Source of the DNA: Nocardia higoensis
Lineage (GTDB): Bacteria; Actinomycetota; Actinomycetes; Mycobacteriales; Mycobacteriaceae
DNA length: 64,000 nt
Direction: 5' to 3'
NCBI RefSeq assembly: GCF_015477835.1
Contig: NZ_JADLQN010000001.1
Location: 620,001 to 684,000, forward strand
Part shown: positions 1 through 64,000 of the stretch, piece by piece
Layout of the letters: each line of letters opens with the position of its first letter
Numbering within the stretch: the stretch's first letter is position 1
Made by a program: the position numbers and the translations under genes
The notes under the pieces: generated by a model
Seen by the model: the letters and a program-made list of their open reading frames with translations, nothing else
What the model was told of the DNA's origin: nothing
Databases searched by the model: none

Positions 1-727
1 CCCGGTAGGACGGCAGCGTGCCGTACATCTTGAACACCTTGCCCGCGCGTTCGCGGGCAGCCTCGGGTTCGTCGGTGACCAGGACCGGGAGAGCGCAGAC
101 GATGCGCGGGGCGGGGCGGTCCGCGGCGGTGGCGGCTTCGGTGATGGTGGGGGCGATGTGGTCGCGGATGGTGGTGGGGCCGGTCATCCAGAGGATGGTG
201 CCGTCGGTGGCGCGTCCGGCCAGTTTCAGCATCTGTTCGCCCAGTGCGGCGACGAGGACGGGGATGCGGTCGTCGTTCGGCACGGTGAGCGCCAGGTGGG
301 CGGTGACGGTTTCTCCGCTGAACGACACGGGGTTGCCCGCGAGCAGTGGGTTCAGCACCTCGAGATATTCGCGCATGTGCCGGACGGGGCGACTGAAGTC
401 CTGACCGTACATGTTCTCGATGACGATCTTGTGGGACAGGCCGATACCCAGGGTCAGGCGGTCGGCGCCGACGGCGAGGGCGGTGCTGCGCGCCTGCTGG
501 GCGAGCGCGCCGGGGTGGCGCGGGTAGGTGGGGACGACGGCGGTGCCGATGGGGATCTCGGGGACCCGGCTGCCCGCGATGGCGAGGGCGGTGAGCGCGT
601 CGACGCCGAAGACGTGCGGCAGCCATGCCGAGTCGAAGCCTTCGTCGGCGGCTCGGCGCAGTTCGTCGGTGAACAGGCGCAAGCTGTCGGGTCCGGCGTG
701 TTCGTTCAGCAGGATTCCGATCCGCAC
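1..727 (-). CDS. LLM-class F420-dependent oxidoreductase (3' end cut off)
   Basis: The frame opens at GTG 727 with an AAGGAG ribosome site about 6 nt upstream and stays open to the window edge, so the C-terminus is missing. The visible ~242 residues begin RIGILLNEHAGPDS and contain the TIM-barrel landmarks of the bacterial luciferase-like (LLM) family: GFDSAWLPHVFG near residue 30, GTAVVPTYPRHP, RLTLGIGLSHK, and VLVAALGEQMLKLAGRATDGT. Members reduce or oxidise diverse substrates with coenzyme F420, which fits an actinomycete; the substrate cannot be read from sequence. It lies 126 bp downstream of the AAC(3) gene on the same strand but has its own ribosome site. The family call is firm and the substrate is unknown. 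Confidence 0.85.
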   Translation of the reverse strand, partial: MRIGILLNEHAGPDSLRLFTDELRRAADEGFDSAWLPHVFGVDALTALAIAGSRVPEIPIGTAVVPTYPRHPGALAQQARSTALAVGADRLTLGIGLSHKIVIENMYGQDFSRPVRHMREYLEVLNPLLAGNPVSFSGETVTAHLALTVPNDDRIPVLVAALGEQMLKLAGRATDGTILWMTGPTTIRDHIAPTITEAATAADRPAPRIVCALPVLVTDEPEAARERAGKVFKMYGTLPSYR

Positions 728-853
728 AGCGTCTCCTTGTCGTCGTCCCGGTGGGAGCTGATCTCGGTGTCGTCCGAAGCCTACGCGGGAGGGGCGTATC
801 GGCGCGGCGCGGTCGGCTGATGGTTTCGGAGGCCACGCTTCTCTGCCGCGTGC

Positions 854-1702
854 CTACAGTTTGTTCTCGATCCAGGTGATGGCGTAGTCGACGACTTGCG
901 CGGCCTCGAACAGATAGCTGTCGGCGGCGCCGACTCTGCCCTGCCGACCGATTCCCGCGGCGAGCATGTCTCGGGCGATGGCTTCGAAGGGCTCTTCGCC
1001 TTCGGGGACGACGGCCGAGTAGTCGAAGGCTCCGTCTTCGGAGTCGATGTCGTGGAAGCGGCGCCAGACCCGTTGGCCCTGTTCGAGGATGGGCTGTTCG
1101 TAGTCGACGAATCGTTTGCCGGGGGCTTGGGCGAGCGCCTCGGCGTGGTGCAGCAGCGTCATGGTGTCCAAGGGAGCGCCGAGCAGCAGGACCCGGCCGT
1201 TGCGAGCGACCAGCCGTGCGAGGGGGCTGGCGGGTCCGTGAGGATCGTTCCAGGGGTGGTCGGCCATCAGTGCGGCTGCTGCCGGGCCCAAGGCTGCGAA
1301 GCCGGCATCCGGGTGACGGCTGCGGACGGCTCCGGGCCGGCGGCGCAATGCCTCTGGGAGTCGGCCGTTGTTGTGGTCGGCTTCGCTGAGTTCCGGGTCG
1401 TAGGCCGGGTGTTCTGCGCGTAGGGCGTCCTGCCAGTCCTGTGGCCAGGTGAGGAAGTCATAGGGGGGCGCGTCGTTCCACCCGCAGGTCACCATGAGGG
1501 TTCCCCGCGTTCCGACGACGTCGAGGAGCGCGTCGAGGATGGTCTGCGGTCCGCCGGCCACGTAGCCGATGGCGGACATGCGGGTGTGGAACATGACGAT
1601 GTCGCCGTCCGCGAGACCGAGCGCGGCCAGGTCACGGCTGATCCGGCTGCGGGTCACGGGACCGCCTGAGCGCTCGAGCAGGTCCATCTCATCCATGGGC
1701 AT
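854..1702 (-). CDS. AAC(3)-family aminoglycoside N3-acetyltransferase
   Basis: This 282-residue protein matches the antibiotic_NAT family in length and motif order. FHTRMSAIGYVAGGPQTIL (about residues 38-56) leads into GTRGTLMV, then SRHPDAGFAALGP, and RVLLLGAPLDTMTLLHHAE (about 170-188), the last carrying the His-Glu region characteristic of AAC(3)-II/III enzymes. The C-terminal GRVGAADSYLFEAAQVVDYAI also resembles AAC(3)-II. These enzymes use acetyl-CoA to acetylate N3 of the 2-deoxystreptamine ring in the cytoplasm, giving gentamicin- or tobramycin-type resistance. No key motif is missing, so an active enzyme is inferred. The start ATG 1702 is preceded by a GGGGGA ribosome site. Base composition matches the neighbours and no mobile element is seen, so it is probably intrinsic rather than acquired. 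Spectrum cannot be predicted. Confidence 0.88.
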   Translation of the reverse strand: MPMDEMDLLERSGGPVTRSRISRDLAALGLADGDIVMFHTRMSAIGYVAGGPQTILDALLDVVGTRGTLMVTCGWNDAPPYDFLTWPQDWQDALRAEHPAYDPELSEADHNNGRLPEALRRRPGAVRSRHPDAGFAALGPAAAALMADHPWNDPHGPASPLARLVARNGRVLLLGAPLDTMTLLHHAEALAQAPGKRFVDYEQPILEQGQRVWRRFHDIDSEDGAFDYSAVVPEGEEPFEAIARDMLAAGIGRQGRVGAADSYLFEAAQVVDYAITWIENKL

Positions 1703-1838
1703 GGAGTTTTCCCCCAGCCACGGCCCTCGGGCAACTGAATTGATGCCTCCCTGTCCTTCGATGGTCGTTCCCCGACCCCGGCTCGGTTCGGTACTGCCGT
1801 ACCACCGAGCACAGTTTTCGGAGCGGGAAACGTTGACT

Positions 1839-1865
1839 TACGTTTGGTTGGACCAACGCAACGTA
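1839..1865. promoter_or_regulatory. 27-bp imperfect palindrome, operator candidate
   Basis: The outer arms TACGTT (1839-1844) and AACGTA (1860-1865) flank a perfect core GTTGG-A-CCAAC (1847-1857), with only the two bases between arm and core mismatched on each side. It lies in the 344-bp gap between the divergent AAC(3) and coiled-coil genes, about 137 bp before the AAC(3) start and 182 bp before the other. The shape is that of a dimeric repressor site; no cognate regulator is adjacent. Confidence 0.5.
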
Positions 1866-1928
1866 ATGCCAACGATTCCGGCCGCCGAGGGTCGTCGGCC
1901 AGGCGAGGGTTGTGGCATGCTTCGGCCT

Positions 1929-1959
1929 GACCCCCGATAACGTTCACTTATCGGCGGTC
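1929..1959. repeat. Inverted repeat, 7-bp arms (CCGATAA / TTATCGG)
   Basis: CCGATAA (1934-1940) and TTATCGG (1948-1954) are perfect inverted arms around a 7-nt spacer. A second inverted pair, GACC (1929-1932) and GGTC (1956-1959), sits just outside them. It lies about 55 bp upstream of the -35 of the gene at 2047. It could be an operator or a transcript hairpin. It lacks a T-tract, so it is not a typical intrinsic terminator. Confidence 0.4.
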
Positions 1960-2012
1960 AGGCGTCGGGGCCGTCGCGGCGAGGCTGTGGGGATTGGTTT
2001 CGTCGTAATACG

Positions 2013-2040
2013 TTGACGCAAACGGAAACAACGCTACGAT
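2013..2040 (+). promoter_or_regulatory. Leaderless promoter for the coiled-coil gene
   Basis: TTGACG (2013-2018), a 16-nt spacer, then TACGAT (2035-2040) make a good housekeeping-type promoter. The -10 ends exactly 6 nt before GTG 2047, so transcription should begin at the start codon. No ribosome site is present. Confidence 0.65.
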
Positions 2041-2046
2041 TCATCG

Positions 2047-3171
2047 GTGTCCAGCGTGTGTAACTACCCCGGCTGCCATCGACCGATCACTCGTGGCGGC
2101 GGGCCCGGTCGGCCATCCGAATACTGCGACCACCCCGACCACACCCGATGGCGGGCATGGCGGGAGCGGCAACGGCTCCAGCAGGAAGCTCAGGCACCCG
2201 AGGGAACCGTCACTGTGACGCAACAGGGACCGGTGACGGCGGCGCGGCTGCGCGCCGACGAACTGCTCACCCAGTTCCGCGATCTGGCCGACCAGCTGAA
2301 CGGCACACTCGGTGCGGCGGTGGCGGAGTTGTCCACGCTCGCTGACCCGTCCGTGGCCGAGGCGCAGGTACAGGCCGTGCAGGCCGATGCGGCCCGGCGG
2401 ATCGCCGAAGCGGAGATGGCCGCCGCGGCGGCCGAGCAGGCGCGCAGGGCAGCCGAGGAGGAGCGGCGCGGTGCGATGGACGCCGCCGATGATGCGGCGG
2501 CCGCTGCCGAGCGAGCCGAAGAACTCGTCGCCGAGGCGAATTCGGCGCGGGAAGAAGCCCTGCGGGAAGTCGAGCAGGTCGTGGCGCGCACCTCCGAAGA
2601 GGTCTTCGCCATCCGCAGCGAGTCCGAAGAGCGCATCAGGGCCGCGCGCCAGGACGCCGAGCGGGAGATCGAGCGCGGCAGACAACAAGCCAGGGAGGAG
2701 ATCGAGGCCACGCGGGCCCAAGCGGCGGCCGAGATCGAACGGGTGCGCCGCGAATCCGCCCAACAGATCACCGCGGCGGCCGCCGAACGCGACCTGGCGG
2801 TGCAGCGCGCGGCCGACGCCGACCGCGCCGTCACCCACGCCGAACAGATCGCCGTCGAACGACAACAGCTGCTCGAGGAGAACCGAGCCGACATCACCCG
2901 GCTCCGAGGAGAACTCGACCGCGTGCGCGCTGACCTCGATCGAGTCCGCGCCGAAGCGGAACAGGTGCGCCGTGATGCCGAGGCCACGCTGACAGCCCAG
3001 CGCGCGGAGGCCGTGGAAGCGCTCGAACGGGCGCGTGCCGAAGCGGCACAGCGGATCACCGCTCTCGACGACGCGCGTGCACAGACTCTCGCCCGTGCCG
3101 AACGCGCCGAACGTCAGCTCGACGAGCTGCTGGCACAACGACGCACGGCCACCGCGGCCGAACCTGCGTGA
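2047..3171 (+). CDS. Cys/His-motif N-terminus plus long coiled coil, function unknown
   Basis: This 374-residue protein has two parts. Residues 1-45 carry a compact Cys/His cluster (CNYPGCHRPI, then YCDHPDHTRWRAWRER) that could bind zinc and nucleic acid. From about residue 60 to 370 the sequence is almost uninterrupted Ala/Glu/Arg/Gln heptad-like helix, rich in EEARR- and AEAEIER-type segments, with no membrane segment. This resembles KfrA-like or SMC-like coiled-coil DNA-associated proteins in layout only; I do not recognise a named family. GTG 2047 was chosen because a TTGACG/TACGAT promoter places the transcript start there. The gene stands alone between convergent and divergent neighbours. 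The upstream palindromes suggest it may be repressed or self-regulated. Confidence 0.7.
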   Translation: MSSVCNYPGCHRPITRGGGPGRPSEYCDHPDHTRWRAWRERQRLQQEAQAPEGTVTVTQQGPVTAARLRADELLTQFRDLADQLNGTLGAAVAELSTLADPSVAEAQVQAVQADAARRIAEAEMAAAAAEQARRAAEEERRGAMDAADDAAAAAERAEELVAEANSAREEALREVEQVVARTSEEVFAIRSESEERIRAARQDAEREIERGRQQAREEIEATRAQAAAEIERVRRESAQQITAAAAERDLAVQRAADADRAVTHAEQIAVERQQLLEENRADITRLRGELDRVRADLDRVRAEAEQVRRDAEATLTAQRAEAVEALERARAEAAQRITALDDARAQTLARAERAERQLDELLAQRRTATAAEPA

Positions 3172-3267
3172 CGTGGAGACCTCTCGCGGCGAACCCCGGT
3201 CACGCCGGCCTGTAGTGCGTCGGGCTGGATGTCGAGGGCTTGGCCGATCATGACCCGGGGTAGCCGA

Positions 3268-4203
3268 TCAGGGGGTCAGGACGATCCGGCCGGGGAGGCT
3301 GCCCGCCGCGAGCCGGGCATGGGCTTCGGCGGCGGCGTGCAGCGGCAGGACGTCGGCCACACGAGTGGTGAGCTTGCTTTCGGCGAGGCGGGCGAGACCT
3401 CGTCCTTCGGCGTGAATCCATTCGTGGTGGACAGTGATACCGCGCAACGGGACCGGATCGGCGCCGGCGACGACGGTGACGTACTGGCCGCGATTGCGGA
3501 CCGCGGCGAGGGCTCGAATCCCGAGTCCGGCGGTGTCGAGTGCGCCGTGCACGCCACCGGGGACCAGTCGGCGAGCCTCGGCGGCCACATCGGCATCGCG
3601 AGCGATGGTCCACTCCGCACCGATCGAGCGGAGAAACTCCACGTCGGTCCCCTGGGCCAGTACCCGAAGACCTTGCTGGGCCGCGATCTCCACGGCGAAG
3701 CCGCCGACGGCACCGGTCGCGCCCGTCACCAGCAGTGTGTCACCCGGCGACAGCCCGAGCAGGTCCACAGACTGCTCGGCGGTCAGACCGTTGAGCGGCA
3801 GCGTCGCCGCCTCGACATCCGACAGTCCGCGCGGGGTCGCGGCCACCGCATCCGCGTCGAGAACCACGTACTCGGCATAGGTGCCGAGTGAGACATCCAG
3901 CAGATCGCGCAGGCCGATCACCCTCTGCCCCGACGTCCATGCCGCCACGCCGGGGCCGAGCCGGTCGATCTCGCCGGCGACGTCCCAGCCGATTCCCGTG
4001 ACCTCCCGCGCTGTCATCAGCCCGGCCTCGACCAGTATGCCCGAGCGAGTGACCAGGTCGACCGGATTGACGGTCGCCGCCCGCACTCGAATCCGGACCT
4101 GGCCGGCCCCGGGTTCGGGAACCGCCACATCGGCCAGCTGCAGCACTTCGGGCCCACCATAGCCGCGAGCGACAACGGCTCGCATCGTCTCAACGCTGTT
4201 CAC
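3268..4203 (-). CDS. NADP-dependent MDR-family oxidoreductase (quinone reductase-like)
   Basis: This 311-residue medium-chain dehydrogenase/reductase has an N-terminal GroES-like domain (RAVVARGYGGPEVL, then VRIRVRAATVNPVDLVTRSG). A Rossmann domain follows with the nucleotide motif LLVTGATGAVGGFAVEIA near residues 155-175. It lacks the zinc ligands of alcohol dehydrogenases and ends GRIVLTP, as zeta-crystallin/quinone oxidoreductase-like proteins do. Such enzymes reduce quinones or enones with NADPH in the cytoplasm. The start is either GTG 4203 or ATG 4185 (MRAVVARG); neither has a strong ribosome site. A perfect 14-bp palindrome lies 41 bp upstream. The gene is convergent with the coiled-coil gene and has no operon partner. 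Confidence 0.85.
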   Translation of the reverse strand: MNSVETMRAVVARGYGGPEVLQLADVAVPEPGAGQVRIRVRAATVNPVDLVTRSGILVEAGLMTAREVTGIGWDVAGEIDRLGPGVAAWTSGQRVIGLRDLLDVSLGTYAEYVVLDADAVAATPRGLSDVEAATLPLNGLTAEQSVDLLGLSPGDTLLVTGATGAVGGFAVEIAAQQGLRVLAQGTDVEFLRSIGAEWTIARDADVAAEARRLVPGGVHGALDTAGLGIRALAAVRNRGQYVTVVAGADPVPLRGITVHHEWIHAEGRGLARLAESKLTTRVADVLPLHAAAEAHARLAAGSLPGRIVLTP

Positions 4204-4243
4204 GCATCCAACTATTGGAGAGTTGCACTCCGAAGGGAACTGC

Positions 4244-4257
4244 GCACTTCGAAGTGC
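4244..4257. promoter_or_regulatory. 14-bp perfect palindrome upstream of the oxidoreductase
   Basis: GCACTTC/GAAGTGC is perfectly symmetric. A partial copy (GCACTCCGAAG) lies 10-20 bp closer to the gene. Two related half-sites over the expected promoter fit a repressor such as those often linked to MDR reductases, but no regulator gene is adjacent. Confidence 0.45.
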
Positions 4258-4408
4258 CTATCGCACCCGGAGGTTCGCTGTGGCACCTGTAGCGCGGTGC
4301 AGCCCGCGTACCGAAACGCGGTGCTACACGGCCCGATACCTTCCCGGCCGCCGGTCCGCGAGGCCGTGGATCGGGCAGCGCATCGACCGGCTTCGCCGCT
4401 CGTACGGG

Positions 4409-4978
4409 TCAGTCTGTGCGCAGGCGGGCGTGCATGTGCATGTCGTGGCGACCGTCGTGGTGTCGGCCCGCCCCGCGCAAGGTTCCTTCCAGGAGGAAGC
4501 CGCATTTGCCTGCGACTCGGCAGGACGGTTCGTTGAGCACCGAGTGGGTGAGTTCGAGGCGGTCGAAACCGATGTCGTCGAAGGCCCATCGGGTCAGGAG
4601 ATGGGTGGCGCGCGGCGCGACGGCTCGGCCACGCCAGGCGGGCATCGTCCAGTAGGCCAGTTCGGTGACGCCTTCGGCGAGATCGGTGCGGCGCAGACCG
4701 ATCCGGCCGGCAAGCTCACCTCCGACAGTGACGGCCCATTGCCCTCGCCCCAGGGGCCAGGCCGAACGCCACGCCGGAATCCATTGCCGCACCTGCTCGA
4801 TCGATTCGGCGGTGCGGACATGCCAGCGGCGGATCGCGGTGTCCTGGAACGCTTCGAAGACGGCGGGTGCGTCGGTGTCGGACCAGGGGCGAAGTGTCAG
4901 GCCGTCGGCGCTCGTCAGGGTCGGTTGGGTGGCGCTGAACTCTGCGGGATCGATGATTCCGGGCATCAACTCGGGCAT
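4409..4978 (-). CDS. GNAT-family N-acetyltransferase (RimJ/RimL type)
   Basis: The 189-residue protein has the acetyltransferase_3 layout: LTLRPWSDTDAPAVFEAF near residue 28, AVTVGGELAGRIGLRR, ELAYWTMPAWRGRAVAPRAT (the acetyl-CoA pyrophosphate loop region) and FDRLELTHSVLNEPSCRVAGKCGFLLEGTLR near the end. The family acetylates protein N-termini, amino acids or small amines. The substrate is not deducible. The start ATG 4978 is preceded at exactly 6 nt by GACAAT, a near-consensus -10, so it may be leaderless. The gene is monocistronic. Confidence 0.8.
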   Translation of the reverse strand: MPELMPGIIDPAEFSATQPTLTSADGLTLRPWSDTDAPAVFEAFQDTAIRRWHVRTAESIEQVRQWIPAWRSAWPLGRGQWAVTVGGELAGRIGLRRTDLAEGVTELAYWTMPAWRGRAVAPRATHLLTRWAFDDIGFDRLELTHSVLNEPSCRVAGKCGFLLEGTLRGAGRHHDGRHDMHMHARLRTD

Positions 4979-5119
4979 GGCGTCATTGTCCGTACCCGGT
5001 GTCGACGCCGCAGCCGAGTCGAGCAGCGCGTCCCGCTGGTCGGGAATCGTTGGGGCGTGCGGTGTTCAGGCGACGTGCCCGGCAAGGCGTGGGTGCCGCA
5101 GAGTTCGCTCGCGTGCTTC

Positions 5120-5125
5120 TATCAT
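5120..5125 (+). promoter_or_regulatory. Leaderless -10 box (TATCAT) of the HdeD-like gene
   Basis: TATCAT ends 6 nt before ATG 5132, and no ribosome site intervenes. It follows the same spacing rule as six other genes in the window. Confidence 0.55.
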
Positions 5126-5131
5126 GGTGTT

Positions 5132-5746
5132 ATGCCCGACAACTATGGTGGAAGGCAGGTCGCGTCGCAGGTCCGCGGTGGGCGGGAGGCGATGCTGGTA
5201 CTCGGTGCCGCGTCACTGGTGCTGGGGGTCGTGGTCGCGCTGTGGCCTGCCACATCGGTTCCGCTGCTCGAGGCGCTGCTGGGTGGGTATCTGGCGCTGA
5301 GCGCGGGAGTGCAGGTGGTCCTCGCGGTGGGGGCGCGGTTCGCGTGGGTGCTGCGGGGGTTGCTGCTGATCAGTGCGGCGCTGACGGTGATGCTCGCGGT
5401 GTTGTGTGCGCAGGGCGGTAATTCGGTGCCGATGCTGTCGATGTGGCTGGGGATGGGGTTGACGTTCCGGGGGGTAAGTCAGGCGACGGTGTCGGTGTGG
5501 GATGAGCAGTTGTCCGATCCGGGGCGTCACGAATTGTGTGGGGTGTTGACGTCGGTGACGGGTGTGGTGTTGCTGATCGCTCCGCTGGAATCGGCGGTGG
5601 CGCTGGGCTGGACGGCGGGGGCGGTGTTGATCGTGCTCGGGGCGGCGGAATTCGCGCTCGCCGGTGTCGGGCGCGGTGAGACCGGGATGGCGTGGGCACG
5701 CCGCGGGGCGATGCAGCCCACCGGGTGGCCCGGGCCGGTTCAGTAG
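5132..5746 (+). CDS. HdeD/DUF308-family membrane protein
   Basis: The protein has 204 residues and about six hydrophobic segments, starting with LVLGAASLVLGVVVALWP near residue 22 and ending with AVLIVLGAAEFALAGVG. Repeated Gly-Leu-Tyr-Leu turns such as GGYLALSAG are typical of the HdeD family of small inner-membrane proteins, some linked to acid stress. The frame is open far upstream, but only ATG 5132 yields a family-length protein, and a TATCAT -10 box sits exactly 6 nt before it. Its stop codon lies in the first copy of a 24-bp duplication shared with the convergent sugar transferase gene. Confidence 0.75.
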   Translation: MPDNYGGRQVASQVRGGREAMLVLGAASLVLGVVVALWPATSVPLLEALLGGYLALSAGVQVVLAVGARFAWVLRGLLLISAALTVMLAVLCAQGGNSVPMLSMWLGMGLTFRGVSQATVSVWDEQLSDPGRHELCGVLTSVTGVVLLIAPLESAVALGWTAGAVLIVLGAAEFALAGVGRGETGMAWARRGAMQPTGWPGPVQ

Positions 5747-5787
5747 GCGCCTTTTCCTTTGGCTCAGTAGGCGCCTTCGCCTTTGGC
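5741..5787. repeat. 24-bp tandem duplication across convergent gene ends
   Basis: Two copies (5741-5763 and 5765-5787, period 24, differing at two bases) begin CAGTAGGCGCCTT. The second copy encodes the last seven codons of the sugar transferase (AKGEGAY). The first copy repeats them in frame after its stop as AKGKGAY plus another stop, and also supplies the stop of the HdeD-like gene. Confidence 0.85.
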
Positions 5788-7260
5788 GACGGTGTGCACG
5801 GTGCGGGTGATGATCGACAGATCCAGCGCCATTGACCAGTTCTCGACGTAGGAGATGTCGAGTTCCACCGATTCCTCGGGGGAGAGGTTCGAGCGGCCGC
5901 TGACCTGCCACAGGCCGGTGATGCCGGGGCGCACCAGCAATCGGCGGCGCATGATGCCGTCGTAGGAGTGCACTTCGCGGCGTACCTGCGGGCGGGGCCC
6001 GACCACGCTCATGTCGCGGCGCAGGACATTGAAGAACTGGGGCAGCTCGTCGAGGCTGTATTTGCGTAGGAATCGGCCGACGGGGGTCACGCGGGGGTCG
6101 TTCTTCAGTTTGAAGAACAGCGGATTGCCGCCGTTGGCGCTGATGAGTGAGTCGGCCTTGCGGTCGGCGTGGGCGTACATGCTGCGGAATTTGATCATCC
6201 GGAACGGTTTGCCGTCCATACCGATCCGTTCGGACAGGTAGAACACCGGGCCGGGGCTGGTGCATTTGACCGCGACGGCGATGGCCAGCAGCAGCGGGGC
6301 GACCAGTGTCACGACCAGTGCGGCGAAACAGAGGTCGAACACCGCTTTGCTCAGCGACAGCGCGCGGTCGTATTGCGGGCGTTCGATGTGCAGCATGGGC
6401 ATGCCGCCGAGCAGTTGCGCGGACATGCGGGTGCCGGAGATGTCCATGACTCCGGGCGCGACGATCAGCTCCACACCGAAGGAGTCCAGATCCCAGGCCA
6501 GGCGGCGGATGTCGCGGGGGCCGAGCCGGTCGGTGGCCATGACCACGACGGTGTCGGCTTCGGTGCGCCGGGCCGCGCGCAGCACCGATCGGTCGTCGCC
6601 GGCGACGGGGATCTCACGTCCGGCGACGGTGAGGGTCGCCGGTTCCGCGGGGTCGGCGCCGGTGGAGGTGCACACCCCGACCACGTCGTAGCCGTAGTGG
6701 GGGTGGCGGGCCAGCGTGGTGGCGATGGCGGTGGCGGCGTCCGCGCCGCCGACGACCAGCACCGAGCGGCGGTAGCGGCCGAGGGCGCGGTGGCGGGTGG
6801 TGTGGCCGCGCCACAGAGCGCGGGTCCCTGCCAGGCCGAGCAGGCCCAGCGGCATGGCCACGAGTATGTAGTCGCGGACGGCGCCGAGATCGACGACGAC
6901 GGCGATGATGGCGGTGACGCCGAATGCGCGCAGGGTCGCGCCTGCCAGCCTGCGGTTCTCCTCGACGACGCCGGTGCGGTGGGAGCGAGAGTCGTTCCAG
7001 CCCAGGCCGAAGGACCAGGCCGAGGCGATCGCCACGGAGAGCGCGGTGTCGGCGACGGTGCGCTCGGGCGACCAGGACAGCAGGTCCGAGGGGCCGGTGC
7101 CGACGGTCACGAGCTGGGCCAGCAGTACGGCGGCGATGACGACGAGGGTGTCGGTGGCGATGAGGCGGCGCAGATAGTTCGCGCGCCAGCGGTCGCGCTC
7201 ACCCGGACGGGAGAAATGCAGATCTACGGCACCGTGGGTGCCGGTGAGATCGAGGACCAT
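5764..7260 (-). CDS. Polyprenyl-phosphate sugar-1-phosphate transferase (WcaJ/WbaP type)
   Basis: This 498-residue enzyme probably starts polysaccharide assembly by transferring a sugar-1-phosphate from a nucleotide sugar to membrane polyprenyl phosphate. The N-terminal half has about four membrane segments (TLVVIAAVLLAQLV onward) and a CoA-binding-like Rossmann region (VLVVGGADAATAIATTLA). The C-terminal catalytic domain carries the bacterial sugar-transferase signatures: SPGPVFYLSERIGMDGKPF, MIKFRSMYAHAD, YSLDELPQFFNVLRRDMSVVGPRP and RPGITGLWQVSGRS. Length and domain order are usual for the family. It is transcribed away from the main polysaccharide run across a shared 449-bp gap, so the two arms may be co-regulated. 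Confidence 0.93.
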   Translation of the reverse strand: MVLDLTGTHGAVDLHFSRPGERDRWRANYLRRLIATDTLVVIAAVLLAQLVTVGTGPSDLLSWSPERTVADTALSVAIASAWSFGLGWNDSRSHRTGVVEENRRLAGATLRAFGVTAIIAVVVDLGAVRDYILVAMPLGLLGLAGTRALWRGHTTRHRALGRYRRSVLVVGGADAATAIATTLARHPHYGYDVVGVCTSTGADPAEPATLTVAGREIPVAGDDRSVLRAARRTEADTVVVMATDRLGPRDIRRLAWDLDSFGVELIVAPGVMDISGTRMSAQLLGGMPMLHIERPQYDRALSLSKAVFDLCFAALVVTLVAPLLLAIAVAVKCTSPGPVFYLSERIGMDGKPFRMIKFRSMYAHADRKADSLISANGGNPLFFKLKNDPRVTPVGRFLRKYSLDELPQFFNVLRRDMSVVGPRPQVRREVHSYDGIMRRRLLVRPGITGLWQVSGRSNLSPEESVELDISYVENWSMALDLSIITRTVHTVAKGEGAY

Positions 7261-7709
7261 CGACAGAAATACCTAGCTTGAACCTTGAACCCTCGTATTC
7301 CAACCCCCAAAAAAAATAGGGGCGGAATGCCTGCCTGTGACAGCACGTCCGGCGACGTCATGCGGGGACGATTCGAAGCCGGGCCGATCTGTTGCGAAAG
7401 TATTGCCACATAACGGTGTTGGGCACAAGTGGTGGGATCGAGATCACAGTGTAACGGGATCCGGTCGGGGTTACGCGCGTATGTGGGTCGGTGGGGCTGG
7501 TCGGGCTCCGGTGGCTGATTCCCGAGGTGGACAGTGGGCCGGATCGATAACTGCCGGTGTGCTGCGTCGGGGCGGGGAAGAGCGTCGATCGATCGGACGA
7601 CTCGCGGATTCGACGCGCGGGTGCTAGCTTTCCGGAGTCGGCAGAGAAGTCGCTTCTCGGGCTGCGGGGCGCCGCCGACGATTTTGGTTTTGTTTTCGAG
7701 TGGAGCCCG
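7261..7709. promoter_or_regulatory. Divergent control region of the polysaccharide locus
   Basis: No convincing gene is present. The gap holds a C5-A8TA-G4 potential hairpin (7304-7322), unusual here for its eight consecutive A's, beside a direct repeat of GGTTCAAG on the minus strand near 7280. It also holds GTAAC (7451-7455) facing GTTAC (7470-7474). It must contain promoters for both arms, but I cannot place -10/-35 boxes with confidence. Confidence 0.4.
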
Positions 7710-8954
7710 GTGTTGCGTTGTCGTTTGTGTGACTCTTCCCGGTTGAGCAGTGTGCTCGACCTGGGAGCCACGCCCCCGTGTGAGAAATTCCTGTCCGCCG
7801 ATGAGCTGGACCGGCCCGAGCCTACGTATCCGCTGCATCTGCGGGTGTGTGAGGACTGTCTGCTGGCGCAGATCCCGGCGTTGATCACTCCGGAAGAGAC
7901 GTTCACCGAATACGCCTACTTCTCCTCCTACTCCGATTCCTGGGTGCGGCACGCGCGCGAGTTCGTCGCGGGCGCTCGCGCGCGGCTGGGGCTCGGTGGC
8001 GAATCGTTCGTGGTCGAGGTGGCCAGCAACGACGGCTACCTGTTGCGCCACGTGGTCGAGGCGGGCGTGCCCTGCCTGGGCATCGAGCCGTCGGTGAACG
8101 TGGGTGCGGCCGCGCGCGAGGCCGGTGTGCCGACGCTGACGCGGTTTCTGGACCCTGAGCTGGCCGGGCAGGTGCGCGCCGAGCACGGTCCCGCGGACCT
8201 GGTGGTCGCCAACAATGTCTACGCGCACATCCCGGACCTGCTCGGATTCACCCGTGCGTTGGCGACGTTGGTGGCCGAGGACGGATGGATCTCCATCGAA
8301 GTGCATCACGCGCTGAATCTGGTACGACACGGACAGTTCGACACCATCTACCACGAACATTTCCAGTACTACACGCTGGATTCGGCGCAGCGGGCGCTCG
8401 CCACGGCCGGTCTGGCCGTGGCCGATGTCGAGGAGCTGAGCACCCACGGCGGATCGCTGCGGATCTGGGCGCGCCCACGGGCGGTCGCCGAGCCGACGGG
8501 GCGGGTGGGCAGGGTCCTCGCGGCCGAGGCTGCCGCCGGCCTGCACACCGTCGCGGGATGGGACGCGTTGCGCACCCGCGCCCAGACGGTGCGCCAGGAT
8601 CTGCTGCGGTTCCTGCTCGATCAGCGAGCGGCCGGCAAACGGGTCGTCGGCTACGGCGCGCCGGGTAAGGGCAACACGTTGCTCAACTACTGCGGTATCC
8701 GTCCGGATCTGCTCGAGTACACCGTGGATCGCAATCCCTACAAGCACGGGCGGTTCACCCCGGGCACCCGGATTCCGATTCACGCGCCCGAACGTATCGA
8801 CGCCGACCGCCCGGATGTGGTGGTGGTGTTGCCGTGGAACCTGGAGGCGGAACTGACCGCGCAATTGGCGCACGTCGGCGCGTGGGGTGGGCGGCTGGTG
8901 TTCCCGATGCCCACGGTGCGGGTGGTCGAACCGATGGGGGCCGGTGCGCGGTGA
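7710..8954 (+). CDS. NDP-sugar C-methyltransferase (TylC3/EvaC family)
   Basis: The 414-residue protein has the three-part layout of deoxysugar C-methyltransferases. An N-terminal zinc module (CRLCDSSRLSSVLDLG, later CEDCLLAQ) comes first. A SAM-binding domain (VVEVASNDGYLLRHV, about residue 107) with the catalytic IYHEHFQYYT motif (about 215) follows. A C-terminal Rossmann-like domain (VVGYGAPGKGNTLLNY) ends it. Family members methylate a ring carbon of an NDP-4-keto-deoxysugar to make branched sugars; the His-Glu-His motif is intact. GTG 7710 was chosen because homologues begin at the CxxC motif and a GGAG lies just upstream, although the frame is open to 7557. It is the first gene of the plus-strand run and overlaps the next by GTGA. 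Confidence 0.88.
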   Translation: MLRCRLCDSSRLSSVLDLGATPPCEKFLSADELDRPEPTYPLHLRVCEDCLLAQIPALITPEETFTEYAYFSSYSDSWVRHAREFVAGARARLGLGGESFVVEVASNDGYLLRHVVEAGVPCLGIEPSVNVGAAAREAGVPTLTRFLDPELAGQVRAEHGPADLVVANNVYAHIPDLLGFTRALATLVAEDGWISIEVHHALNLVRHGQFDTIYHEHFQYYTLDSAQRALATAGLAVADVEELSTHGGSLRIWARPRAVAEPTGRVGRVLAAEAAAGLHTVAGWDALRTRAQTVRQDLLRFLLDQRAAGKRVVGYGAPGKGNTLLNYCGIRPDLLEYTVDRNPYKHGRFTPGTRIPIHAPERIDADRPDVVVVLPWNLEAELTAQLAHVGAWGGRLVFPMPTVRVVEPMGAGAR

Positions 8955-9733
8955 AGGTCGTGCTCTTCTGCGGCGGGTACGGCATGCGGATGCGGTCCGG
9001 TGACGGAGACGGCGTGCCCAAGCCGATGCAGCTGGTCGGCCCGCGCCCGCTGATCTGGCATGTGATGCGCTACTACGCGCACTTCGGGCACACCGAGTTC
9101 ATTCTGTGCCTGGGCTACGGCGCCCACCACATCAAGGACTTCTTCCTCACCTACCGGGAGACGATGTCCAACGACTTCGTCATCCGCGGCGGCGAGGTGC
9201 GGTTGCTGGGTTCCGACATCGCCGACTGGACGATCACGTTCGTCGACACCGGGGTGGAATCAGCGATCGGGGAGCGGCTGCGGCGGGTGCGCCCGTATCT
9301 CGACGGTGACGAGATGTTCCTGGCGAACTACTCCGATGTGCTGACCGACGCGCCGCTGGATCTCATGATCGAGAAGTTCCGGGGATCGGGTGCCGCGGCG
9401 TCGATGATGATCGTGCCGCCGCAGTCGTCGTTCCACTGTGTGGATGTGCTGCCCGGTGGGGAGATCAAGAACATCACCCCGGTGGCGAAGCTGCCGATAT
9501 GGGAGAACGGCGGGTTCTTCGTCCTCACCCAGGAGATCTTCGATCACCTGCCCGAGAACGGGGACCTGGTGGAGGACGCCTGCGGGGCGCTGGCCGCTCA
9601 GGGCAGGTTGTTCGGCTACCAGCATTTCGGGTTCTGGAAACCGGCCGACACGTTCAAGGAACGTGCCGAGCTCGACGCCGGATACGTGCGGGGCGAGCGG
9701 CCGTGGATGGTGTGGGAGCGTCCGGCGCGGTGA
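8951..9733 (+). CDS. Glucose-1-phosphate cytidylyltransferase-like nucleotidyltransferase
   Basis: The 260-residue protein is close to the usual RfbF length. It opens VKVVLFCGGYGMRMRSGDGDGVPKPMQLVG, the sugar-nucleotidyltransferase G-rich loop followed by the catalytic Lys-Pro. Later motifs are FLANYSDVLTD (the metal-binding Asp region), WENGGFFVL and FGFWKPADTFKERAEL, the last strongly RfbF-like. It would make CDP-glucose (or a related NDP-sugar) from CTP and hexose-1-phosphate, feeding the epimerase and methyltransferases alongside. It overlaps genes on both sides by 4 nt. No CDP-glucose 4,6-dehydratase is obvious nearby unless the SDR at 10385 takes that role. Confidence 0.85.
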   Translation: MKVVLFCGGYGMRMRSGDGDGVPKPMQLVGPRPLIWHVMRYYAHFGHTEFILCLGYGAHHIKDFFLTYRETMSNDFVIRGGEVRLLGSDIADWTITFVDTGVESAIGERLRRVRPYLDGDEMFLANYSDVLTDAPLDLMIEKFRGSGAAASMMIVPPQSSFHCVDVLPGGEIKNITPVAKLPIWENGGFFVLTQEIFDHLPENGDLVEDACGALAAQGRLFGYQHFGFWKPADTFKERAELDAGYVRGERPWMVWERPAR

Positions 9734-10380
9734 TCACACTGACCTCGTCGCGGCTCACCGAGATCGCGATGCTCGGTGCGCACTGTGACGACATCGCCAT
9801 CGGCATGGGCGCGACCCTGTTGACTCTCGCCACCGCGAACCCGGGCCTGCGGGTGCGTGTGCTGGTGCTTTCCGGCGGCGGCACCGACCGCGCCGTCGAG
9901 GAGCGGCGCGCGCTCGAATCCTGCTGTCCCGGAGCCGATCTGGAACTGACGGTGCTCGACGTGCCGGACGGGCGCGCACCCGCGCACTGGGACCGGATCA
10001 AGGACGCGCTCGCGGTGTTCCGGGCGGGGATCGAACCGCAGATGGTGTTCGCGCCGCAGCGCGGTGACGCCCACCAGGATCACCGCCTGCTGGCCGAGCT
10101 CGTGCCCACCGAGTTCCGTGATCACGCGGTGTTCGGCTACGAGATCCTCAAGTGGGAGACCGACACCCCGCGTCCGAACGTGCTGCATCCGGTGACCCCC
10201 GAGATCGCGCGGCGCAAAGCCGAGCTGCTGGCCCGGTGTTATCCCTCCCAAGCCCACCGGGACTGGTTCGACGACGAGTCGTTCCTCGGTCTGGCGCGGT
10301 TGCGGGGCGTGCAGTGCCACGCCCGGTACGCGGAGGGTTTCGTGGTGGACAAACTGATCGTCGATTTCGGAGGTGCGTAG
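9730..10380 (+). CDS. PIG-L/LmbE-family deacetylase
   Basis: This 216-residue protein carries the metal-binding motif AHCDDIAIG near residue 17 (the family form is AHPDDE) and the second zinc histidine motif RGDAHQDH near residue 115. Both key Asp and His residues are present. PIG-L enzymes remove N-acyl groups from GlcNAc-containing lipids or sugars, as in GPI, mycothiol and bacillithiol pathways. Within this operon it is inferred to deacetylate an N-acetylated sugar or sugar nucleotide. It is coupled to its upstream neighbour by a GTGA overlap and sits 4 bp before the epimerase gene. Confidence 0.85.
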   Translation: MITLTSSRLTEIAMLGAHCDDIAIGMGATLLTLATANPGLRVRVLVLSGGGTDRAVEERRALESCCPGADLELTVLDVPDGRAPAHWDRIKDALAVFRAGIEPQMVFAPQRGDAHQDHRLLAELVPTEFRDHAVFGYEILKWETDTPRPNVLHPVTPEIARRKAELLARCYPSQAHRDWFDDESFLGLARLRGVQCHARYAEGFVVDKLIVDFGGA

Positions 10381-10384
10381 GCAG

Positions 10385-11413
10385 ATGCGTGTTCTGGTCA
10401 CCGGTTACCAGGGGTACCTGGGAACGGTCATGACCCCGGTGCTGGCCGCGCGCGGGCACGAGGTCGTGGGCTTGGACACCGGGTACTTCGCCGACTGTGT
10501 GCTCGGTGGCGAACCCGCCGACCCGCCGGGGCTGGCGCTGGATCTGCGTGATGTCGAGGCCGGGCATCTTGCCGGGTTCGACGCGGTGGTGCATCTGGCG
10601 GCGCTGTCGAACGATCCGTTGGGGGCGTTGGTCCCGCAGATCACCCACGACATCAACCATCACGCGTCGGTGCGGCTGGCGCGGCTGGCCAAGGACGCCG
10701 GGGTGCGCCGGTTTCTGTATGCCTCGACGTGTTCGGTGTACGGCGCCGCCGGTGACGGGCTGGTCGACGAGTCCGCGCCGTTGCGTCCGCTGACCCCGTA
10801 CGCGCAGAGCAAGGTGCGTGTCGAGGACGATCTGCTGGCGATGGCCGACGCCGATTTCGCGCCGGTGTTCCTGCGCAACGCGACCGCGTTCGGGTTCTCG
10901 CCGCGGCTGCGCGCCGACATCGTGCTCAACAACCTGGTCGGGCACGCGGTGCTCGACGGGGTGGTGAAGGTGCTCTCCGATGGCACGCCGTGGCGTCCGC
11001 TGGTGCATGCCGCCGATATCGCCGAGGCGTTCGCGGTGTGTCTGGAAGCGCCGGTGGACAAGATCGCCGGGCGCGCCTACAACATCGGCACCGAGGTCAA
11101 CAACCGGACTGTCGCCGAGATCGCCGAGGCGGTGGCCGCGGTGGTGCCGGGCTCGAAGGTGGTCATCACCGGTGAGTCCGGCGCCGATCCGCGTTCGTAT
11201 CGGGTGGATTTCGGGGCGGCTCGGCGGGAGCTGGGGTTCCAGGCGCGCTGGAGCATCGCCGACGGTGCGCGGGAGCTGTTTCGGGAGTACACCGCGCGCG
11301 GGTTGACCGCGCAGGATTTCGCGGGCCGGTTCGTGCGGTTGGCGCGGTTGCGGGCGCTGGGGGAATCCGGTGCGGTCGACGCCGAGCTGCGCCGGGTCAG
11401 GGCCGGTGCGTGA
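10385..11413 (+). CDS. NAD-dependent SDR epimerase/dehydratase for a sugar nucleotide
   Basis: The protein has 342 residues and the extended-SDR pattern: VLVTGYQGYLGTVM (NAD-binding GxxGxxG) at the N-terminus, HLAALSNDPLG, YASTCSVYGAAGDG, catalytic YAQSK, and LRNATAFGFSPRLRADIVLNNLV. It resembles NDP-hexose epimerases or dehydratases of O-antigen and antibiotic sugar pathways. The exact reaction (4-epimerase, 3,5-epimerase or 4,6-dehydratase) is not readable. ATG 10385 was preferred over an in-frame start 12 nt earlier because it begins directly at the Rossmann strand. The last 17 nt overlap the 3' end of the opposite-strand RmlC-like gene. Confidence 0.88.
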   Translation: MRVLVTGYQGYLGTVMTPVLAARGHEVVGLDTGYFADCVLGGEPADPPGLALDLRDVEAGHLAGFDAVVHLAALSNDPLGALVPQITHDINHHASVRLARLAKDAGVRRFLYASTCSVYGAAGDGLVDESAPLRPLTPYAQSKVRVEDDLLAMADADFAPVFLRNATAFGFSPRLRADIVLNNLVGHAVLDGVVKVLSDGTPWRPLVHAADIAEAFAVCLEAPVDKIAGRAYNIGTEVNNRTVAEIAEAVAAVVPGSKVVITGESGADPRSYRVDFGAARRELGFQARWSIADGARELFREYTARGLTAQDFAGRFVRLARLRALGESGAVDAELRRVRAGA

Positions 11414-11963
11414 GGTGTGCGGAGTCGATCAGCTGCTGCCAGCTGCCCGCGGCGCGGTCGCGGGCGGAGATCACGGTGACCGGCAGCGGCCATGTGAGGG
11501 CGAGGTCGGGGTCGTCGTGGGCGACGGCGAGGTCCTCGGCGGGGTCGTGTGGGCGGTCGATGCGGTAGCAGACATCGGCGGTGTCGGTCAGCGCCTGGAA
11601 GCCGTGCAGGAAGCCCGGGGGGACGTAGAGGTGATGGAAGTCGGTGTCGTCGAGGCGGAACGCCTGGTGGTGGCCGAAGGTGGGGGAGCCGGGGCGGATG
11701 TCGACGAGCACGTCGTGCACGGCGCCGTGGGCGCAGCGCACCAGTTTGGCTTCGCCGTGTCCGCGGCGTCCGTGCAGTCCGCGCACCACGCCGCGCCGCG
11801 ATCGGGATTGGGAGTCCTGCACGAAGCGTGCCGCCGCGCCGGCGCCGTGGGCGGCGTCGAAGATGTCGGCGTCGAAGGTGCGGGTGAACAGTCCGCGCTC
11901 GTCGTGGAACGGTTCGGGGATCAGCAGCTCGACATCGGCGAGTTCGGTGGTCTGGATACGCAC
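11397..11963 (-). CDS. dTDP-4-dehydrorhamnose 3,5-epimerase-like protein (RmlC fold)
   Basis: This 188-residue cupin has the RmlC family landmarks: HDERGLFTRTFDADIF, RGVVRGLHGRR (with the catalytic His), CAHGAVHDVLVDIRPGSPTFG, VPPGFLHGFQAL and DDPDLALTWP. It should epimerise C3 and/or C5 of an NDP-4-keto-6-deoxyhexose. It lies on the minus strand inside an otherwise plus-strand overlapping gene run, with only 14 bp between its GTG 11963 and the next divergent gene. CACCAT sits exactly 6 nt before the start and may be a leaderless -10. Its transcript would be antisense to the preceding epimerase gene's 3' end. Confidence 0.87.
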   Translation of the reverse strand: MRIQTTELADVELLIPEPFHDERGLFTRTFDADIFDAAHGAGAAARFVQDSQSRSRRGVVRGLHGRRGHGEAKLVRCAHGAVHDVLVDIRPGSPTFGHHQAFRLDDTDFHHLYVPPGFLHGFQALTDTADVCYRIDRPHDPAEDLAVAHDDPDLALTWPLPVTVISARDRAAGSWQQLIDSAHLTHRP

Positions 11964-11977
11964 CCGGTGATGGTGCC

Positions 11978-13084
11978 ATGAGCGGGATCTGCCTGGTGTG
12001 CGGCGGCGCGGCGTTGGAGACGGTGCTGGATCTGGGGGCGATGCCCGCCGCGGACTGGTTCCCGCCGGTGGAGCAGCCCTACGACCCGGCCGAGGCGGCG
12101 CATCCGCTGGCGATGCTGTTGTGCCGTGGCTGCGGTCTGGCGCAATTGGAGCGTGACGACACGGTCACCGAGGAGCCGCGTGGGGTGGAGCCGCGGGCGT
12201 TGCGTGAGCAGGCCGCCGACGCGGTCGCCCGGGTCGCGGCGGCGGGGCTGCTGCGGGGGCGCACGGTGCGTGAGTTCGGCAGCCCGCACGGCGGCAGCTG
12301 GCTGGATCTGCTCGCGGCGCGCGGATTCACCGCGGTCGGCGCGGACGGGGTGGCCGATGTGGTGCTGGACTGTTTCGGGTTCATGCACGAACGCGACCAG
12401 CGGGCGGCGTTCGCGCAGCGGGCGGCGGCCACCGCGGCCGGTGGGGTGCTGCTGGTGCAGTACCATCCGTTGCACACGATTGTCGGCGGGGATCAATGGA
12501 ATGCGTTGCGGCACGGGCATTTCGCCTACTACGAGCTGCGGGTTCTGCAACACGTGCTGGCGGAGGCGGGACTGTCGGTGGTGCGTGCGTGGGACTTCGA
12601 TCTCTACGGCGGCACGGTGCTGATCGCGGCCGTGCCGGGGCAGGCGCGAGCCGGGGCGTCGGTGCGGCGGGTGCTCGAGCGTGAGGCGCCGGTGCGCGAC
12701 CCGGAGGTGGTGCGCGGACTGCAGCGCGCGGCCGACCGGCAGAGTGCGGCGCTGCGCGCGGCGCTGGAAGCCGAAGCCGCGCGCGGTGCGCGGGTGTTCG
12801 CCTACGGGGCGGCCTCGCGCGCGGTGGCGTTGCTGTGCCGGGCCGGGATCGATCGTCGGTTGCTTGCCGGTGTCGCCGACGCCTCGCCTGCCAAACAGCG
12901 GCGGCGGATGCCCGGCACCGACATTCCGATCATCTCGCCGGAACAGCTGGTCGCCGCACGCCCGGACCGGGTGCTGTTGACCGTGCCGGATCTGCTCGCC
13001 GAAGTCGCCGAGCGCTACCCGCAACTCGACGGCCGCTGGTTCTGCGCCGAAGACGCGCGACCGGTGGCGGGGAGGGCGTTGTGA
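11978..13084 (+). CDS. Divergent C-methyltransferase-like protein, active site degraded
   Basis: The 368 residues align in layout with sugar C-methyltransferases: an N-terminal zinc module (CLVCGGAALETVLDLGAMPAADWF and CRGCGLAQLE), a central domain, and a C-terminal Rossmann part (VFAYGAASRAVALL). The central part is altered. The SAM-loop equivalent reads VREFGSPHGGSWL instead of ExxSNDGYLL, and the catalytic YHEH is RHGHFAYYE, keeping only the second His. It may have weak, different or no methyl transfer activity. It overlaps the following glycosyltransferase by GTGA and is divergent from the RmlC-like gene. Confidence 0.75.
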   Translation: MSGICLVCGGAALETVLDLGAMPAADWFPPVEQPYDPAEAAHPLAMLLCRGCGLAQLERDDTVTEEPRGVEPRALREQAADAVARVAAAGLLRGRTVREFGSPHGGSWLDLLAARGFTAVGADGVADVVLDCFGFMHERDQRAAFAQRAAATAAGGVLLVQYHPLHTIVGGDQWNALRHGHFAYYELRVLQHVLAEAGLSVVRAWDFDLYGGTVLIAAVPGQARAGASVRRVLEREAPVRDPEVVRGLQRAADRQSAALRAALEAEAARGARVFAYGAASRAVALLCRAGIDRRLLAGVADASPAKQRRRMPGTDIPIISPEQLVAARPDRVLLTVPDLLAEVAERYPQLDGRWFCAEDARPVAGRAL

Positions 13085-13920
13085 ACACGCTCGTCTCGGT
13101 CTGTGTCCCCGCCTACAACGCGGAACGGACCCTGCAGCAGACTTTGCGTTCCATCCTGGATCAGGATCTGGATTTCGAACTGGTGGTCCTCGACAACGCC
13201 AGCGACGACGCCACCGGCGAGATCGCGGCCTCGTTCGGCGACCCGCGGCTGCGGGTCGAACGCAACGACACCACCCTGCCGATCGGTGACAACTGGAACC
13301 GCGCGATCAGCCATTCCACCGGTGAACTGGTGAAAGTGGTGTGCGCCGACGACATTCTGCTGCCCGGTTCGCTGGCCGCGCAGGTGGAGGTGATGCGCGA
13401 CGAGGCGTTCGCCATCAGTTCCACACGGTTCCAGGTGATCGACGAACAGGGTGAGCTGGTCGAAACTGATCTCGGGTTGCCCGGCTTGGCCGGGGTGCAC
13501 AGCCCGCGGGCACTGGCGCGCACCATCGTGCGCCGTGGTCCCGCCGATTTCGGGCCCACCGCCGCGGCGATGTTCCGGCGTGAGCATTTCGACCGGGTCG
13601 GCGGGTTGCGGGGTGATCTGGTGTTCCCGATGGATGTCGACCTGTTCGCCCGCGTCGGCCAGTTCGGCCTGTTCTTCGGGTTGCCGCAGGTCGCCGCCGC
13701 CTGGCGGGACTCGACGTTCAACTTGTGCAGCCGCACCTCCACGGTCAGCAAGCTGACCGAACTGCTGCGTTTCCACCATCGTCTGGCCCGTGACTGCCCG
13801 CGGCTGCTCTCACCGGCGGATGTCGCCGTCGGTGACGTGCGGATCGCGGGCATGGCGCTGGAACGGCTGCGGGTGCGTGCCGGTGCGGTACTGCGCGCAG
13901 GGCGTGGGTCGAGCCGATGA
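13081..13920 (+). CDS. Family 2 glycosyltransferase (GT-A)
   Basis: The protein has 279 residues and begins VNTLVSVCVPAYNAERTLQQTL, the GT2 N-terminal strand. VVLDNASDDATGEIA and CADDILLPGSL (the DxD-like metal and nucleotide-sugar site, near residue 87) follow. There is no membrane segment, so it probably works at the inner face of the membrane, adding one sugar to the undecaprenyl-linked repeat unit. Donor and linkage are unknown. It is translationally coupled on both sides (GTGA and ATGA). Confidence 0.88.
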   Translation: MNTLVSVCVPAYNAERTLQQTLRSILDQDLDFELVVLDNASDDATGEIAASFGDPRLRVERNDTTLPIGDNWNRAISHSTGELVKVVCADDILLPGSLAAQVEVMRDEAFAISSTRFQVIDEQGELVETDLGLPGLAGVHSPRALARTIVRRGPADFGPTAAAMFRREHFDRVGGLRGDLVFPMDVDLFARVGQFGLFFGLPQVAAAWRDSTFNLCSRTSTVSKLTELLRFHHRLARDCPRLLSPADVAVGDVRIAGMALERLRVRAGAVLRAGRGSSR

Positions 13921-14996
13921 CCGGGGCCGCCACGACCCGTGTGCACCTGTGCGGGTCGGAGTGGTTCGGCGCCGCCGAGGGCGGGTTGAACCGCTACTTC
14001 ACCGACCTGCACGCCGCGCTGTACCGGCGCGCCGATCTGTCGGTCACCGCCGCCGCTTTCGGTGACCCGCCCGAGGGGGGATCGTCGTGGGGCCCGGTCG
14101 GTGGCTCGACCCGGCAGCGGACCTGGGCCGCGCGCCGGGATGTCCTCGCGCGCATCGGGGAACCACTGATCCTGGATCGGCACTTCGCCCTCTACGGTCC
14201 GCCGCGCGGCAGGCATCGGCTGGTCGTGCACTTCCACGGCCCGTGGGCGGCGGAAAGCGCTGCGGCGGGACAGAATTCGACCGCTGTGCGGATGAAGTAC
14301 CTGATCGAACGGGTGCGGGCGATGCGTGCGGACCGGTTCGTGGTGCTCTCCGAGCACATGCGGGCTGTGCTGGCCGGGGACTACGGGGTGGACCCGCGGA
14401 TGGTGGAGGTGATCGCGCCCGGGGTGGATCTGGACCGGTTCCGTCCCGCGGCCCCCGCGCGCGAGGACCGGCCGATCGTGTTGTGTGTGCGGCGGCTGGA
14501 GCACCGCATGGGTATCGACGTGCTGCTGCGCGCGTGGCCTGCGGTGCGGGCCGCGCATCCGCGGGCCGCGCTCGTCGTGGTCGGCACCGGCACCGCCGAA
14601 TCCGCCCTGCGCGCCCAGGCCGATCCGCTGGGGGAGGGGGTGCGGTTCACCGGCCGCGTCGGTGACGACGAACTCGCCGAGCTGTATTCGCGTGCCGCGC
14701 TGACCGTGGTGCCCTCGGTCGCGTTGGAGGGGTTCGGGCTGATCGCGTTGGAGTCGCTGGCCGTCGGTCGCGCCCCGGTGGTCACCGATTGTGGTGGGCT
14801 GCCCGACTCGGTGCGTGGTCTCGATCCGAGCCTGATCGTGGCGGGCGGGGACGTCGACGCGTTGGCCGAGCGCCTGGTGCAGGCCCTGGACGGGAAACTG
14901 CCCGACGCCGCTGCCTGCCGCGCGCACGCGGAAACGTTCTCCTGGGCCGTGGCCGCCGAACGTCACGCCGCGTTGTATCGGGAGCTGGCCCGGTGA
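13917..14996 (+). CDS. Family 4 glycosyltransferase (GT-B)
   Basis: This 359-residue GT-B protein has an N-terminal acceptor half (HLCGSEWFGAAEGGLNRYFTDLH) and a C-terminal donor half. The donor half shows PIVLCVRRLEHRMGIDVLLRAW, LYSRAALTVVPSVALEGFGLIALESLA and the E-x7-E retaining motif within it. Such enzymes are retaining transferases that use NDP-sugars. It overlaps its neighbours by 4 nt at both ends, indicating a role in the same repeat-unit pathway. Confidence 0.9.
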   Translation: MTGAATTRVHLCGSEWFGAAEGGLNRYFTDLHAALYRRADLSVTAAAFGDPPEGGSSWGPVGGSTRQRTWAARRDVLARIGEPLILDRHFALYGPPRGRHRLVVHFHGPWAAESAAAGQNSTAVRMKYLIERVRAMRADRFVVLSEHMRAVLAGDYGVDPRMVEVIAPGVDLDRFRPAAPAREDRPIVLCVRRLEHRMGIDVLLRAWPAVRAAHPRAALVVVGTGTAESALRAQADPLGEGVRFTGRVGDDELAELYSRAALTVVPSVALEGFGLIALESLAVGRAPVVTDCGGLPDSVRGLDPSLIVAGGDVDALAERLVQALDGKLPDAAACRAHAETFSWAVAAERHAALYRELAR

Positions 14997-16351
14997 TTCG
15001 AGCTGTGTTCCTCACCCACACCGCCGCCCCGTCCGGCGCCGAACTCGCGACGCTGCGGTTGCTCAGCGCTCTCGAGGGGCGGGCGCGGCACATCGGCGCG
15101 CGCAGGGTCGCGGCGTCTGGTGGTGCGTTCGACAGCGGTGTCGTCGAGGACCGGGTGCCCGGCGGTGACGCCGTAGTCCACGGCGAAGGTGTCGACAGCG
15201 CAGGCCCCGGGGGCGCGGCGCGCGGCGGCGGCGCATCCGAGGACAACGCACCCGGTGGAGAACTCGACGGCGGGGCAGCACACGACGCCGCGGCGGTGCG
15301 CGTGTCGATGCTGCTGACCGAGCACGGTCCGCTGGTGGAGTTGCTGCGTGCCCGCGGCATCCCGGTCACGGTGTGCGGCAACGACTTCGACAGTCGCAGC
15401 CTCACCATCGCCGGGGCGGGGCCGCTGCGGCTGATCGGCGGGGCGTTCGAACTGATCCGGTTGGGCAGGCGGCTAGGGGAGTATGTGCGTGCCGAGGACG
15501 CCGACGTGCTGGTCGCCGGAAGCAGCAAAGCGTTGCTGATGGGTGCGGTGGCGGCCCGGCGCGCGCGGGTGCCGCTGGTGTGGCAGGTGCACGACCGGAT
15601 CGCCGGCGAGTACTTCGGGACCGTGCTCGCGGTGCTGTTGCGGCTGCTGGGGTGGGTCCTCGCGCGTGGTGTCGTCGCCAACAGTCACGCCACCCTCGCC
15701 ACGCTCTACACCCGAGGGCGCGTCGCCGCGGTCGCCTATCCCGGTGTGGAGGACACCGCCACGGGTGAACGGGCACCGCAACGCGCGCCCGGCGATGTCC
15801 GGATCGTGCTGGTGGGGCGGCTCACCCCGTGGAAGGGCCACGCCGTCCTGCTGCGCGCCCTGCCGCTGCTGCGGCGCCCGCCCGCCGCGGTGACGCTGGT
15901 GGGCGGGACGTTCTTCGGGGAGCAGGACCACCGCCGCGAACTCGAGCGCGCCGCCGCGGGACTGGCGGTGCCGGTCGAGTTCACCGGTCACGTCGAGGAT
16001 CCCGGGGCCTATCTGCGGGCGGGCGATATCGCGGTGCACTGCTCTGTGACGGCCGAGCCGTTCGGGCAGGTCGTGGTGGAGGCCATGCGCGCCGGTTGCG
16101 CGGTCGTCGCCGCCGACGCGGGCGGGCCCACCGAGATCGTGCGCCACGACGTCGACGGGCTGCTCGTGACACCCGGTGATCCGGCCGCGCTCGCCGCCGC
16201 GCTGGACCGGCTGATCGCCGACCCCGCGCTGCGCACGCGTCTGGCCGAGGCGGGCATGCGGCGGAGCGGAGATTTCTCGATCGAGGAGACCGCCCGCGTG
16301 GTCACCGCGCTGCTGCGCACCGTCACCGGGAAGCAGGGGGGTGCGCGGTGA
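14993..16351 (+). CDS. Family 4 glycosyltransferase with a low-complexity insertion
   Basis: The 452-residue GT-B enzyme starts IRAVFLTHTAAPSGAELATLRLLSAL. Its donor domain has RIVLVGRLTPWKGHAVLLRAL, FTGHVEDPGAYLRAGDIAVHCS and AEPFGQVVVEAMRAGCAVVA (the E-x7-E region). The unusual part is roughly residues 35-100, a Gly/Ala/Asp-rich stretch (GGAFDSGVVEDRVPGGD and onward) inserted between the first helix and the next core strand VSMLLTEHGPLVELL. GT4 enzymes normally join these in a short loop. The insertion keeps the frame and GC content, so it may be a disordered loop or a duplicated low-complexity expansion. Confidence 0.87.
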   Translation: MIRAVFLTHTAAPSGAELATLRLLSALEGRARHIGARRVAASGGAFDSGVVEDRVPGGDAVVHGEGVDSAGPGGAARGGGASEDNAPGGELDGGAAHDAAAVRVSMLLTEHGPLVELLRARGIPVTVCGNDFDSRSLTIAGAGPLRLIGGAFELIRLGRRLGEYVRAEDADVLVAGSSKALLMGAVAARRARVPLVWQVHDRIAGEYFGTVLAVLLRLLGWVLARGVVANSHATLATLYTRGRVAAVAYPGVEDTATGERAPQRAPGDVRIVLVGRLTPWKGHAVLLRALPLLRRPPAAVTLVGGTFFGEQDHRRELERAAAGLAVPVEFTGHVEDPGAYLRAGDIAVHCSVTAEPFGQVVVEAMRAGCAVVAADAGGPTEIVRHDVDGLLVTPGDPAALAAALDRLIADPALRTRLAEAGMRRSGDFSIEETARVVTALLRTVTGKQGGAR

Positions 16352-17868
16352 GCTTGGCCGATCAGAACACCATCCCGATCCGCATCGTCGCCCGGCACTA
16401 CCCGGTGTCGCTGGACGGTCTGCGCACCCCCGACTACGACCTGCCCACCGAGGTCATCCCCGCCTTCGCCGACTGGCCGACCGAGAAACTGCCGGTCCTG
16501 ACGACCCGCGCTCTGCAGGCAGCCGCCGAGGAAGCCGCGGGCGCGCCGCAGTCGCGGGCACGGGAACTGGCCGGGCTGGTGCGTGACATCGCCTACGTCA
16601 GTTTCGGCAAATACGGCCAATACCTGGTGACGGTGGCGACGCTGCCGCTGATCGCGCGGGTGCTCGGCGCCGCCGGGCTCGGGCTGCTCGCCATCGGCAT
16701 GTCCGCCTACTTCCTCGGCTCACTGCTCATCGACCTGGGCATCACCTCGTACATGGCCGCGCGCGTGCAGGAATCGGGCATGCAGGAATCCGGGGTGGAC
16801 AAAGGGGTGGTGAACCGCATCCGCGGCACCTACCTGGCGATCCGCGCGGGCATCCTCGCCGTGGTCGCGGTGGCGTTGGCGATCGCGGTGCTCGCGGGTG
16901 CGCCCGAGCAGTTCACCATGATCGTGCTCGGTCTGTTCGTCGGTGGCTTCTGGTCGATGTCGGAGGACTGGGTGCTCATCGGGCAGGGCCGCTTCGGCGC
17001 CTCCACCCTGTATCAGTCCGTCGCCCGTGTCGGCTATCTCGGGCTGCTGCTGGCATTGCTGCCGAGATTCCCCAGCGCGGTCATGGCCCTGCTGTGCCTG
17101 CTGGGGTCGGCGGTGGTCAGCGTCGGTTTGACCTGGTGGGATACCTGGCGCACCTTCGGTGCGCCGACCGCGCCGCGCGGGGTGTGGAAACTGGTGCGTT
17201 CGTCGGTGCCGGTGGTCAGCGGACGCCTGCTCACCACCAGCTACGGTCAGGGCGCGGCGACGGTGTACGGCACCGTGCTCGACGCGGTGTCTCTGGGCCT
17301 GTTCTCCGCGTCGGACCGGTTGGTGCGCGCGGTGCAGTCCATGCTCGACCCCATCGGTTTCGCGTTGTTGCCGCGGCTGGCCAAGCGTGGCAGCGAGGAA
17401 CGGTTCTGGCCTGATGCGGTGCGGTCGCTGGCGGTGTGTGTGGCGGTGGCGTGTGTGGCCTCGGCGGCGTTGTGGGTCGGCGCGCCGCTGCTGATCCCGG
17501 TGGTGTTCGGCGCGGAATTCGCCGACGCGGTCGCGGTGCTGCGCCTGGAGGCGTTGATCCTGCCCGCGACCACGGTGACCTCGTTCGTCACCACCGCCGT
17601 GCTGCCGGTGCGTCAGGACACCACCGGTGTGCTGATCGGCGCGATCGTGGGCACCTGTGTGGCCGGTGTGGCGCTGTTCATGGCGGTGCGCACCCATTCG
17701 ATGTGGACACTGGCGGGCGGCATCGTCGCCGCCGAATGCGCGGTGGCCCTCTGGTATCTCGCGCGCATGCGCGGACTGTTCGTGCGTGAACGCGCCGCGA
17801 GTGCCCTCGGGAGCAGTGGCCTCGGGAGCAGTGGCCTCGCGGACGCGGAAAGAAGAAGGACGCGATGA
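16348..17868 (+). CDS. Wzx-like polysaccharide flippase (MOP superfamily)
   Basis: The protein has 506 residues with about 12 hydrophobic segments from residue 75 onward (FGKYGQYLVTVATLPLIARVLGAAGLGLLA first), the pattern of polysaccharide_synt transporters. It should flip the lipid-linked repeat unit across the membrane. A soluble ~65-residue N-terminal extension (IPIRIVARHYPVSLDGLRTPDYD onward) precedes the first membrane segment and is not typical. The C-terminus has a short tandem repeat (GSSGLGSSGL). It is coupled by overlaps to the glycosyltransferases on each side. Confidence 0.88.
   Translation: MSLADQNTIPIRIVARHYPVSLDGLRTPDYDLPTEVIPAFADWPTEKLPVLTTRALQAAAEEAAGAPQSRARELAGLVRDIAYVSFGKYGQYLVTVATLPLIARVLGAAGLGLLAIGMSAYFLGSLLIDLGITSYMAARVQESGMQESGVDKGVVNRIRGTYLAIRAGILAVVAVALAIAVLAGAPEQFTMIVLGLFVGGFWSMSEDWVLIGQGRFGASTLYQSVARVGYLGLLLALLPRFPSAVMALLCLLGSAVVSVGLTWWDTWRTFGAPTAPRGVWKLVRSSVPVVSGRLLTTSYGQGAATVYGTVLDAVSLGLFSASDRLVRAVQSMLDPIGFALLPRLAKRGSEERFWPDAVRSLAVCVAVACVASAALWVGAPLLIPVVFGAEFADAVAVLRLEALILPATTVTSFVTTAVLPVRQDTTGVLIGAIVGTCVAGVALFMAVRTHSMWTLAGGIVAAECAVALWYLARMRGLFVRERAASALGSSGLGSSGLADAERRRTR
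17806..17835 (+). repeat. 15-bp perfect tandem repeat (two copies)
   Basis: CTCGGGAGCAGTGGC occurs at 17806-17820 and 17821-17835, inside the 3' end of the flippase gene. It encodes LGSSG twice, so copy number changes would keep the frame. Confidence 0.85.
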
Positions 17869-18869
17869 AGATCCTGTTCCTCGGCGACGACTGGCTCGGC
17901 AGCAATGCCCGCTCGCTCGCCGAAGGTTTCCGAGCCCTCGGCCACGAAGTGATCGTGATCGACTCCACCCCGGCGACCCTGCCGCCGCGGCTGTCGCCGT
18001 CGTGGCTGTATGCCAAAACCCATGAGCAGCGCGCCCCGTGGACCGTCGAGCGCATCCACACCCGTCTGGAGCGCGCCGCCGCGGAACTGCGCCCGGACAT
18101 GGTGTTCGGGTTCAAGTCCGTGCACCTGGACCAGCGTCGCCTGCTCGACATCCCGGCCTCGCTGCACGTGCACTACAGTCCCGACGACGTCGCCAACCCG
18201 GCCAACACGACCGCGGACTATCTGGCACACGAGTCGGAATGGGATCTGGTGGTCACCACCAAACGTCACAATGTGCCCGAACTGCTGGCACGCGGAGCCG
18301 AGGAGGCGTTGTTCGTGCGCAGCGCCTACGACCCGGCCTGGCATCACCCGGCCGCCCGGCGCAGCACCCGCCAGTTCCTCGTCGGCTTCATCGGCGCCTG
18401 CCGGCCCGACCGCCGTGACGGCATGGTGTCCCTCGCCCGCACCTACGGTGCGCAGCTGCTGGTGTGCGGGCCGGGCTGGCGGCGGGTGCGGCGGCTGCGC
18501 ACCACCCGCGCCGCCGTCACCGCCGGGGTGTACGGGGAGGACTTCTCGATGACCGTGGCCTCGGTGACCGCGAACCTGGTGCTGCTCAACTCCGCCAACC
18601 GCGACACCCACACCTGCCGCACGTTCGAAGTGCCCGCCGCGGGCGGACTGTTCGTCGGCGAACGCACCGACGAACACGCCGAGCTGCTCGAAGACGGCGC
18701 CGAAGCGTTCCTGTTCTCCAGCCGCGACGAACTCGACGAGATCCTCGAACGCTGCGCGCAGTACCCCGACCAGGTGACCAAGATCGCCGAAGCCGGGCAC
18801 CGGCGCATCGTCGAGGGCGAGCACACCTACACCGACCGGGCGAGGGAGATCCTGCGTGCCCTTCAGTAG
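17865..18869 (+). CDS. CgeB-like glycosyltransferase
   Basis: The 334-residue protein begins MKILFLGDDWLGSNARSLAEGFRALGHEV. Its C-terminal half has FLVGFIGACRPDRRDGMVSLAR, VTANLVLLNSANRDTHTCRTFEVPAAGGLFV and FSSRDELDEILERC, the arrangement of the CgeB/Glyco_trans_1_2 group. These are GT-B enzymes that modify surface or secondary-metabolite glycans. Donor and acceptor are unknown. Start and stop overlap both neighbours. Confidence 0.8.
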   Translation: MKILFLGDDWLGSNARSLAEGFRALGHEVIVIDSTPATLPPRLSPSWLYAKTHEQRAPWTVERIHTRLERAAAELRPDMVFGFKSVHLDQRRLLDIPASLHVHYSPDDVANPANTTADYLAHESEWDLVVTTKRHNVPELLARGAEEALFVRSAYDPAWHHPAARRSTRQFLVGFIGACRPDRRDGMVSLARTYGAQLLVCGPGWRRVRRLRTTRAAVTAGVYGEDFSMTVASVTANLVLLNSANRDTHTCRTFEVPAAGGLFVGERTDEHAELLEDGAEAFLFSSRDELDEILERCAQYPDQVTKIAEAGHRRIVEGEHTYTDRAREILRALQ

Positions 18870-20259
18870 TGTGCCGGGCCTCGGTGATGTACTCGGCAAC
18901 GGCCCGTTGCTGGTCGTGGTCGCCGCGCTCGTGACGATGGTCGTCGCCGGACTGCTGGTCTCCGGTGTGCTGCGGGTGCTGCTGATCGCCCAGGCGGTGT
19001 ACTGGTCGATGTCGTATGTGGCGCGCCCGGTGCTGCTGCTGGTGGTGCGGCCCGAACCGCACTTCGGCGACAACATCGCCGATCCGCGGCTGTCGGAGAT
19101 CGGCTACGACATCGGCATCGAAGGCGCGCTCGAGCCGGTCGCGTTCGGACTGTCGGTGTACGCCGCGCTCGTGCTGGCCTACGCGATATGGGCGCGGCCG
19201 CGCGAACGCACCCGCCGGGCGGCCCTGGCAGGCGACCCCGACTTCATCGCCACCCTGTGGGCGCTGTACGCGCTGGGCACCCTCGCACGGCTGGCCAGTG
19301 TCGCGGGCGGCACCGCCGGGCAGGCCGGTGAAGTGGAAAGCGCCTCACCGCTGTTGAGCCTGCTCACCATGCCCGCCACCCTCGGCGCGGTGGGACTGCT
19401 GGTGTTCGCGCGTCCGGCCACCCACCACGCCAACCTGGCTGTCCTCGGATTCCTGGTGCTGGGTGAACTGTGGTGGACCACCGCTATCTCCTCCAAGACC
19501 CCGATCCTGGGTGCGGCATTGGCGATCGCGGTGCGTTTCGCCCTCACCGGCTGGACGCGCGCGAAGGTCGGTGGTATCGCGGCGGTGTCAGTGCTGGGCA
19601 TCGTCGGATTCGACTGGTTGCAGTCGCTCAAGACAACCCCGTATCTGAAAGCCGAAGCCGCCAACATCGATTCCGCCTACCCGGAGACGGTGCGTCCGTT
19701 CCTGAGCCTGCTGCGCCGCTTCGACCTGCTCGAAGCCGCCACCGACGCCTACTATCTGGGGCCGAGCTCGTGGCTGAGCGCCGGTGAGGTGATCGGACAC
19801 CTGGGCAGAGCGATGGTGCCCAGCCAACTGCTCACCACGGAGAAACTGCACGCGGGCACCGCGTGGGCGGCGCAGGTGCGCGGCGCGTCGGTGGACATGA
19901 GTCAGGTGTCGGTGTCGCTGGCCGAAGGCAATGTCGCCGAGGGCTACGTCCTGGGCGGGCACACCGGCGTCGTCATCGGCATGGTGTTCACCGCCGTCGT
20001 CCTGATCGGCTGGGGGCGGTCGCTGTATGCCGGGCACCTGGTGCCGGTGTTGTTCGGGGTGGCGCTCATCGAGGTGCCGGTGGTGTTCGAGCGCGGGATG
20101 CTCGGCAGCGCCGAAACCCTCGGCAAGTATCTGCAAGTCGTCGTGCTGGCCTGGCTGACCCGTCTCGCGGTGGGTTACTGGCGCCGGCATCGGGAACGGA
20201 TCACCGTGCCGCCGACGCGGCCGGAACCGGCGATCGTTGGGAGTGAAGAAAACCGATGA
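18856..20259 (+). CDS. Multi-pass membrane protein, probable polysaccharide polymerase (Wzy-like)
   Basis: This 467-residue protein has about 10 membrane segments, from PLLVVVAALVTMVVAGLLVSG near residue 16 to VPVLFGVALIEVPVVF near 395. A long extracytoplasmic-looking loop lies in the second half (about 270-370). Wzy polymerases have this topology and little sequence conservation, so the assignment rests on topology plus position between a glycosyltransferase and the chain-length protein, and on the lack of any other polymerase in the locus. GTG 18856 overlaps the preceding gene by 14 nt. Confidence 0.65.
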   Translation: MPFSSVPGLGDVLGNGPLLVVVAALVTMVVAGLLVSGVLRVLLIAQAVYWSMSYVARPVLLLVVRPEPHFGDNIADPRLSEIGYDIGIEGALEPVAFGLSVYAALVLAYAIWARPRERTRRAALAGDPDFIATLWALYALGTLARLASVAGGTAGQAGEVESASPLLSLLTMPATLGAVGLLVFARPATHHANLAVLGFLVLGELWWTTAISSKTPILGAALAIAVRFALTGWTRAKVGGIAAVSVLGIVGFDWLQSLKTTPYLKAEAANIDSAYPETVRPFLSLLRRFDLLEAATDAYYLGPSSWLSAGEVIGHLGRAMVPSQLLTTEKLHAGTAWAAQVRGASVDMSQVSVSLAEGNVAEGYVLGGHTGVVIGMVFTAVVLIGWGRSLYAGHLVPVLFGVALIEVPVVFERGMLGSAETLGKYLQVVVLAWLTRLAVGYWRRHRERITVPPTRPEPAIVGSEENR

Positions 20260-21800
20260 TGGAACTGCCCGACTATCTGCGTATCGCGCGCCGCCGCTGG
20301 CCGATACTGCTCGCCGGACCGGCGCTGGGTATCGGCCTGGCCGCCTACCAGGTGCAGGCGACCCCCCAGACCTACACCGCCTCCAGCAGCATGTATGTCT
20401 CCATGGCCACCGGCACCTCGGTCGCCGACTCCTACCAGGGTGGGCTGGCCGCCCAGCAGCGCGTGCGGTCCTATCTCGAGTTGGTCACCAGCGACACCGT
20501 CGTCGACCGGGTCATCGGCCAGCTGTCCCTCGACACCAGTCGCGGGGAACTGGCCGCGCAGATCGGCGCGGACTCCCCGCCGGCGACGACCCTGCTGCAG
20601 GTCTATGTCTCCGACGAGAATCCTGAACGCGCCCGCGTCATCGCCGACGAAGTCGTCTCCCAGATGCGCGCCCTGATCGACGATCTGGAAACCATCGAAC
20701 GCAGCGCCGCCCCGGCGGCCCGCGTCGCCGTCGTCGACCGCGCCGAACTGCCCACCGAACCTGACGGTGGTGGCGGCACCAGCCTGCTGGCCGCCGGCGC
20801 GGTCGGCGGGCTGATGCTCGGCGCGATCGCGGCCTACCTGCTCGAACGGTTCTCCCGCAGGCCACGCGACCTCGACGACCTCGAACCGTTCGGTGTGCCG
20901 CTGCTGGGAACCGTCGACCTCGGCGGCGCCGCCGAAACCGCGGGCCTGCGGGCCGTGCGTGCCCGCCTGCCCGAAACCGCAACCCCCCTGCTGGTCACCG
21001 GAGCGGGCGCGGGCAGCGCACCGGGGTTCGCCGCCGCGCTGGCCGCGGCGCTGGCCGCCACCGGCCGCCGGGTGTTGCTCATCGACGCCGACACCACCGG
21101 CGCGGGCACCACCACACTGCTGCCCGTCACCGCCGGGGATTGGCCGATCCGGGAATCGGCGACCCTGCACCGAACCACCGTCGCCGCCGGACACGACTAC
21201 CTCGAGAACGCCACCCTGCGCACCACCAAGATCGACCTGCGCACCATCCCCGCCGCCGTGCCCGCCGACGAACCCACCAGCGGCCCCCGCATCCCCGGCG
21301 GACTGGACCTGGTGCTGCGCGGAGAAGCCCGCCTCGACGACACCACGACCAGTTGGGCCGCGCGCGGCATCACCGTGCTCACCCTCGGCGCCGCCGACGC
21401 CCGCACCCCCGACTTGATCGCCTCGGCGCGCTTCACCGCCCTGCTCGCCGACGCCGCGCAACGCTACGACCACGTGATCGTCGAAACCGCCGCCCCCGGT
21501 GCCGCCGCCGAAGCCGCCGCGGTGGCCGCGCGCAGCGCCGGTGTCCTCGCGGTCACCGTGCTCGGCGCCGCCACCACCCCACGGCTCGAACAGGACCTGG
21601 CCGTGCTGAAGGCAGCGGGCGCCCAGATCACCGGCCTGGTCGCCGTGCCGTCCCGGCGCACCCTGTGGCAGCGGCTGTCCCGCCGCGACACCGCCACCCC
21701 CGTGCCACCCGTCGCCACACCGCAGGCCGTCCCCGCCCCGGCCGTCGCGACAGGCGCACCGGCCATGGTCGAGGCCGCAGGTCCCGGGCAGGTCCGATGA
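20256..21800 (+). CDS. Wzz-like chain-length protein fused to a degenerate tyrosine-kinase-like domain
   Basis: The 514 residues comprise a Wzz-type unit and a fused BY-kinase-like domain. The Wzz unit has a cytoplasmic start (ELPDYLRIARRRWPILLAG), a first membrane helix at about 17-36, an extracellular helical part, and a second helix LLAAGAVGGLMLGAIAAYLLERF at about 172-194. In the kinase-like domain Walker A is replaced by TGAGAGSAPGFAAALA, lacking the P-loop Lys-Ser/Thr. The following RVLLIDAD (Walker A') is kept, and there is no C-terminal tyrosine cluster. It probably sets polymer length without ATP-dependent autophosphorylation. It is coupled to the genes on both sides by ATGA. Confidence 0.82.
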   Translation: MMELPDYLRIARRRWPILLAGPALGIGLAAYQVQATPQTYTASSSMYVSMATGTSVADSYQGGLAAQQRVRSYLELVTSDTVVDRVIGQLSLDTSRGELAAQIGADSPPATTLLQVYVSDENPERARVIADEVVSQMRALIDDLETIERSAAPAARVAVVDRAELPTEPDGGGGTSLLAAGAVGGLMLGAIAAYLLERFSRRPRDLDDLEPFGVPLLGTVDLGGAAETAGLRAVRARLPETATPLLVTGAGAGSAPGFAAALAAALAATGRRVLLIDADTTGAGTTTLLPVTAGDWPIRESATLHRTTVAAGHDYLENATLRTTKIDLRTIPAAVPADEPTSGPRIPGGLDLVLRGEARLDDTTTSWAARGITVLTLGAADARTPDLIASARFTALLADAAQRYDHVIVETAAPGAAAEAAAVAARSAGVLAVTVLGAATTPRLEQDLAVLKAAGAQITGLVAVPSRRTLWQRLSRRDTATPVPPVATPQAVPAPAVATGAPAMVEAAGPGQVR

Positions 21801-23128
21801 CCGGACTCCGACGCCGCCACCTGCTCGCCGCCGGACTCGGCATCGCCGCGGTGCCGATCGCCTCCTGCAACGCCCAGGAGCCCACCGGCCCCATGCCACC
21901 GGGAGGAACCGCCGTGCGCAACATCCGTGACTTCGGCGCCGTCGGCGACGGCAAGGCCGATGACACCGCCGCCCTGGCCGAGGCCGCCCGCACCGACGGG
22001 CCGCCGCCGGTGATCTACCTGCCCGCCGGCGACTACAAAGTGACCGCCTTCCCCGAACTGCCCGATTACGCCGTCGTCTACGGAGACGGCGCCGACGTGA
22101 CCACCGTGTTCTGCGAAACCGACACCACCCTGGTCACCCTGCGCAACAAGCAGCGGGTCCGGTTCGCGCGCATGGGTTTCTACCTCACCGGCCCCGAAGC
22201 GACCGCCATCCAGCTCAGCGAATGCTTCCGCTGCAGCTTCGACACCGTGCTCGTGCGCGGCAACCACCTCGGCGACAACATGCCCCGCTACCTCCGCCAA
22301 CGCGGCATCGTGCTGGAAGCCAACACCGGCGGCACCTCCTTCGTCGACTGCGACATCAACAACTTCGGGATCGGGCTGAGCACCTCCTGCATCCAGAATT
22401 ACGTCACCTCTTCGAAGTTCACCAGCAACCGCATCGGTGTCCTCGGCGTCGGCACCGACGACCACGCCGCCGGCCTGTCGATCACCAACTCCGAGTTCGT
22501 CTCCGACACCGACCCGGGCACCACCGACAGGCACCTGCTCATCGACGGCGCCGCCGCCAACTGGTGGCTGACCAACGTGTGGTTCGAAGGCGCCGAAGTC
22601 GCCGTGCAGGTGGGGGCGGCCGGACGCGGCGGGCCCGCCCAATTCGGCATGATCAACTGCAAAGTCGCAGGCCGCACCGCCTGCGTCGAGCTGAACCACT
22701 GCCGCCAGCCGTATCTGGCCAATATCGCCTTCGACCCCGACCCCGGCCACAGCCCCGCCGAACTGCGCATCGATCCCGCGGGCTGCCCCGAAGGCACCGC
22801 CGTCAACCTCATCTCCAGCGCGGGGGAGGATCTCGATTCGCGAGTGTTCCCCGACCACTGGCAGGTCATCGGACGCGGTCGCGTGCACCGGCCCACCTTT
22901 ACCGGCACCGTCACCGCCCAAGGCGCGGGCGACGCCGAGATCCTGCGCGCCCGCTCCCAGGACGGCACCGCCGTCGCGTCCGTGCTCGCCTCCGGTGCCT
23001 ACGTCTCCGACCGCGCCGACGCCGGAGTGGTGCTGCGCGACGGCGAAGGCGGCTACTGGCGGCTCGTCGTAGCCCCCAACGGTGCGCTGACCACCGCGCC
23101 CCTGGGCAAGGACCGGCCGGCCCGCTGA
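21797..23128 (+). CDS. Tat-exported lipoprotein with pectate-lyase-type beta-helix
   Basis: The 443-residue protein starts MTGLRRRHLLAAGLGIAAVPIASCNAQ, combining a twin-arginine motif with a lipobox (IASC, Cys about residue 24). It should therefore be exported folded and lipid-anchored. IRDFGAVGDGKADDTAALAEAA, the signature of the pectate-lyase-superfamily right-handed beta-helix, follows. Turns such as FVDCDINNFGIGLSTSC and LSITNSEFVSD then build the helix. Its place in a polysaccharide operon suggests it trims, binds or epimerises the product outside the cell. The catalytic residues cannot be assigned. Confidence 0.85.
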   Translation: MTGLRRRHLLAAGLGIAAVPIASCNAQEPTGPMPPGGTAVRNIRDFGAVGDGKADDTAALAEAARTDGPPPVIYLPAGDYKVTAFPELPDYAVVYGDGADVTTVFCETDTTLVTLRNKQRVRFARMGFYLTGPEATAIQLSECFRCSFDTVLVRGNHLGDNMPRYLRQRGIVLEANTGGTSFVDCDINNFGIGLSTSCIQNYVTSSKFTSNRIGVLGVGTDDHAAGLSITNSEFVSDTDPGTTDRHLLIDGAAANWWLTNVWFEGAEVAVQVGAAGRGGPAQFGMINCKVAGRTACVELNHCRQPYLANIAFDPDPGHSPAELRIDPAGCPEGTAVNLISSAGEDLDSRVFPDHWQVIGRGRVHRPTFTGTVTAQGAGDAEILRARSQDGTAVASVLASGAYVSDRADAGVVLRDGEGGYWRLVVAPNGALTTAPLGKDRPAR

Positions 23129-23132
23129 CGCG

Positions 23133-23726
23133 ATGAGCACCACGCCGGGCACCACCCCACCCCGCCGCGGCAGGCTCAGCCTGCCCGGCCCGCTGGGCGT
23201 ACTGCGCCTTCCGCTGGCCGTCGTGGCCGCGGTCCTCGCCGTCGCCGTCGCCGGGCTACCGGTGTTCGTACACCCCCAGATCGATCCGCTGCGCCCCGCC
23301 GACGCCATCGTGGTGCTCGGCGGAACCCCGTACGAACGCTTCGACATCGGCGTCGACCTCGCACGGGCGGGACTGGCTCCGGAACTGCTGATCGCCGCCT
23401 CCACCGGTCTGGACGACCCGCTGATGGACCGCTACTGCCGTGGCGGATACCCGTTCCGGGTGCAGTGTTTCGAACCGCGCCCGTGGACCACCCAGGGCGA
23501 GGCCCAGGAGATCCGCCGCCGCGCCGAATCAGGCGGGTGGCGTCACATCATCGTCGTCACCTTCACCCCGCACGTCTCCCGCGCCCGCTACATCATCGGC
23601 AAATGCTTCGACGGCGAACTCACCATGGTCGCCAGCCCCGCCCCGACCGGCCTGGCCTACCAGGCGTGGATGTATCTGCGCCAGAGCGCCGGCTATCTGC
23701 GGGCCTTCACCGAGACCGGCTGCTGA
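23133..23726 (+). CDS. YdcF/ElyC (DUF218) family membrane-anchored protein
   Basis: This 197-residue protein has one N-terminal membrane helix (LAVVAAVLAVAVAGLPVFV, about residues 28-46) followed by the DUF218 core: ADAIVVLGGTPYERFDIGVDLARAG, PWTTQGEAQEIRRRAESGGWRHIIVVT and SRARYIIGKCF. Relatives such as ElyC and SanA influence envelope polysaccharide and lipid-carrier metabolism, but no reaction is established. It lies 4 bp after the beta-helix gene. Confidence 0.82.
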   Translation: MSTTPGTTPPRRGRLSLPGPLGVLRLPLAVVAAVLAVAVAGLPVFVHPQIDPLRPADAIVVLGGTPYERFDIGVDLARAGLAPELLIAASTGLDDPLMDRYCRGGYPFRVQCFEPRPWTTQGEAQEIRRRAESGGWRHIIVVTFTPHVSRARYIIGKCFDGELTMVASPAPTGLAYQAWMYLRQSAGYLRAFTETGC

Positions 23727-23747
23727 GGCGAAAGAGGAAACCCCGCT

Positions 23748-25090
<1,343 letters not shown>

Positions 25091-25094
<4 letters not shown>

Positions 25095-25363
25095 GCCTGC
25101 GTTCCACCGCCACCGCCACCGCCACCGCCACCGGAACCGGAACCGGAACCGGAACCGGATACGCCGCTGCCGCCGCACCGCCCGGGCTGCCGCACCGCAG
25201 CCGACGACAGTCGCCTCCGCTACACCGGCGGTCGCACGCCGACGCGCCGGCCACCGCAGTGTGCGCTGCGCGTCCTCGACACCTGTTGCCCGAGGCATCG
25301 CCCGCACCGCACCTCACCCCCGGCACACGACGAGCCCGCAGCGCACAGGAGAACCCGCAATGA
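25091..25363 (+). CDS. Small repeat-rich reading frame coupled to both neighbours
   Basis: A 90-residue frame starts with ATG in an ATGA overlap with the aminotransferase and ends with TGA in an ATGA overlap with the next glycosyltransferase. Exact coupling at both ends is the main reason to call it coding. Its N-terminus is made by hexanucleotide repeats (alternating Thr-Ala then Thr-Gly), and the rest is Arg/Pro/His-rich (PHRSRRQSPPLHRRSHADA). I recognise no family, signal peptide or membrane segment. It could be a small protein, a translated linker that keeps ribosomes moving to the next gene, or a gene remnant. Confidence 0.4.
25106..25159 (+). repeat. Hexanucleotide repeats (4 x ACCGCC, 5 x ACCGGA)
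   Basis: Units ACCGCC at 25106-25129 run straight into units ACCGGA at 25130-25159. Six-base units keep the reading frame, so copy-number slippage would change length, not on/off state. Confidence 0.9.
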
Positions 25364-26487
25364 CCGAGCCGCGCATCGCGATCGTGCACGAACGCTTCAC
25401 CGAATACGGTGGATCCGAAGCCGTGGTCGGCGAATTCGCGCGCACTTGGCCCCAAGCGCCGGTGTTCGCGCCGCTGGTCGACGCCGACCGCGCGCCCGCC
25501 GTCGCGCACCCGTCGTGGGACACCATCACCGGCACCTGGCTCGATCACGTCCACGCCGCCACCGGCCGCCGCTCCCACGCGCCGCTGCTGCCGCTGATGC
25601 CCGCGGCGCTGCGCGGGCTGCCGCTGCGCCGCGGCTACGACGCCGTCGTGATCAGCCACCACTCCTTCGCGGTGCAGGCGGCACTGGCCACCGACGCACC
25701 CGTGATCGCCTACGTGCACAGCCCCGCCCGCTGGGCGTGGGACCCCGCCTTCCGCGCCCGCGAAGCAGGCGGACTCGCCGGCCGCACCGCGCTGGCGGCC
25801 CTGGGGGTCCTCGCCCGGCGCGCCGAACTCGCCGCCGTTCCGCACCTCACCGCCGTCGTCGCCAACTCCCAGGCCGTCGCCGCCCGCGTCCGCGACTGGT
25901 GGGGGCTGCCCGCCGATGTGGTCAATCCGCCTGTGCGGCTGGACCGGTTCGCACCCGACCCGACCGTCACCCGCGAGGACTTCCTGCTCTTCGCCGGCCG
26001 CCTCGTCCCCTACAAGCGACCCGACCTGGCCGTGCGCGCCGCCCAGCGCAGCGGCCGCCGCCTCGTCGTCGTCGGCGACGGCCGCTACCGTCGCCAACTC
26101 GAAACCCTCGCGGGCCCCGAAACCACCTTCCTCGGCGCCGCCCCCGACGACGTCCTGCTCGACATGTACCGCCGCTGCCACGCCCTGCTCATGCCCGGCG
26201 TCGAAGACTTCGGCATCGTCCCCGTCGAAGCCATGGCCTGCGGCACACCGGTGATCGCGGTCGGGGAGGGCGGCGCGCTGGACACCGTGCTGCCCGGCCT
26301 CAGCGGAGCGCACATCCCGCACGGCACCGACGATGAAGTCGTGGACGGTTTCGCCGCCGTGCTCGCCGACCCCACCAGCACCGACCTCGACCCCGGCAAG
26401 ATCCGCGCGCACGCCGAATCGTTCGGCCCCGAAGCGTTCCGTTCCAGGATGGCGCGGGTGGTCGACGGCGTGCTGGCCGGGCGCTGA
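25360..26487 (+). CDS. Family 4 glycosyltransferase, last gene of the polysaccharide run
   Basis: The 375-residue GT-B enzyme starts MTEPRIAIVHERFTEYGGSEAVVGEFA, typical of mannosyl-/rhamnosyl-transferase-like GT4 proteins. VIAYVHSPARWAWDP, VVNPPVRLDRF, LLFAGRLVPYKRPDLAVRA and ALLMPGVEDFGIVPVEAMACGTPVIA (with the E-x7-E motif) follow. The frame is open upstream, but ATG 25360 has an AGGAG ribosome site and overlaps the preceding stop. It should add a sugar to the same repeat unit. It converges on the minus-strand hydrolase with a 24-bp gap. Confidence 0.9.
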   Translation: MTEPRIAIVHERFTEYGGSEAVVGEFARTWPQAPVFAPLVDADRAPAVAHPSWDTITGTWLDHVHAATGRRSHAPLLPLMPAALRGLPLRRGYDAVVISHHSFAVQAALATDAPVIAYVHSPARWAWDPAFRAREAGGLAGRTALAALGVLARRAELAAVPHLTAVVANSQAVAARVRDWWGLPADVVNPPVRLDRFAPDPTVTREDFLLFAGRLVPYKRPDLAVRAAQRSGRRLVVVGDGRYRRQLETLAGPETTFLGAAPDDVLLDMYRRCHALLMPGVEDFGIVPVEAMACGTPVIAVGEGGALDTVLPGLSGAHIPHGTDDEVVDGFAAVLADPTSTDLDPGKIRAHAESFGPEAFRSRMARVVDGVLAGR

Positions 26488-26511
26488 CCGCGAGACAGGA
26501 CAGCTGTCACA

Positions 26512-27267
26512 TCAGTTCACCGCGTCGCTGTCGGACCGCCGGAGATGCCGGGCGAAGAACCGGTTCGCGTCATCGCCCTCGAACTGCGGGACACCGGTGT
26601 GCCCGCCCATATTGGCGTGCAGCGTCTTCTCCGCGGAACCGAAGGCGTCGAACAGGTCCAGGGCCATCTGCCGGTCGTTGCCTTCGTCGTCCCACTGCAC
26701 CAGCACCTGCAGCGGAATGCTGACCTGCCTGGCCTCCTCGAACATGACGCGGGGCACATAACTCCCGGCGAACAGCAGGGCGGCCGCGATGCGCGGCTCC
26801 ACCACCGCCAACCGGACACCGATGGCGATCACCCCGCCCGAGTACCCGACCGGCCCGCCGATCTCGGGCAGCGAGACAAGAGCGTCGAGGGTGAGCTGCC
26901 ATTCCGGGATCGCCTTCTCGACCAGCGGGAGGACGAGCCGGGCGACGATCTCGTCGTCCACCGGCCCGCCGGCCTGCACCGCCCGGCGCAGGTCGGTGCG
27001 CGCCTGCTCGGCGGCGGCTGAACGGGGCCGGTCGCCGCTGCCGGGGAGCTCGATGGTCGCCGCGGTGAAGCCCGCCGCCACGGCATGCCGGGCCCGGGCC
27101 GCCACCCGGGGGTACATCATGTCCAGCCCGCCGGGGTGGCCGACCAAGATCAGCGGCGCCGGCGCGGATTCGGATTCCGGTGTCCACAGGATCCCGGAGA
27201 TCTCGCCGAGAGCGAATCGGCGTTCGAGGACGCCGTCACCGAGGCGTTGTTCGGAAATGAATTGCAC
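26512..27267 (-). CDS. Alpha/beta hydrolase (dienelactone hydrolase-like)
   Basis: The protein has 251 residues with the hydrolase fold: PLILVGHPGG (oxyanion region), GYSGG near residue 142 as nucleophile elbow, LVQWDDEGND (acid) and MGGHTGVP (His). All three catalytic positions are therefore visible. The substrate is unknown. GTG 27267 has GAAAGG 6-7 nt upstream. A 17-codon frame with a strong ribosome site lies just upstream on the same strand and may act as a leader. Confidence 0.82.
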   Translation of the reverse strand: MQFISEQRLGDGVLERRFALGEISGILWTPESESAPAPLILVGHPGGLDMMYPRVAARARHAVAAGFTAATIELPGSGDRPRSAAAEQARTDLRRAVQAGGPVDDEIVARLVLPLVEKAIPEWQLTLDALVSLPEIGGPVGYSGGVIAIGVRLAVVEPRIAAALLFAGSYVPRVMFEEARQVSIPLQVLVQWDDEGNDRQMALDLFDAFGSAEKTLHANMGGHTGVPQFEGDDANRFFARHLRRSDSDAVN

Positions 27268-27312
27268 GGTCGTGCCTTTCGGGAGTGCTCTCGCGCGGCG
27301 CTCCTGGACGAC

Positions 27313-27366
27313 CTATCGCCCGACCGTGACCCCGCAGGGGAGCACCCATGTCGATACAGCGTTCAC
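27313..27366 (-). CDS. Possible 17-residue leader peptide before the hydrolase
   Basis: GGAGG (27375-27379 on the complementary strand) sits 8 nt before GTG 27366, which opens a frame ending TAG at 27313 (reading VNAVSTWVLPCGVTVGR). It ends 45 bp before the hydrolase start. The strong ribosome site is the only support. A leader that tunes hydrolase expression is an inference. Confidence 0.3.
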   Translation of the reverse strand: MNAVSTWVLPCGVTVGR

Positions 27367-27508
27367 GGGTACCACCTCCTCGTTCTCTCGCACGGTCTCT
27401 GGGAAAGGTAGCAGCGGCCCTCATCATCCGCCAACAGGTTTCCCGCAGCCCTCTCCGCGCTCGCGCCGCCGGGTAGTTCCACTCATCCCCGCCCGGACAC
27501 GAGCCCGA

Positions 27509-27514
27509 TAGTCT
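27509..27514 (+). promoter_or_regulatory. Leaderless -10 box (TAGTCT) of the Lgt/radical-SAM operon
   Basis: TAGTCT ends 6 nt (all C) before ATG 27521. There is no ribosome site, so the four-gene operon probably starts as a leaderless message. Confidence 0.6.
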
Positions 27515-27520
27515 CCCCCC

Positions 27521-28276
27521 ATGGTGCCGCAGCTGATCTTCGGGCTCCCCACCCACGGCTTCTTCGTGGCGCTCGGGGTGGCGGTCGCTGCCGTCGTCTT
27601 CGTCGCCGAATGCCGGCGCCGCGGTGCGCTGGGGGAGGAATCGCTGGTCGCGGTGACCGGCGCGCTGGTCGGTGGGGCGGTCGGGATGCGCCTGTCGAGC
27701 CTGGCCGAAACTCTCGACCCCTACGAGAGCTGGCTGTTCGGGGCGCGCAGCGTGCTCGGCGGACTGCTCGGCGCCTACCTCGGTGTGCTTGTGGCCAAAC
27801 GGCTGATCGGCTACCGCGAACGCACCGGCGACCTGTTCGCCCCCGCCGTCGCTCTCGGCATGACCGTCGGCCGCATCGGCTGCCACCTCACCGAGGCGCC
27901 GGGACGCCCGACCGGACTGCCCTGGGGCGTGCACGCACCGGGCTCGGTGCCCGAATGCCCCGGTTGCGCGAGCGGATCGGCGATGCACCCCAGCTTCCTC
28001 TACGAAATCGCCTTCCACCTGGCGGCGTTCTGCTGGCTGCGGTGGGCGCGCGAGAAGATCACCGCCCCCGGTGAACTGTTCACCCTCTACGTCGGCGCCT
28101 ACGCGGTCTTCCGGTTCCTCGTCGAGTTCACCCGCGCCAACGACACCGTGTGGCTGGATCTGACCCGCCCGCAATGGTTCTTGATCCCCGGGCTGATGCT
28201 GGTCGCGGTGCGCTGGACCATCGGCTACCGGCGCGGCACCTACGACCGGATACTCGGACGAAAGGTCCCGGCATGA
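27521..28276 (+). CDS. Lgt-like integral membrane protein with altered key residues
   Basis: The 251-residue, roughly seven-helix protein resembles prolipoprotein diacylglyceryl transferase. GRIGCHLTEAPGRPTGLPWGV (about residues 118-138) matches the Lgt signature, and YAVFRFLVEFTRAND keeps the C-terminal Arg motif. Two positions important in E. coli Lgt appear changed: the His of the HGG loop (here VLGGLLGAY) and the Asn of GRxGN (here Cys). It is also shorter than usual Lgt. It is therefore probably a paralogue acting on phosphatidylglycerol-like lipid but not standard lipoprotein modification. It is first in an ATGA-coupled operon with a Tes-like radical-SAM protein. Confidence 0.8.
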   Translation: MVPQLIFGLPTHGFFVALGVAVAAVVFVAECRRRGALGEESLVAVTGALVGGAVGMRLSSLAETLDPYESWLFGARSVLGGLLGAYLGVLVAKRLIGYRERTGDLFAPAVALGMTVGRIGCHLTEAPGRPTGLPWGVHAPGSVPECPGCASGSAMHPSFLYEIAFHLAAFCWLRWAREKITAPGELFTLYVGAYAVFRFLVEFTRANDTVWLDLTRPQWFLIPGLMLVAVRWTIGYRRGTYDRILGRKVPA

Positions 28277-28800
28277 CCACCCCACCCGACCCGCCCTTCC
28301 AGGGACCGCCACCACCGCAGGGACCGCCGCCCGAAGAACCGCGACACCGAGGTCAGCACTATCGACCCTACGAGGGACCGATGCCGTACCCGGGCACGCC
28401 GGACCCCACACCGAAGCAAGGCGGCATCGTCGCCGCTTTCGCGGTCGCCGGAGCCGCCCTGTTCATCGTTGTCAACGCGGTGTTCGGCTTCGTCGTCTTC
28501 GTCGCCGTCGCCAACACCGCCAACACCGCCAACAGCGGCAATTCCTATCCGGTGATCCTCGGCGTCGCCGCCGCGGTCAGCGCACTGGCCGCGTTCGGTG
28601 GTGGTGCGGCGCTCATCATGCTGCGCAAACCCGTCACCAAAGGACTCGGCCTGGGGTTGATGATCGGCTGGGCGCTGGTCAGCATCTCCACCGCGGGGTT
28701 CTGCACCGGCCTCAACCCCCACCTCTACAGCGCACCCCCACCGCACGACGCGGCCACCGGCCACTCCACGGCGGTCACCGAGAACGGAGCACACCCATGA
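28273..28800 (+). CDS. Proline-rich small membrane protein of the radical-SAM operon
   Basis: The 175-residue protein has a Pro-rich cytoplasmic N-terminus (residues 1-48, with PPFQGPPPPQGPPPEEP). Three hydrophobic segments follow (GIVAAFAVAGAALFIVVNAVFGF, VILGVAAAVSALAAFGGGAALI and LGLMIGWALVSISTAGF). A three-fold repeat of GCCAACACC encodes the NTANTAN linker. No known family is recognised. It overlaps genes on both sides by ATGA, so a role with the Lgt-like and radical-SAM proteins at the membrane is inferred. Confidence 0.65.
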   Translation: MTTPPDPPFQGPPPPQGPPPEEPRHRGQHYRPYEGPMPYPGTPDPTPKQGGIVAAFAVAGAALFIVVNAVFGFVVFVAVANTANTANSGNSYPVILGVAAAVSALAAFGGGAALIMLRKPVTKGLGLGLMIGWALVSISTAGFCTGLNPHLYSAPPPHDAATGHSTAVTENGAHP

Positions 28801-30362
28801 GCACCGGGATGCCGCTGCGCGGGGACCGAATCCAGCGCTACGTCACCGCCTTCTGCCCCACCTGCCACCACGAGAACCCCGACCGGCCGCTGCCCGAGGT
28901 CGCACGCCTGTCCGGCTGGCTCGCCGAACGCGACGGCCGGGTATACCTCGAACGTGGCTGCCCCCGCCACGGCATGATCCGCACCCTCTACGACGAGAAC
29001 CCCGAAATCCTCACCTACCTCGAACGCTGGACCGCCCCCACCAAAGCCCACCTGCCCGACACACCGGGCAACTTCGACCCGGTGCCCTCGGCCTATCTGC
29101 GCGGGCTGCCGGAAATGCAGACCCAGCACACCTGCATCCTGCTCGAGGACATCGTCGACACCTGCAACCTGCGCTGCCCCACCTGCTTCGCCGACTCCGC
29201 CCCCGACCTCGGCGGTGTCGTCGACATCGGGGATGTTCTCGCCAATGTCGACCAGCGCCTGGCCCGCGAACACGGCACGCTCGACGTCCTCATGCTCTCC
29301 GGCGGCGAACCCACCCTGCACCCGCGGCTGCCCGAACTGCTCGCCGAACTCACCGCCCGCCCCATCACCCGAATCCTGATCAACACCAACGGCATCCGCA
29401 TCGCCCGCGACGACACCCTGCTCGCACTGCTCACCGAACACCGCGAACGCGTCGAGATCTACCTGCAGTTCGACGGCATCAGCGCCACGGCGTCGCGCCA
29501 CCACCGCGGCGGCGACCTGCGCCCGCTCAAACAACAAGCACTGCGACGACTCTCCGCGCACGCCGTCTTCACCACCCTGGTGATGACCGCCGCCCTCGGC
29601 GTCAACGACGACGAGATCGGCGCCGTCGTCCAGACCGCGCTGGACACCCCGTTCGTCGGCGGCGTGTCCATCCAACCCCAGTTCGGCTCCGGCCGATCCG
29701 GGGCGATCGACCCCACCGACCGGCTCACCCACACCGGCGTGCTGGCCCGCCTCGGCCCCCAAACCGGCGGCCGGGTAACCTGGCGCGACCTCACCGCCCT
29801 GCCCTGCTCCCACCCGCACTGCTGCTCGGTCGGCTACCTGCTGCGCGACGACGCCGGAACCTGGCGCTCCCTGGTCGGGCTCATCGGCCACGACACGCTC
29901 GCGCAGCGACTCGGCCTGGTCGCCAACCGCATCGCCGACAGCGACATCCCCGCCGAACTGCGCCTGGCCGTGCGCGAATCACTGCACGGACTGCTCTCCG
30001 AGCAATCCTCCCTGTCCCACCCCGACATCGGCACGCTGTGGCAGACCATCTGCCAGACCTGCGATTTGGGCATGTCCACCCTGCTCACCCTGGCCTCCTC
30101 GGCGCTGCCCGGCCGCCGAGCCCGGCTGCGGCGACTGCTCGGCGAACGCGTCGTGCGCATCACCGTCAAACCGTTCATGGACATCTCCACCATGATCGAA
30201 GAACGCCTCACCCAATGCTGCGTCCACGTCGGCACCCGCGCGGACGCCGCCGACCAATGCGCCCCCTTCTGCGCCGTGCAGGCCTGGCCCGCCCTGTCCC
30301 GTCAACGCCTGTCCGCCGCCGCGCCCGCCGGACCCGCACTGCTACCGGTACAGCCGCGATGA
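28797..30362 (+). CDS. Cysteine-rich radical-SAM enzyme resembling tetraether lipid synthase (Tes)
   Basis: The 521-residue protein has three parts. Residues 20-58 hold FCPTC and GCPRHG, an N-terminal Cys/His module like the rubredoxin-like or zinc module of archaeal Tes. The radical-SAM core follows, with C123-x3-C127-x2-C130 (CNLRCPTCF), SGGEPTLHPRLPEL, INTNGIRIA and YLQFDGI. The C-terminal third is rich in Cys (LPCSHPHCCS, ICQTC, QCCVHVG, DQCAPFCA), suggesting auxiliary iron-sulfur clusters. In archaea Tes joins lipid tails by radical C-C bond formation. The order CxxC-CPxHG, CNLRCPxC, SGGEPT, YLQFDG fits that family better than MoaA or maturases. The lipid role here is inferred from family and from the Lgt-like neighbour. 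Confidence 0.8.
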   Translation: MSTGMPLRGDRIQRYVTAFCPTCHHENPDRPLPEVARLSGWLAERDGRVYLERGCPRHGMIRTLYDENPEILTYLERWTAPTKAHLPDTPGNFDPVPSAYLRGLPEMQTQHTCILLEDIVDTCNLRCPTCFADSAPDLGGVVDIGDVLANVDQRLAREHGTLDVLMLSGGEPTLHPRLPELLAELTARPITRILINTNGIRIARDDTLLALLTEHRERVEIYLQFDGISATASRHHRGGDLRPLKQQALRRLSAHAVFTTLVMTAALGVNDDEIGAVVQTALDTPFVGGVSIQPQFGSGRSGAIDPTDRLTHTGVLARLGPQTGGRVTWRDLTALPCSHPHCCSVGYLLRDDAGTWRSLVGLIGHDTLAQRLGLVANRIADSDIPAELRLAVRESLHGLLSEQSSLSHPDIGTLWQTICQTCDLGMSTLLTLASSALPGRRARLRRLLGERVVRITVKPFMDISTMIEERLTQCCVHVGTRADAADQCAPFCAVQAWPALSRQRLSAAAPAGPALLPVQPR

Positions 30363-30637
30363 GCGACACCGGCGTCTACTACGAGGAAGCGAACGCCCGC
30401 CGAGCACCGCACGACCCGCTGAACCTGTGCGTCTACGCCACCGTCGCCCTGCTCACCTGGCTGATCGGTCCGCTCGCGCTGACCGGTTTCGCCGCACTCG
30501 GATTCCTCGCCTACCTGCGGGCCAGGCGAGAGGGGTTGCTGCGCAGCAAGTGCTGGTTGCGCGACACCCGACTGGTGCTGGCCTATCTCGCGGCCCTGGT
30601 CGTCGTCGGAGTGCTGGCCTCGACACCGTTGCTGTAG
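30359..30637 (+). CDS. Small two-helix membrane protein closing the radical-SAM operon
   Basis: The 92-residue protein starts with ATG 30359 overlapping the radical-SAM stop by ATGA. It has two hydrophobic segments (LCVYATVALLTWLIGPLALTGFAALGFLAYL and LVLAYLAALVVVGVLAST) separated by a basic loop (RARREGLLRSKCWLRD). No family is recognised. It may help place the radical-SAM enzyme at the membrane, which is an inference from context only. Confidence 0.65.
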   Translation: MSDTGVYYEEANARRAPHDPLNLCVYATVALLTWLIGPLALTGFAALGFLAYLRARREGLLRSKCWLRDTRLVLAYLAALVVVGVLASTPLL

Positions 30638-31199
30638 GCCCGCGCGGTCGACACGCCTCGGCTCACCGGCCGCCGACGAGGGCGGGAAGCGACCGGACCG
30701 ACACCGGGTGACAGACACCGGACGAGCAACCGAGCCCCTCGGGGTGTGGCGCCGCCCGCAGGTGGCCGCCGAGAACACCGACCGGCTCGCGCATCCGAGC
30801 AACCCGCCCCGGGCGTGGCCCGAGTACCGCGCTGCCCCCGACGGAGATCTCCGGGGGAATATCGGCGGCGAACAGCCGGTGTCGGGCGGCGAATACTCCG
30901 ATGAACTCTGCCCCGCCCGCTCACACCCGGCGCCGACGGCCCCGCAGCTCCACAGCCGAGCGCGGAATACGCTGCGAGCTGGGCATTCGCCGTCGGCGCG
31001 ACCCTCCCGGCGACGCACGAAAGGTGTTCTCCGGCAACGCCAGAAACGTCGAAGACCGCACGCCGATGTCTCCTTCCGGGGGTAACGTGGCCCGGCGCGA
31101 AGAGGAAGACAGCCCCGGGGCGAAGAGGGAAGTAGCCCGGCGCGAAGAGGGTGGCGGCGTCGTGGACGCCGGTCGAGTACGAAGTCCGAGGAGTTGCTG
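30638..31199. other. 562-bp gap without a convincing gene
   Basis: Frames here have no ribosome site, family resemblance or coupling. Near the right end three imperfect ~23-bp repeats (core GGCGCGAAGAGG) lie at about 31090-31151. I cannot place a promoter for the gene at 31200. Confidence 0.5.
31090..31151 (+). repeat. Three imperfect 23-bp tandem repeats
   Basis: Copies start at about 31090, 31113 and 31136, each containing CCCGGCGCGAAGAGG or a near match. They end about 50 bp before the next start codon and could be regulatory or simply a slippage product. Confidence 0.6.
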
Positions 31200-32654
31200 G
31201 TGCCTGTCGAAACAACCCGCGAAGAACAGGCGTTGCGCCGCTTGACCGACAGCCTCATCGAGAGCTACGCCGGACAGCACCCACCGGAGCGAGTACGCGC
31301 GGCCATCGACGACGCCCGCGACAAGTTCGACGGCACACCGGTACGCGAGTTCGTGCCCGTACTCATCGAACGCATCGCCCGTCGCCGACTCGACGATCAC
31401 ACCGCACCCGAGCCTGCCACCGAACACCCGGCGACACCGGTCGCGATCCCGCACCACGGTGCGGTGGAAGTGGCTGCGGTGGAGCATGTTTCCCTCGAGG
31501 TCGGCAGCCGGGCCGGAAAGCCGGGCACGCGTCGCTTTCTGTCGATCGCCGCGGCGTCGGGGCCGCGTCGCCTGCTGTCGACGGCCGCGGCGCTGGCCAT
31601 GGTCGCCGTCGTGGTGGTCGCCGTGGTCGCTGTCGCCGACCGTGAGCCCTCCGATGCCGCGGCGGCAGGCGGCAGCGCCGACCTGACCGTTGTGCGTGGC
31701 GCGGTCGGCTCGGAAAAAGCGTCCTTCTTCGACGACCCCCGTGTCGCCGAAGAACTGGCCCGCCACGGACTGCGCGTGGAGATCGAATCGGCCGGCTCCC
31801 GCCAGATCGCCGACATGGATCTCACCGGCTACAGTTTCGCCTTCCCCTCCAGCGTCCCCGCCGCCGAACGAATCCTGCGCGCCCGCGACATCAACACCCG
31901 CTACACCCCGTTCGCCTCCCCGATGGCCATCGCCACCTTCACCCCGATCGCCGACGTGCTCACCGCCGCGGGCGTCATCCGCCCCGGACCAACGCCGACC
32001 TTCGACATGGCACGCTATCTGCAACTGGCGCAACGCAATACCGAATGGACCCACCTGGCGGGCAACACCGCCTACCCGGTCCGCAAGAACATCCTCGTCT
32101 CCACCACCGACCCCCGCACCTCCAACTCCGCGGCCATGTTCCTCGCCATCGCCGCCTTCGTCGCCAACGACAACGCCGTCGTCCAGGGAGCCGAAGCCCA
32201 GCAGCGGGTCCTGCCCCTGCTGTCACGGCTGTTCACCGGTCAGGGCTACGCCGAGAACTCCAGTGCGGGCACCTTCGGCGAGTACCTGACCGCGGGCATG
32301 GGACCGGCCCCGCTGGTCCTCATCTACGAAGCCCAATTCGTCGAAGCGAAAACGCAAGGCCGTATCACGCCCGACATGGTGCTGACCTACCCCACGCCCA
32401 CGGTCCTGTCCACCCACACCGTCGTCCCCCTCGACGACGCGGGCGACCGGCTCGGACGCCTGCTCACCGACGACCCCCAACTGCAGCGGCTGGCCGCCGA
32501 ACACGGCTTCCGCACCCGCGACACCGCCGCCTTCGCCACGGTCGCCGCCGAACACCGGGTTCCGGTGCCCGCCGAGGTCATCGACGTCGTCGACACACCC
32601 ACCTACGACACCCTCGAAGCGCTCCTCCAGGCAGTGATCACGGCATACAACTGA
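31200..32654 (+). CDS. Membrane-anchored protein with solute-binding-like extracellular domain
   Basis: The 484-residue protein has a cytoplasmic N-terminus with a three-helix-bundle pattern (EQALRRLTDSLIESYAG, VRAAIDDARDKFDG, VREFVPVLIERIARRRL; residues 9-65). A single membrane helix follows (LLSTAAALAMVAVVVVAVVAVA, about 126-147). A large outer domain resembling type-2 periplasmic binding proteins comes next (LTVVRGAVGSEKASFFDDPRVAEELARHGL, then YPVRKNILVSTTDPRTSNSAAMFLAIAAF). Start GTG 31200 has GAGGAG 6 nt upstream and was preferred to TTG 31194. Ligand binding coupled to an inner dimerisation domain would suit sensing or scaffolding. No partner gene is adjacent. Confidence 0.65.
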   Translation: MPVETTREEQALRRLTDSLIESYAGQHPPERVRAAIDDARDKFDGTPVREFVPVLIERIARRRLDDHTAPEPATEHPATPVAIPHHGAVEVAAVEHVSLEVGSRAGKPGTRRFLSIAAASGPRRLLSTAAALAMVAVVVVAVVAVADREPSDAAAAGGSADLTVVRGAVGSEKASFFDDPRVAEELARHGLRVEIESAGSRQIADMDLTGYSFAFPSSVPAAERILRARDINTRYTPFASPMAIATFTPIADVLTAAGVIRPGPTPTFDMARYLQLAQRNTEWTHLAGNTAYPVRKNILVSTTDPRTSNSAAMFLAIAAFVANDNAVVQGAEAQQRVLPLLSRLFTGQGYAENSSAGTFGEYLTAGMGPAPLVLIYEAQFVEAKTQGRITPDMVLTYPTPTVLSTHTVVPLDDAGDRLGRLLTDDPQLQRLAAEHGFRTRDTAAFATVAAEHRVPVPAEVIDVVDTPTYDTLEALLQAVITAYN

Positions 32655-32871
32655 GCTCGCGGCGACCGACTCGGGTCGGCTCGGTCACCGCGTGCGTCCT
32701 ACGCTGTGCGGCTCCTGGCTCCGATGACGGCCTGCCGCGCCGCGAGATCATCGGCGAGCCGGAAACGCCAGATCGTCGGTCTCGGCGAGGCGTTCGGCTC
32801 ATGGTCGCCGAATGCGCTCTGATGTGCCGTCGGGAACGTGACGACGCGGCGTGCGGCTGTGACACGCGTTC

Positions 32872-33825
32872 CTATGATCCGAAGCGGATCCGCGCCACCA
32901 CCGCGCGATGGTCCGCTCCCGGCAGCTCCACCGTCTCCACCGAGAGCGCCCGGCCACCGGCGACGAGAATGTGATCGATGCCGACCAGCGGCGGCCACCG
33001 CTTGTCGGTCGGATACGTGACCAGATGCCCCGCACCCGCCTGCTCGGCCGCGTCGCCGAAACGCCCCGAGGCCATCACCCGGAACTGGGCGTGATCATGG
33101 GTCGCGTTGAAATCGCCACCGGTGATCACCGGCCGGTCCGACGGTGCCCGGCCCAGAATGTCACGCAGACGCGACAATTCGTCGGCCCACACCTGAGTGC
33201 TGTACACCGGCGGCACCGGATGCAACGCGTACACACCGACAGGTCCGACCTCGGGAATCGTCGCCGTCGCCGACAACTGGTTCAACACGAACCCGTCGTA
33301 TTCCACCGTCTCCGACAGCGGATAGGCACTCCAGATTCCCGTGCCCGCGGCGGTCCGGCCGGGGGAGAGGTACCGGTGCGGCAACAACTCGTCCAGCCCC
33401 GCCGCACCCAGCGCCTCGATCGCCGCGCGAGTGAGCTCGTTGACGGTGAGCACATCGACGCGCCGCTCCCGCACCTGTTCGACCAGCGTTCCAGGATCGG
33501 CTCCGTCGAACAACAGATTGGCCTGCATCACCGTCACCATCGGACCGTTCTCGGCCCCGGCGCGAGCGAGGTACAGCGGAGCCTGCGTCCACGCCGCGGC
33601 GGCCACGACGACGACCGCCACCCCCGCACCGGCCCAGCGCCGCGAGGCGAGGAAAGCCACCACCCCGACGAGCGCGGACCCCATCAGATACGGCGCGCCC
33701 GACGCGGCCAACACCACCGGTTGCCACGACAGCCGACTGAAATGCAATGCGACACCGGCCGCCCCCGCGAGCGTCGCCGCATACGCGAGCACGCCTGCAC
33801 CGACTCGCACCAGCTTCGAATTCAT
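32872..33825 (-). CDS. Endonuclease/exonuclease/phosphatase-family protein with membrane anchor
   Basis: This 317-residue protein has three N-terminal hydrophobic segments (VGAGVLAYAATLAGAAGVAL, LMGSALVGVVAFLA, AGVAVVVVAAAAW). An EEP domain follows with VMQANLLFDGADP (metal Asn), VNELT (metal Glu), ITGGDFNATHDH (Asp-x-Asn) and IDHILV plus GADHRAVVARI (the terminal His). All metal and catalytic positions are visible. Membrane-anchored EEP proteins of this layout are common in actinomycetes; the substrate (phosphoester, lipid or nucleic acid) is unknown. ATG 33825 was chosen over an upstream in-frame start because it begins right before the first membrane helix. Confidence 0.8.
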   Translation of the reverse strand: MNSKLVRVGAGVLAYAATLAGAAGVALHFSRLSWQPVVLAASGAPYLMGSALVGVVAFLASRRWAGAGVAVVVVAAAAWTQAPLYLARAGAENGPMVTVMQANLLFDGADPGTLVEQVRERRVDVLTVNELTRAAIEALGAAGLDELLPHRYLSPGRTAAGTGIWSAYPLSETVEYDGFVLNQLSATATIPEVGPVGVYALHPVPPVYSTQVWADELSRLRDILGRAPSDRPVITGGDFNATHDHAQFRVMASGRFGDAAEQAGAGHLVTYPTDKRWPPLVGIDHILVAGGRALSVETVELPGADHRAVVARIRFGS

Positions 33826-33916
33826 ACCCGACAGACAAACACACCGCTGCGCACTGCGCGCCGACCGCCGAACCGACTCAGCCACAGCCACTCTGTCGGC
33901 CCTGCCCCGTCGAGCA

Positions 33917-34828
33917 TCACGCCGACGCGGCGAGAACGGTCATCGCCTCCCGCAGCCGCGCACGCTCCTGCATCGAAGCCTCGAGCAGTGGAAGACGCAC
34001 CGTCGCGTGCTCGAGGACTCCCCGTTCGACCAGCGCGGCCTTGGCCATCACCGCGCCGCCCTGCGAGCTGCCCATCACCGCGTCGATCAGCGGGATCAGG
34101 GCGGTGTGGATCGCTCGCGCCGTGACCAGGTCCCCGTCGCCGACCGCGCGCAGCAGTTCGGCGATGCGATCCGCGGCGACATTGCCGACCACACTGACCA
34201 CGCCGGTCGCCCCGCACGCGAGATAGGCCGGATTGAGTTCGTCGATGCCGCAGTAGTAGGCCAGCGATGTGCGGGCCATGACCGACATCGCCTCGAACAG
34301 GTCGCCTTTGGCGTCCTTGACTGCCCGGATCCGAGGATGAGCGGCCAGCTCGATCAACGTCGCGGCCTGCATCGCGATGCCGGTGCGCGCGGGCACGTCG
34401 TAGAGCATGACCGGCAGCGCGGTGGCGTCGGCGACCGCGAGACAGTGTGCCACCACCCCGGCCTGCGAGGGTTTGGAATAGTACGGGCACACCAGGAGCA
34501 GCGCGTCCGCGCCGGCCGCCTCGGCCTCCCGCGCCCGCCGCACGCTCGCCGCGGTGTCATAGGAGCCGACCCCGGCGATCACCTTCGCCCGGCCCGCCGC
34601 CGCGGACATCACGGAGCGGACCAGACCGGCGGCTTCGGCATCGCTCACCGTGGGTGACTCGCCGGTGGTGCCCGCCACGACCAGTCCGTCGCATCCCGTG
34701 GCGAGCAGATGCTCGACCACCCGGTCGAGGCCGGGCTCGCTGATCGTCGCGTCCGGCCGCATCGGGGTCACCATCGCCACCAGGTTCGTCCCGAAGAGCT
34801 CGGCCGCACGGTGCTGTGTCTCGGTCAT
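33917..34828 (-). CDS. DapA-family aldolase (4-hydroxy-tetrahydrodipicolinate synthase-like)
   Basis: The 303-residue protein is a TIM-barrel DHDPS-family member: TNLVAMVTPMRPDATI, VAGTTGESPTVSDAE (substrate-binding GTTGE), PVMLYDVPARTG (the active-site Tyr) and IRAVKDAKGDL (Schiff-base Lys). In the canonical pathway it condenses pyruvate with aspartate semialdehyde toward lysine and diaminopimelate. It is close to mycobacterial DapA in motif spacing, but it lies alone beside a LysR regulator and not in the usual dapB-thyX-dapA setting, so it may be a second copy or a related keto-acid aldolase. ATG 34828 was preferred; GTG 34849 is possible. Confidence 0.82.
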   Translation of the reverse strand: MTETQHRAAELFGTNLVAMVTPMRPDATISEPGLDRVVEHLLATGCDGLVVAGTTGESPTVSDAEAAGLVRSVMSAAAGRAKVIAGVGSYDTAASVRRAREAEAAGADALLLVCPYYSKPSQAGVVAHCLAVADATALPVMLYDVPARTGIAMQAATLIELAAHPRIRAVKDAKGDLFEAMSVMARTSLAYYCGIDELNPAYLACGATGVVSVVGNVAADRIAELLRAVGDGDLVTARAIHTALIPLIDAVMGSSQGGAVMAKAALVERGVLEHATVRLPLLEASMQERARLREAMTVLAASA

Positions 34829-34859
34829 GACCTCGATCCTGTCCCGCACAACTCCTGTG

Positions 34860-34880
34860 GTCCAGCGATGCTTTCTGGAC
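34860..34880. promoter_or_regulatory. LysR-type operator between dapA-like and lysR genes
   Basis: GTCCAG (34860-34865) and CTGGAC (34875-34880) form a perfect inverted repeat with a 9-nt spacer, containing the T-N11-A pattern expected for LysR-type regulators. It sits in the short divergent gap just upstream of the regulator's -10 box, well placed for autorepression and control of the aldolase gene. Confidence 0.7.
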
Positions 34881-34889
34881 GATATTCAT

Positions 34890-34895
34890 TAGCAT
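34890..34895 (+). promoter_or_regulatory. Leaderless -10 box (TAGCAT) of the lysR gene
   Basis: TAGCAT ends exactly 6 nt before ATG 34902. There is no ribosome site. Confidence 0.6.
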
Positions 34896-34901
34896 GCCTT
34901 C

Positions 34902-35789
34902 ATGATCGATGTCGGCGCGCTGCGCGCACTCCGGTCGGTGGCCGCGCTCGGAACCCTGGCCCGCGCGGCCGAGGAACTCGGCTTCACCGCCTCGGCGATC
35001 TCCCAGCAGATCAAACGACTCGAACAACAGATCGGGGTGCCCGTCCTGGCCCCGGCCGGTCGCGGCGTCGTGCTCACCGCCGCGGGTACGGCTCTCGTCG
35101 ACTCCGCGCCGGAGGTGTTCCAGGCGCTCGAACGCTGCACCGAAGCCGCTCGCTCGGTCGCCGACGGCGCACCACGCGGCACCCTGCGCGTCGCCGCGTT
35201 CTCCACCGCCGCCCGCGGTCTGCTCGCCCCCATGCTCACCCGCCTGACAGCCGGTTGCCCCGAACTGCGCCTGCACATCACCGAACAGGACCCGGGCCAA
35301 GCGCTGCACAGCGTCGCCGCGGGCACCGCCGACCTCGCCCTCGTCCACGACGCCGACGGTCTGCCCGCCCCCCTGCCGCCCACGCTGACCAGTCGCCGCG
35401 TCCACACCGACATCGGCGACGTCGTCATGGCCCGCACCCACCCGCTCGCCACGCACGACCGGCCCCTCACCGGCGGCGACCTCGCCGGACACGCCTGGGT
35501 CACCAGCCCGCCGGGCACGGTCTGCCACCAATGGTTTCGGCGACTGTTCGCCGACCTCCCCGCCGACCCCGACGTCCGGCATCTCATCGACGATTTCGCC
35601 ACCCAACTCGCCCTCGTCGCCGCCGACGGAGTGCTCGCCCTCATCCCACGCCTGGCGCGCCCGCCGCTCGGCGACGACCTCGTCGCCCGCCCACTGGCGC
35701 GCACCCCCACCCGTGATGTACATGCGGCCTGGCGCCGCAGCGCCGACGCCAGCCCCGCGATCCGCGCCACCCTCGCCGCGCTGCGCTGA
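34902..35789 (+). CDS. LysR-family transcriptional regulator
   Basis: The 295-residue regulator has an N-terminal winged helix (LRALRSVAALGTLARAAEELGFTASAISQQIKRLEQQIGVPVLAPAGRGVVLT, residues 6-60). An effector domain follows (GTLRVAAFSTAARGLLAPMLTRL and GTADLALVHDADGLP). It is divergent from the dapA-like gene, with a 21-bp dyad between them, so it probably controls that gene and itself. The effector is unknown; a pathway intermediate of the aldolase is a reasonable guess. ATG 34902 is fixed by the TAGCAT box. Confidence 0.9.
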   Translation: MIDVGALRALRSVAALGTLARAAEELGFTASAISQQIKRLEQQIGVPVLAPAGRGVVLTAAGTALVDSAPEVFQALERCTEAARSVADGAPRGTLRVAAFSTAARGLLAPMLTRLTAGCPELRLHITEQDPGQALHSVAAGTADLALVHDADGLPAPLPPTLTSRRVHTDIGDVVMARTHPLATHDRPLTGGDLAGHAWVTSPPGTVCHQWFRRLFADLPADPDVRHLIDDFATQLALVAADGVLALIPRLARPPLGDDLVARPLARTPTRDVHAAWRRSADASPAIRATLAALR

Positions 35790-35978
35790 CCGCGAGCGAC
35801 ACGCATCCGCCTGTGGCCAACCGGTCACCGGTGGCGAGAAGTGGCGAGCGCGGCGCCGGACACGAATCGCGGTGCCCCACCCTCTACGGTGGTGTCACCC
35901 TGCCCTGCGGCCCTCGGCTCATCCCCTCGGCGGACGCGGTGAGTGTGTGTCATCGATCGCGACGGTCGCGCACCGGGG

Positions 35979-37598
35979 TCAACTCACGAAGGCCGCCGCC
36001 CACTCGGCCAGATCCAGCAACGGCTGCGGGAACACACCGAACACCAGCGTGACGATCCCCGTCACCAAAATCAGCGTCCAGGTCAGCGCGGGGGAGCGGA
36101 CGTCAGGAGCATCAGCGGGCGGATCGGCGAAGAACATCATCACGATCACCCGGACATAGAAGAACGCCGCCACCGCGCTGGTCAGCACACCCACCACGAC
36201 CACCGACGCGCCGTAACCCGACGCGGCCGCATTGAACACCGCGAACTTCGCGATGAAACCGCTGGTCAGCGGCAGACCGGCGAAGGAGAGCAGCAGCAGC
36301 GCGAAAACCGTTGCGGTCCAGGGGGAACGGCGGCCCAGACCAGCCCAACGGGCCAGGCCGGTGGCTTCCTCGTCGGTCGCCTCGCGGACCAAGGTGACCA
36401 CCGCGAACGCGCCCACGGTGCTCACGCCGTACACCGCGAGATAGAACAAGGTCGCGGCGAGCCCGGCCGCGTCGGCCGAGAGCAGACCCGTCAACAGGAA
36501 ACCGGCATGGGTGACCGAGGAATAGGCCAGCATCCGCTTCACATCCGTCTGCGTCACCGCAAGTACCGCGCCGACCACCATCGTCGCGATCGCGATCGCC
36601 GCCACCACCGGCCGCCAATCGTCCACCATGCCCGGCGCCCCGACATAGAGCACCCGCGCCAGCGCGCCCACCGCCGCGATCTTGGTCGCCGCCGCCATGA
36701 ACGCCGTCACCGGCGTCGGCGCGCCCTGATACACATCGGGCACCCACGCCTGGAACGGCACCGCCCCGATCTTGAACAACAATCCCACCGACAGCATCGC
36801 CAACCCGAGCAGGCCCAACAGCGGATCACCCGACTGGGCGGCGATCGCCTCGGCGATGCCGCTCAACCGCACCGTGCCCGTCTGCCCGTACAGCAACGCC
36901 ACACCGTAGAGGAAGAACGCCGAGGAGAACGCCCCCAACAGGAAGTACTTGAGCGCCGCCTCCTGGGACAGCAGCCGCTTGCGTCTTGCCAGCCCGCACA
37001 GCACGTACAACGGCAGCGACAGCACCTCGAGCGCGACGAACATCGTCAGCAGATCATTCGCCGCGGGGAACAACAGCATCCCGCCGACCGCCAGCATGGA
37101 CAGCGGGAACACCTCCGTCGCCAGCGCGCCCGCCCGCGCCGCGGCCCGCTCGTCGGAGCTGCCGGGCACCGCCGCGGCCTGCGGGGTGAACGCGTCCAGA
37201 CCGCGCTCCATCGTCGCCGCCGCACGACTCCATGTGCCGGGCCCCGACCGCGCCTGCACAGCCACGGTGCGCCGCTCGGCCATCAACAGCATCGCGATCA
37301 ACGAGACCACCAGCAGCGTGCCCTGCAGGAACACACTCACCCCGTCGACGGCGACGGCGCCGGCCACCGCCGTCTGCTCGGTGCCCGCCAGCGCGACCAC
37401 CGCGCCGAAAGCCGCCACCAGCCCCGCGACCGCGAGGACCAGCTGCGTGCGGTAACGCCACGGCCGGGGCGCGAAAGCCTCGACCACGACTCCGGCCACG
37501 CCGACGCCGAAGACGATCAACATCGGTGACAGCGCACCGTATTCGATGCTCGGGGCGGGCAGCGCCGCGGCCAGCGTGTGCGTCGCGGAAACGGTCAC
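35979..37598 (-). CDS. nuoN: NADH-quinone oxidoreductase subunit N
   Basis: The 539-residue antiporter-like membrane subunit of complex I has about 14 helices. It shows MFVALEVLSLPLYVLCGLARRKRLLSQEAALKYFLLGAF and ATKIAAVGALARVLY, with the buried Glu and Lys residues used in proton pumping. It is the last gene of the nuo operon, and its start overlaps the nuoM stop by 4 nt. The length is slightly above the E. coli subunit and like mycobacterial NuoN. A short dyad (35958-35970) follows the stop, but no clear terminator is seen. Confidence 0.95.
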   Translation of the reverse strand: MTVSATHTLAAALPAPSIEYGALSPMLIVFGVGVAGVVVEAFAPRPWRYRTQLVLAVAGLVAAFGAVVALAGTEQTAVAGAVAVDGVSVFLQGTLLVVSLIAMLLMAERRTVAVQARSGPGTWSRAAATMERGLDAFTPQAAAVPGSSDERAAARAGALATEVFPLSMLAVGGMLLFPAANDLLTMFVALEVLSLPLYVLCGLARRKRLLSQEAALKYFLLGAFSSAFFLYGVALLYGQTGTVRLSGIAEAIAAQSGDPLLGLLGLAMLSVGLLFKIGAVPFQAWVPDVYQGAPTPVTAFMAAATKIAAVGALARVLYVGAPGMVDDWRPVVAAIAIATMVVGAVLAVTQTDVKRMLAYSSVTHAGFLLTGLLSADAAGLAATLFYLAVYGVSTVGAFAVVTLVREATDEEATGLARWAGLGRRSPWTATVFALLLLSFAGLPLTSGFIAKFAVFNAAASGYGASVVVVGVLTSAVAAFFYVRVIVMMFFADPPADAPDVRSPALTWTLILVTGIVTLVFGVFPQPLLDLAEWAAAFVS

Positions 37599-39250
37599 CG
37601 GTGTCCACCTTCTTCCTCGAGCTCCGGCGCACCCGCGACGGGCGCGGGCACCGACGGCGCGGGATCATCGCGCCCGATGGTCGTCAAGGTCTGATCGACC
37701 GCGGGGTCCACATAATCGAGCACCGCCCTCGGGTACAGCCCCAGCAACAGCAGCGCGGCGATCAACGGGGCGATCACCAGCAGCTCGCGCGGCACCAGAT
37801 CGGGCAGCTTCTCGTTGCCCTCCTTCACCGGACCGGTCATCATCCGCTGATACATCCACAGCACATAGATCGCCGCCAGCACCAGCGCGCCGGTCGCGAA
37901 CACCGCCGCCACCTGGTAGCGGCTGAACGTGCCGACCAGAACGAGGAACTCGCTGACGAAGGGCGCCAGGCCGGGCAGCGACAAGGTCGCCAGGCCCGCG
38001 ATGAGGAACGAGCCCGCCAGCACCGGCGCCACCTTCTGCACCCCGCCGTAATCGGCGATCATCCGGCTGCCGCGCCGCGACACCAGGAAACCCGCGACCA
38101 GGAACAGCGCCGCGGTGGAGATGCCGTGGTTGACCATGTACAGCGTCGCCCCGGACTGGGATTGGCTGGTCATGGCGAAGATACCGAGGATGATGAACCC
38201 GAAATGCGAGATCGAGGTGTAGGCGATCAAGCGCATCACGTCGGTCTGCCCGATCGCCAGCAGCGCGCCGTAGAGGATGCCGATCACCGCGAGCGTGATC
38301 ACCAGCGGCGCATAGGTTCCCGACGCCTCGGGGAACAGCGTGAGACAGAAACGCAGCATGCCGAACGTGCCGACCTTGTCGACCACCGCCATCATCAGCA
38401 CCGCGCTCGACGGTGTCGCCGCCACCGCCGCGTCCGGCAGCCAGGTGTGCAGCGGCCACAGCGGCGCCTTCACCGCGAAGGCGAACATGAAACCGAGGAA
38501 CAGCGCGTTGAGCACGGCCGGATCCGCCCCCAGGCCACCGGAATTCGCCGCCTCGACCACCACACGCAGATCGAAGGTCCCGCCGCCGCCGGCGCCGAGC
38601 CCGTCGCGGACGGTGAGCACGTACAGTCCGATCACCGCGGCCAGCATGACCAGCCCACCCAGCAGGTTGTAGAGCAGGAACTTCACCGCGGCTCGTGATC
38701 GGGCCGCGCGGACGGCGGCATCGGTGGTGCGCGGGCCGAAGCCGCCGATGAGGAAATACATCGGGATCAGCATGGCCTCGAAGAACACGTAGAACAGCAG
38801 GATGTCCAAGGCCAGGAAGGACATCAGCACCATCGCCTCGACCAGCAGGGTCAAGGCCACGTAGACGTGCGCGGCGCGGCGCCCGCCGCCTGCCTCCCGG
38901 TCGTCGTTCCAACCGGCCAGGATCAGCAGGGGCACCAGCGCGGTGGTCAGCAGGACCAACACCAGCGCGATGCCGTCCAGACCGAGGGTGTAGCCGGCGC
39001 CGAACGCCGGAATCCACTCGTGGGATTCGACGAACTGGTACTGCGCCCCACCGGGTTCGAAGGCCACCGCCAGCCCGAGCGCGACCGCCAGCACACCGAC
39101 CGACACCGCGAGCGCCACCGCGCGGGCCAGTGTCCGCCGCGCCGCCGGGAGCACCAGCACCACCACCGCACCGGCCACCGGCAGCAGCCACAGCACGCTC
39201 AACCAGGGGAAACCGCTCGTGACCGCTTCGTTCATGACCGCCTCGCTCAC
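37595..39250 (-). CDS. nuoM: NADH-quinone oxidoreductase subunit M
   Basis: The 551-residue membrane subunit shows the conserved MrpD-like core: [20 protein letters not shown] (key Glu), [33 protein letters not shown] (key Lys) and [22 protein letters not shown]. It is very close to mycobacterial NuoM across its length and contributes one proton channel. GTG 39250 overlaps the nuoL stop; ATG 39235 (MNEAV) is an alternative. Confidence 0.96.
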
Positions 39251-41145
39251 AGGATGCGCACCGCCACCAGGGCGGCGGCCACCAGGGCCGCGCCGGTGAA
39301 CATGGACAGGGCATAGGACCGCACGAACCCGGTCTGCACGCGCCGCGCCCGCGCCGACAATCCGCCGATGACTGCGGCGATGCCGTTGACCAGCCCGTCG
39401 ATACCGCGATTGTCGACGAACACCAGCGACCGGGTCAGATGCAGACCCGGCCGCATCAGAAACGCCTCGTTCGCCGCGTCACCGTAGAGGTCCTTGCGCG
39501 CGGCCACGGTCGCGAAGCCCGCTTCCGGTGCGGAACGCGGGATCTCGGCGCGACCGTAGCGCCGATAGGCCACACCCGCACCGATCACCACGACGGCCAG
39601 CGCCAGCCCGGTCACCACGATCGGCGGCACCGCGTGCTCGGCGTGGGAGGCCCCGACCACCGGTTCGAGCCAGTTCTGCAGCGAATCGCCCAGCACCAGC
39701 AGCCCACCCGCGGCCACCGAGCCCAGCGCCAGCAGGATCATCGGGCCGGTCATCGACAGCGGCGCCTCATGCGGGTGGGTGTCCGGCGCCCAGCGTCGCT
39801 CACCGAAGAAGGTCATCAGCATGACACGGGTCATGTAGAAGGCGGTCAGGCCCGCACCGAGCAGCGCCACCGCGCCCAAGGCGTATCCGCCCGCGCCGCC
39901 GGAGCCGAACGCCACCTCGATGATCTTGTCCTTGGAGAAGAACCCGGCGAACGGCGGCACACCGATGATGGCGAGATAGCCGAGACCGAAGGTGACGTAG
40001 GTGACCGGCAGCAGCGTGCGCAGCCCGCCGTAGCGGCGCATGTCGGTCTCGTCGTTCATCGCGTGCATGACCGAGCCCGCGCCGAGGAAGAGTCCGGCCT
40101 TGAAGAAGCCGTGGGTGAGCAGGTGCATGATCGCGAAGGCGTAGCCGGCTGGGCCGAGGCCCGCCGCGAGCACCATGTAGCCGATCTGGCTCATGGTCGA
40201 GGCGGCCAGCGCCTTCTTGATGTCGTCCTTGGCGCAACCGATGATCGCGCCGAACATCAAGGTCACCGCGCCGACGAGGACCACAGCCAGCTGCGCGCCC
40301 GGCGCCAGGTCGAAGATCGTGTTCGAGCGGGCGATCAGGTAGACGCCCGCGGTGACCATGGTCGCGGCGTGGATGAGCGCCGACACCGGGGTCGGGCCCT
40401 CCATCGCGTCCCCGAGCCAGGACTGCAACGGCACCTGTGCGGACTTGCCGCACGCGGCCAGCAGCAGCAACAACCCGATCGCGGTCAGCGTCGCCTCGCT
40501 CGCCGCGGGTGCGGCGGCGAAGACCCCGTCGAAGTCGATCGAGCCGAAGGTGGCGAACATGACCATCATCGCCAGCGCCAAGCCCATGTCACCAACACGG
40601 TTGACCACGAACGCCTTTTTCGCCGCCGTGGCCGCCGAGGGCTTGTGGAACCAGAACCCGATCAGCAGGTAGGAGGCCAGGCCGACGCCCTCCCAGCCGA
40701 GATACAGGACCAGATAGTTGTTCGCCAACACCAGGATCAGCATCGCGGCCAGGAACAGGTTGAGGTAGGCGAAGAAGCGCCTGCGGCCGGGGTCGGCGCT
40801 CATGTAGCCGATCGAGTACACGTGGATGAGTGTGCCGACGCCGGTGATGAGCAGCGCGAAGCATATAGACAGCTGGTCCAGGCGCAGCGCGAAGTCCACC
40901 TGCAGGCTCGCCACCGGAACCCAGGTGAACAGTTCAGCCTGGATCGCGCGGGCGCCTTCGGCACGGCCGAGCATGTCGACGAAGGCGTATCCGGCCACGG
41001 CGAACGAGGCCAGCGCGGCGACGGTGCCGAGCAGATGTCCCCAGCGGTCGGCGCGGCGGCCGAGCAGCAGCGCGACGACCGCGCCGGCCAGCGGCAGCGC
41101 GGGCAGGAGATACAGAGACGCGGTGGTCATGTCGGAGCTGTCCAT
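39247..41145 (-). CDS. nuoL: NADH-quinone oxidoreductase subunit L
   Basis: The 632-residue subunit has about 16 helices and the long C-terminal lateral helix region. Landmarks are [24 protein letters not shown] (key Glu), [34 protein letters not shown] (key Lys) and [29 protein letters not shown]. It forms the distal proton channel. ATG 41145 follows the nuoK stop by 1 nt and gives the mycobacterial length; ATG 41130 (MTTAS) is an alternative. No strong ribosome site is seen for either, suggesting coupling. Confidence 0.95.
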
Positions 41146-41146
41146 G

Positions 41147-41446
41147 TCAGAACCGCAGCAGACTGGCGTCGTCGACCGAGGTCGAGCGGCGGGCACGGAA
41201 GATGGTCATGATGATGGCCAGGCCGATGACCACCTCGGAGGCGGCGACCACCATGGTGAAGAACGCGATCACCTGACCGTCGAGGTTCGTGTGCAACCGG
41301 GCGAAGGTGACGAACGCCAGGTTCACCGCGTTGAGCATCAGCTCCACGCACATGAAGACCACGATCGCGTTGCGTCGCAACAGGACTCCCGCCGCGCCGA
41401 TGGTGAACAACAGCGCGGACAGGAACAGGTAGTTCTCTGGATTCAC
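41147..41446 (-). CDS. nuoK: NADH-quinone oxidoreductase subunit K
   Basis: The 99-residue, three-helix subunit has the usual length. It shows [33 protein letters not shown] and the conserved membrane Glu residues (CVELML and [11 protein letters not shown]) that belong to the central proton path next to NuoJ. Its start overlaps the nuoJ stop by 4 nt. Confidence 0.96.
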
Positions 41447-42342
41447 CGGGTGCCTTCCTCGTCGGCGGAATCGGGACGCCGCGGCGCCGCGCTCGTGGCC
41501 TCACCGCTCGCGGCCCCATCACGCGGGGACTCGGTGCGCGCGGAGCCTTCACCCGAGAACACTTCGCCCGAGCCGACCGACAGGACGGCGGCCTCGGTGA
41601 GGGCCCTGGTGCGGCGATGACGCAGGATCGTGCTGACCGAGAGTTCCTCGAAGGAGCCGTCGGGCAGGCGGGCCGGGACGTCGACGGCGTTGTGCCGGGC
41701 GTAGACGCCCGGCGTCGGCAGTGGGGTGGCGCGGGAGACGCCGTCGCGGAACCGGTCGCGGGCCATCTCCCGCTGGGTGCGGCGGGTACCGAAGTTCTCG
41801 CGGTGGGCCAGCAGCATCGCGCCGATAGTCGCGGTGATCAGCAGTGCGCCGGTCAGCTCGAACGCCCACACGTAACGCAGGAAGATCAGTTCGGCCAGCT
41901 CGGCGATCACATCGCGGCCGGGGAATCCGCCGCCGGGGAACACCACCCCCGATTCGCGGATGCCGATCCCGATTCCGGCGATCAGCAGCAAGCCGAACCC
42001 GACGCCGACGACGGCCGCGGCCAGGCGCTGTCCCCGGATCGTCTCGCGCAGCGACTCCGCGGAGTCCACGCCGACGAGCATCATGACGAACAGGAACAGC
42101 ATCATCACCGCGCCGGTGTAGACCACGATCTGCACCACGCCGAGGAACAGCGCGTCCTGGGCGATGTACATGATCGCCAGCGCGATCATGGTGGCGGCCA
42201 GGCAGATCGCCGAATGCACGGCCTTGGCGGCGAACACCATGCCCAGCGCGCCGAGCACGGTCAGCGGCGCCAGAATCCAGAATTGGACGGCCTCACCGGT
42301 GGAGGTCCTGGTGAGGGTTTCGGCGGCCATGAGCGTGGTCAT
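41443..42342 (-). CDS. nuoJ: NADH-quinone oxidoreductase subunit J with long C-terminal tail
   Basis: This subunit has 299 residues, of which about the first 190 are the five-helix NuoJ core ([55 protein letters not shown]). The C-terminal ~100 residues are soluble and Arg/Ser/Ala/Glu-rich ([19 protein letters not shown] onward), longer than in E. coli but of a kind seen in actinomycetes. ATG 42342 overlaps the NuoHI stop (ATGA). It takes part in the E-channel linking quinone chemistry to proton pumping. Confidence 0.95.
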
Positions 42343-44174
42343 CGCGCGCCTCCTTCCGCGGCCACGACGGCGGGTTGCCCGGTGGTGGCGTTCGTCGAAC
42401 CGTTCGCGGCGTGACCGTTGTTCGTGGCGCCGGGCACCAGCCCGAGGTAGTAGTCGGCCTCGGTGGTCCCCGGCGCCATGGCGTGCGGCGGGGCCTGCAT
42501 CTGCGGGGTGAGCGGAGCCAGCAGGCGGTCCTTGTCGTAGATGAGCCCGGCACGGTTGTCGTCGGTCATCTCGTAGTCGTTGGTCATCGTCAGCGCGCGG
42601 GTCGGGCACGCCTCGATGCACAGACCGCAGCCGATGCACCGCAGATAGTTGATCTGATACACCCGCCCATAGCGTTCCCCGGGCGAGAAGCGCTCGTCTT
42701 CGGTGTTGTCCCCGCCCTCGACGTAGATCGCGTCCGCCGGGCACGCCCACGCGCACAGCTCGCAGCCGATGCATTTCTCCAAACCGTCCGGATGCCGGTT
42801 CAGTTGATGCCTGCCGTGATAGCGCGGCGCGGTCGGGACCTTCTGCTCCGGATAGAACTCGGTGTTGGGCTTTTTGAACATGGTCGCCGCCGTGACCGCG
42901 AACCCGGCCAGCGGCTCGAGCAGCCCGCCCTTCGGGTCGATCACGTGCGCGTCGGCCGGCATCGGCGGTGTCGGGAAACCGAGGAACACGGCCCCGGACT
43001 CCGGCCCCTGTTCCCGCTCGTCCCCGGGCAACGGCGCGGCGCCGGAACGCTTTCCGGCCCACAGGAACCGGCCGATCATCGCCAGTGTGATCACCACACC
43101 TCCGACGACCTGCGCGGTGATCGCCCACTCGTAGCCCTCCGCGCGCAGCAGCCGCGCGCCCGCCACGACCATCACCCACAGCAGCGACACCGGGATGAGC
43201 AGCTGCCAGCCCAGTCGCATGAACTGGTCGTAGCGCAGCCGGGGCAGGGTGCCGCGCAACCAGACGAACACGAACATGAAGGTCCACAGCTTGACGGTGA
43301 ACCACAGCAGCCCCCACCAGCCCGCGTCCGCGCCGTCGATCATGTTGAACGGCCACGGCGCGCTCCACCCGCCCAGGAACAGGGTGGTCGCCAGCGCCGA
43401 CACCGTGCCCATGTTCACGTACTCCGCGAGCATGAACATCGCGAACTTCAGCGAGGAGTACTCGGTGTGGAAGCCGCCGACGAGCTCGCCCTCTGCTTCG
43501 GGCAGGTCGAACGGCGCGCGGTTGGTCTCACCGACCATCGACACGCAGTAGATGAGGAACGAGGGCAGCAGCAGGAACACATACCAGGTCGGATGCTGCG
43601 CGCCGACGATCCCGGAGGTGGCCATGGTGCCCGCATGCAGGAACACCGCGGCGAAGCACAGCGCCATGGCGATCTCGTAGGAGATCACCTGCGCGGTGGA
43701 GCGCAGACCGCCCAGCAGCGGGTAGGTCGAGCCCGACGCCCACCCCGCCAGCACGATGCCGTAGACGCCGATGGAGGTGATGGCCAGGATGTACAGGACG
43801 CCGACCGGCATGTCGGTCAGCTGCAGCGCGGTGGTGTTACCCGCGATGGACACCTGCCCGCCGAGCGGGATGACCGCGAACGCCATGAACGCGGTGATCA
43901 CCGAGATGATCGGTGCCAGAAGATAGATCGGCTTGTCCACGATGGCCGGGACGAGATCTTCCTTGAACGCCATTTTCACGCCGTCGGCGATCGACTGCAG
44001 CGCGCCGAACGGACCCACCCGGTTCGGGCCGATCCGCATCTGCATGCGCGCCACGACCTTGCGTTCGGCGAGCACCGCGACCAGCGGGATCAGGATGACG
44101 AACACGAACACGAAGACCGATTTGGCCAGTACGAGCCAGAACGGGTCGTGGCCGAACAGTGAGAGCTCAGACAT
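42339..44174 (-). CDS. nuoHI: Fused NADH-quinone oxidoreductase subunits H and I
   Basis: A single 611-residue frame joins two subunits usually encoded separately. Residues 1-~395 are Nuo[58 protein letters not shown] and about nine helices. Residues ~405-611 are Nuo[33 protein letters not shown] and [16 protein letters not shown], two complete 4Fe-4S motifs. No stop lies between them. The internal ATG at 42962 (junction, residue 405) has no ribosome site, so a fused polypeptide is expected. NuoH forms the quinone chamber and NuoI carries N6a/N6b next to it, so the fusion joins adjacent subunits. The start overlaps nuoG by 8 nt. Confidence 0.93.
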
Positions 44175-46691
44175 GATCGTCCTCCCGCGCGGTCGTCGCG
44201 CCCGGTGCGCGCTCCACCCGGCGTAGCCGGACCACGCTGCCCACCGTGACGGCGAGCTGTTCGTTCAGCGCCGAACCGGGGGAGTTCATCGGCACCCACA
44301 CCACCCGATCCGGCATGGCGGTGATCTGCAGGGGCAGGATGATCCGGCCGCGCTCGCTCGTCGCCTCCACGAGATCTCCGATGGCCGCGCCGATCTCGTC
44401 GGCGGTGGCGGCGGACAGGCGGAGCACCGGGGTGCGTGCCAGGCCCGCGAGGTTCTCCTCGCCGTCCTGCATCCGGCCGTTGTCCAGCAGCATGCGCCAG
44501 CTCGCCAGCACCGCCGTGCCCGGGCCGGGGCGGGTGGGCGGGTGCGCGCGATGCGCCGGTGGCGCGAAGGGTTTCCCGTCCCAGACACCGAGGGTGGTCA
44601 GTTCGGCCCGCGCGGCAGCCGTATCGGGCAGGCCGAGCGGCGAACCCATGGCGGCGGCCAGCGCGTGCAGTACCCGCAGATCCGACAGTGGTGCGGAGGT
44701 GCGGCGGACCGTCGAATCCGCGAGCACGGTGTCGAACGAGCGCGCCCGGCCCTCCCAGTTGCGGAAGGTGCCCGCCTTCTCGGTCGCCGAGGCCACCGGG
44801 AACACCACATCGGCGCGATCGGTGACCTCGCCGCGGCGCAGTTCCAGACTCACCACGAACGGCGCCTGTTCGATCGCGGCCAGCGCCGCCGCCGGATCCG
44901 GCAGGTCGGCGGGTTCGACACCGCCGACGACGAGTGCGCCGAGCCGCGGCGCCGACGCGAGGATGCCCGCGGTGTCGCGTCCGGGCGCGGCGGGCAGTTC
45001 GCCGCAGCGCCAGACCGCGCCGACCTGTTCGCGCGCCCGCGCGTCACAAACCGGACGACCGCCCGGCAGCAGGCCGGGCAAGGCGCCCGCGTCGATCGCG
45101 CCGCGTTCACCGGCTCGTCGCGGCACCCACGCCAGGGCGGCTCCGGTCTCCTCGGACAGGCGCACCGCCGCCGACAGTGCGCCGGGTACGGTCGCCAGCC
45201 GCTCGCCGACCATGATCACCGCACCGGGCTCGCGCAGCAGCCGTGCGGCGCGGCGCAGCGTCTCGGCGTCGACGCCCTCGACGAGCATGTCGGCCGTGAC
45301 ACCGGTGTCGAGCAGGGCGCCGGTGTCGAGCAGTGCGTCGAGCAGGTGTGGTTCCGTGCCGGGAGCGGTCGCCAGCAACGTGCCCGACATCCGACCCAGG
45401 CCGCGCGAGGCGTACGGCGCCAGCGAGAACACCGCGAGCCCGCGGCGGCGCGCGGCTTTGCGCAACCGCAGGTACACGATGGGGGATTCCTCTTCGGGCT
45501 CGAAGCCGGCCAGCAGCACGATCGGTGCGCGTTCGAGGCTGTCGTAGTCGACCGTGACGGGCTGCCCGGCGACGCGGGCGGCCAGGAAGTCGGCCTCTTC
45601 CGCGGAATGCGGCCTGGCGCGGAAGTCGATGTCGTTGGTGGCCAGGACGGTGCGGGCGAATTTGGTGTAGGCGTAGGCGTCTTCCTCGGTCACCCGCCCG
45701 CCCACCAGCACACCCGCGTTGCCGCGTGCGCCGCTCAGGCCGCGCGCGGCGGCGGCGAGCGCTTCCGACCACGACACCGGGTGCAGCTCACCGTCCTCGC
45801 CGCGCAGCAGCGGAGCGGTGACGCGGTCGCGCATGGTCGCGTAGGTGAACGCCCAGCGGCCCTTGTCGCAGTTCCATTCCTCGTTGACGGCGGGATCGTC
45901 ACCGGCCAACCGGCGCAGCACTTTTCCGCGCCGGTGATCGGTGCGCTGCGCACACCCGGAGGCGCAATGCTCGCACACGCTCGGGGAGGAGACCAGGTCG
46001 AACGGGCGGGCCCGGAACCGGTAGCTGGTCCCGGTGAGCGCGCCGACCGGGCAGATCTGCACGGTGTTGCCGGAGAAATACGACTCGAACGGCTGCGCCC
46101 GGGCGGTGCCGACCTGCTCGAGTGCGCCGCGGTCCATCAACTCGATGAACGGATCACCGGCCACCTGCTGGGAGAACCTGGTGCAGCGGGCGCACAGCAC
46201 GCAGCGCTCCCGGTCCAGCAGCACCGCGCTCGACAGCGGAATGGGTTTGGGATAGGTGCGTTTCGCGCCTTCGAAGCGCGATTCCGGGCGGCCGGTGGAC
46301 ATCGCCTGGTTCTGCAGCGGGCACTCGCCGCCCTTGTCGCACACCGGACAGTCGAGCGGGTGATTGATCAGCAGCAGCTCCATCACACCCTGCTGCGCGC
46401 GTTCGGCGGCCGGGGAACTCAGCTGGGTGTGCACGATCATGCCGTCGGCTACGGTCTGCGTGCAGGAGGCGACCGGCTTGCGCTGGCCCTCCACTTCGAC
46501 CAGGCATTGGCGGCAGGCGCCGACCGGTTCGAGCAGCGGATGATCACAGAATCGGGGGATCTGGATGCCGATCAGCTCGGCCGCGCGGATCACCAGGGTG
46601 CCCGCGGGCACGCCGACCTCGACCCCGTCGATGACGACGGTCACCAGGTCGGCCGGTACCAGTCCGCTGGCATTGCTGCTGACGGTGGCGG

Positions 46692-46695
<4 letters not shown>
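44167..46695 (-). CDS. nuoG: NADH-quinone oxidoreductase subunit G
   Basis: The 842-residue peripheral-arm subunit has an N-terminal 2Fe-2S domain ([22 protein letters not shown], then CTQ). A His-Cys3 and 4Fe-4S region follows ([43 protein letters not shown]), with an extra CEHCASGC cluster motif and a molybdopterin-oxidoreductase-like C-terminal domain. It relays electrons from NuoF toward NuoI. ATG 46695 overlaps the nuoF stop (ATGA), which settles the start even though the frame is open further upstream. Confidence 0.95.
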
Positions 46696-48013
<1,318 letters not shown>

Positions 48014-48017
<4 letters not shown>

Positions 48018-48754
48018 CGCGCTCCTCCCGATTCCGGTCGCGGAGCATCCGGTCGGGGGGCGCTCATCCCACGCTCGCGCGCCACCTCCAGCCCGGCCAG
48101 CGTCGCCGTCCCCGCCTCGCCGTCGAGGGCGCCGGGGCGCTCGTCGCGGAAACCGGCCAGGATGCGGGCGGTCTCGCGGAAGGTGCACAGCGGTGCGCCG
48201 CGACTGGGCCGGACCTGATCGCCCGAACGCAGCGCGTCGACCAGCGCGCGCGCCGACTCCGGGGTCTGGTTGTCGAAGAACTCCCAGTTGACCATCACCA
48301 CCGGCGCGTAATCGCAGGCCGCGTTGCATTCGATGTGTTCGACGGTGACGGCGCCGTCGGCGGTGGTCTCTCCGGGCGCGATCTGCAGGTGTTCGGTCAG
48401 GGCCGCCAGGATGGCGTCGCCGCCCAGCACCGCGCACAGTGTGTTGGTGCACACGCCGACGTGGTAGTCGCCGGTCGGGGTGCGCCGGAACATCGAGTAG
48501 AAGGTGGCCACGGCGGTCACCTCCGCACCGGTCAGATCCAGTTGCCCGGCGCAGAATTCGATGCCGGTGCCGGTGACGTAGCCGTCCTGCGACTGCACCA
48601 GGTGCAGCAGCGGCAGCAGCGCGGAGCGCGGATGCGGGTAGCGGGCGATGATCTCCTTGGCGTCGAGTTCGAGGCGTTCGCGTACGTCGGCAGGGTACGG
48701 CTCGGGTGGTGTGGTCAGTTGCAGCAGAATCGGTTCGGACTGTCGGTCGCTCAT
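48014..48754 (-). CDS. nuoE: NADH-quinone oxidoreductase subunit E
   Basis: The 246-residue subunit has a thioredoxin-like 2Fe-2S domain with Cys at [12 protein letters not shown] and [15 protein letters not shown], preceded by the helical [20 protein letters not shown] region. The C-terminal ~55 residues after [17 protein letters not shown] are an extension also seen in mycobacterial NuoE. It carries cluster N1a beside NuoF. It overlaps nuoD by 4 nt. Confidence 0.96.
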
Positions 48755-50115
48755 CGGTCGACACCACCCATCACCGGGTCGATGCTCGCGACCGCGGCGA
48801 TCACGTCGGCGACCATGCCGCCCTCGCACATCGCCGCCACCGCTTGCAGATTCGTGAACGAAGGGTCGCGATAGTGCACCCGGTAGGGCCGGGTGCCGCC
48901 GTCGCTGACCATGTGCACCCCGAGCTCGCCGCGCGGGGACTCCACTGCCACGTACACCTGGCCCGGTGGCACCCTGATGCCTTCGGTGACCAGTTTGAAG
49001 TGGTGGATCAGGCCCTCCATCGACGTGCCCATGATGCGGCCGATGTGGGCGGGGGAGTTGCCCAGACCGTCGGTGCCGAGGGTGAGGTCGGCCGGCCAGG
49101 CGATCTTCTTGTCGTCGACCATCACCGGGCCCGGACGCAGCCGGTCCAGGCACTGCTCGACGATCTTCAGCGATTCCTTCATCTCCTCGACGCGGATCAG
49201 GTAGCGGCCGTAGCAGTCGCAGCCGGTGGTGACGGGAATGTCGAATTCGTAGTTCTCGTACCCGCAATACGGCTGGGATCTGCGCAGATCGTGCGGCAGG
49301 CCGGTGGAACGCAGCACCGGTCCGGTGATGCCGAGCGCCATGCAGCCGGTGAGGTCGAGGTAGCCGATGTCCTGGGTGCGGGCCTTGAAGATCGGGTTCT
49401 CGGTGAGCAGATGTTCCATGTCGCGCAACCGCCCCGGCATGATGTCGAGCAGTTCGCGCACCTTGGTGACGCCGTCGTCGGGCAGATCCTGGGCCAGCCC
49501 GCCGGGACGGATGTAGGCGTGGTTCATCCGCAGGCCGGTGATGATCTCGAACACGTCGAGGATCAGCTCGCGTTCGCGGAAACCGAACAGCATCGGCGTC
49601 AACGCGCCCAACTCCATGCCGCCAGTGGCCAGGGCCACCATGTGCGAGGAGATGCGGTTGAGTTCCATCAGCAGTACGCGGATGACGCTGGCGCGTTCGG
49701 GGATCTGTTCGGTGATGCCGAGCAGGCGTTCCACGCCGAGGCAATAGGCGGTCTCGTTGTAGAACGGCGACAGGTAGTCCATGCGGGTCACGAAGGTGAC
49801 GCCCTGGGTCCAGTTGCGGAATTCGAGGTTCTTCTCGATGCCGGTGTGCAGGTAGCCGATGCCGCAGCGGGCCTCCACCACCGTTTCGCCCTCGATCTCG
49901 AGGATCAGCCGCAGCACCCCGTGCGTGGAGGGATGCTGCGGGCCCATGTTGACGACGATGCGTTCTTCGCGGGCGTCGCCGAGTGTTTCGGCGACGGTGT
50001 CCCAGTCCCGACCGGAGACGGTGATGACGGTTTCGCCGCGTTCGGTGTCGGGATCGGTCGGCTGCGCCTGCTCCGATGCGCGGTGGCGCCCGGGCCGGAT
50101 GTCGGTGTCCTTCAC
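48751..50115 (-). CDS. nuoD: NADH-quinone oxidoreductase subunit D
   Basis: The 454-residue 49-kDa-type subunit lines the quinone pocket. [22 protein letters not shown] (quinone-site His), [26 protein letters not shown] and [15 protein letters not shown] are intact. GTG 50115 shares one base with the nuoC stop (TAGTG), and this tight join decides the start. The first ~50 residues ([18 protein letters not shown]) are polar and variable. Confidence 0.96.
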
Positions 50116-50927
50116 TAGCTGTACGCCCTCCGCTCGTCGGGCGGCGGGATGCGCGCGCCCTTGTATTCGACCGGGATCCCGCCGAGCGGGTAGTCCTTGC
50201 GCTGGGGGTGACCACGCCAGTCGTCGGGCATGGCGATACGGGTCAGCGACGGATGACCGTCGAAGACGATGCCGAAGAAGTCGTAGGTCTCGCGCTCGTG
50301 CCAATCGGTCGTCGGGTACACCCCGAACAGCGAGGGGATGTGCGGGTCGGCGTCCGGTGCGCAGGTTTCCACGCGCAGGGTGCGGTTGTGGGTGATCGAG
50401 CGCAGTTGGTAGACCGCGTGCAGTTCGCGGCCGGTGTCCTCGGGATAGTGCACGCCGTTCACGCCGAGGCACAGTTCGAACCGCAACGCCGGATCGTCGC
50501 GCAGGGCGCGGGCGACGGGCTCGAGGTGTTCGCGCCGCACGTGCAGGGTCAGTTCGCCCCGGAAGACCACGATCTTCTCCACCGCCTCGGCGAAGCCGGC
50601 TCCGCTCCCGCCGAGCGCGACGGTCAGCGCGTCGACGATCTCGTCGAAGTAGCCGCCGTAGGGCGGCGGGGTGCTGCCCGGCAGCAGAACCGGCCGGACC
50701 AGACGCCCGTATCCGGAGGTGTCCCCGCTGTCGCGGATGCCGAACATACCGCGGCGGACGCCGATCACCTCCGCGCCCCGCGCCTCCGATTCCGTTGGCG
50801 GGACGGTCGATTCGGGGCCCACTGCGGGATCGGGGATGTTCGTGCCGGTGCCGGTGCCGGAGCCGGTGCCGGTGCCGGAGCTCGCGGTATCGCCGGGGCC
50901 GGTGTTGTCGGAAACATCGAAGGTCAT
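50115..50927 (-). CDS. nuoC: NADH-quinone oxidoreductase subunit C
   Basis: The 270-residue 30-kDa-type subunit has the core [19 protein letters not shown] and [23 protein letters not shown], then [13 protein letters not shown]. The N-terminal ~50 residues are low complexity, including Gly-Thr repeats ([14 protein letters not shown]) encoded by hexanucleotide units around 50838-50880. That tail probably projects as a disordered segment. The start overlaps the nuoB stop. Confidence 0.95.
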
Positions 50928-51478
50928 CGCAGCAACCCCTCCATGCGGATGGTCGGCGTGGCGGCGAGGGCGGCCTGCTCGGCGGCGCGTACCGCCTCCT
51001 CCCGGTTCACCCCGAGCGGGGTGTGCGCGATCTTCTCGTGCAGCGCCAGGATCGCGTTGAGCAGCATCTCCGGGCGCGGCGGGCAACCCGGCAGATAGAT
51101 GTCGACCGGGACCACGTGATCGACGCCCTGGACCACCGCGTAGTTGTTGAACATGCCGCCGGAGGACGCGCACACGCCCATGGCGAGCACCCATTTCGGC
51201 TCGGCCATCTGGTCGTAGACCTGCCGCAGCACCGGCGCCATCTTCTGGCTCACCCGCCCGGCCACGATCATCAGGTCGGCCTGGCGGGGCGAGGCTCGGA
51301 ACGCCTCCATACCGAACCGCGCGAGGTCGTAACGGCCCGCGCCGGTGGCCATCATCTCGATGGCGCAGCAGGCCAGGCCGAAGGTCGCGGGCCACAGCGA
51401 GCCCTTGCGTAGATATCCGGCGAAATCCTCTACCGTGCTCAGCAGGAATCCGCTGGGCAGTTTGTCCTCGAGACCCAT
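50924..51478 (-). CDS. nuoB: NADH-quinone oxidoreductase subunit B
   Basis: The 184-residue PSST subunit holds cluster N2, the last before quinone. [36 protein letters not shown] and [16 protein letters not shown] give the four cluster cysteines including the adjacent CC pair. ATG 51478 lies 48 bp after nuoA; no clear ribosome site is seen. Confidence 0.97.
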
Positions 51479-51526
51479 ATCCGACTGACACTCACTTCCA
51501 CTGTGCGGGCGAAACTCCGGCGGCGA

Positions 51527-51907
51527 TCAGTCCCAGCTGAGCCCGCCGCGCCGCCATTCGTAGGCGTAGGCGACCGAGACGTTGACGATGAACAAGGCCA
51601 TGGCGGCGAGACCGAACAGACCCAGTGCGTCGAAATGCACGGCCCACGGGTAGAGGAACACGATCTCGATGTCGAAGATGATGAACAGCATCGCTGTCAG
51701 GTAGTACTTCACCGGAAATCGTTGTCCGGCAGCGTTTCCCGGCCCGCCGGCCACCGCGTGCGGGGTCGGCTCGATACCGCATTCGTAGGCTTCCAGCTTG
51801 GCCCGGTTGTAGCGCTTGGGACCGAGCAGCGCCGAGAGCACGATCGAGAAGATCGCGAAAGCCGCGGCCAGCGCGCCGAGGACGAGGGTGGGCGTTTCCA
51901 GGTTCAC
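51527..51907 (-). CDS. nuoA: NADH-quinone oxidoreductase subunit A
   Basis: The 126-residue, three-helix subunit has YNRAKLEAYECGIEPTPHAVAGG, the conserved loop with Cys next to the quinone entry, and YLTAMLFIIFDIEIVFLYPWAV. It is the first gene of the nuo operon. GTG 51907 has an AAGGAGG ribosome site a little further upstream than usual (about 10-12 nt). The promoter should lie in the 214 bp before it, where a CRP-like site is found. Confidence 0.95.
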   Translation of the reverse strand: MNLETPTLVLGALAAAFAIFSIVLSALLGPKRYNRAKLEAYECGIEPTPHAVAGGPGNAAGQRFPVKYYLTAMLFIIFDIEIVFLYPWAVHFDALGLFGLAAMALFIVNVSVAYAYEWRRGGLSWD

Positions 51908-52034
51908 GAGCGCTTCCCCTCCTTGTGAGCCGAGGCTCCTCGTCGTCGTCGGGCGACCGGCCGGCGGGCAGTGGCCGACCGGGCGGGTGGGCAGCAGTCA
52001 TCGCGACGGGGCGATTATTCGGCTACCCGATATT

Positions 52035-52050
52035 TGTGAGCTATGGCACA
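52035..52050. promoter_or_regulatory. CRP/FNR-like site upstream of nuoA
   Basis: TGTGA-GCTATG-GCACA matches the mycobacterial Crp/Cmr consensus TGTGA-N6-TCACA at nine of ten arm positions. It is centred about 135 bp before nuoA, in the only long gap upstream of the operon. Confidence 0.55.
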
Positions 52051-52121
52051 GATTACAGCCGTCGTGGGGGCGCTACGACCGAATGCGAGGGACGGTTTGA
52101 TCGAATTCGCAACTGCGATTC

Positions 52122-52256
52122 ATGACCGAAACGGTGGTAATCGAAGCTGGTGAGGCGCCCCGGCGCGTGGTGCGGGAAGCGGCGCGAGACGCGATCGAGC
52201 AGGCCGGCACCGGCGCGGCCCAGTCATCTGCGATTGATATGAATCAGGCGGCGTGA
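52122..52256 (+). CDS. Possible 44-residue protein antisense to the regulator's 3' end
   Basis: ATG 52122 opens a 44-codon frame (METVVIEAGEAPRR-like start, MTETVVIEAG) ending TGA 52256, overlapping the last 13 bp of the opposite-strand response-regulator gene. Most third positions are G or C, as expected for a gene here, and the peptide looks like a soluble charged helix (VVREAARDAIEQAG). There is no ribosome site and no clear -10 at the leaderless position, so support is modest. Confidence 0.3.
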   Translation: MTETVVIEAGEAPRRVVREAARDAIEQAGTGAAQSSAIDMNQAA

Positions 52257-52654
52257 CGGTTGCGCAGCAACTCCACCACCGACTCGGTGAGACGCAGCGG
52301 ATCGATGGGGTGGGCAACCGCGGCCTCGGCGCGCGACCACTTGGCCAGCCAGGCGTCGTCCGGGCGACCGGTGAGCACCAGGATCGGTGGACAGTCGCCC
52401 AACTCGTCCTTGAGCTGCTTGGCGATACCGAGCCCGCCCGCGGGAGCCGCCTCGCCGTCGAGAACGGCCAGATCGATGCCCCCGGCATCCAGCTGTTCGA
52501 TCACCGACGGTGCGGTCGCGACCTCGAGGAATTCGAGTTCGGGTAGGTCGGGATGCGGGCGCGTACCGACGGCGAGCATCACCTGCTGCCGGGTGTCGGC
52601 GTCGTTGCTGTAGACCAGAACCCGCAGTGCGGTACCTCGCGTCTCGTCGGTCAC
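52244..52654 (-). CDS. Rv3143-like atypical response regulator next to nuo
   Basis: The 136-residue single receiver domain begins VTDETRGTALRVLVYSNDADTRQQVMLAVG and continues DLAVLDGEAAPAGGLGIAKQLKDELGDCPPILVLTGRPDDAWLAKWSRAEAAVAHPIDP. It closely matches M. tuberculosis Rv3143, which also flanks nuo. The phospho-acceptor Asp (LAVLDGEA) is present, but the acidic pocket near the N-terminus is YSND instead of the usual DD, so phosphorylation may be altered. There is no output domain. GTG 52654 was chosen because TACCAT sits exactly 6 nt upstream (leaderless) and the length then matches Rv3143. A link to respiration control is inferred from conserved position. Confidence 0.85.
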   Translation of the reverse strand: MTDETRGTALRVLVYSNDADTRQQVMLAVGTRPHPDLPELEFLEVATAPSVIEQLDAGGIDLAVLDGEAAPAGGLGIAKQLKDELGDCPPILVLTGRPDDAWLAKWSRAEAAVAHPIDPLRLTESVVELLRNRHAA

Positions 52655-52660
52655 GGGGGA

Positions 52661-52666
52661 ATGGTA
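52661..52666 (-). promoter_or_regulatory. Leaderless -10 box (TACCAT) of the Rv3143-like gene
   Basis: On the minus strand TACCAT is followed by 6 nt (TCCCCC) and then GTG 52654. There is no ribosome site. Confidence 0.6.
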
Positions 52667-52824
52667 CGTCCGGAAACGGTTCACCCGCCGGAACTTCCAT
52701 GGGATCTGTTGTGCCGCTGCGATTCGCGACGGCGACGGATCGTGTTCCGAGGGCTTCGGCACGGCGGATCACCAGCAGCTGTCGAGCCACTGCCTGCCGT
52801 GCTCACGCGGACGGCACCGGCAGT

Positions 52825-54075
52825 TCACTCAGGCAGCAGCGGGACCGACAGGCCCTCGCCTCGGTTGATGAGAGCGGCGCGGGTGACGGCCGACGAGCCG
52901 AAACGTCGGCGCAGGTCATCGAGGGTCCGGTCGAGGGTGTTGTCGGGACGGGCTTCGAGCGGCAGGGTCAGTTGGCGGGGGTCGGCGTCGGCGAGGTTGG
53001 TCAACGCCAGGCCGACGAGGGTGAGACCGCGCTCCTCGATCAGCGGCATGGCTTCGCAGAGCAACCGCCGCGCGGCAGCCAGCAGGACGGCGGTGTCGTC
53101 GGTGGGAGCGGGCAGCGTGTGCGAGCGGGTGGCGCGGGAGAAATCGTCGAAACGCAACCGCAGCACCACGGTCCGCGCCACCCGGTCGGCGGCGCGCAAT
53201 CGCCTGCCCAGCCGGTCGAGGAGGCCGTGCAGAGAGGAGTCGATCTCCTCGGGTGCGCGGTGACGGCGGCCGAGCGCCCGCTGCGCGCCGATCGAGCGCC
53301 TGCGTTGTCCGGTCTCGACGCGGCGTGGATCGCGGGCCGTGGCCAGCGCGGAAAGGTGGCGCGCGGCGGCCGGGGCCACTATGCCGCGCAGGCCGTCTTC
53401 GCCGAGTTCGGCGAGCTGCCCGATCCTGGTGACGCCGTGTGCGCGCAGGGTCCGCGCGGTCACCTCGCCCACGCCCCAGAGCCGTTCCACCGGCAGCGGA
53501 TGCAGGAATTCGAGCTCCTGTCCGGGCTCGACCAGGCGCAACCCGTCCGGTTTGGCGACCGCGCTCGCCACCTTGGCGAGAAATTTGGTGCGCGCGATGC
53601 CGACGGAGATGGGCAGCCCGACGTCGTGGCGGATTCGGGCACGTAATCGGCGCGCGATGTCGATGGGTTCCCCCGCGATGCGGCGCAGTCCTGCCACATC
53701 CAGGAACGCCTCGTCGATGGAGATGCCCTCGACCATCGGGGTGGTGTCGCGGAAGACCTCGAACACCGCCTTGCTCGCGGCCGAGTAGGCGCTCATCCGC
53801 GGCGGCACCACGACGGCATGCGGACACAAGCGCAGTGCCCGCGCGCCGTTCATCGGGGTGCGCACACCGAAGGCCTTCGCCTCGTAAGAGGCGGCGAGCA
53901 CGACCCCGCCACCGACGATCACCGGCAGCCCGCGCAGGCTCGGATCGTCGCGCTGTTCGACGGAGGCGTAGAAGGAGTCCAGGTCGGCGTGCAGGATCGA
54001 GGCGTCGCGGCGAACCTCGCGCTCCGAATTCGCCGACCTCGTCGGCGGCTGGAGGCGATTCTCGCGTTCGGACAC
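52825..54075 (-). CDS. dinB: Y-family DNA polymerase IV
   Basis: The protein of about 416 residues is a translesion polymerase. LHADLDSFYASVEQR (metal Asp, palm), VVLAASYEAKAFGVRTPMNGARALRLCP (fingers), VEGISIDEAFLDVAGL (catalytic SIDEA), SVGIARTKFLAKVASAVAKPDG and a little-finger domain are all present. Near the C-terminus RQLTLPLEA is a good beta-clamp-binding motif. The LexA box at 54075-54088 covers both possible starts (ATG 54081 and GTG 54075). GTG 54075 is favoured because GAACAT, a -10-like hexamer, lies 6 nt before it. SOS induction is therefore expected. Confidence 0.92.
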   Translation of the reverse strand: MSERENRLQPPTRSANSEREVRRDASILHADLDSFYASVEQRDDPSLRGLPVIVGGGVVLAASYEAKAFGVRTPMNGARALRLCPHAVVVPPRMSAYSAASKAVFEVFRDTTPMVEGISIDEAFLDVAGLRRIAGEPIDIARRLRARIRHDVGLPISVGIARTKFLAKVASAVAKPDGLRLVEPGQELEFLHPLPVERLWGVGEVTARTLRAHGVTRIGQLAELGEDGLRGIVAPAAARHLSALATARDPRRVETGQRRRSIGAQRALGRRHRAPEEIDSSLHGLLDRLGRRLRAADRVARTVVLRLRFDDFSRATRSHTLPAPTDDTAVLLAAARRLLCEAMPLIEERGLTLVGLALTNLADADPRQLTLPLEARPDNTLDRTLDDLRRRFGSSAVTRAALINRGEGLSVPLLPE

Positions 54076-54088
54076 GAACATATGTTCG
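54075..54088. promoter_or_regulatory. LexA (SOS) box over the dinB start
   Basis: CGAACATATGTTCG is a perfect 14-bp palindrome matching the actinobacterial SOS consensus CGAAC-N4-GTTCG. It overlaps the start codon and the presumed -10, so bound LexA would block initiation directly. Confidence 0.85.
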
Positions 54089-54111
54089 CATGCTGGTCCG
54101 ACGGACGGGGA

Positions 54112-54753
54112 TCATTCCTCGCGTGGCGATGTCGGGCCCGCCGGGCCGAGGATTCGATCGATGGCGTGGTCGAGCAGTTCGGCGGCTCGTTCGGGGGTGT
54201 GGAAGTCGCTCAGCACCGTTTGCGAGAGTCCCGGGATCAACACGCTGAGCAGCTCGGCATCGAGTCCGATCGCGGCCTGCGTGTCCGGGGAATCGTCACC
54301 GGCGGGGTACCCCCGCGCGCGGCCGATGTGTTCGGCCAAGGTCTCCACCAGCAACCGGGCAGGTGCGAGCGTCTCGCTGGGAAGCGGTTCGGATCCGGTC
54401 AGCCGGGCGGCCTGATAGGCGGCGAGGACCTGGGCCTCGTCGCGACGGAGGTCGTCGAGGGGCAGGAGCGCGCGTCCGATCGTCTGCAACGCGAACCGGG
54501 GATCGGGGTCGTCGCCGAGGCTCTCGAACTGTTCGATGAAGCGGGACGCCATCGCGTCGATGACGGACTTCAGGGTTCCGAGCAGGAACTCCTTCTTCGT
54601 CCCGAAGTAGTACTGCACCAGGCGTACCGAGATGCCTGCCTCGGCGGCGACGGCCTGGAAGGTCGCCGCCTCCAGGCCGCCGCGCACGATGACCCGGCGT
54701 GCGGCATCGGTGATCTGGCGTCGCCGTGCGTCGTGGTCGGCCAAGCGTGGCAC
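54112..54753 (-). CDS. TetR-family transcriptional regulator
   Basis: The 213-residue repressor has the N-terminal helix-turn-helix RRQITDAARRVIVRGGLEAATFQAVAAEAGISVRLVQYYFGTKKEFL (residues 11-57). A ligand-binding C-terminal part follows with DDLRRDEAQVLAAYQAARL, resembling the BetI-like subgroup. GTG 54753 has GAAAGGGG 6-7 nt upstream. A TGGTA-N6-TACCA dyad lies in the gap to the divergent winged-helix gene, suggesting it controls itself and possibly that gene. Confidence 0.88.
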   Translation of the reverse strand: MPRLADHDARRRQITDAARRVIVRGGLEAATFQAVAAEAGISVRLVQYYFGTKKEFLLGTLKSVIDAMASRFIEQFESLGDDPDPRFALQTIGRALLPLDDLRRDEAQVLAAYQAARLTGSEPLPSETLAPARLLVETLAEHIGRARGYPAGDDSPDTQAAIGLDAELLSVLIPGLSQTVLSDFHTPERAAELLDHAIDRILGPAGPTSPREE

Positions 54754-54789
54754 TGGCGGCCCCTTTCGTCTCCGGGTGAACGGGAGTCA

Positions 54790-54805
54790 TGGTACGTCGA
54801 TACCA
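54790..54805. promoter_or_regulatory. Operator candidate in the TetR/winged-helix divergent gap
   Basis: TGGTA-CGTCGA-TACCA is a perfect 5-bp-arm inverted repeat 37 bp before the tetR start. Placement and size suit a TetR dimer. Confidence 0.55.
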
Positions 54806-54902
54806 GTTGAACGGATCGCCACGGTGTGCCCATGTTCGCGCACGGATCTGTCGGCAGGCGCGGGTAGCGTGTGGGCGCGGAACGCCGGGGACAGGAGGAG
54901 CG

Positions 54903-56015
54903 GTGCGCGTCACGTGGGATCAGGTTTTCGCATGGCGGCTGCGCAGGCAGTTCGTCGCCAAGCCTGTCGAGGGCGGGGGAGCCGCCGTAGCGGTGGCCGA
55001 TCGGTTGGCGGGTGTGCAGGCGCAGGTGGCGTCGGCGGCGGAGACGGCGGTAGCGGTGCGCAGCGCCACCGCGGTGGCAGGCGCGGTCGAATCCGCGCTC
55101 GCCACCGGCGCTCTGATCAAGACCTGGGCGATGCGCGGCACCCTGCACGCGATGACGCCCGCTGTCGCCGCGGCGGTCCTTCCATTGATCGCCTCGGCCC
55201 GGACGTGGGAGAAACCGTCCTGGCAGAAGGCGTTCGGCGCCACACCGGCGACGGTGGCCGCGCTGGGGGAGGCGGTCGGGCATATCCTGGCCGACACCGC
55301 GCTCACCCGAGCCGAACTCGTCGACGCCCTGCTCGCCGACTCGGCTTTCCACGAGCTCGGGACGGAACTGCGGTCCGGTTGGGGCGCGTTGCTCAAACCG
55401 CTGGCCTGGCAGGGCGTGCTCTGCCACGGACCCGCCGACGGCAACCGGGTGACGTTCACCAGCCCGCACGCACTGATACCCGGCTGGTCCGTCCCGGTCG
55501 ATCCGGACAGCGCCGCACCCGTCGCGATCCGCGGCTACCTCGGCGCGTACGGTCCCGCCGGGCCGGAGACTTTCGACGCCTGGCTCACCCGTAACAGCCT
55601 GCGCAAGAGCGTGGTCCGCTCGTGGTTCGCCGCGCTCGGCGATGCGCTCACCCCGGTCGAGGTCGAAGGACGCGCGGCCTACGTGCTCAGCGAACACGCC
55701 GACGACCTCGCCACCACCGAGCCGTCACGCGAGGCCCATCTCCTCGGGCCGTTCGATCAGTACGTCCTCGGCCCAGGCACCGCCGACACCGAACTGCTGC
55801 CGAAGTCCCATCGCCGCGAGGTCAGTCGCACCGCGGGCTGGATCGCCCCCCTCGTCGTCGACGCGGGCCGCATCACCGGCACCTGGGAGATCGACGGCGA
55901 CGACGTGGTGATCTCGATGTTCGACGACGCACCGCTGCCCGAGGGGCTCGACGCCGCGCTCGACCGGCTGGCGAGCGCCACAGGCCGCCCCGACCTGCGG
56001 GTCGGCACGCGATAG
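54903..56015 (+). CDS. Winged-helix DNA-binding-domain protein (AlkZ/HTH_42 family)
   Basis: The 370-residue protein starts VRVTWDQVFAWRLRRQFV and has ADRLAGVQAQVASAAETAVAVRSAT, IKTWAMRGTLHAMTP, LGAYGPAGPETFDAWL and DGRITGTWEIDGD-like segments typical of the HTH_42 (formerly DUF1006) family. The family includes the AlkZ DNA glycosylases that unhook interstrand cross-links, as well as uncharacterised actinomycete copies. AlkZ uses a QxQ or QxD motif; here VQAQVAS near residue 37 supplies Gln-Ala-Gln. DNA repair is therefore plausible but unproven. GTG 54903 has AGGAGG 4 nt upstream. Its stop codon forms part of the next gene's -10 box. Confidence 0.8.
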   Translation: MRVTWDQVFAWRLRRQFVAKPVEGGGAAVAVADRLAGVQAQVASAAETAVAVRSATAVAGAVESALATGALIKTWAMRGTLHAMTPAVAAAVLPLIASARTWEKPSWQKAFGATPATVAALGEAVGHILADTALTRAELVDALLADSAFHELGTELRSGWGALLKPLAWQGVLCHGPADGNRVTFTSPHALIPGWSVPVDPDSAAPVAIRGYLGAYGPAGPETFDAWLTRNSLRKSVVRSWFAALGDALTPVEVEGRAAYVLSEHADDLATTEPSREAHLLGPFDQYVLGPGTADTELLPKSHRREVSRTAGWIAPLVVDAGRITGTWEIDGDDVVISMFDDAPLPEGLDAALDRLASATGRPDLRVGTR

Positions 56016-56018
56016 GCT
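56013..56018 (+). promoter_or_regulatory. Leaderless -10 box (TAGGCT) of the Nudix gene
   Basis: TAGGCT ends 6 nt before ATG 56025 and contains the TAG stop of the preceding gene. There is no ribosome site. Confidence 0.55.
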
Positions 56019-56024
56019 GCGGCC

Positions 56025-56444
56025 ATGGCGGACAGTCCGGTGGCGGCGACAGTGATCGACACGGTCGCGTGGGTGCATATCGAGCACGGCAAGATTCTGT
56101 GCGGCCGTCCGCGAGGCAAGGACGTCTTCTTCATTCCCGGCGGCAAACGCGAAGGGAGCGAATCGGATCTGCAGACACTGCTGCGCGAGATTCGTGAAGA
56201 ACTGACGATCGCATTGCTGCCCGAAACCGTGGCACCGGCCGGCTGCTACGAAGCGAACGCCCACGGCCCGCACGACGGACCGCTGGTGCGCATGGCCTGC
56301 TATACCGCCGAGTATCGCGGCGTCCTCGCCCCCAGCAGCGAGATCGAAGAATTGGCGTGGTTCGGTTACCACGACCGGGAACTCGTGCCGCCGGTCGATC
56401 AACTGCTCTTCGACGACCTGCATGCGGCCGGACGACTGCGCTGA
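56025..56444 (+). CDS. Nudix hydrolase
   Basis: The 139-residue protein is one Nudix domain. The Nudix box reads GGKREGSESDLQTLLREIREELTI (residues ~39-62), with the G-x5-E-x7-REIREEL pattern intact for metal and pyrophosphate cleavage. FFIPGGK just before it is the usual lead-in. Substrates may be oxidised nucleotides or NDP-sugars; nothing in the sequence decides. The gene follows the winged-helix gene by 9 bp but seems to have its own leaderless promoter. Confidence 0.87.
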   Translation: MADSPVAATVIDTVAWVHIEHGKILCGRPRGKDVFFIPGGKREGSESDLQTLLREIREELTIALLPETVAPAGCYEANAHGPHDGPLVRMACYTAEYRGVLAPSSEIEELAWFGYHDRELVPPVDQLLFDDLHAAGRLR

Positions 56445-56623
56445 GTTCTCGGCCCCGCGTCCGGACCGGTGATGCCTCCGGCGGCTCGGGAACCTGGCGG
56501 AGGAAATGATCGATCGCGTTCGTCTCCGATCGCTTCCGGTCGGAGTCGTCGGTGCAGGCCTGGAGGAACGAGAAACGCCGACCGGCATCCGCTCGAGCGA
56601 GAAGGCGGATGCCGGGTCGGCGA

Positions 56624-57232
56624 TCAGGTGGTGACCGGAGCGCGTCCCGCCAATTCGATGAGGTGCTGGACGAGGGTCAGCAGCACGCTCTTGGCCGAAT
56701 CACGGCTGCGGGCGTCGCACAACAGCACCGGGGTGTGCGGGTCGAGATCGAGTGCGTCGCGCACCTCGTCCACGGTGTAGCGGGGCGCGCCGTCGAAGCA
56801 GTTCACGCCGATGATGAACGGCAGTCCGCGGCGCTCGAAGAAGTCGACCGCGGCGAAGGAATTGCTGAGCCTGCGGGTATCGGCGAGGACCACAGCGCCG
56901 AGCGCCCCACGGGACAACTCATCCCACAGGAACCAGAATCGGTCCTGGCCGGGCGTGCCGAAGAGGTAGAGCACGAGATCGCGGTCGATGGTGATACGAC
57001 CGAAATCCAGCGCCACCGTGGTGGTTTCCTTGGACTCGACACCGGAGAGGTCGTCGACACCGTTACTGACCTCGGTGATGAGTTCCTCGGTGCGTAGCGG
57101 CGTGATCTCGCTGATCGCCGAAACCATTGTGGTCTTGCCGACCCCGAATCCGCCAGCGATGAGGATCTTGACCGAAGCGGCCAAGCGCTGTGATCCGGAA
57201 TCGACCCGTGGGTCAAAGTTTTCTGATGCCAT
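56624..57232 (-). CDS. Conservon GTPase (CvnD-like)
   Basis: The 202-residue GTP-binding protein of the MglA/Ras-like group has the P-loop IAGGFGVGKTTMV near residue 25, a threonine-rich switch region (ESKETTTVALDFG), LFGTPGQDRFWFLW (G3), and GVNCFDG in the place of the NKxD motif. It is the effector end of the four-gene conservon found in actinomycetes, where kinase, roadblock, DUF742 and GTPase form a membrane-linked signalling unit. ATG 57232 (MASENFD) overlaps the DUF742 gene by 20 nt; an upstream in-frame start exists but lies deeper in that gene. Confidence 0.9.
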   Translation of the reverse strand: MASENFDPRVDSGSQRLAASVKILIAGGFGVGKTTMVSAISEITPLRTEELITEVSNGVDDLSGVESKETTTVALDFGRITIDRDLVLYLFGTPGQDRFWFLWDELSRGALGAVVLADTRRLSNSFAAVDFFERRGLPFIIGVNCFDGAPRYTVDEVRDALDLDPHTPVLLCDARSRDSAKSVLLTLVQHLIELAGRAPVTT

Positions 57233-57587
57233 CCAAAACCGCTCGCAATACGTTGAGATCGTCGGGGCCACTGTCCGATTGCATCGGAGCCCGGAAGATC
57301 AGTTGTCCCTCGCCGATCAAGTCGCCGACGAGAATCTTTGTCACCGCAAGAGGAAGTTGCAAGTGTGCAGCTACCTCGGCCACGGACTGGGGCTGCGCGC
57401 AGAGCCGGACGATGATGCCGTATTCGGGCTCCGGCCTGCGCAGTGTCGGCGCCTTGGTGGTGGTGACGACCACCGTCAGCATGTCCAGGTCATGAGCGGC
57501 GCCCATGGTGCGGCCGCGGATCAACGCATAGGGCCGGACCACCGGTCCGGCCGCGTCGTCGAAGAACGCCCCGCCCTCGCGTGTCAT
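57213..57587 (-). CDS. DUF742 conservon protein (CvnC-like)
   Basis: The 124-residue DUF742 protein has PVVRPYALIRGRT at the N-terminus, LDMLTVVVTT, and a winged-helix-like segment IVRLCAQPQSVAEVAAHLQLPLAVTKILVGDLI. It is the third member of the conservon, between the roadblock and GTPase genes, with overlaps on both sides. It is thought to link the sensor complex to output; no enzymatic motif is present. Confidence 0.9.
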   Translation of the reverse strand: MTREGGAFFDDAAGPVVRPYALIRGRTMGAAHDLDMLTVVVTTTKAPTLRRPEPEYGIIVRLCAQPQSVAEVAAHLQLPLAVTKILVGDLIGEGQLIFRAPMQSDSGPDDLNVLRAVLDGIRKL

Positions 57588-57979
57588 GACAATCTGGCAG
57601 GGGTGGACAGAAAGTTGCCGACCCGTTGGACTGTCACGTTCATCTCGTAGGCCACCATGCCGAGATTGGCGTTCTCCGCGGCCTGTAGCGCCAGGCAGGC
57701 GTTGTCACCCGCCGCCGTGACGAACAGGACCGCGCGGTCGAGTTCGATCACCGCCTGGCGCACGCCGCCGCCGCCGAACCGGCTGCCCGCACTGCGGGAG
57801 AGTCCGTACAGCGTCGAGGACATCGCCGCGAAATGCTCGGCGTCCTCGCGGCTCATCTTGGTCGACCTGCCCAGCAGCAGTCCGTCGGTGGACAACACCA
57901 CCGCGTAACGCACGCCGGCCAGTCGATCGACCAAGTCGTCGAGCAGCCAGTCGAGGTCGCCGGATTTGGCAGTGCTCAC
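57584..57979 (-). CDS. Roadblock/LC7-domain conservon protein (CvnB-like)
   Basis: The 131-residue roadblock/LC7 protein begins with LDWLLDDLVDRLAGVRYAVVLSTDGLLLGRS and has VIELDRAVLFVTAAGDNACLALQA, the usual two-part fold. Such proteins act as regulators of the MglA-like GTPase partner. It overlaps the kinase gene by 4 nt and the DUF742 gene by 4 nt. Confidence 0.92.
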   Translation of the reverse strand: MSTAKSGDLDWLLDDLVDRLAGVRYAVVLSTDGLLLGRSTKMSREDAEHFAAMSSTLYGLSRSAGSRFGGGGVRQAVIELDRAVLFVTAAGDNACLALQAAENANLGMVAYEMNVTVQRVGNFLSTPARLS

Positions 57980-60231
57980 TGTTGGCCTTCCTGTCCTTCG
58001 TTGAGCCGCTCACGGCGGCCCTGCCGGGTTCCATTCTCTATGGCCGACATCAGATCACGGGCTTGTTCGGGAGAACGTTCGCGTTCGGCGGACGGCTCCG
58101 GGGTGGGCGTGTGGGTCAGTTCGGGTGCCAGGTTCTCCTGCCGCCTGCGTCTGGGCAGCTCCGGCTTGCCGCCGAGAGGGGTGTAGGCCGACGGTACCGG
58201 TCGCTCGGGTGCGATACGCGGCGGGATGCTCTCCGGCGGCGCGAGAGTGGCTACCGACGATTCGGGGAACTCGGGGGCCGGACGGTCGGGGACGGGTTCG
58301 TAGCGCGGCGGAGATACCGGCAGCGCCCGTTCCTCGATGATCTCCGCGGAGGGCTCCGGCGCCAGCAACGCGGAGGGGATGAGCACGACCGCGCGGACGC
58401 CGCCGTAGTTGGATTCCGACAGCCGCACCGACACGCCGTGGCGTACCGCCAGTTGTGCGACCACGAACAGGCCGAGGCGCGAATCCGCCGACAGCCGCGC
58501 GACACCGAAGTCCGGTGGGTTGCGCAGCATCTCGTTGACCCGTGCCAGCTCGCCCTCCGGCATGCCCATGCCCTGGTCGGAGATCTCGACGACGACGCCG
58601 CGTCCGACGAGATTGCCCGAGACCTCTACCTTCGACTGCGGCGGGGAGTAGGAGATGGCGTTGTCGACCAGTTCGGCGATCAGGTGCCCGAGGTCGGCCA
58701 CGGCCGAGCCGAGCACGTTCGCATCCGGAATCCGCTGCACCTGCACGCGCGCGTAGTCGAGGGTTTCGCCGACCGCGGCGCGCACCAGGTCGACCAGCGG
58801 AATCGGATTACGCCACTGCCTGCCCGGCATACCACCGCCGAGCACGATCAGGTTCTCGGCGTTGCGCCGCTCGCGGGTGGCGAGGTGATCGAGCCGAAAC
58901 AGTGTCTCCAGCATCGCCGGGTCTTCCTGCTTGGATTCGGCCTCGTCGAGGATCTCGAGCTGGCGGTGCACGACGATCTGGCTGCGGTGGGCGATGTTGA
59001 GGAACACCGCCTTCACGCCTTCGCGGGTGCGCGCTTCGTCGACGGCGGCGGTGACGGCGGCGGCGTGCGCGTGCTCGAAGGCTTGTGCCACCTCGCCGAT
59101 CTCGTCGTCGCCGTAGTCCAGGCGCGGAGTTTCTCCGGCGGCGTCGACGATCTCGCCTTCGCGCAGCTTGCGCATGGTTTCGGGCAGACTGACGTCGGCG
59201 AGCGCGAGGGTTTCCCCACGCAACTTCTTGAGCCTGCGGATGATGCGGTTGGCCAACGCCAAGGCGATGAGGAACGCCGAGACGCTGATCGCGAGCACGC
59301 CGCCGCCGGTGAGCAGCGAATTGCGCGCGGCCGCACCATAGGTGTCCTCGGCCATGTCCTCGGTCTGCAGGCTGTGGCTGATCCACAGATCCAGTAGCGA
59401 CCGGTTGAGCTGATTGGCGGCTTCCTGCCAGTCGACCAGGTTTCCGGGGAGATCGTCACCGCGCAGCAAGGCGCTCTCCACCGCGGTGACCTGCTGCCAG
59501 GCCGGCGAGGAGAGCAGAGCGGCCGCCTGCTCCTGCTGATCGCTGCGAGTGTCGGCAGCCAACAGGTTGATCTCGGTGTGGTAGTAGCCGATCTGGTAGA
59601 CCAGCTCGTCCATCGGGATGTCGTCGAGTTCGGACTCGGTGGCCGCCAGAGCCAGCGCCAACGCGTTCGACCGGGACATGCCTTCGGCGGCGTAGAGCAG
59701 TCGCACACCCCGGCTGAGCTGGACGCCGATCTCGGTGTCGGGCGCCTGCTCCTGCGCCGTCCGTGTACCCGCGGCGACCCTGTCGAGGATCTGGCTGAAG
59801 AAGCCGTAGGCGTCGAGGACGGGAATCTGCCGTACATCGACGCCCTGACGCAGTTGGACGAGGTGATCGATGACCGCGTGGAACGCCTTGGCATCTTCCT
59901 CGTTGCCGTTGCCCACTTTCAGTTCGGAAGTCGTCTCCAGAATGTTGCGGACCGCGCCGTCCAAGCGAACCCGGGCGGCGGTGAGCGCGGGGGTGGCCGC
60001 CGCGTCGCCGGTCAGGGTCGCGACGGTGTAGTGCCGTTCCTGCTGCAACGCCTCGACGAACTCGCGGGTGGCCGGGGTGGCTATCTGAATCTCCTCGGCC
60101 CAATCGCGGGCCGCGCTTCCTTGATCGACCAGATATCCCGCGGTTCCGACGCCGATCACCAGCAGTGTCAGACTCGGGACCAACGCGATTGCAAGGATCC
60201 GGCCTCGCACACCGAGTCTCGCCTTGAACAT
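57976..60231 (-). CDS. Conservon sensor histidine kinase (CvnA-like, NIT domain)
   Basis: The 751-residue membrane kinase has a first helix at about 12-33 and an extracellular nitrate/nitrite-sensor-type helical domain (~35-305). A second helix LLTGGGVLAISVSAFLIALALA (~307-330) and a HAMP-like linker follow. The phosphoacceptor-type region has FLNIAHRSQIVVHRQLEILDEAE. The ATPase domain shows LIAELVDNAISYSPP, EISDQGMGMPEGEL and SRLGLFVVAQLAVRHG. A disordered Pro/Glu/Arg-rich tail ends it. ATG 60231 was chosen over GTG 60237 because TAGGTT lies exactly 6 nt before the ATG. It is the first gene of the conservon and would sense an external cue through the NIT domain. Confidence 0.9.
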   Translation of the reverse strand: MFKARLGVRGRILAIALVPSLTLLVIGVGTAGYLVDQGSAARDWAEEIQIATPATREFVEALQQERHYTVATLTGDAAATPALTAARVRLDGAVRNILETTSELKVGNGNEEDAKAFHAVIDHLVQLRQGVDVRQIPVLDAYGFFSQILDRVAAGTRTAQEQAPDTEIGVQLSRGVRLLYAAEGMSRSNALALALAATESELDDIPMDELVYQIGYYHTEINLLAADTRSDQQEQAAALLSSPAWQQVTAVESALLRGDDLPGNLVDWQEAANQLNRSLLDLWISHSLQTEDMAEDTYGAAARNSLLTGGGVLAISVSAFLIALALANRIIRRLKKLRGETLALADVSLPETMRKLREGEIVDAAGETPRLDYGDDEIGEVAQAFEHAHAAAVTAAVDEARTREGVKAVFLNIAHRSQIVVHRQLEILDEAESKQEDPAMLETLFRLDHLATRERRNAENLIVLGGGMPGRQWRNPIPLVDLVRAAVGETLDYARVQVQRIPDANVLGSAVADLGHLIAELVDNAISYSPPQSKVEVSGNLVGRGVVVEISDQGMGMPEGELARVNEMLRNPPDFGVARLSADSRLGLFVVAQLAVRHGVSVRLSESNYGGVRAVVLIPSALLAPEPSAEIIEERALPVSPPRYEPVPDRPAPEFPESSVATLAPPESIPPRIAPERPVPSAYTPLGGKPELPRRRRQENLAPELTHTPTPEPSAERERSPEQARDLMSAIENGTRQGRRERLNEGQEGQQ

Positions 60232-60237
60232 CCGCAC

Positions 60238-60243
60238 AACCTA
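60238..60243 (-). promoter_or_regulatory. Leaderless -10 box (TAGGTT) of the conservon
   Basis: On the minus strand TAGGTT, 6 nt, then ATG 60231. This placement fits ATG 60231 and not the upstream GTG as the start. Confidence 0.6.
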
Positions 60244-60289
60244 ATGGAGCGGACTACACGGCTGTCATTCCGGTCCCGGTGAGCGAGAC

Positions 60290-60295
60290 TACTAT
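60290..60295 (+). promoter_or_regulatory. Possible -10 box (TACTAT) for gabD2
   Basis: TACTAT sits about 140 bp before the gabD2 start and just upstream of a 16-bp repeat array. It partly overlaps a TTGACA hexamer and the palindrome TGACATGTCA. Transcripts from here would carry the repeats in the 5' leader. Confidence 0.4.
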
Positions 60296-60313
60296 TGACA
60301 TGTCATGGTCGCT

Positions 60314-60377
60314 GTGCTGCGTCATCGTCGTGCTGCGTCATCGTCGTGCTGCGTCATCGTCGTGCTGCGTCATCGTC
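60314..60377 (+). repeat. 16-bp tandem repeat, four perfect copies, upstream of gabD2
   Basis: GTGCTGCGTCATCGTC occurs four times head to tail (60314, 60330, 60346, 60362), followed by decayed copies up to about 60415. The unit length is not a multiple of three, so copy changes shift the frame between the upstream ATG 60305 and the gene. Confidence 0.95.
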
Positions 60378-60433
60378 GCGTTGCGTCGTCCCATGCTTGT
60401 GTCATCGCCGCTGTGTCACTACGAGGAGGCACC

Positions 60434-61987
60434 ATGCCCGCACCTACCGCCGCGGAGTTCGCCCGACTGGGCGCGCTCGCCGCCGTACACGACTCCGAAC
60501 AGCACGAACACGCCACGATCACCGAAACCTTCACCGGCGCGGCATTGGGCGAGGTTGCGATCGGGACCGCGGCCGACGTCGAGACAGCCTTCCGCAGGGC
60601 CCGCGTCGCCGCGTCGCGGTGGGCCGCCCGCCCGGTCCGCGAACGTGCCGCGGTGATCGAACGCTTCCGCGCGCTGATCGTCGAGCACCGCTGCGCACTG
60701 ATGGATGTCATCCAGGCCGAATCCGGCAAAGCGCGGTGGGCGGCGCAGGAGGAGATCATGGGTCTGATCTTCGCGGCGCGCTATTTCCGCGGCGTCGCGC
60801 CGAAACTCCTCGCACCTCGTTCGGTACCCGGCGCGTTCCCGATTCTCAACCGCACGGCGGTGTACCACCAACCCAAAGGCGTGGTCGGGGTGATCGCGCC
60901 GTGGAATTACCCGATGCTGCTGTCCGTCGGCGACGCGCTGCCCGCGCTGCTGGCGGGCAACGCCGTCGTCGTCAAACCCGACAGCACCACCCCGTACTCC
61001 GCGCTCGCCGCCGCCGATCTGCTCTACCGCGCGGGCCTGCCGCGCGATCTGCTCGCGGTCGTGCCGGGCCGGGGCACCGTGGTGGGCACCGCCATCGTCG
61101 AGTCCTGCGACTACCTGATGTTCACCGGCTCCACCGCCACCGGACGCACGCTGGCCCAGCAGTGCGGGCGCAGGCTCATCGGCTTCTCCGCCGAACTCGG
61201 CGGCAAGAACCCGATGATCGTCACCGCGGGCGCGAACCTCGACCGGGTGGCCAAGGCGGCGGTGCGCGCCTGCTTCTCCAACGCGGGCCAGCTGTGTATC
61301 TCGATCGAACGGATCTATGTCGAGCAGGCGGTGGCCTCGGAATTCACCGAGAAGTTCGTCCTCGCGGTGGAAGCCGCCCGGTTGGGGGCAGCCTACGACT
61401 TCTCCGCCGACATCGGCAGTCTCATCTCACCGGCACAGCTCGAGGCGGTCACCACGCACCTGGCCGACGCCACCGCCAAGGGCGCGCGGGTCCTCACCGG
61501 CGGAGGAGCCCGGCCCGATCTGGGACCGCTGTTCTTCGAGCCGACCGTGCTCGCCGGGGTCTCCGACGACATGATCTGCGCGCGCGAGGAGACCTTCGGG
61601 CCGCTGGTGGCGATCTACCCGGTCGTCGATGTCGAGGAGGCGATCCGGCGCGCCAACGACACCGAGTACGGGCTCAATGCGAGCGTGTGGGCCGCGAGCC
61701 CGGCCGAGGGCGAGGCGATCGCGCGCAGACTGCGGACGGGCACGGTCTGCGTGGACGAAGGCTACGCCCCGGCCTGGGCGAGCACCGCCGCGCCGATGGG
61801 CGGCATGGGGCAGTCCGGCGTCGGGCGCAGGCACGGGCCCGATGGCCTGCTGAAGTACACCGAGCCGCAGAATGTCGCGGTCACCCGGTGGATGAATCTC
61901 GACCCGCCGCCGCTGGTTCCGCAGGACCTGTGGCAGCAGATGCTCATGACGATCGCGCGCTCGCTGCGGTTCCTGCCCGGCCGCTGA
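60434..61987 (+). CDS. gabD2: Succinate-semialdehyde dehydrogenase (NADP+)
   Basis: The 517-residue aldehyde dehydrogenase is close to M. tuberculosis GabD2 (Rv1731) throughout. It has GVIAPWNYPMLLSVGDALPALLAGNAVVVKPDS (coenzyme site), FTGSTATGRTL, FSAELGGKNPMIV (general-base Glu) and CFSNAGQLCISIERIYVE (catalytic Cys). It ends near GVGRRHGPDGLLKYTE. It oxidises succinic semialdehyde to succinate, linking the GABA shunt or an alpha-ketoglutarate bypass to the TCA cycle. ATG 60434 has GAGGAGG upstream. The open frame continues to ATG 60305 through the 16-bp repeats, but homologues start at MPAP. Confidence 0.93.
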   Translation: MPAPTAAEFARLGALAAVHDSEQHEHATITETFTGAALGEVAIGTAADVETAFRRARVAASRWAARPVRERAAVIERFRALIVEHRCALMDVIQAESGKARWAAQEEIMGLIFAARYFRGVAPKLLAPRSVPGAFPILNRTAVYHQPKGVVGVIAPWNYPMLLSVGDALPALLAGNAVVVKPDSTTPYSALAAADLLYRAGLPRDLLAVVPGRGTVVGTAIVESCDYLMFTGSTATGRTLAQQCGRRLIGFSAELGGKNPMIVTAGANLDRVAKAAVRACFSNAGQLCISIERIYVEQAVASEFTEKFVLAVEAARLGAAYDFSADIGSLISPAQLEAVTTHLADATAKGARVLTGGGARPDLGPLFFEPTVLAGVSDDMICAREETFGPLVAIYPVVDVEEAIRRANDTEYGLNASVWAASPAEGEAIARRLRTGTVCVDEGYAPAWASTAAPMGGMGQSGVGRRHGPDGLLKYTEPQNVAVTRWMNLDPPPLVPQDLWQQMLMTIARSLRFLPGR

Positions 61988-61988
61988 T

Positions 61989-62303
61989 TCACTTGTTCAC
62001 GATCATGCCCGCCACATCGGCGTTCTTGATCGGTGTATCGGTGTTGCGCTGGCCCGAGCACAACACGTCCACGGCCATCATCGTCAGGTCGACCGCCGTT
62101 CCGGACGGTTCGGTGGACAGGTTGTCGCGTTCCTTGACGAATTTGGTGATGGTGATGCGCTTGGTGTCCGCGTCCTGGGTGACGTACTCCCCGCACGGGG
62201 TGTCGCCGCCGCGGTTGAGTGCTCTCTCGACGTCGGAGCATCCGCTCATCAAGGTGACGGCGGCGAACGCCGCCAGACCGGTCCTGCCAACGGTGCCGAT
62301 CAT
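61989..62303 (-). CDS. Small secreted lipoprotein, two-cysteine (HdeA-like?)
   Basis: The 104-residue protein has a lipoprotein signal (TGLAAFAAVTLMSGCSDVE, Cys about residue 22). A short mature part follows with CGEYVTQDADTKRITITKFVKE and VDVLCSGQRNTDTPI, giving two further Cys that could form a disulfide. The arrangement is reminiscent of HdeA-type acid-stress chaperones, but resemblance is weak and I would not name it. ATG 62303 has AGGAGGAG upstream. It converges on gabD2 with a 1-bp gap. Confidence 0.65.
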   Translation of the reverse strand: MIGTVGRTGLAAFAAVTLMSGCSDVERALNRGGDTPCGEYVTQDADTKRITITKFVKERDNLSTEPSGTAVDLTMMAVDVLCSGQRNTDTPIKNADVAGMIVNK

Positions 62304-62413
62304 CGGCTCCTCCTGTTCTCCGGTCGAGCGGGACGGCCGCGCGATCCTGTGGCCCCCCACCGTGAGCCTAGAGCCCGCCGTACCGGAACTCACGTCGAGG
62401 CGGGGCGTGTGCG

Positions 62414-63577
62414 TCAGCCGGTGGCGATGCGCAGCGGGATCTCCACTTCCGCGGTGGTCAACGATCCGTGGTGACCGACCATCGCGGCCTCCAGCGGTTC
62501 GGCCGCACTGCGGATCACTCCGCCCCGGCCGCGGGCCGCGACCACCAGATCGCCGATGCGCGCCGCGGCGGCCGGGGTGACCAGCGGTCCGAACCAGCCG
62601 CGGGCGATGACCTCGTCGCGCCCGAGTACCGCGAAATCATCGCCGAGCGTGGTCCGCCAGGCGGCCGCGACGTCAGCGGTCGCGCCCTGCTCGGTGTAGA
62701 CGTGGCGGGCGCGCGCCTCGCCACCCAATGTGCGCACCCCCGCGCGCAGTTCGGGGCGGGTGTCGAAGTCGACGGGGGCGGTGATGTCGACCATGCCGTG
62801 ATCGGCGGTGACCAGCAAGGCCGCGCCCGCGGGAAGGCGCTCGGCGATGGCGGCCGCGAGCCGGTCGACGTGGGACAGTTCGAGCAGCCAAGCATCCGAG
62901 GCGGTGCCGCGCACGTGCCCGGTGGTGTCGAGTTCGCCGTGATAGGCATAGACAAGAGAACGTTCGCCCGCGCGTAGTGCGGTGATCACCCCGTCGACCA
63001 GATCGCCGAAGGAAAAGCTGGGGCGGAACTCGTTGCCGCGCAAGGCGGCACGGGTGAGGCCGGACGCGGCCTGGTACATCGGCGCGACCTGCCCGACCCG
63101 CACCCCGGCGGCGGCCGCGCGCTCGAACGTGGTCGGCCGGGGCTGGAACTGCTCGGGAACCAAGTCCGTCAGCAGGTCGTGGACCCGGTCGCGCTCCGCG
63201 CTGTGACCGCCCTGGCCCTGCAATTGCCAGCGCAGGGCGTTCACCAAGCGGTCGTAGCCGGGCACGTTCATCAGGTAACCGACGATGCCGTGCTCGCCGG
63301 GCGGTGCGCCGATGCCGAGCGAACTCAGCGAGGTCGCCGTGGTGCTCGGAAAGCCGGTGGTCAGCGGTTTCGCGACCAGGCTCGACAGGAACGGCGCCAC
63401 CTCGGCGTGCCCGGCCAGCAGTTCGGCGCCGAGTCCGTCGACAAGCAGTACGCACACCCGGGTCGCGGTCAGGTCGAGACCGAGACGGTCCTGTTCGCCG
63501 GGTACGCCCAGGCAGGCCAGTACCGAGGGCAGCACATCGGACAGGGAACCCGTTCCGTAACGGGGCGCGTCGAACAT
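62414..63577 (-). CDS. Alkaline-phosphatase-superfamily phosphodiesterase (nucleotide pyrophosphatase-like)
   Basis: The 387-residue protein of the type-I phosphodiesterase group has RVCVLLVDGLGAELL (metal Asp), TTGFPSTTATSLSSLGIGAPPGEHGIVGY (nucleophile Thr), YHGELDTTGHVRG and LLVTADHGMVDIT (metal Asp-His), plus a late GHHGSL His. All metal ligands expected for a two-zinc centre seem present. Such enzymes cleave phosphodiester or pyrophosphate bonds in nucleotides or glycans. The start ATG 63577 (MFDAPRYG) was chosen over an upstream in-frame start because the extra 31 residues are low-quality. CATCCT sits 6 nt before it. No signal peptide is seen. Confidence 0.84.
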   Translation of the reverse strand: MFDAPRYGTGSLSDVLPSVLACLGVPGEQDRLGLDLTATRVCVLLVDGLGAELLAGHAEVAPFLSSLVAKPLTTGFPSTTATSLSSLGIGAPPGEHGIVGYLMNVPGYDRLVNALRWQLQGQGGHSAERDRVHDLLTDLVPEQFQPRPTTFERAAAAGVRVGQVAPMYQAASGLTRAALRGNEFRPSFSFGDLVDGVITALRAGERSLVYAYHGELDTTGHVRGTASDAWLLELSHVDRLAAAIAERLPAGAALLVTADHGMVDITAPVDFDTRPELRAGVRTLGGEARARHVYTEQGATADVAAAWRTTLGDDFAVLGRDEVIARGWFGPLVTPAAAARIGDLVVAARGRGGVIRSAAEPLEAAMVGHHGSLTTAEVEIPLRIATG

Positions 63578-63651
63578 GCCGCCAGGATGCCCCGGCGGGC
63601 CTGGCGCGGCAAGGGTGGCGGCCGGGACGGCGTGCCGGTAGACAGGACCGG

Positions 63652-64000
63652 GTGACCACGCCACGCGCATTCCGGTTCGGTGTCAACATGTTCGTCGCGC
63701 AATCGCGCACCGAGTGGATCGGCAAGTGCCGCAGAGCCGAAGAACTCGGATTCGACGTCCTCGGCGTCGCCGACCACCTCGGCATGCCCGCGCCGTTCCC
63801 CGCCATGACCATCGCCGCCGAGGCCACCGAGCGGCCACGGCTGACCACCTTCGTGCTCAACGCCGCCTTCTACAACCCGGTCCTGCTCGCCCGCGAAGCC
63901 GCGGCTGTCGACCGGTTGACCGACGGACGGGTCGAGCTCGGCTTGGGGGCGGGCTATGTGAAGGAGGAATTCGAGGAGGCGGGTATCGCTTTCGAGTCCG
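63652..64000 (+). CDS. LLM-class F420-dependent oxidoreductase (cut by window end)
   Basis: GTG 63652 opens a frame that continues past the right edge; 116 residues are visible. It begins TTPRAFRFGVNMFVAQSRTEWIGKCRRAEELGFDVLGVADHLGMPAPFPAM and has LTDGRVELGLGAGYVKEEFEEAG, standard landmarks of the luciferase-like F420 family (TIGR03621-like). The substrate is unknown. TAGACA lies 7 nt before the start, close to the leaderless pattern used by other genes here. It is divergent from the phosphodiesterase gene. Confidence 0.85.
   Translation, partial: MTTPRAFRFGVNMFVAQSRTEWIGKCRRAEELGFDVLGVADHLGMPAPFPAMTIAAEATERPRLTTFVLNAAFYNPVLLAREAAAVDRLTDGRVELGLGAGYVKEEFEEAGIAFES

What the first reader, a model, noticed from the sequence alone, without database searches (positions are those of the whole stretch)
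27509..30637. Leaderless operon linking an Lgt paralogue to a Tes-like radical-SAM enzyme
Four genes are joined by ATGA overlaps: a non-canonical Lgt-like protein, a Pro-rich three-helix protein, a 521-residue radical-SAM protein and a two-helix protein. The radical-SAM protein has a CxxC/CPxHG N-terminal module, CNLRCPxC, SGGEPT, YLQFDG and a Cys-rich C-terminus, the layout of archaeal tetraether lipid synthase. Tes joins lipid tails by C-C bonds; Lgt handles phosphatidylglycerol. Together they suggest radical modification or cross-linking of lipid or lipoprotein acyl chains in an actinomycete. The function is inferred; motifs and operon structure are seen.
Basis: partly seen in the sequence, partly recalled or inferred. 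Interest (0 to 1): 0.85.

Follow-up and report, generated by a model that had tools for sequence, protein, structure and literature searches.

The report
Bacterial lipid-tail radical enzyme pair
An actinomycete carries a gene pair, kept together in every sampled genome of its class that has this type of either gene and found side by side in a distant bacterium too, for a radical enzyme predicted to be shaped like the archaeal lipid-tail joiner and an altered lipid-transfer enzyme, which likely modify membrane-lipid tails together.

The parts
27509..27514 (+). -10-like box TAGTCT, 6 nt before the ATG: leaderless promoter signal
   Evidence: conserved in 52 of 58 Lgt-first loci against 0 of 58 internal starts
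27521..28276 (+). Lgt-like membrane protein (251 aa), PF01790; keeps R143/G154/E202/Y235/R239/E243 equivalents, changes Y26 to H, H103 to L, N146 to C
28273..28800 (+). Pro-rich protein with three predicted membrane helices (175 aa); conserved GLM.GWAL......G.CTG.NP..Y at helix 3
   Evidence: no Pfam or NCBIfam family over cut-off
28797..30362 (+). Tes-like radical-SAM protein (521 aa), PF23545 + PF04055
30359..30637 (+). 92-aa protein with two predicted membrane helices, conserved DPL.LC and S.C.L.DTRLVL.Y; no Pfam, NCBIfam or PHROG match

Best explanation
The operon encodes a two-enzyme module, conserved together across Actinomycetota and side by side in one Bacteroidota replicon, in which a Tes-like radical-SAM protein likely abstracts hydrogen from a fatty-acyl tail and would use its C-terminal iron-sulfur cluster to couple or otherwise functionalise that tail, while an Lgt-like membrane protein with a likely changed acceptor site is predicted to move the diacylglyceryl unit of phosphatidylglycerol onto a thiol or other acceptor that is not the ordinary lipobox cysteine. 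Shown here: gene order, strict co-occurrence, full-length homology and residue conservation; predicted: the folds. Inferred: that the two enzymes act on the same lipid, that the substrate is an acyl tail, that C-C coupling is the chemistry (I give coupling itself about 0.25), that the residue changes in the Lgt-like protein alter its acceptor, and that the two small membrane proteins (one with a Pro-rich tail) dock the soluble enzyme at the membrane.
Against: [quoted passage not shown] The Bacteroidota partners in turn lack the C470 equivalent (11 of 11 rows have Glu). The best NCBIfam match is TrsS, not Tes. Relatives at 32-35% identity lack the Lgt-like gene, and several pair with a methyltransferase instead, so the fold does not fix the reaction. 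No lipid of this kind is known to me from these hosts (recall). Many hosts are aerobes (recall), whereas Mss and Ger were described as acting mostly under anaerobic conditions (PMC11868695, passages). The clade uniting the Actinomycetota and Bacteroidota radical-SAM partners is not significant (85/70), and in the Lgt tree the Actinomycetota Lgt-like rows are not one side of a branch.
Confidence: 0.45

Rival explanations
1. The radical-SAM enzyme modifies a protein or peptide, for instance a conserved Cys or Tyr of the small membrane proteins or of a lipoprotein, and the Lgt-like enzyme lipidates that same protein.
For: The Pro-rich protein has a conserved CTG.NP..Y at helix 3 and the 92-aa protein has two conserved Cys. 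Lgt has been proposed to act on a peptide first modified by another enzyme class (PMC12636315, passages). Peptide maturases SuiB and SkfB are among the next structural matches.
Confidence: 0.17
2. It is a TrsS-like or methylase-like radical-SAM enzyme whose reaction is not on lipid tails; the Lgt-like partner supplies a different membrane step.
For: Best NCBIfam model is TrsS, 190.9 bits. MJ0619 itself was once assigned a pterin methylation (recall). Relatives in a haloarchaeal and a Mycolicibacterium plasmid sit beside methyltransferases, as do three actinobacterial loci.
Against: Far below the TrsS cut-off of 490; none of the four operon genes is a methyltransferase; the MJ0619 authors could not corroborate the earlier finding and found lipids in the pocket (PMC9433317, passages).
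Confidence: 0.18
3. It is simply a bacterial membrane-spanning-lipid synthase (Mss/Tes) and the Lgt-like neighbour is incidental.
For: Full-length homology with Tes. Mss is described as the bacterial enzyme that couples acyl tails and has been modelled as sharing the Tes architecture (PMC13274423, passages).
Against: Strict co-occurrence with the Lgt-like gene.
Confidence: 0.1
4. The Lgt-like protein is an ordinary weak lipoprotein transferase paralogue and the pairing reflects co-transfer as a mobile cassette.
For: A paper notes a second Lgt homologue of M. smegmatis, MSMEG_5408, with Y26H and N146C and presumed low Lgt activity (PMC13251419, passages). Copies lie on M. avium and M. branderi plasmids, and the distribution is patchy: 4 of 36 genomes of the own genus.
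Against: All 13 genomes checked have a second, higher-scoring Lgt as well. Mere co-transfer does not easily explain 24 of 24 against 0 of 370, changed gene order, or the same Lgt changes in two phyla.
Confidence: 0.1

Closest known systems
Archaeal tetraether lipid synthase Tes / GDGT-MAS (MJ0619, PDB 7tol, 7tom)
   Same: Whole-length homology and predicted fold; rubredoxin-type Cys3His site, CX3CX2C, YLQFDG, and the C-terminal FMD...CCxH...PFC block
   Different: No N-terminal auxiliary-cluster ligands; Lys for Met439 and Val for Tyr459 (M439A and Y459F/L variants of MJ0619 stay active); 144.3 bits against a cut-off of 450; linked to an Lgt-like gene
TrsS radical-SAM (seleno)protein family (NF045646) and methyltransferase-paired relatives
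   Same: Best NCBIfam score; same zinc-ribbon plus radical-SAM architecture
   Different: 190.9 against 490 bits; partner is Lgt-like, not a methyltransferase; lacks the N-terminal cluster ligands that 15 of 16 distant rows keep. Those rows were not shown to be TrsS: the two of them that I scored (L194, L195) also fall under its cut-off
Bacterial membrane-spanning lipid synthase Mss
   Same: Described as coupling acyl tails in bacteria and modelled as sharing the Tes architecture (PMC13274423, passages)
Lgt, prolipoprotein diacylglyceryl transferase (PDB 5azb)
   Same: Predicted fold and the arginines R143 and R239 of the phosphatidylglycerol pocket
   Different: Y26 to H and N146 to C in 50 of 50 rows and H103 to L, I or M; below the TIGR00544 cut-off; a second, higher-scoring Lgt is present in all 13 genomes checked

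Membership tests
Tes / GDGT-MAS | Full-length sequence and fold homology | tested here: met
Tes / GDGT-MAS | NCBIfam NF045702 cut-off (450 bits) | tested here: not met
   144.3 bits
Tes / GDGT-MAS | Rubredoxin-type ligands C9, C12, C33, H36 | tested here: met
   43 of 43 rows of the Lgt-linked Actinomycetota group
Tes / GDGT-MAS | N-terminal [Fe4S4] ligands C73, C77, C80 and His | tested here: not met
   0 of 43 rows; 11 of 11 Bacteroidota rows and 15 of 16 distant rows keep them
Tes / GDGT-MAS | Met439 and Tyr459, completely conserved in 1,000 archaeal homologues (PMC9433317) | tested here: not met
   Lys in 43 of 43; Val in 42 and Ala in 1 of 43; not needed for activity in MJ0619
Tes / GDGT-MAS | C-terminal Cys/His block (C455, C456, H458, C470) | tested here: met
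   43 of 43 at each position; which of these ligate the cluster was not stated in the passages read
Tes / GDGT-MAS | C-C coupling of two lipid tails | not testable with these tools
   needs an assay or lipidomics
TrsS | NCBIfam NF045646 cut-off (490 bits) | tested here: not met
   190.9 bits
TrsS | Adjacent methyltransferase gene (recalled as the usual partner; seen beside relatives) | tested here: not met
   None of the four operon genes is one; present beside L194 and L195
Mss | Sequence similarity to characterised Mss | not tested
   No Mss sequence or model was on hand
Lgt | PF01790 gathering score and Lgt fold | tested here: met
Lgt | TIGR00544 cut-off (118.9 bits) | tested here: not met
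   65.3 bits
Lgt | Y26, H103, N146 required in E. coli Lgt | tested here: not met
   H at Y26 and C at N146 in 50 of 50; L, I or M at H103, a site where 6 of 6 canonical actinobacterial rows also differ (W or Y) (residues from PMC13251419, passages)
Lgt | R143, G154, R239 required in E. coli Lgt | tested here: met
   50 of 50 at each
Lgt | Diacylglyceryl transfer to lipobox cysteine | not testable with these tools
   needs an assay

The most novel reading that the evidence does not exclude
A bacterial pathway, spread over Actinomycetota and Bacteroidota, in which a repurposed Lgt and a divergent tetraether-synthase relative together build a diacylglyceryl anchor whose acyl tails are joined tail to tail by C-C bonds, giving membrane-spanning lipids or membrane-spanning lipoprotein anchors in ordinary mesophilic bacteria.
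Probability: 0.2. Interest if true: 0.92.

Novelty: new variant of a known kind. Interest (0 to 1): 0.72.

Why it matters
Bacterial homologues of tetraether synthase are known by the hundreds (456 retrieved in PMC8941075), but their reactions are open, as the Tes papers say (PMC9433317, PMC8941075, passages). A strictly conserved partner that resembles a phosphatidylglycerol-handling enzyme is the first strong clue, within what I searched, to what one bacterial branch acts on. It makes the question directly testable in culturable bacteria: delete the pair and look at acyl tails and lipoprotein anchors. It might also give a role to Lgt paralogues with Tyr26 and Asn146 changed, one of which has been presumed a weak lipoprotein transferase (PMC13251419, passages).

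Tried and rejected
Considered and set aside. (1) Plain Tes: rejected as a filing by the cut-off, the lost N-terminal cluster ligands and the Met439/Tyr459 replacements; the latter two do not argue against coupling, as MJ0619 variants at both sites stay active. (2) MoaA or SPASM families: much weaker. (3) Phage origin: no match among 50,697 phage records. (4) One single origin of the Lgt pairing: the two Lgt-linked clades group in the best tree at 85/70, not significant, and grouping the Bacteroidota clade with the distant rows instead is not rejected (p-AU 0.211). A first, quick tree gave 47 for the same join. In the Lgt tree the Actinomycetota Lgt-like rows were not one side of a branch (2 changes). 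(5) Promoter and terminator scans were uninformative. (6) A first HMM of the Pro-rich family was built from untrimmed frames that ran into the Lgt gene; its hits were discarded and the family was recounted with a trimmed model: 79 of 80 named loci, but 10 of 16 further class loci and 0 of 5 genomes outside the class, so the Pro-rich gene is an accessory of the main clade. The one 92-aa-family hit in L177 (46 bits) looks spurious by eye. (7) In one search the canonical-Lgt finder recovered 6 of 14 loci; 8 were dropped, so canonical counts rest on 6 rows. (8) Seven or eight of the 16 distant rows start after the first Cys pair because of my start choice, so their C9/C12 gaps are not evidence of loss. 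(9) The 80 named loci are the best 80 of 434 and biased to close relatives; the 394-genome sample is the less biased count. That search scores only the best few candidates of a first look per genome, so 'absent' means no match at E<=1e-30. (10) Methyltransferase neighbours of distant relatives were readable in 5 of 13 loci listed (L147, L148, L182, L194, L195); the others were not resolved. (11) One search was meant to scan four fetched loci but printed hits for the first alone; the other checks were made.

Full report
Observation. The first gene starts 6 nt after TAGTCT. A TAnnnT box 6-8 nt before the start is found at 52 of 58 Lgt-like starts in named loci where that gene precedes the Pro-rich gene, at 0 of 58 radical-SAM starts of the same loci, and at 0 of 19 Lgt-like starts where the Pro-rich gene precedes it. 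So the box follows the gene order, which is stronger evidence for a leaderless promoter than one sequence could give.

How it differs from Tes. In 43 aligned Lgt-linked Actinomycetota rows the rubredoxin-type ligands are kept 43 of 43 and the C-terminal CCxH...PFC residues 43 of 43. [quoted passage not shown] In MJ0619 the M439A and Y459F/L variants remain active and the authors place the radical intermediate on the C-terminal cluster (PMC9433317, passages), so coupling chemistry is not excluded by those two changes; the lost N-terminal cluster is a real architectural difference.

The partnership. Of 394 class genomes, 24 carry this radical-SAM type (67-100% identity, the window's genome included) and the same 24 carry the Lgt-like gene, always on the same contig and strand with a gap of at most 737 nt; 13 further genomes have only a distant radical-SAM (32-35%) and no Lgt-like match at E<=1e-30. 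Fisher p is 6e-39, without correction for shared ancestry. In the sample of 60 relatives, 5 have the type and all 5 the adjacent Lgt-like gene. In the 396-genome phylum sample, 5 genomes outside the class have the type and 5 of 5 have the Lgt-like gene next to it; a sixth, G634, matches only in fragments and was not examined. Among 80 named loci (Nocardia, Mycolicibacterium, Mycobacterium, Nonomuraea, Microbispora and others) the Lgt-like gene is beside it in 79, the Pro-rich gene in 79 and the 92-aa gene in 49; the two single misses lie at contig ends. In 25 loci compared, other neighbouring frames recur only within groups, in at most 9 of 24 other loci apart from antisense shadows of the pair.

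A second phylum. A plasmid of Persicobacter psychrovividus (Bacteroidota) holds an Lgt-like gene overlapping a Tes-like radical-SAM gene that is 28-32% identical to ours. Searches with both proteins listed many Bacteroidota relatives (120 shown of 2,043 and of 8,000), and 16 longest-contig lengths, Persicobacter's own among them, are common to the two lists, including contigs of 2,401 and 2,624 nt that leave room for little else; this is indirect, as context is not given. In 11 of 11 such radical-SAM rows the N-terminal cluster ligands and Met439 are kept, Tyr459 is Ile and the PFC cysteine is Glu. Both Lgt-linked groups are clades; their union is favoured but not significant (85/70).

Contrast. 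Relatives without the Lgt-like gene behave differently: in a haloarchaeal and an M. vanbaalenii plasmid a methyltransferase gene follows, and the same was readable in three actinobacterial loci. So within one enzyme family two partner types exist, methyltransferase or Lgt-like, which suggests that the partner reports on the substrate (inference).

Mechanism. Most likely the radical-SAM enzyme works at the inner face of the membrane on acyl tails, by analogy with GDGT-MAS, and the Lgt-like enzyme, like Lgt, at the outer face transfers a diacylglyceryl unit from phosphatidylglycerol. Whether it acts before or after tail modification, and on which acceptor, is open. The conserved Cys of the Pro-rich protein follows predicted helix 3, a possible acceptor, but no such gene was detected beside the Persicobacter pair. 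I give the shared-lipid reading 0.45 and tail-to-tail coupling about 0.25.

Literature. No paper in the held library has both 'tetraether lipid synthase' and 'prolipoprotein diacylglyceryl transferase', and searches listed none on such a pairing, judged by titles and abstract starts. Bacterial Tes homologues of unknown function are reported in PMC9433317 and PMC8941075 (passages), and Mss as the bacterial tail-coupling enzyme in PMC13274423 and PMC11868695 (passages); the original Mss paper was not seen. Subscription papers are mostly outside this library.

Verdict. A real, strictly conserved and, within these searches, undescribed two-enzyme module; new variant of known kinds; function inferred.

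Noticed in passing
L191 (M. avium pS2b) and L192 (M. branderi pJCM12687): The cassette is plasmid-borne in two mycobacteria, and within the own genus 4 of 36 genomes have it: it looks like an accessory, mobile trait.
   Followed up: partly
window 30359-30637 and relatives: The 92-aa two-helix protein belongs to an unnamed, well conserved family (S.C.L.DTRLVL.Y) found beside the pair also outside the class, but not detected beside 28 of 34 mycobacterial copies among the 80 named loci.
   Followed up: partly
L195 (M. vanbaalenii plasmid): A TrsS-like radical-SAM gene with methyltransferase lies near CcdA, a protein disulfide oxidoreductase and an Rv1681-family radical-SAM gene.
   Followed up: no
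L090, L091 (two genomes of the own genus): A distant Tes-like radical-SAM gene (33-35%) without Lgt-like partner occurs in two genomes in which the operon type described here was not found.
   Followed up: partly
   Followed up: no
window 7557-23137: A run of sugar methyltransferase, nucleotidyl transferase, epimerase, glycosyltransferase and flippase-like frames suggests a surface polysaccharide cluster (by eye).
   Followed up: no
window about 25095-25200: Simple repeat coding alternating Arg/His or Arg/Asn runs in one frame.
   Followed up: no
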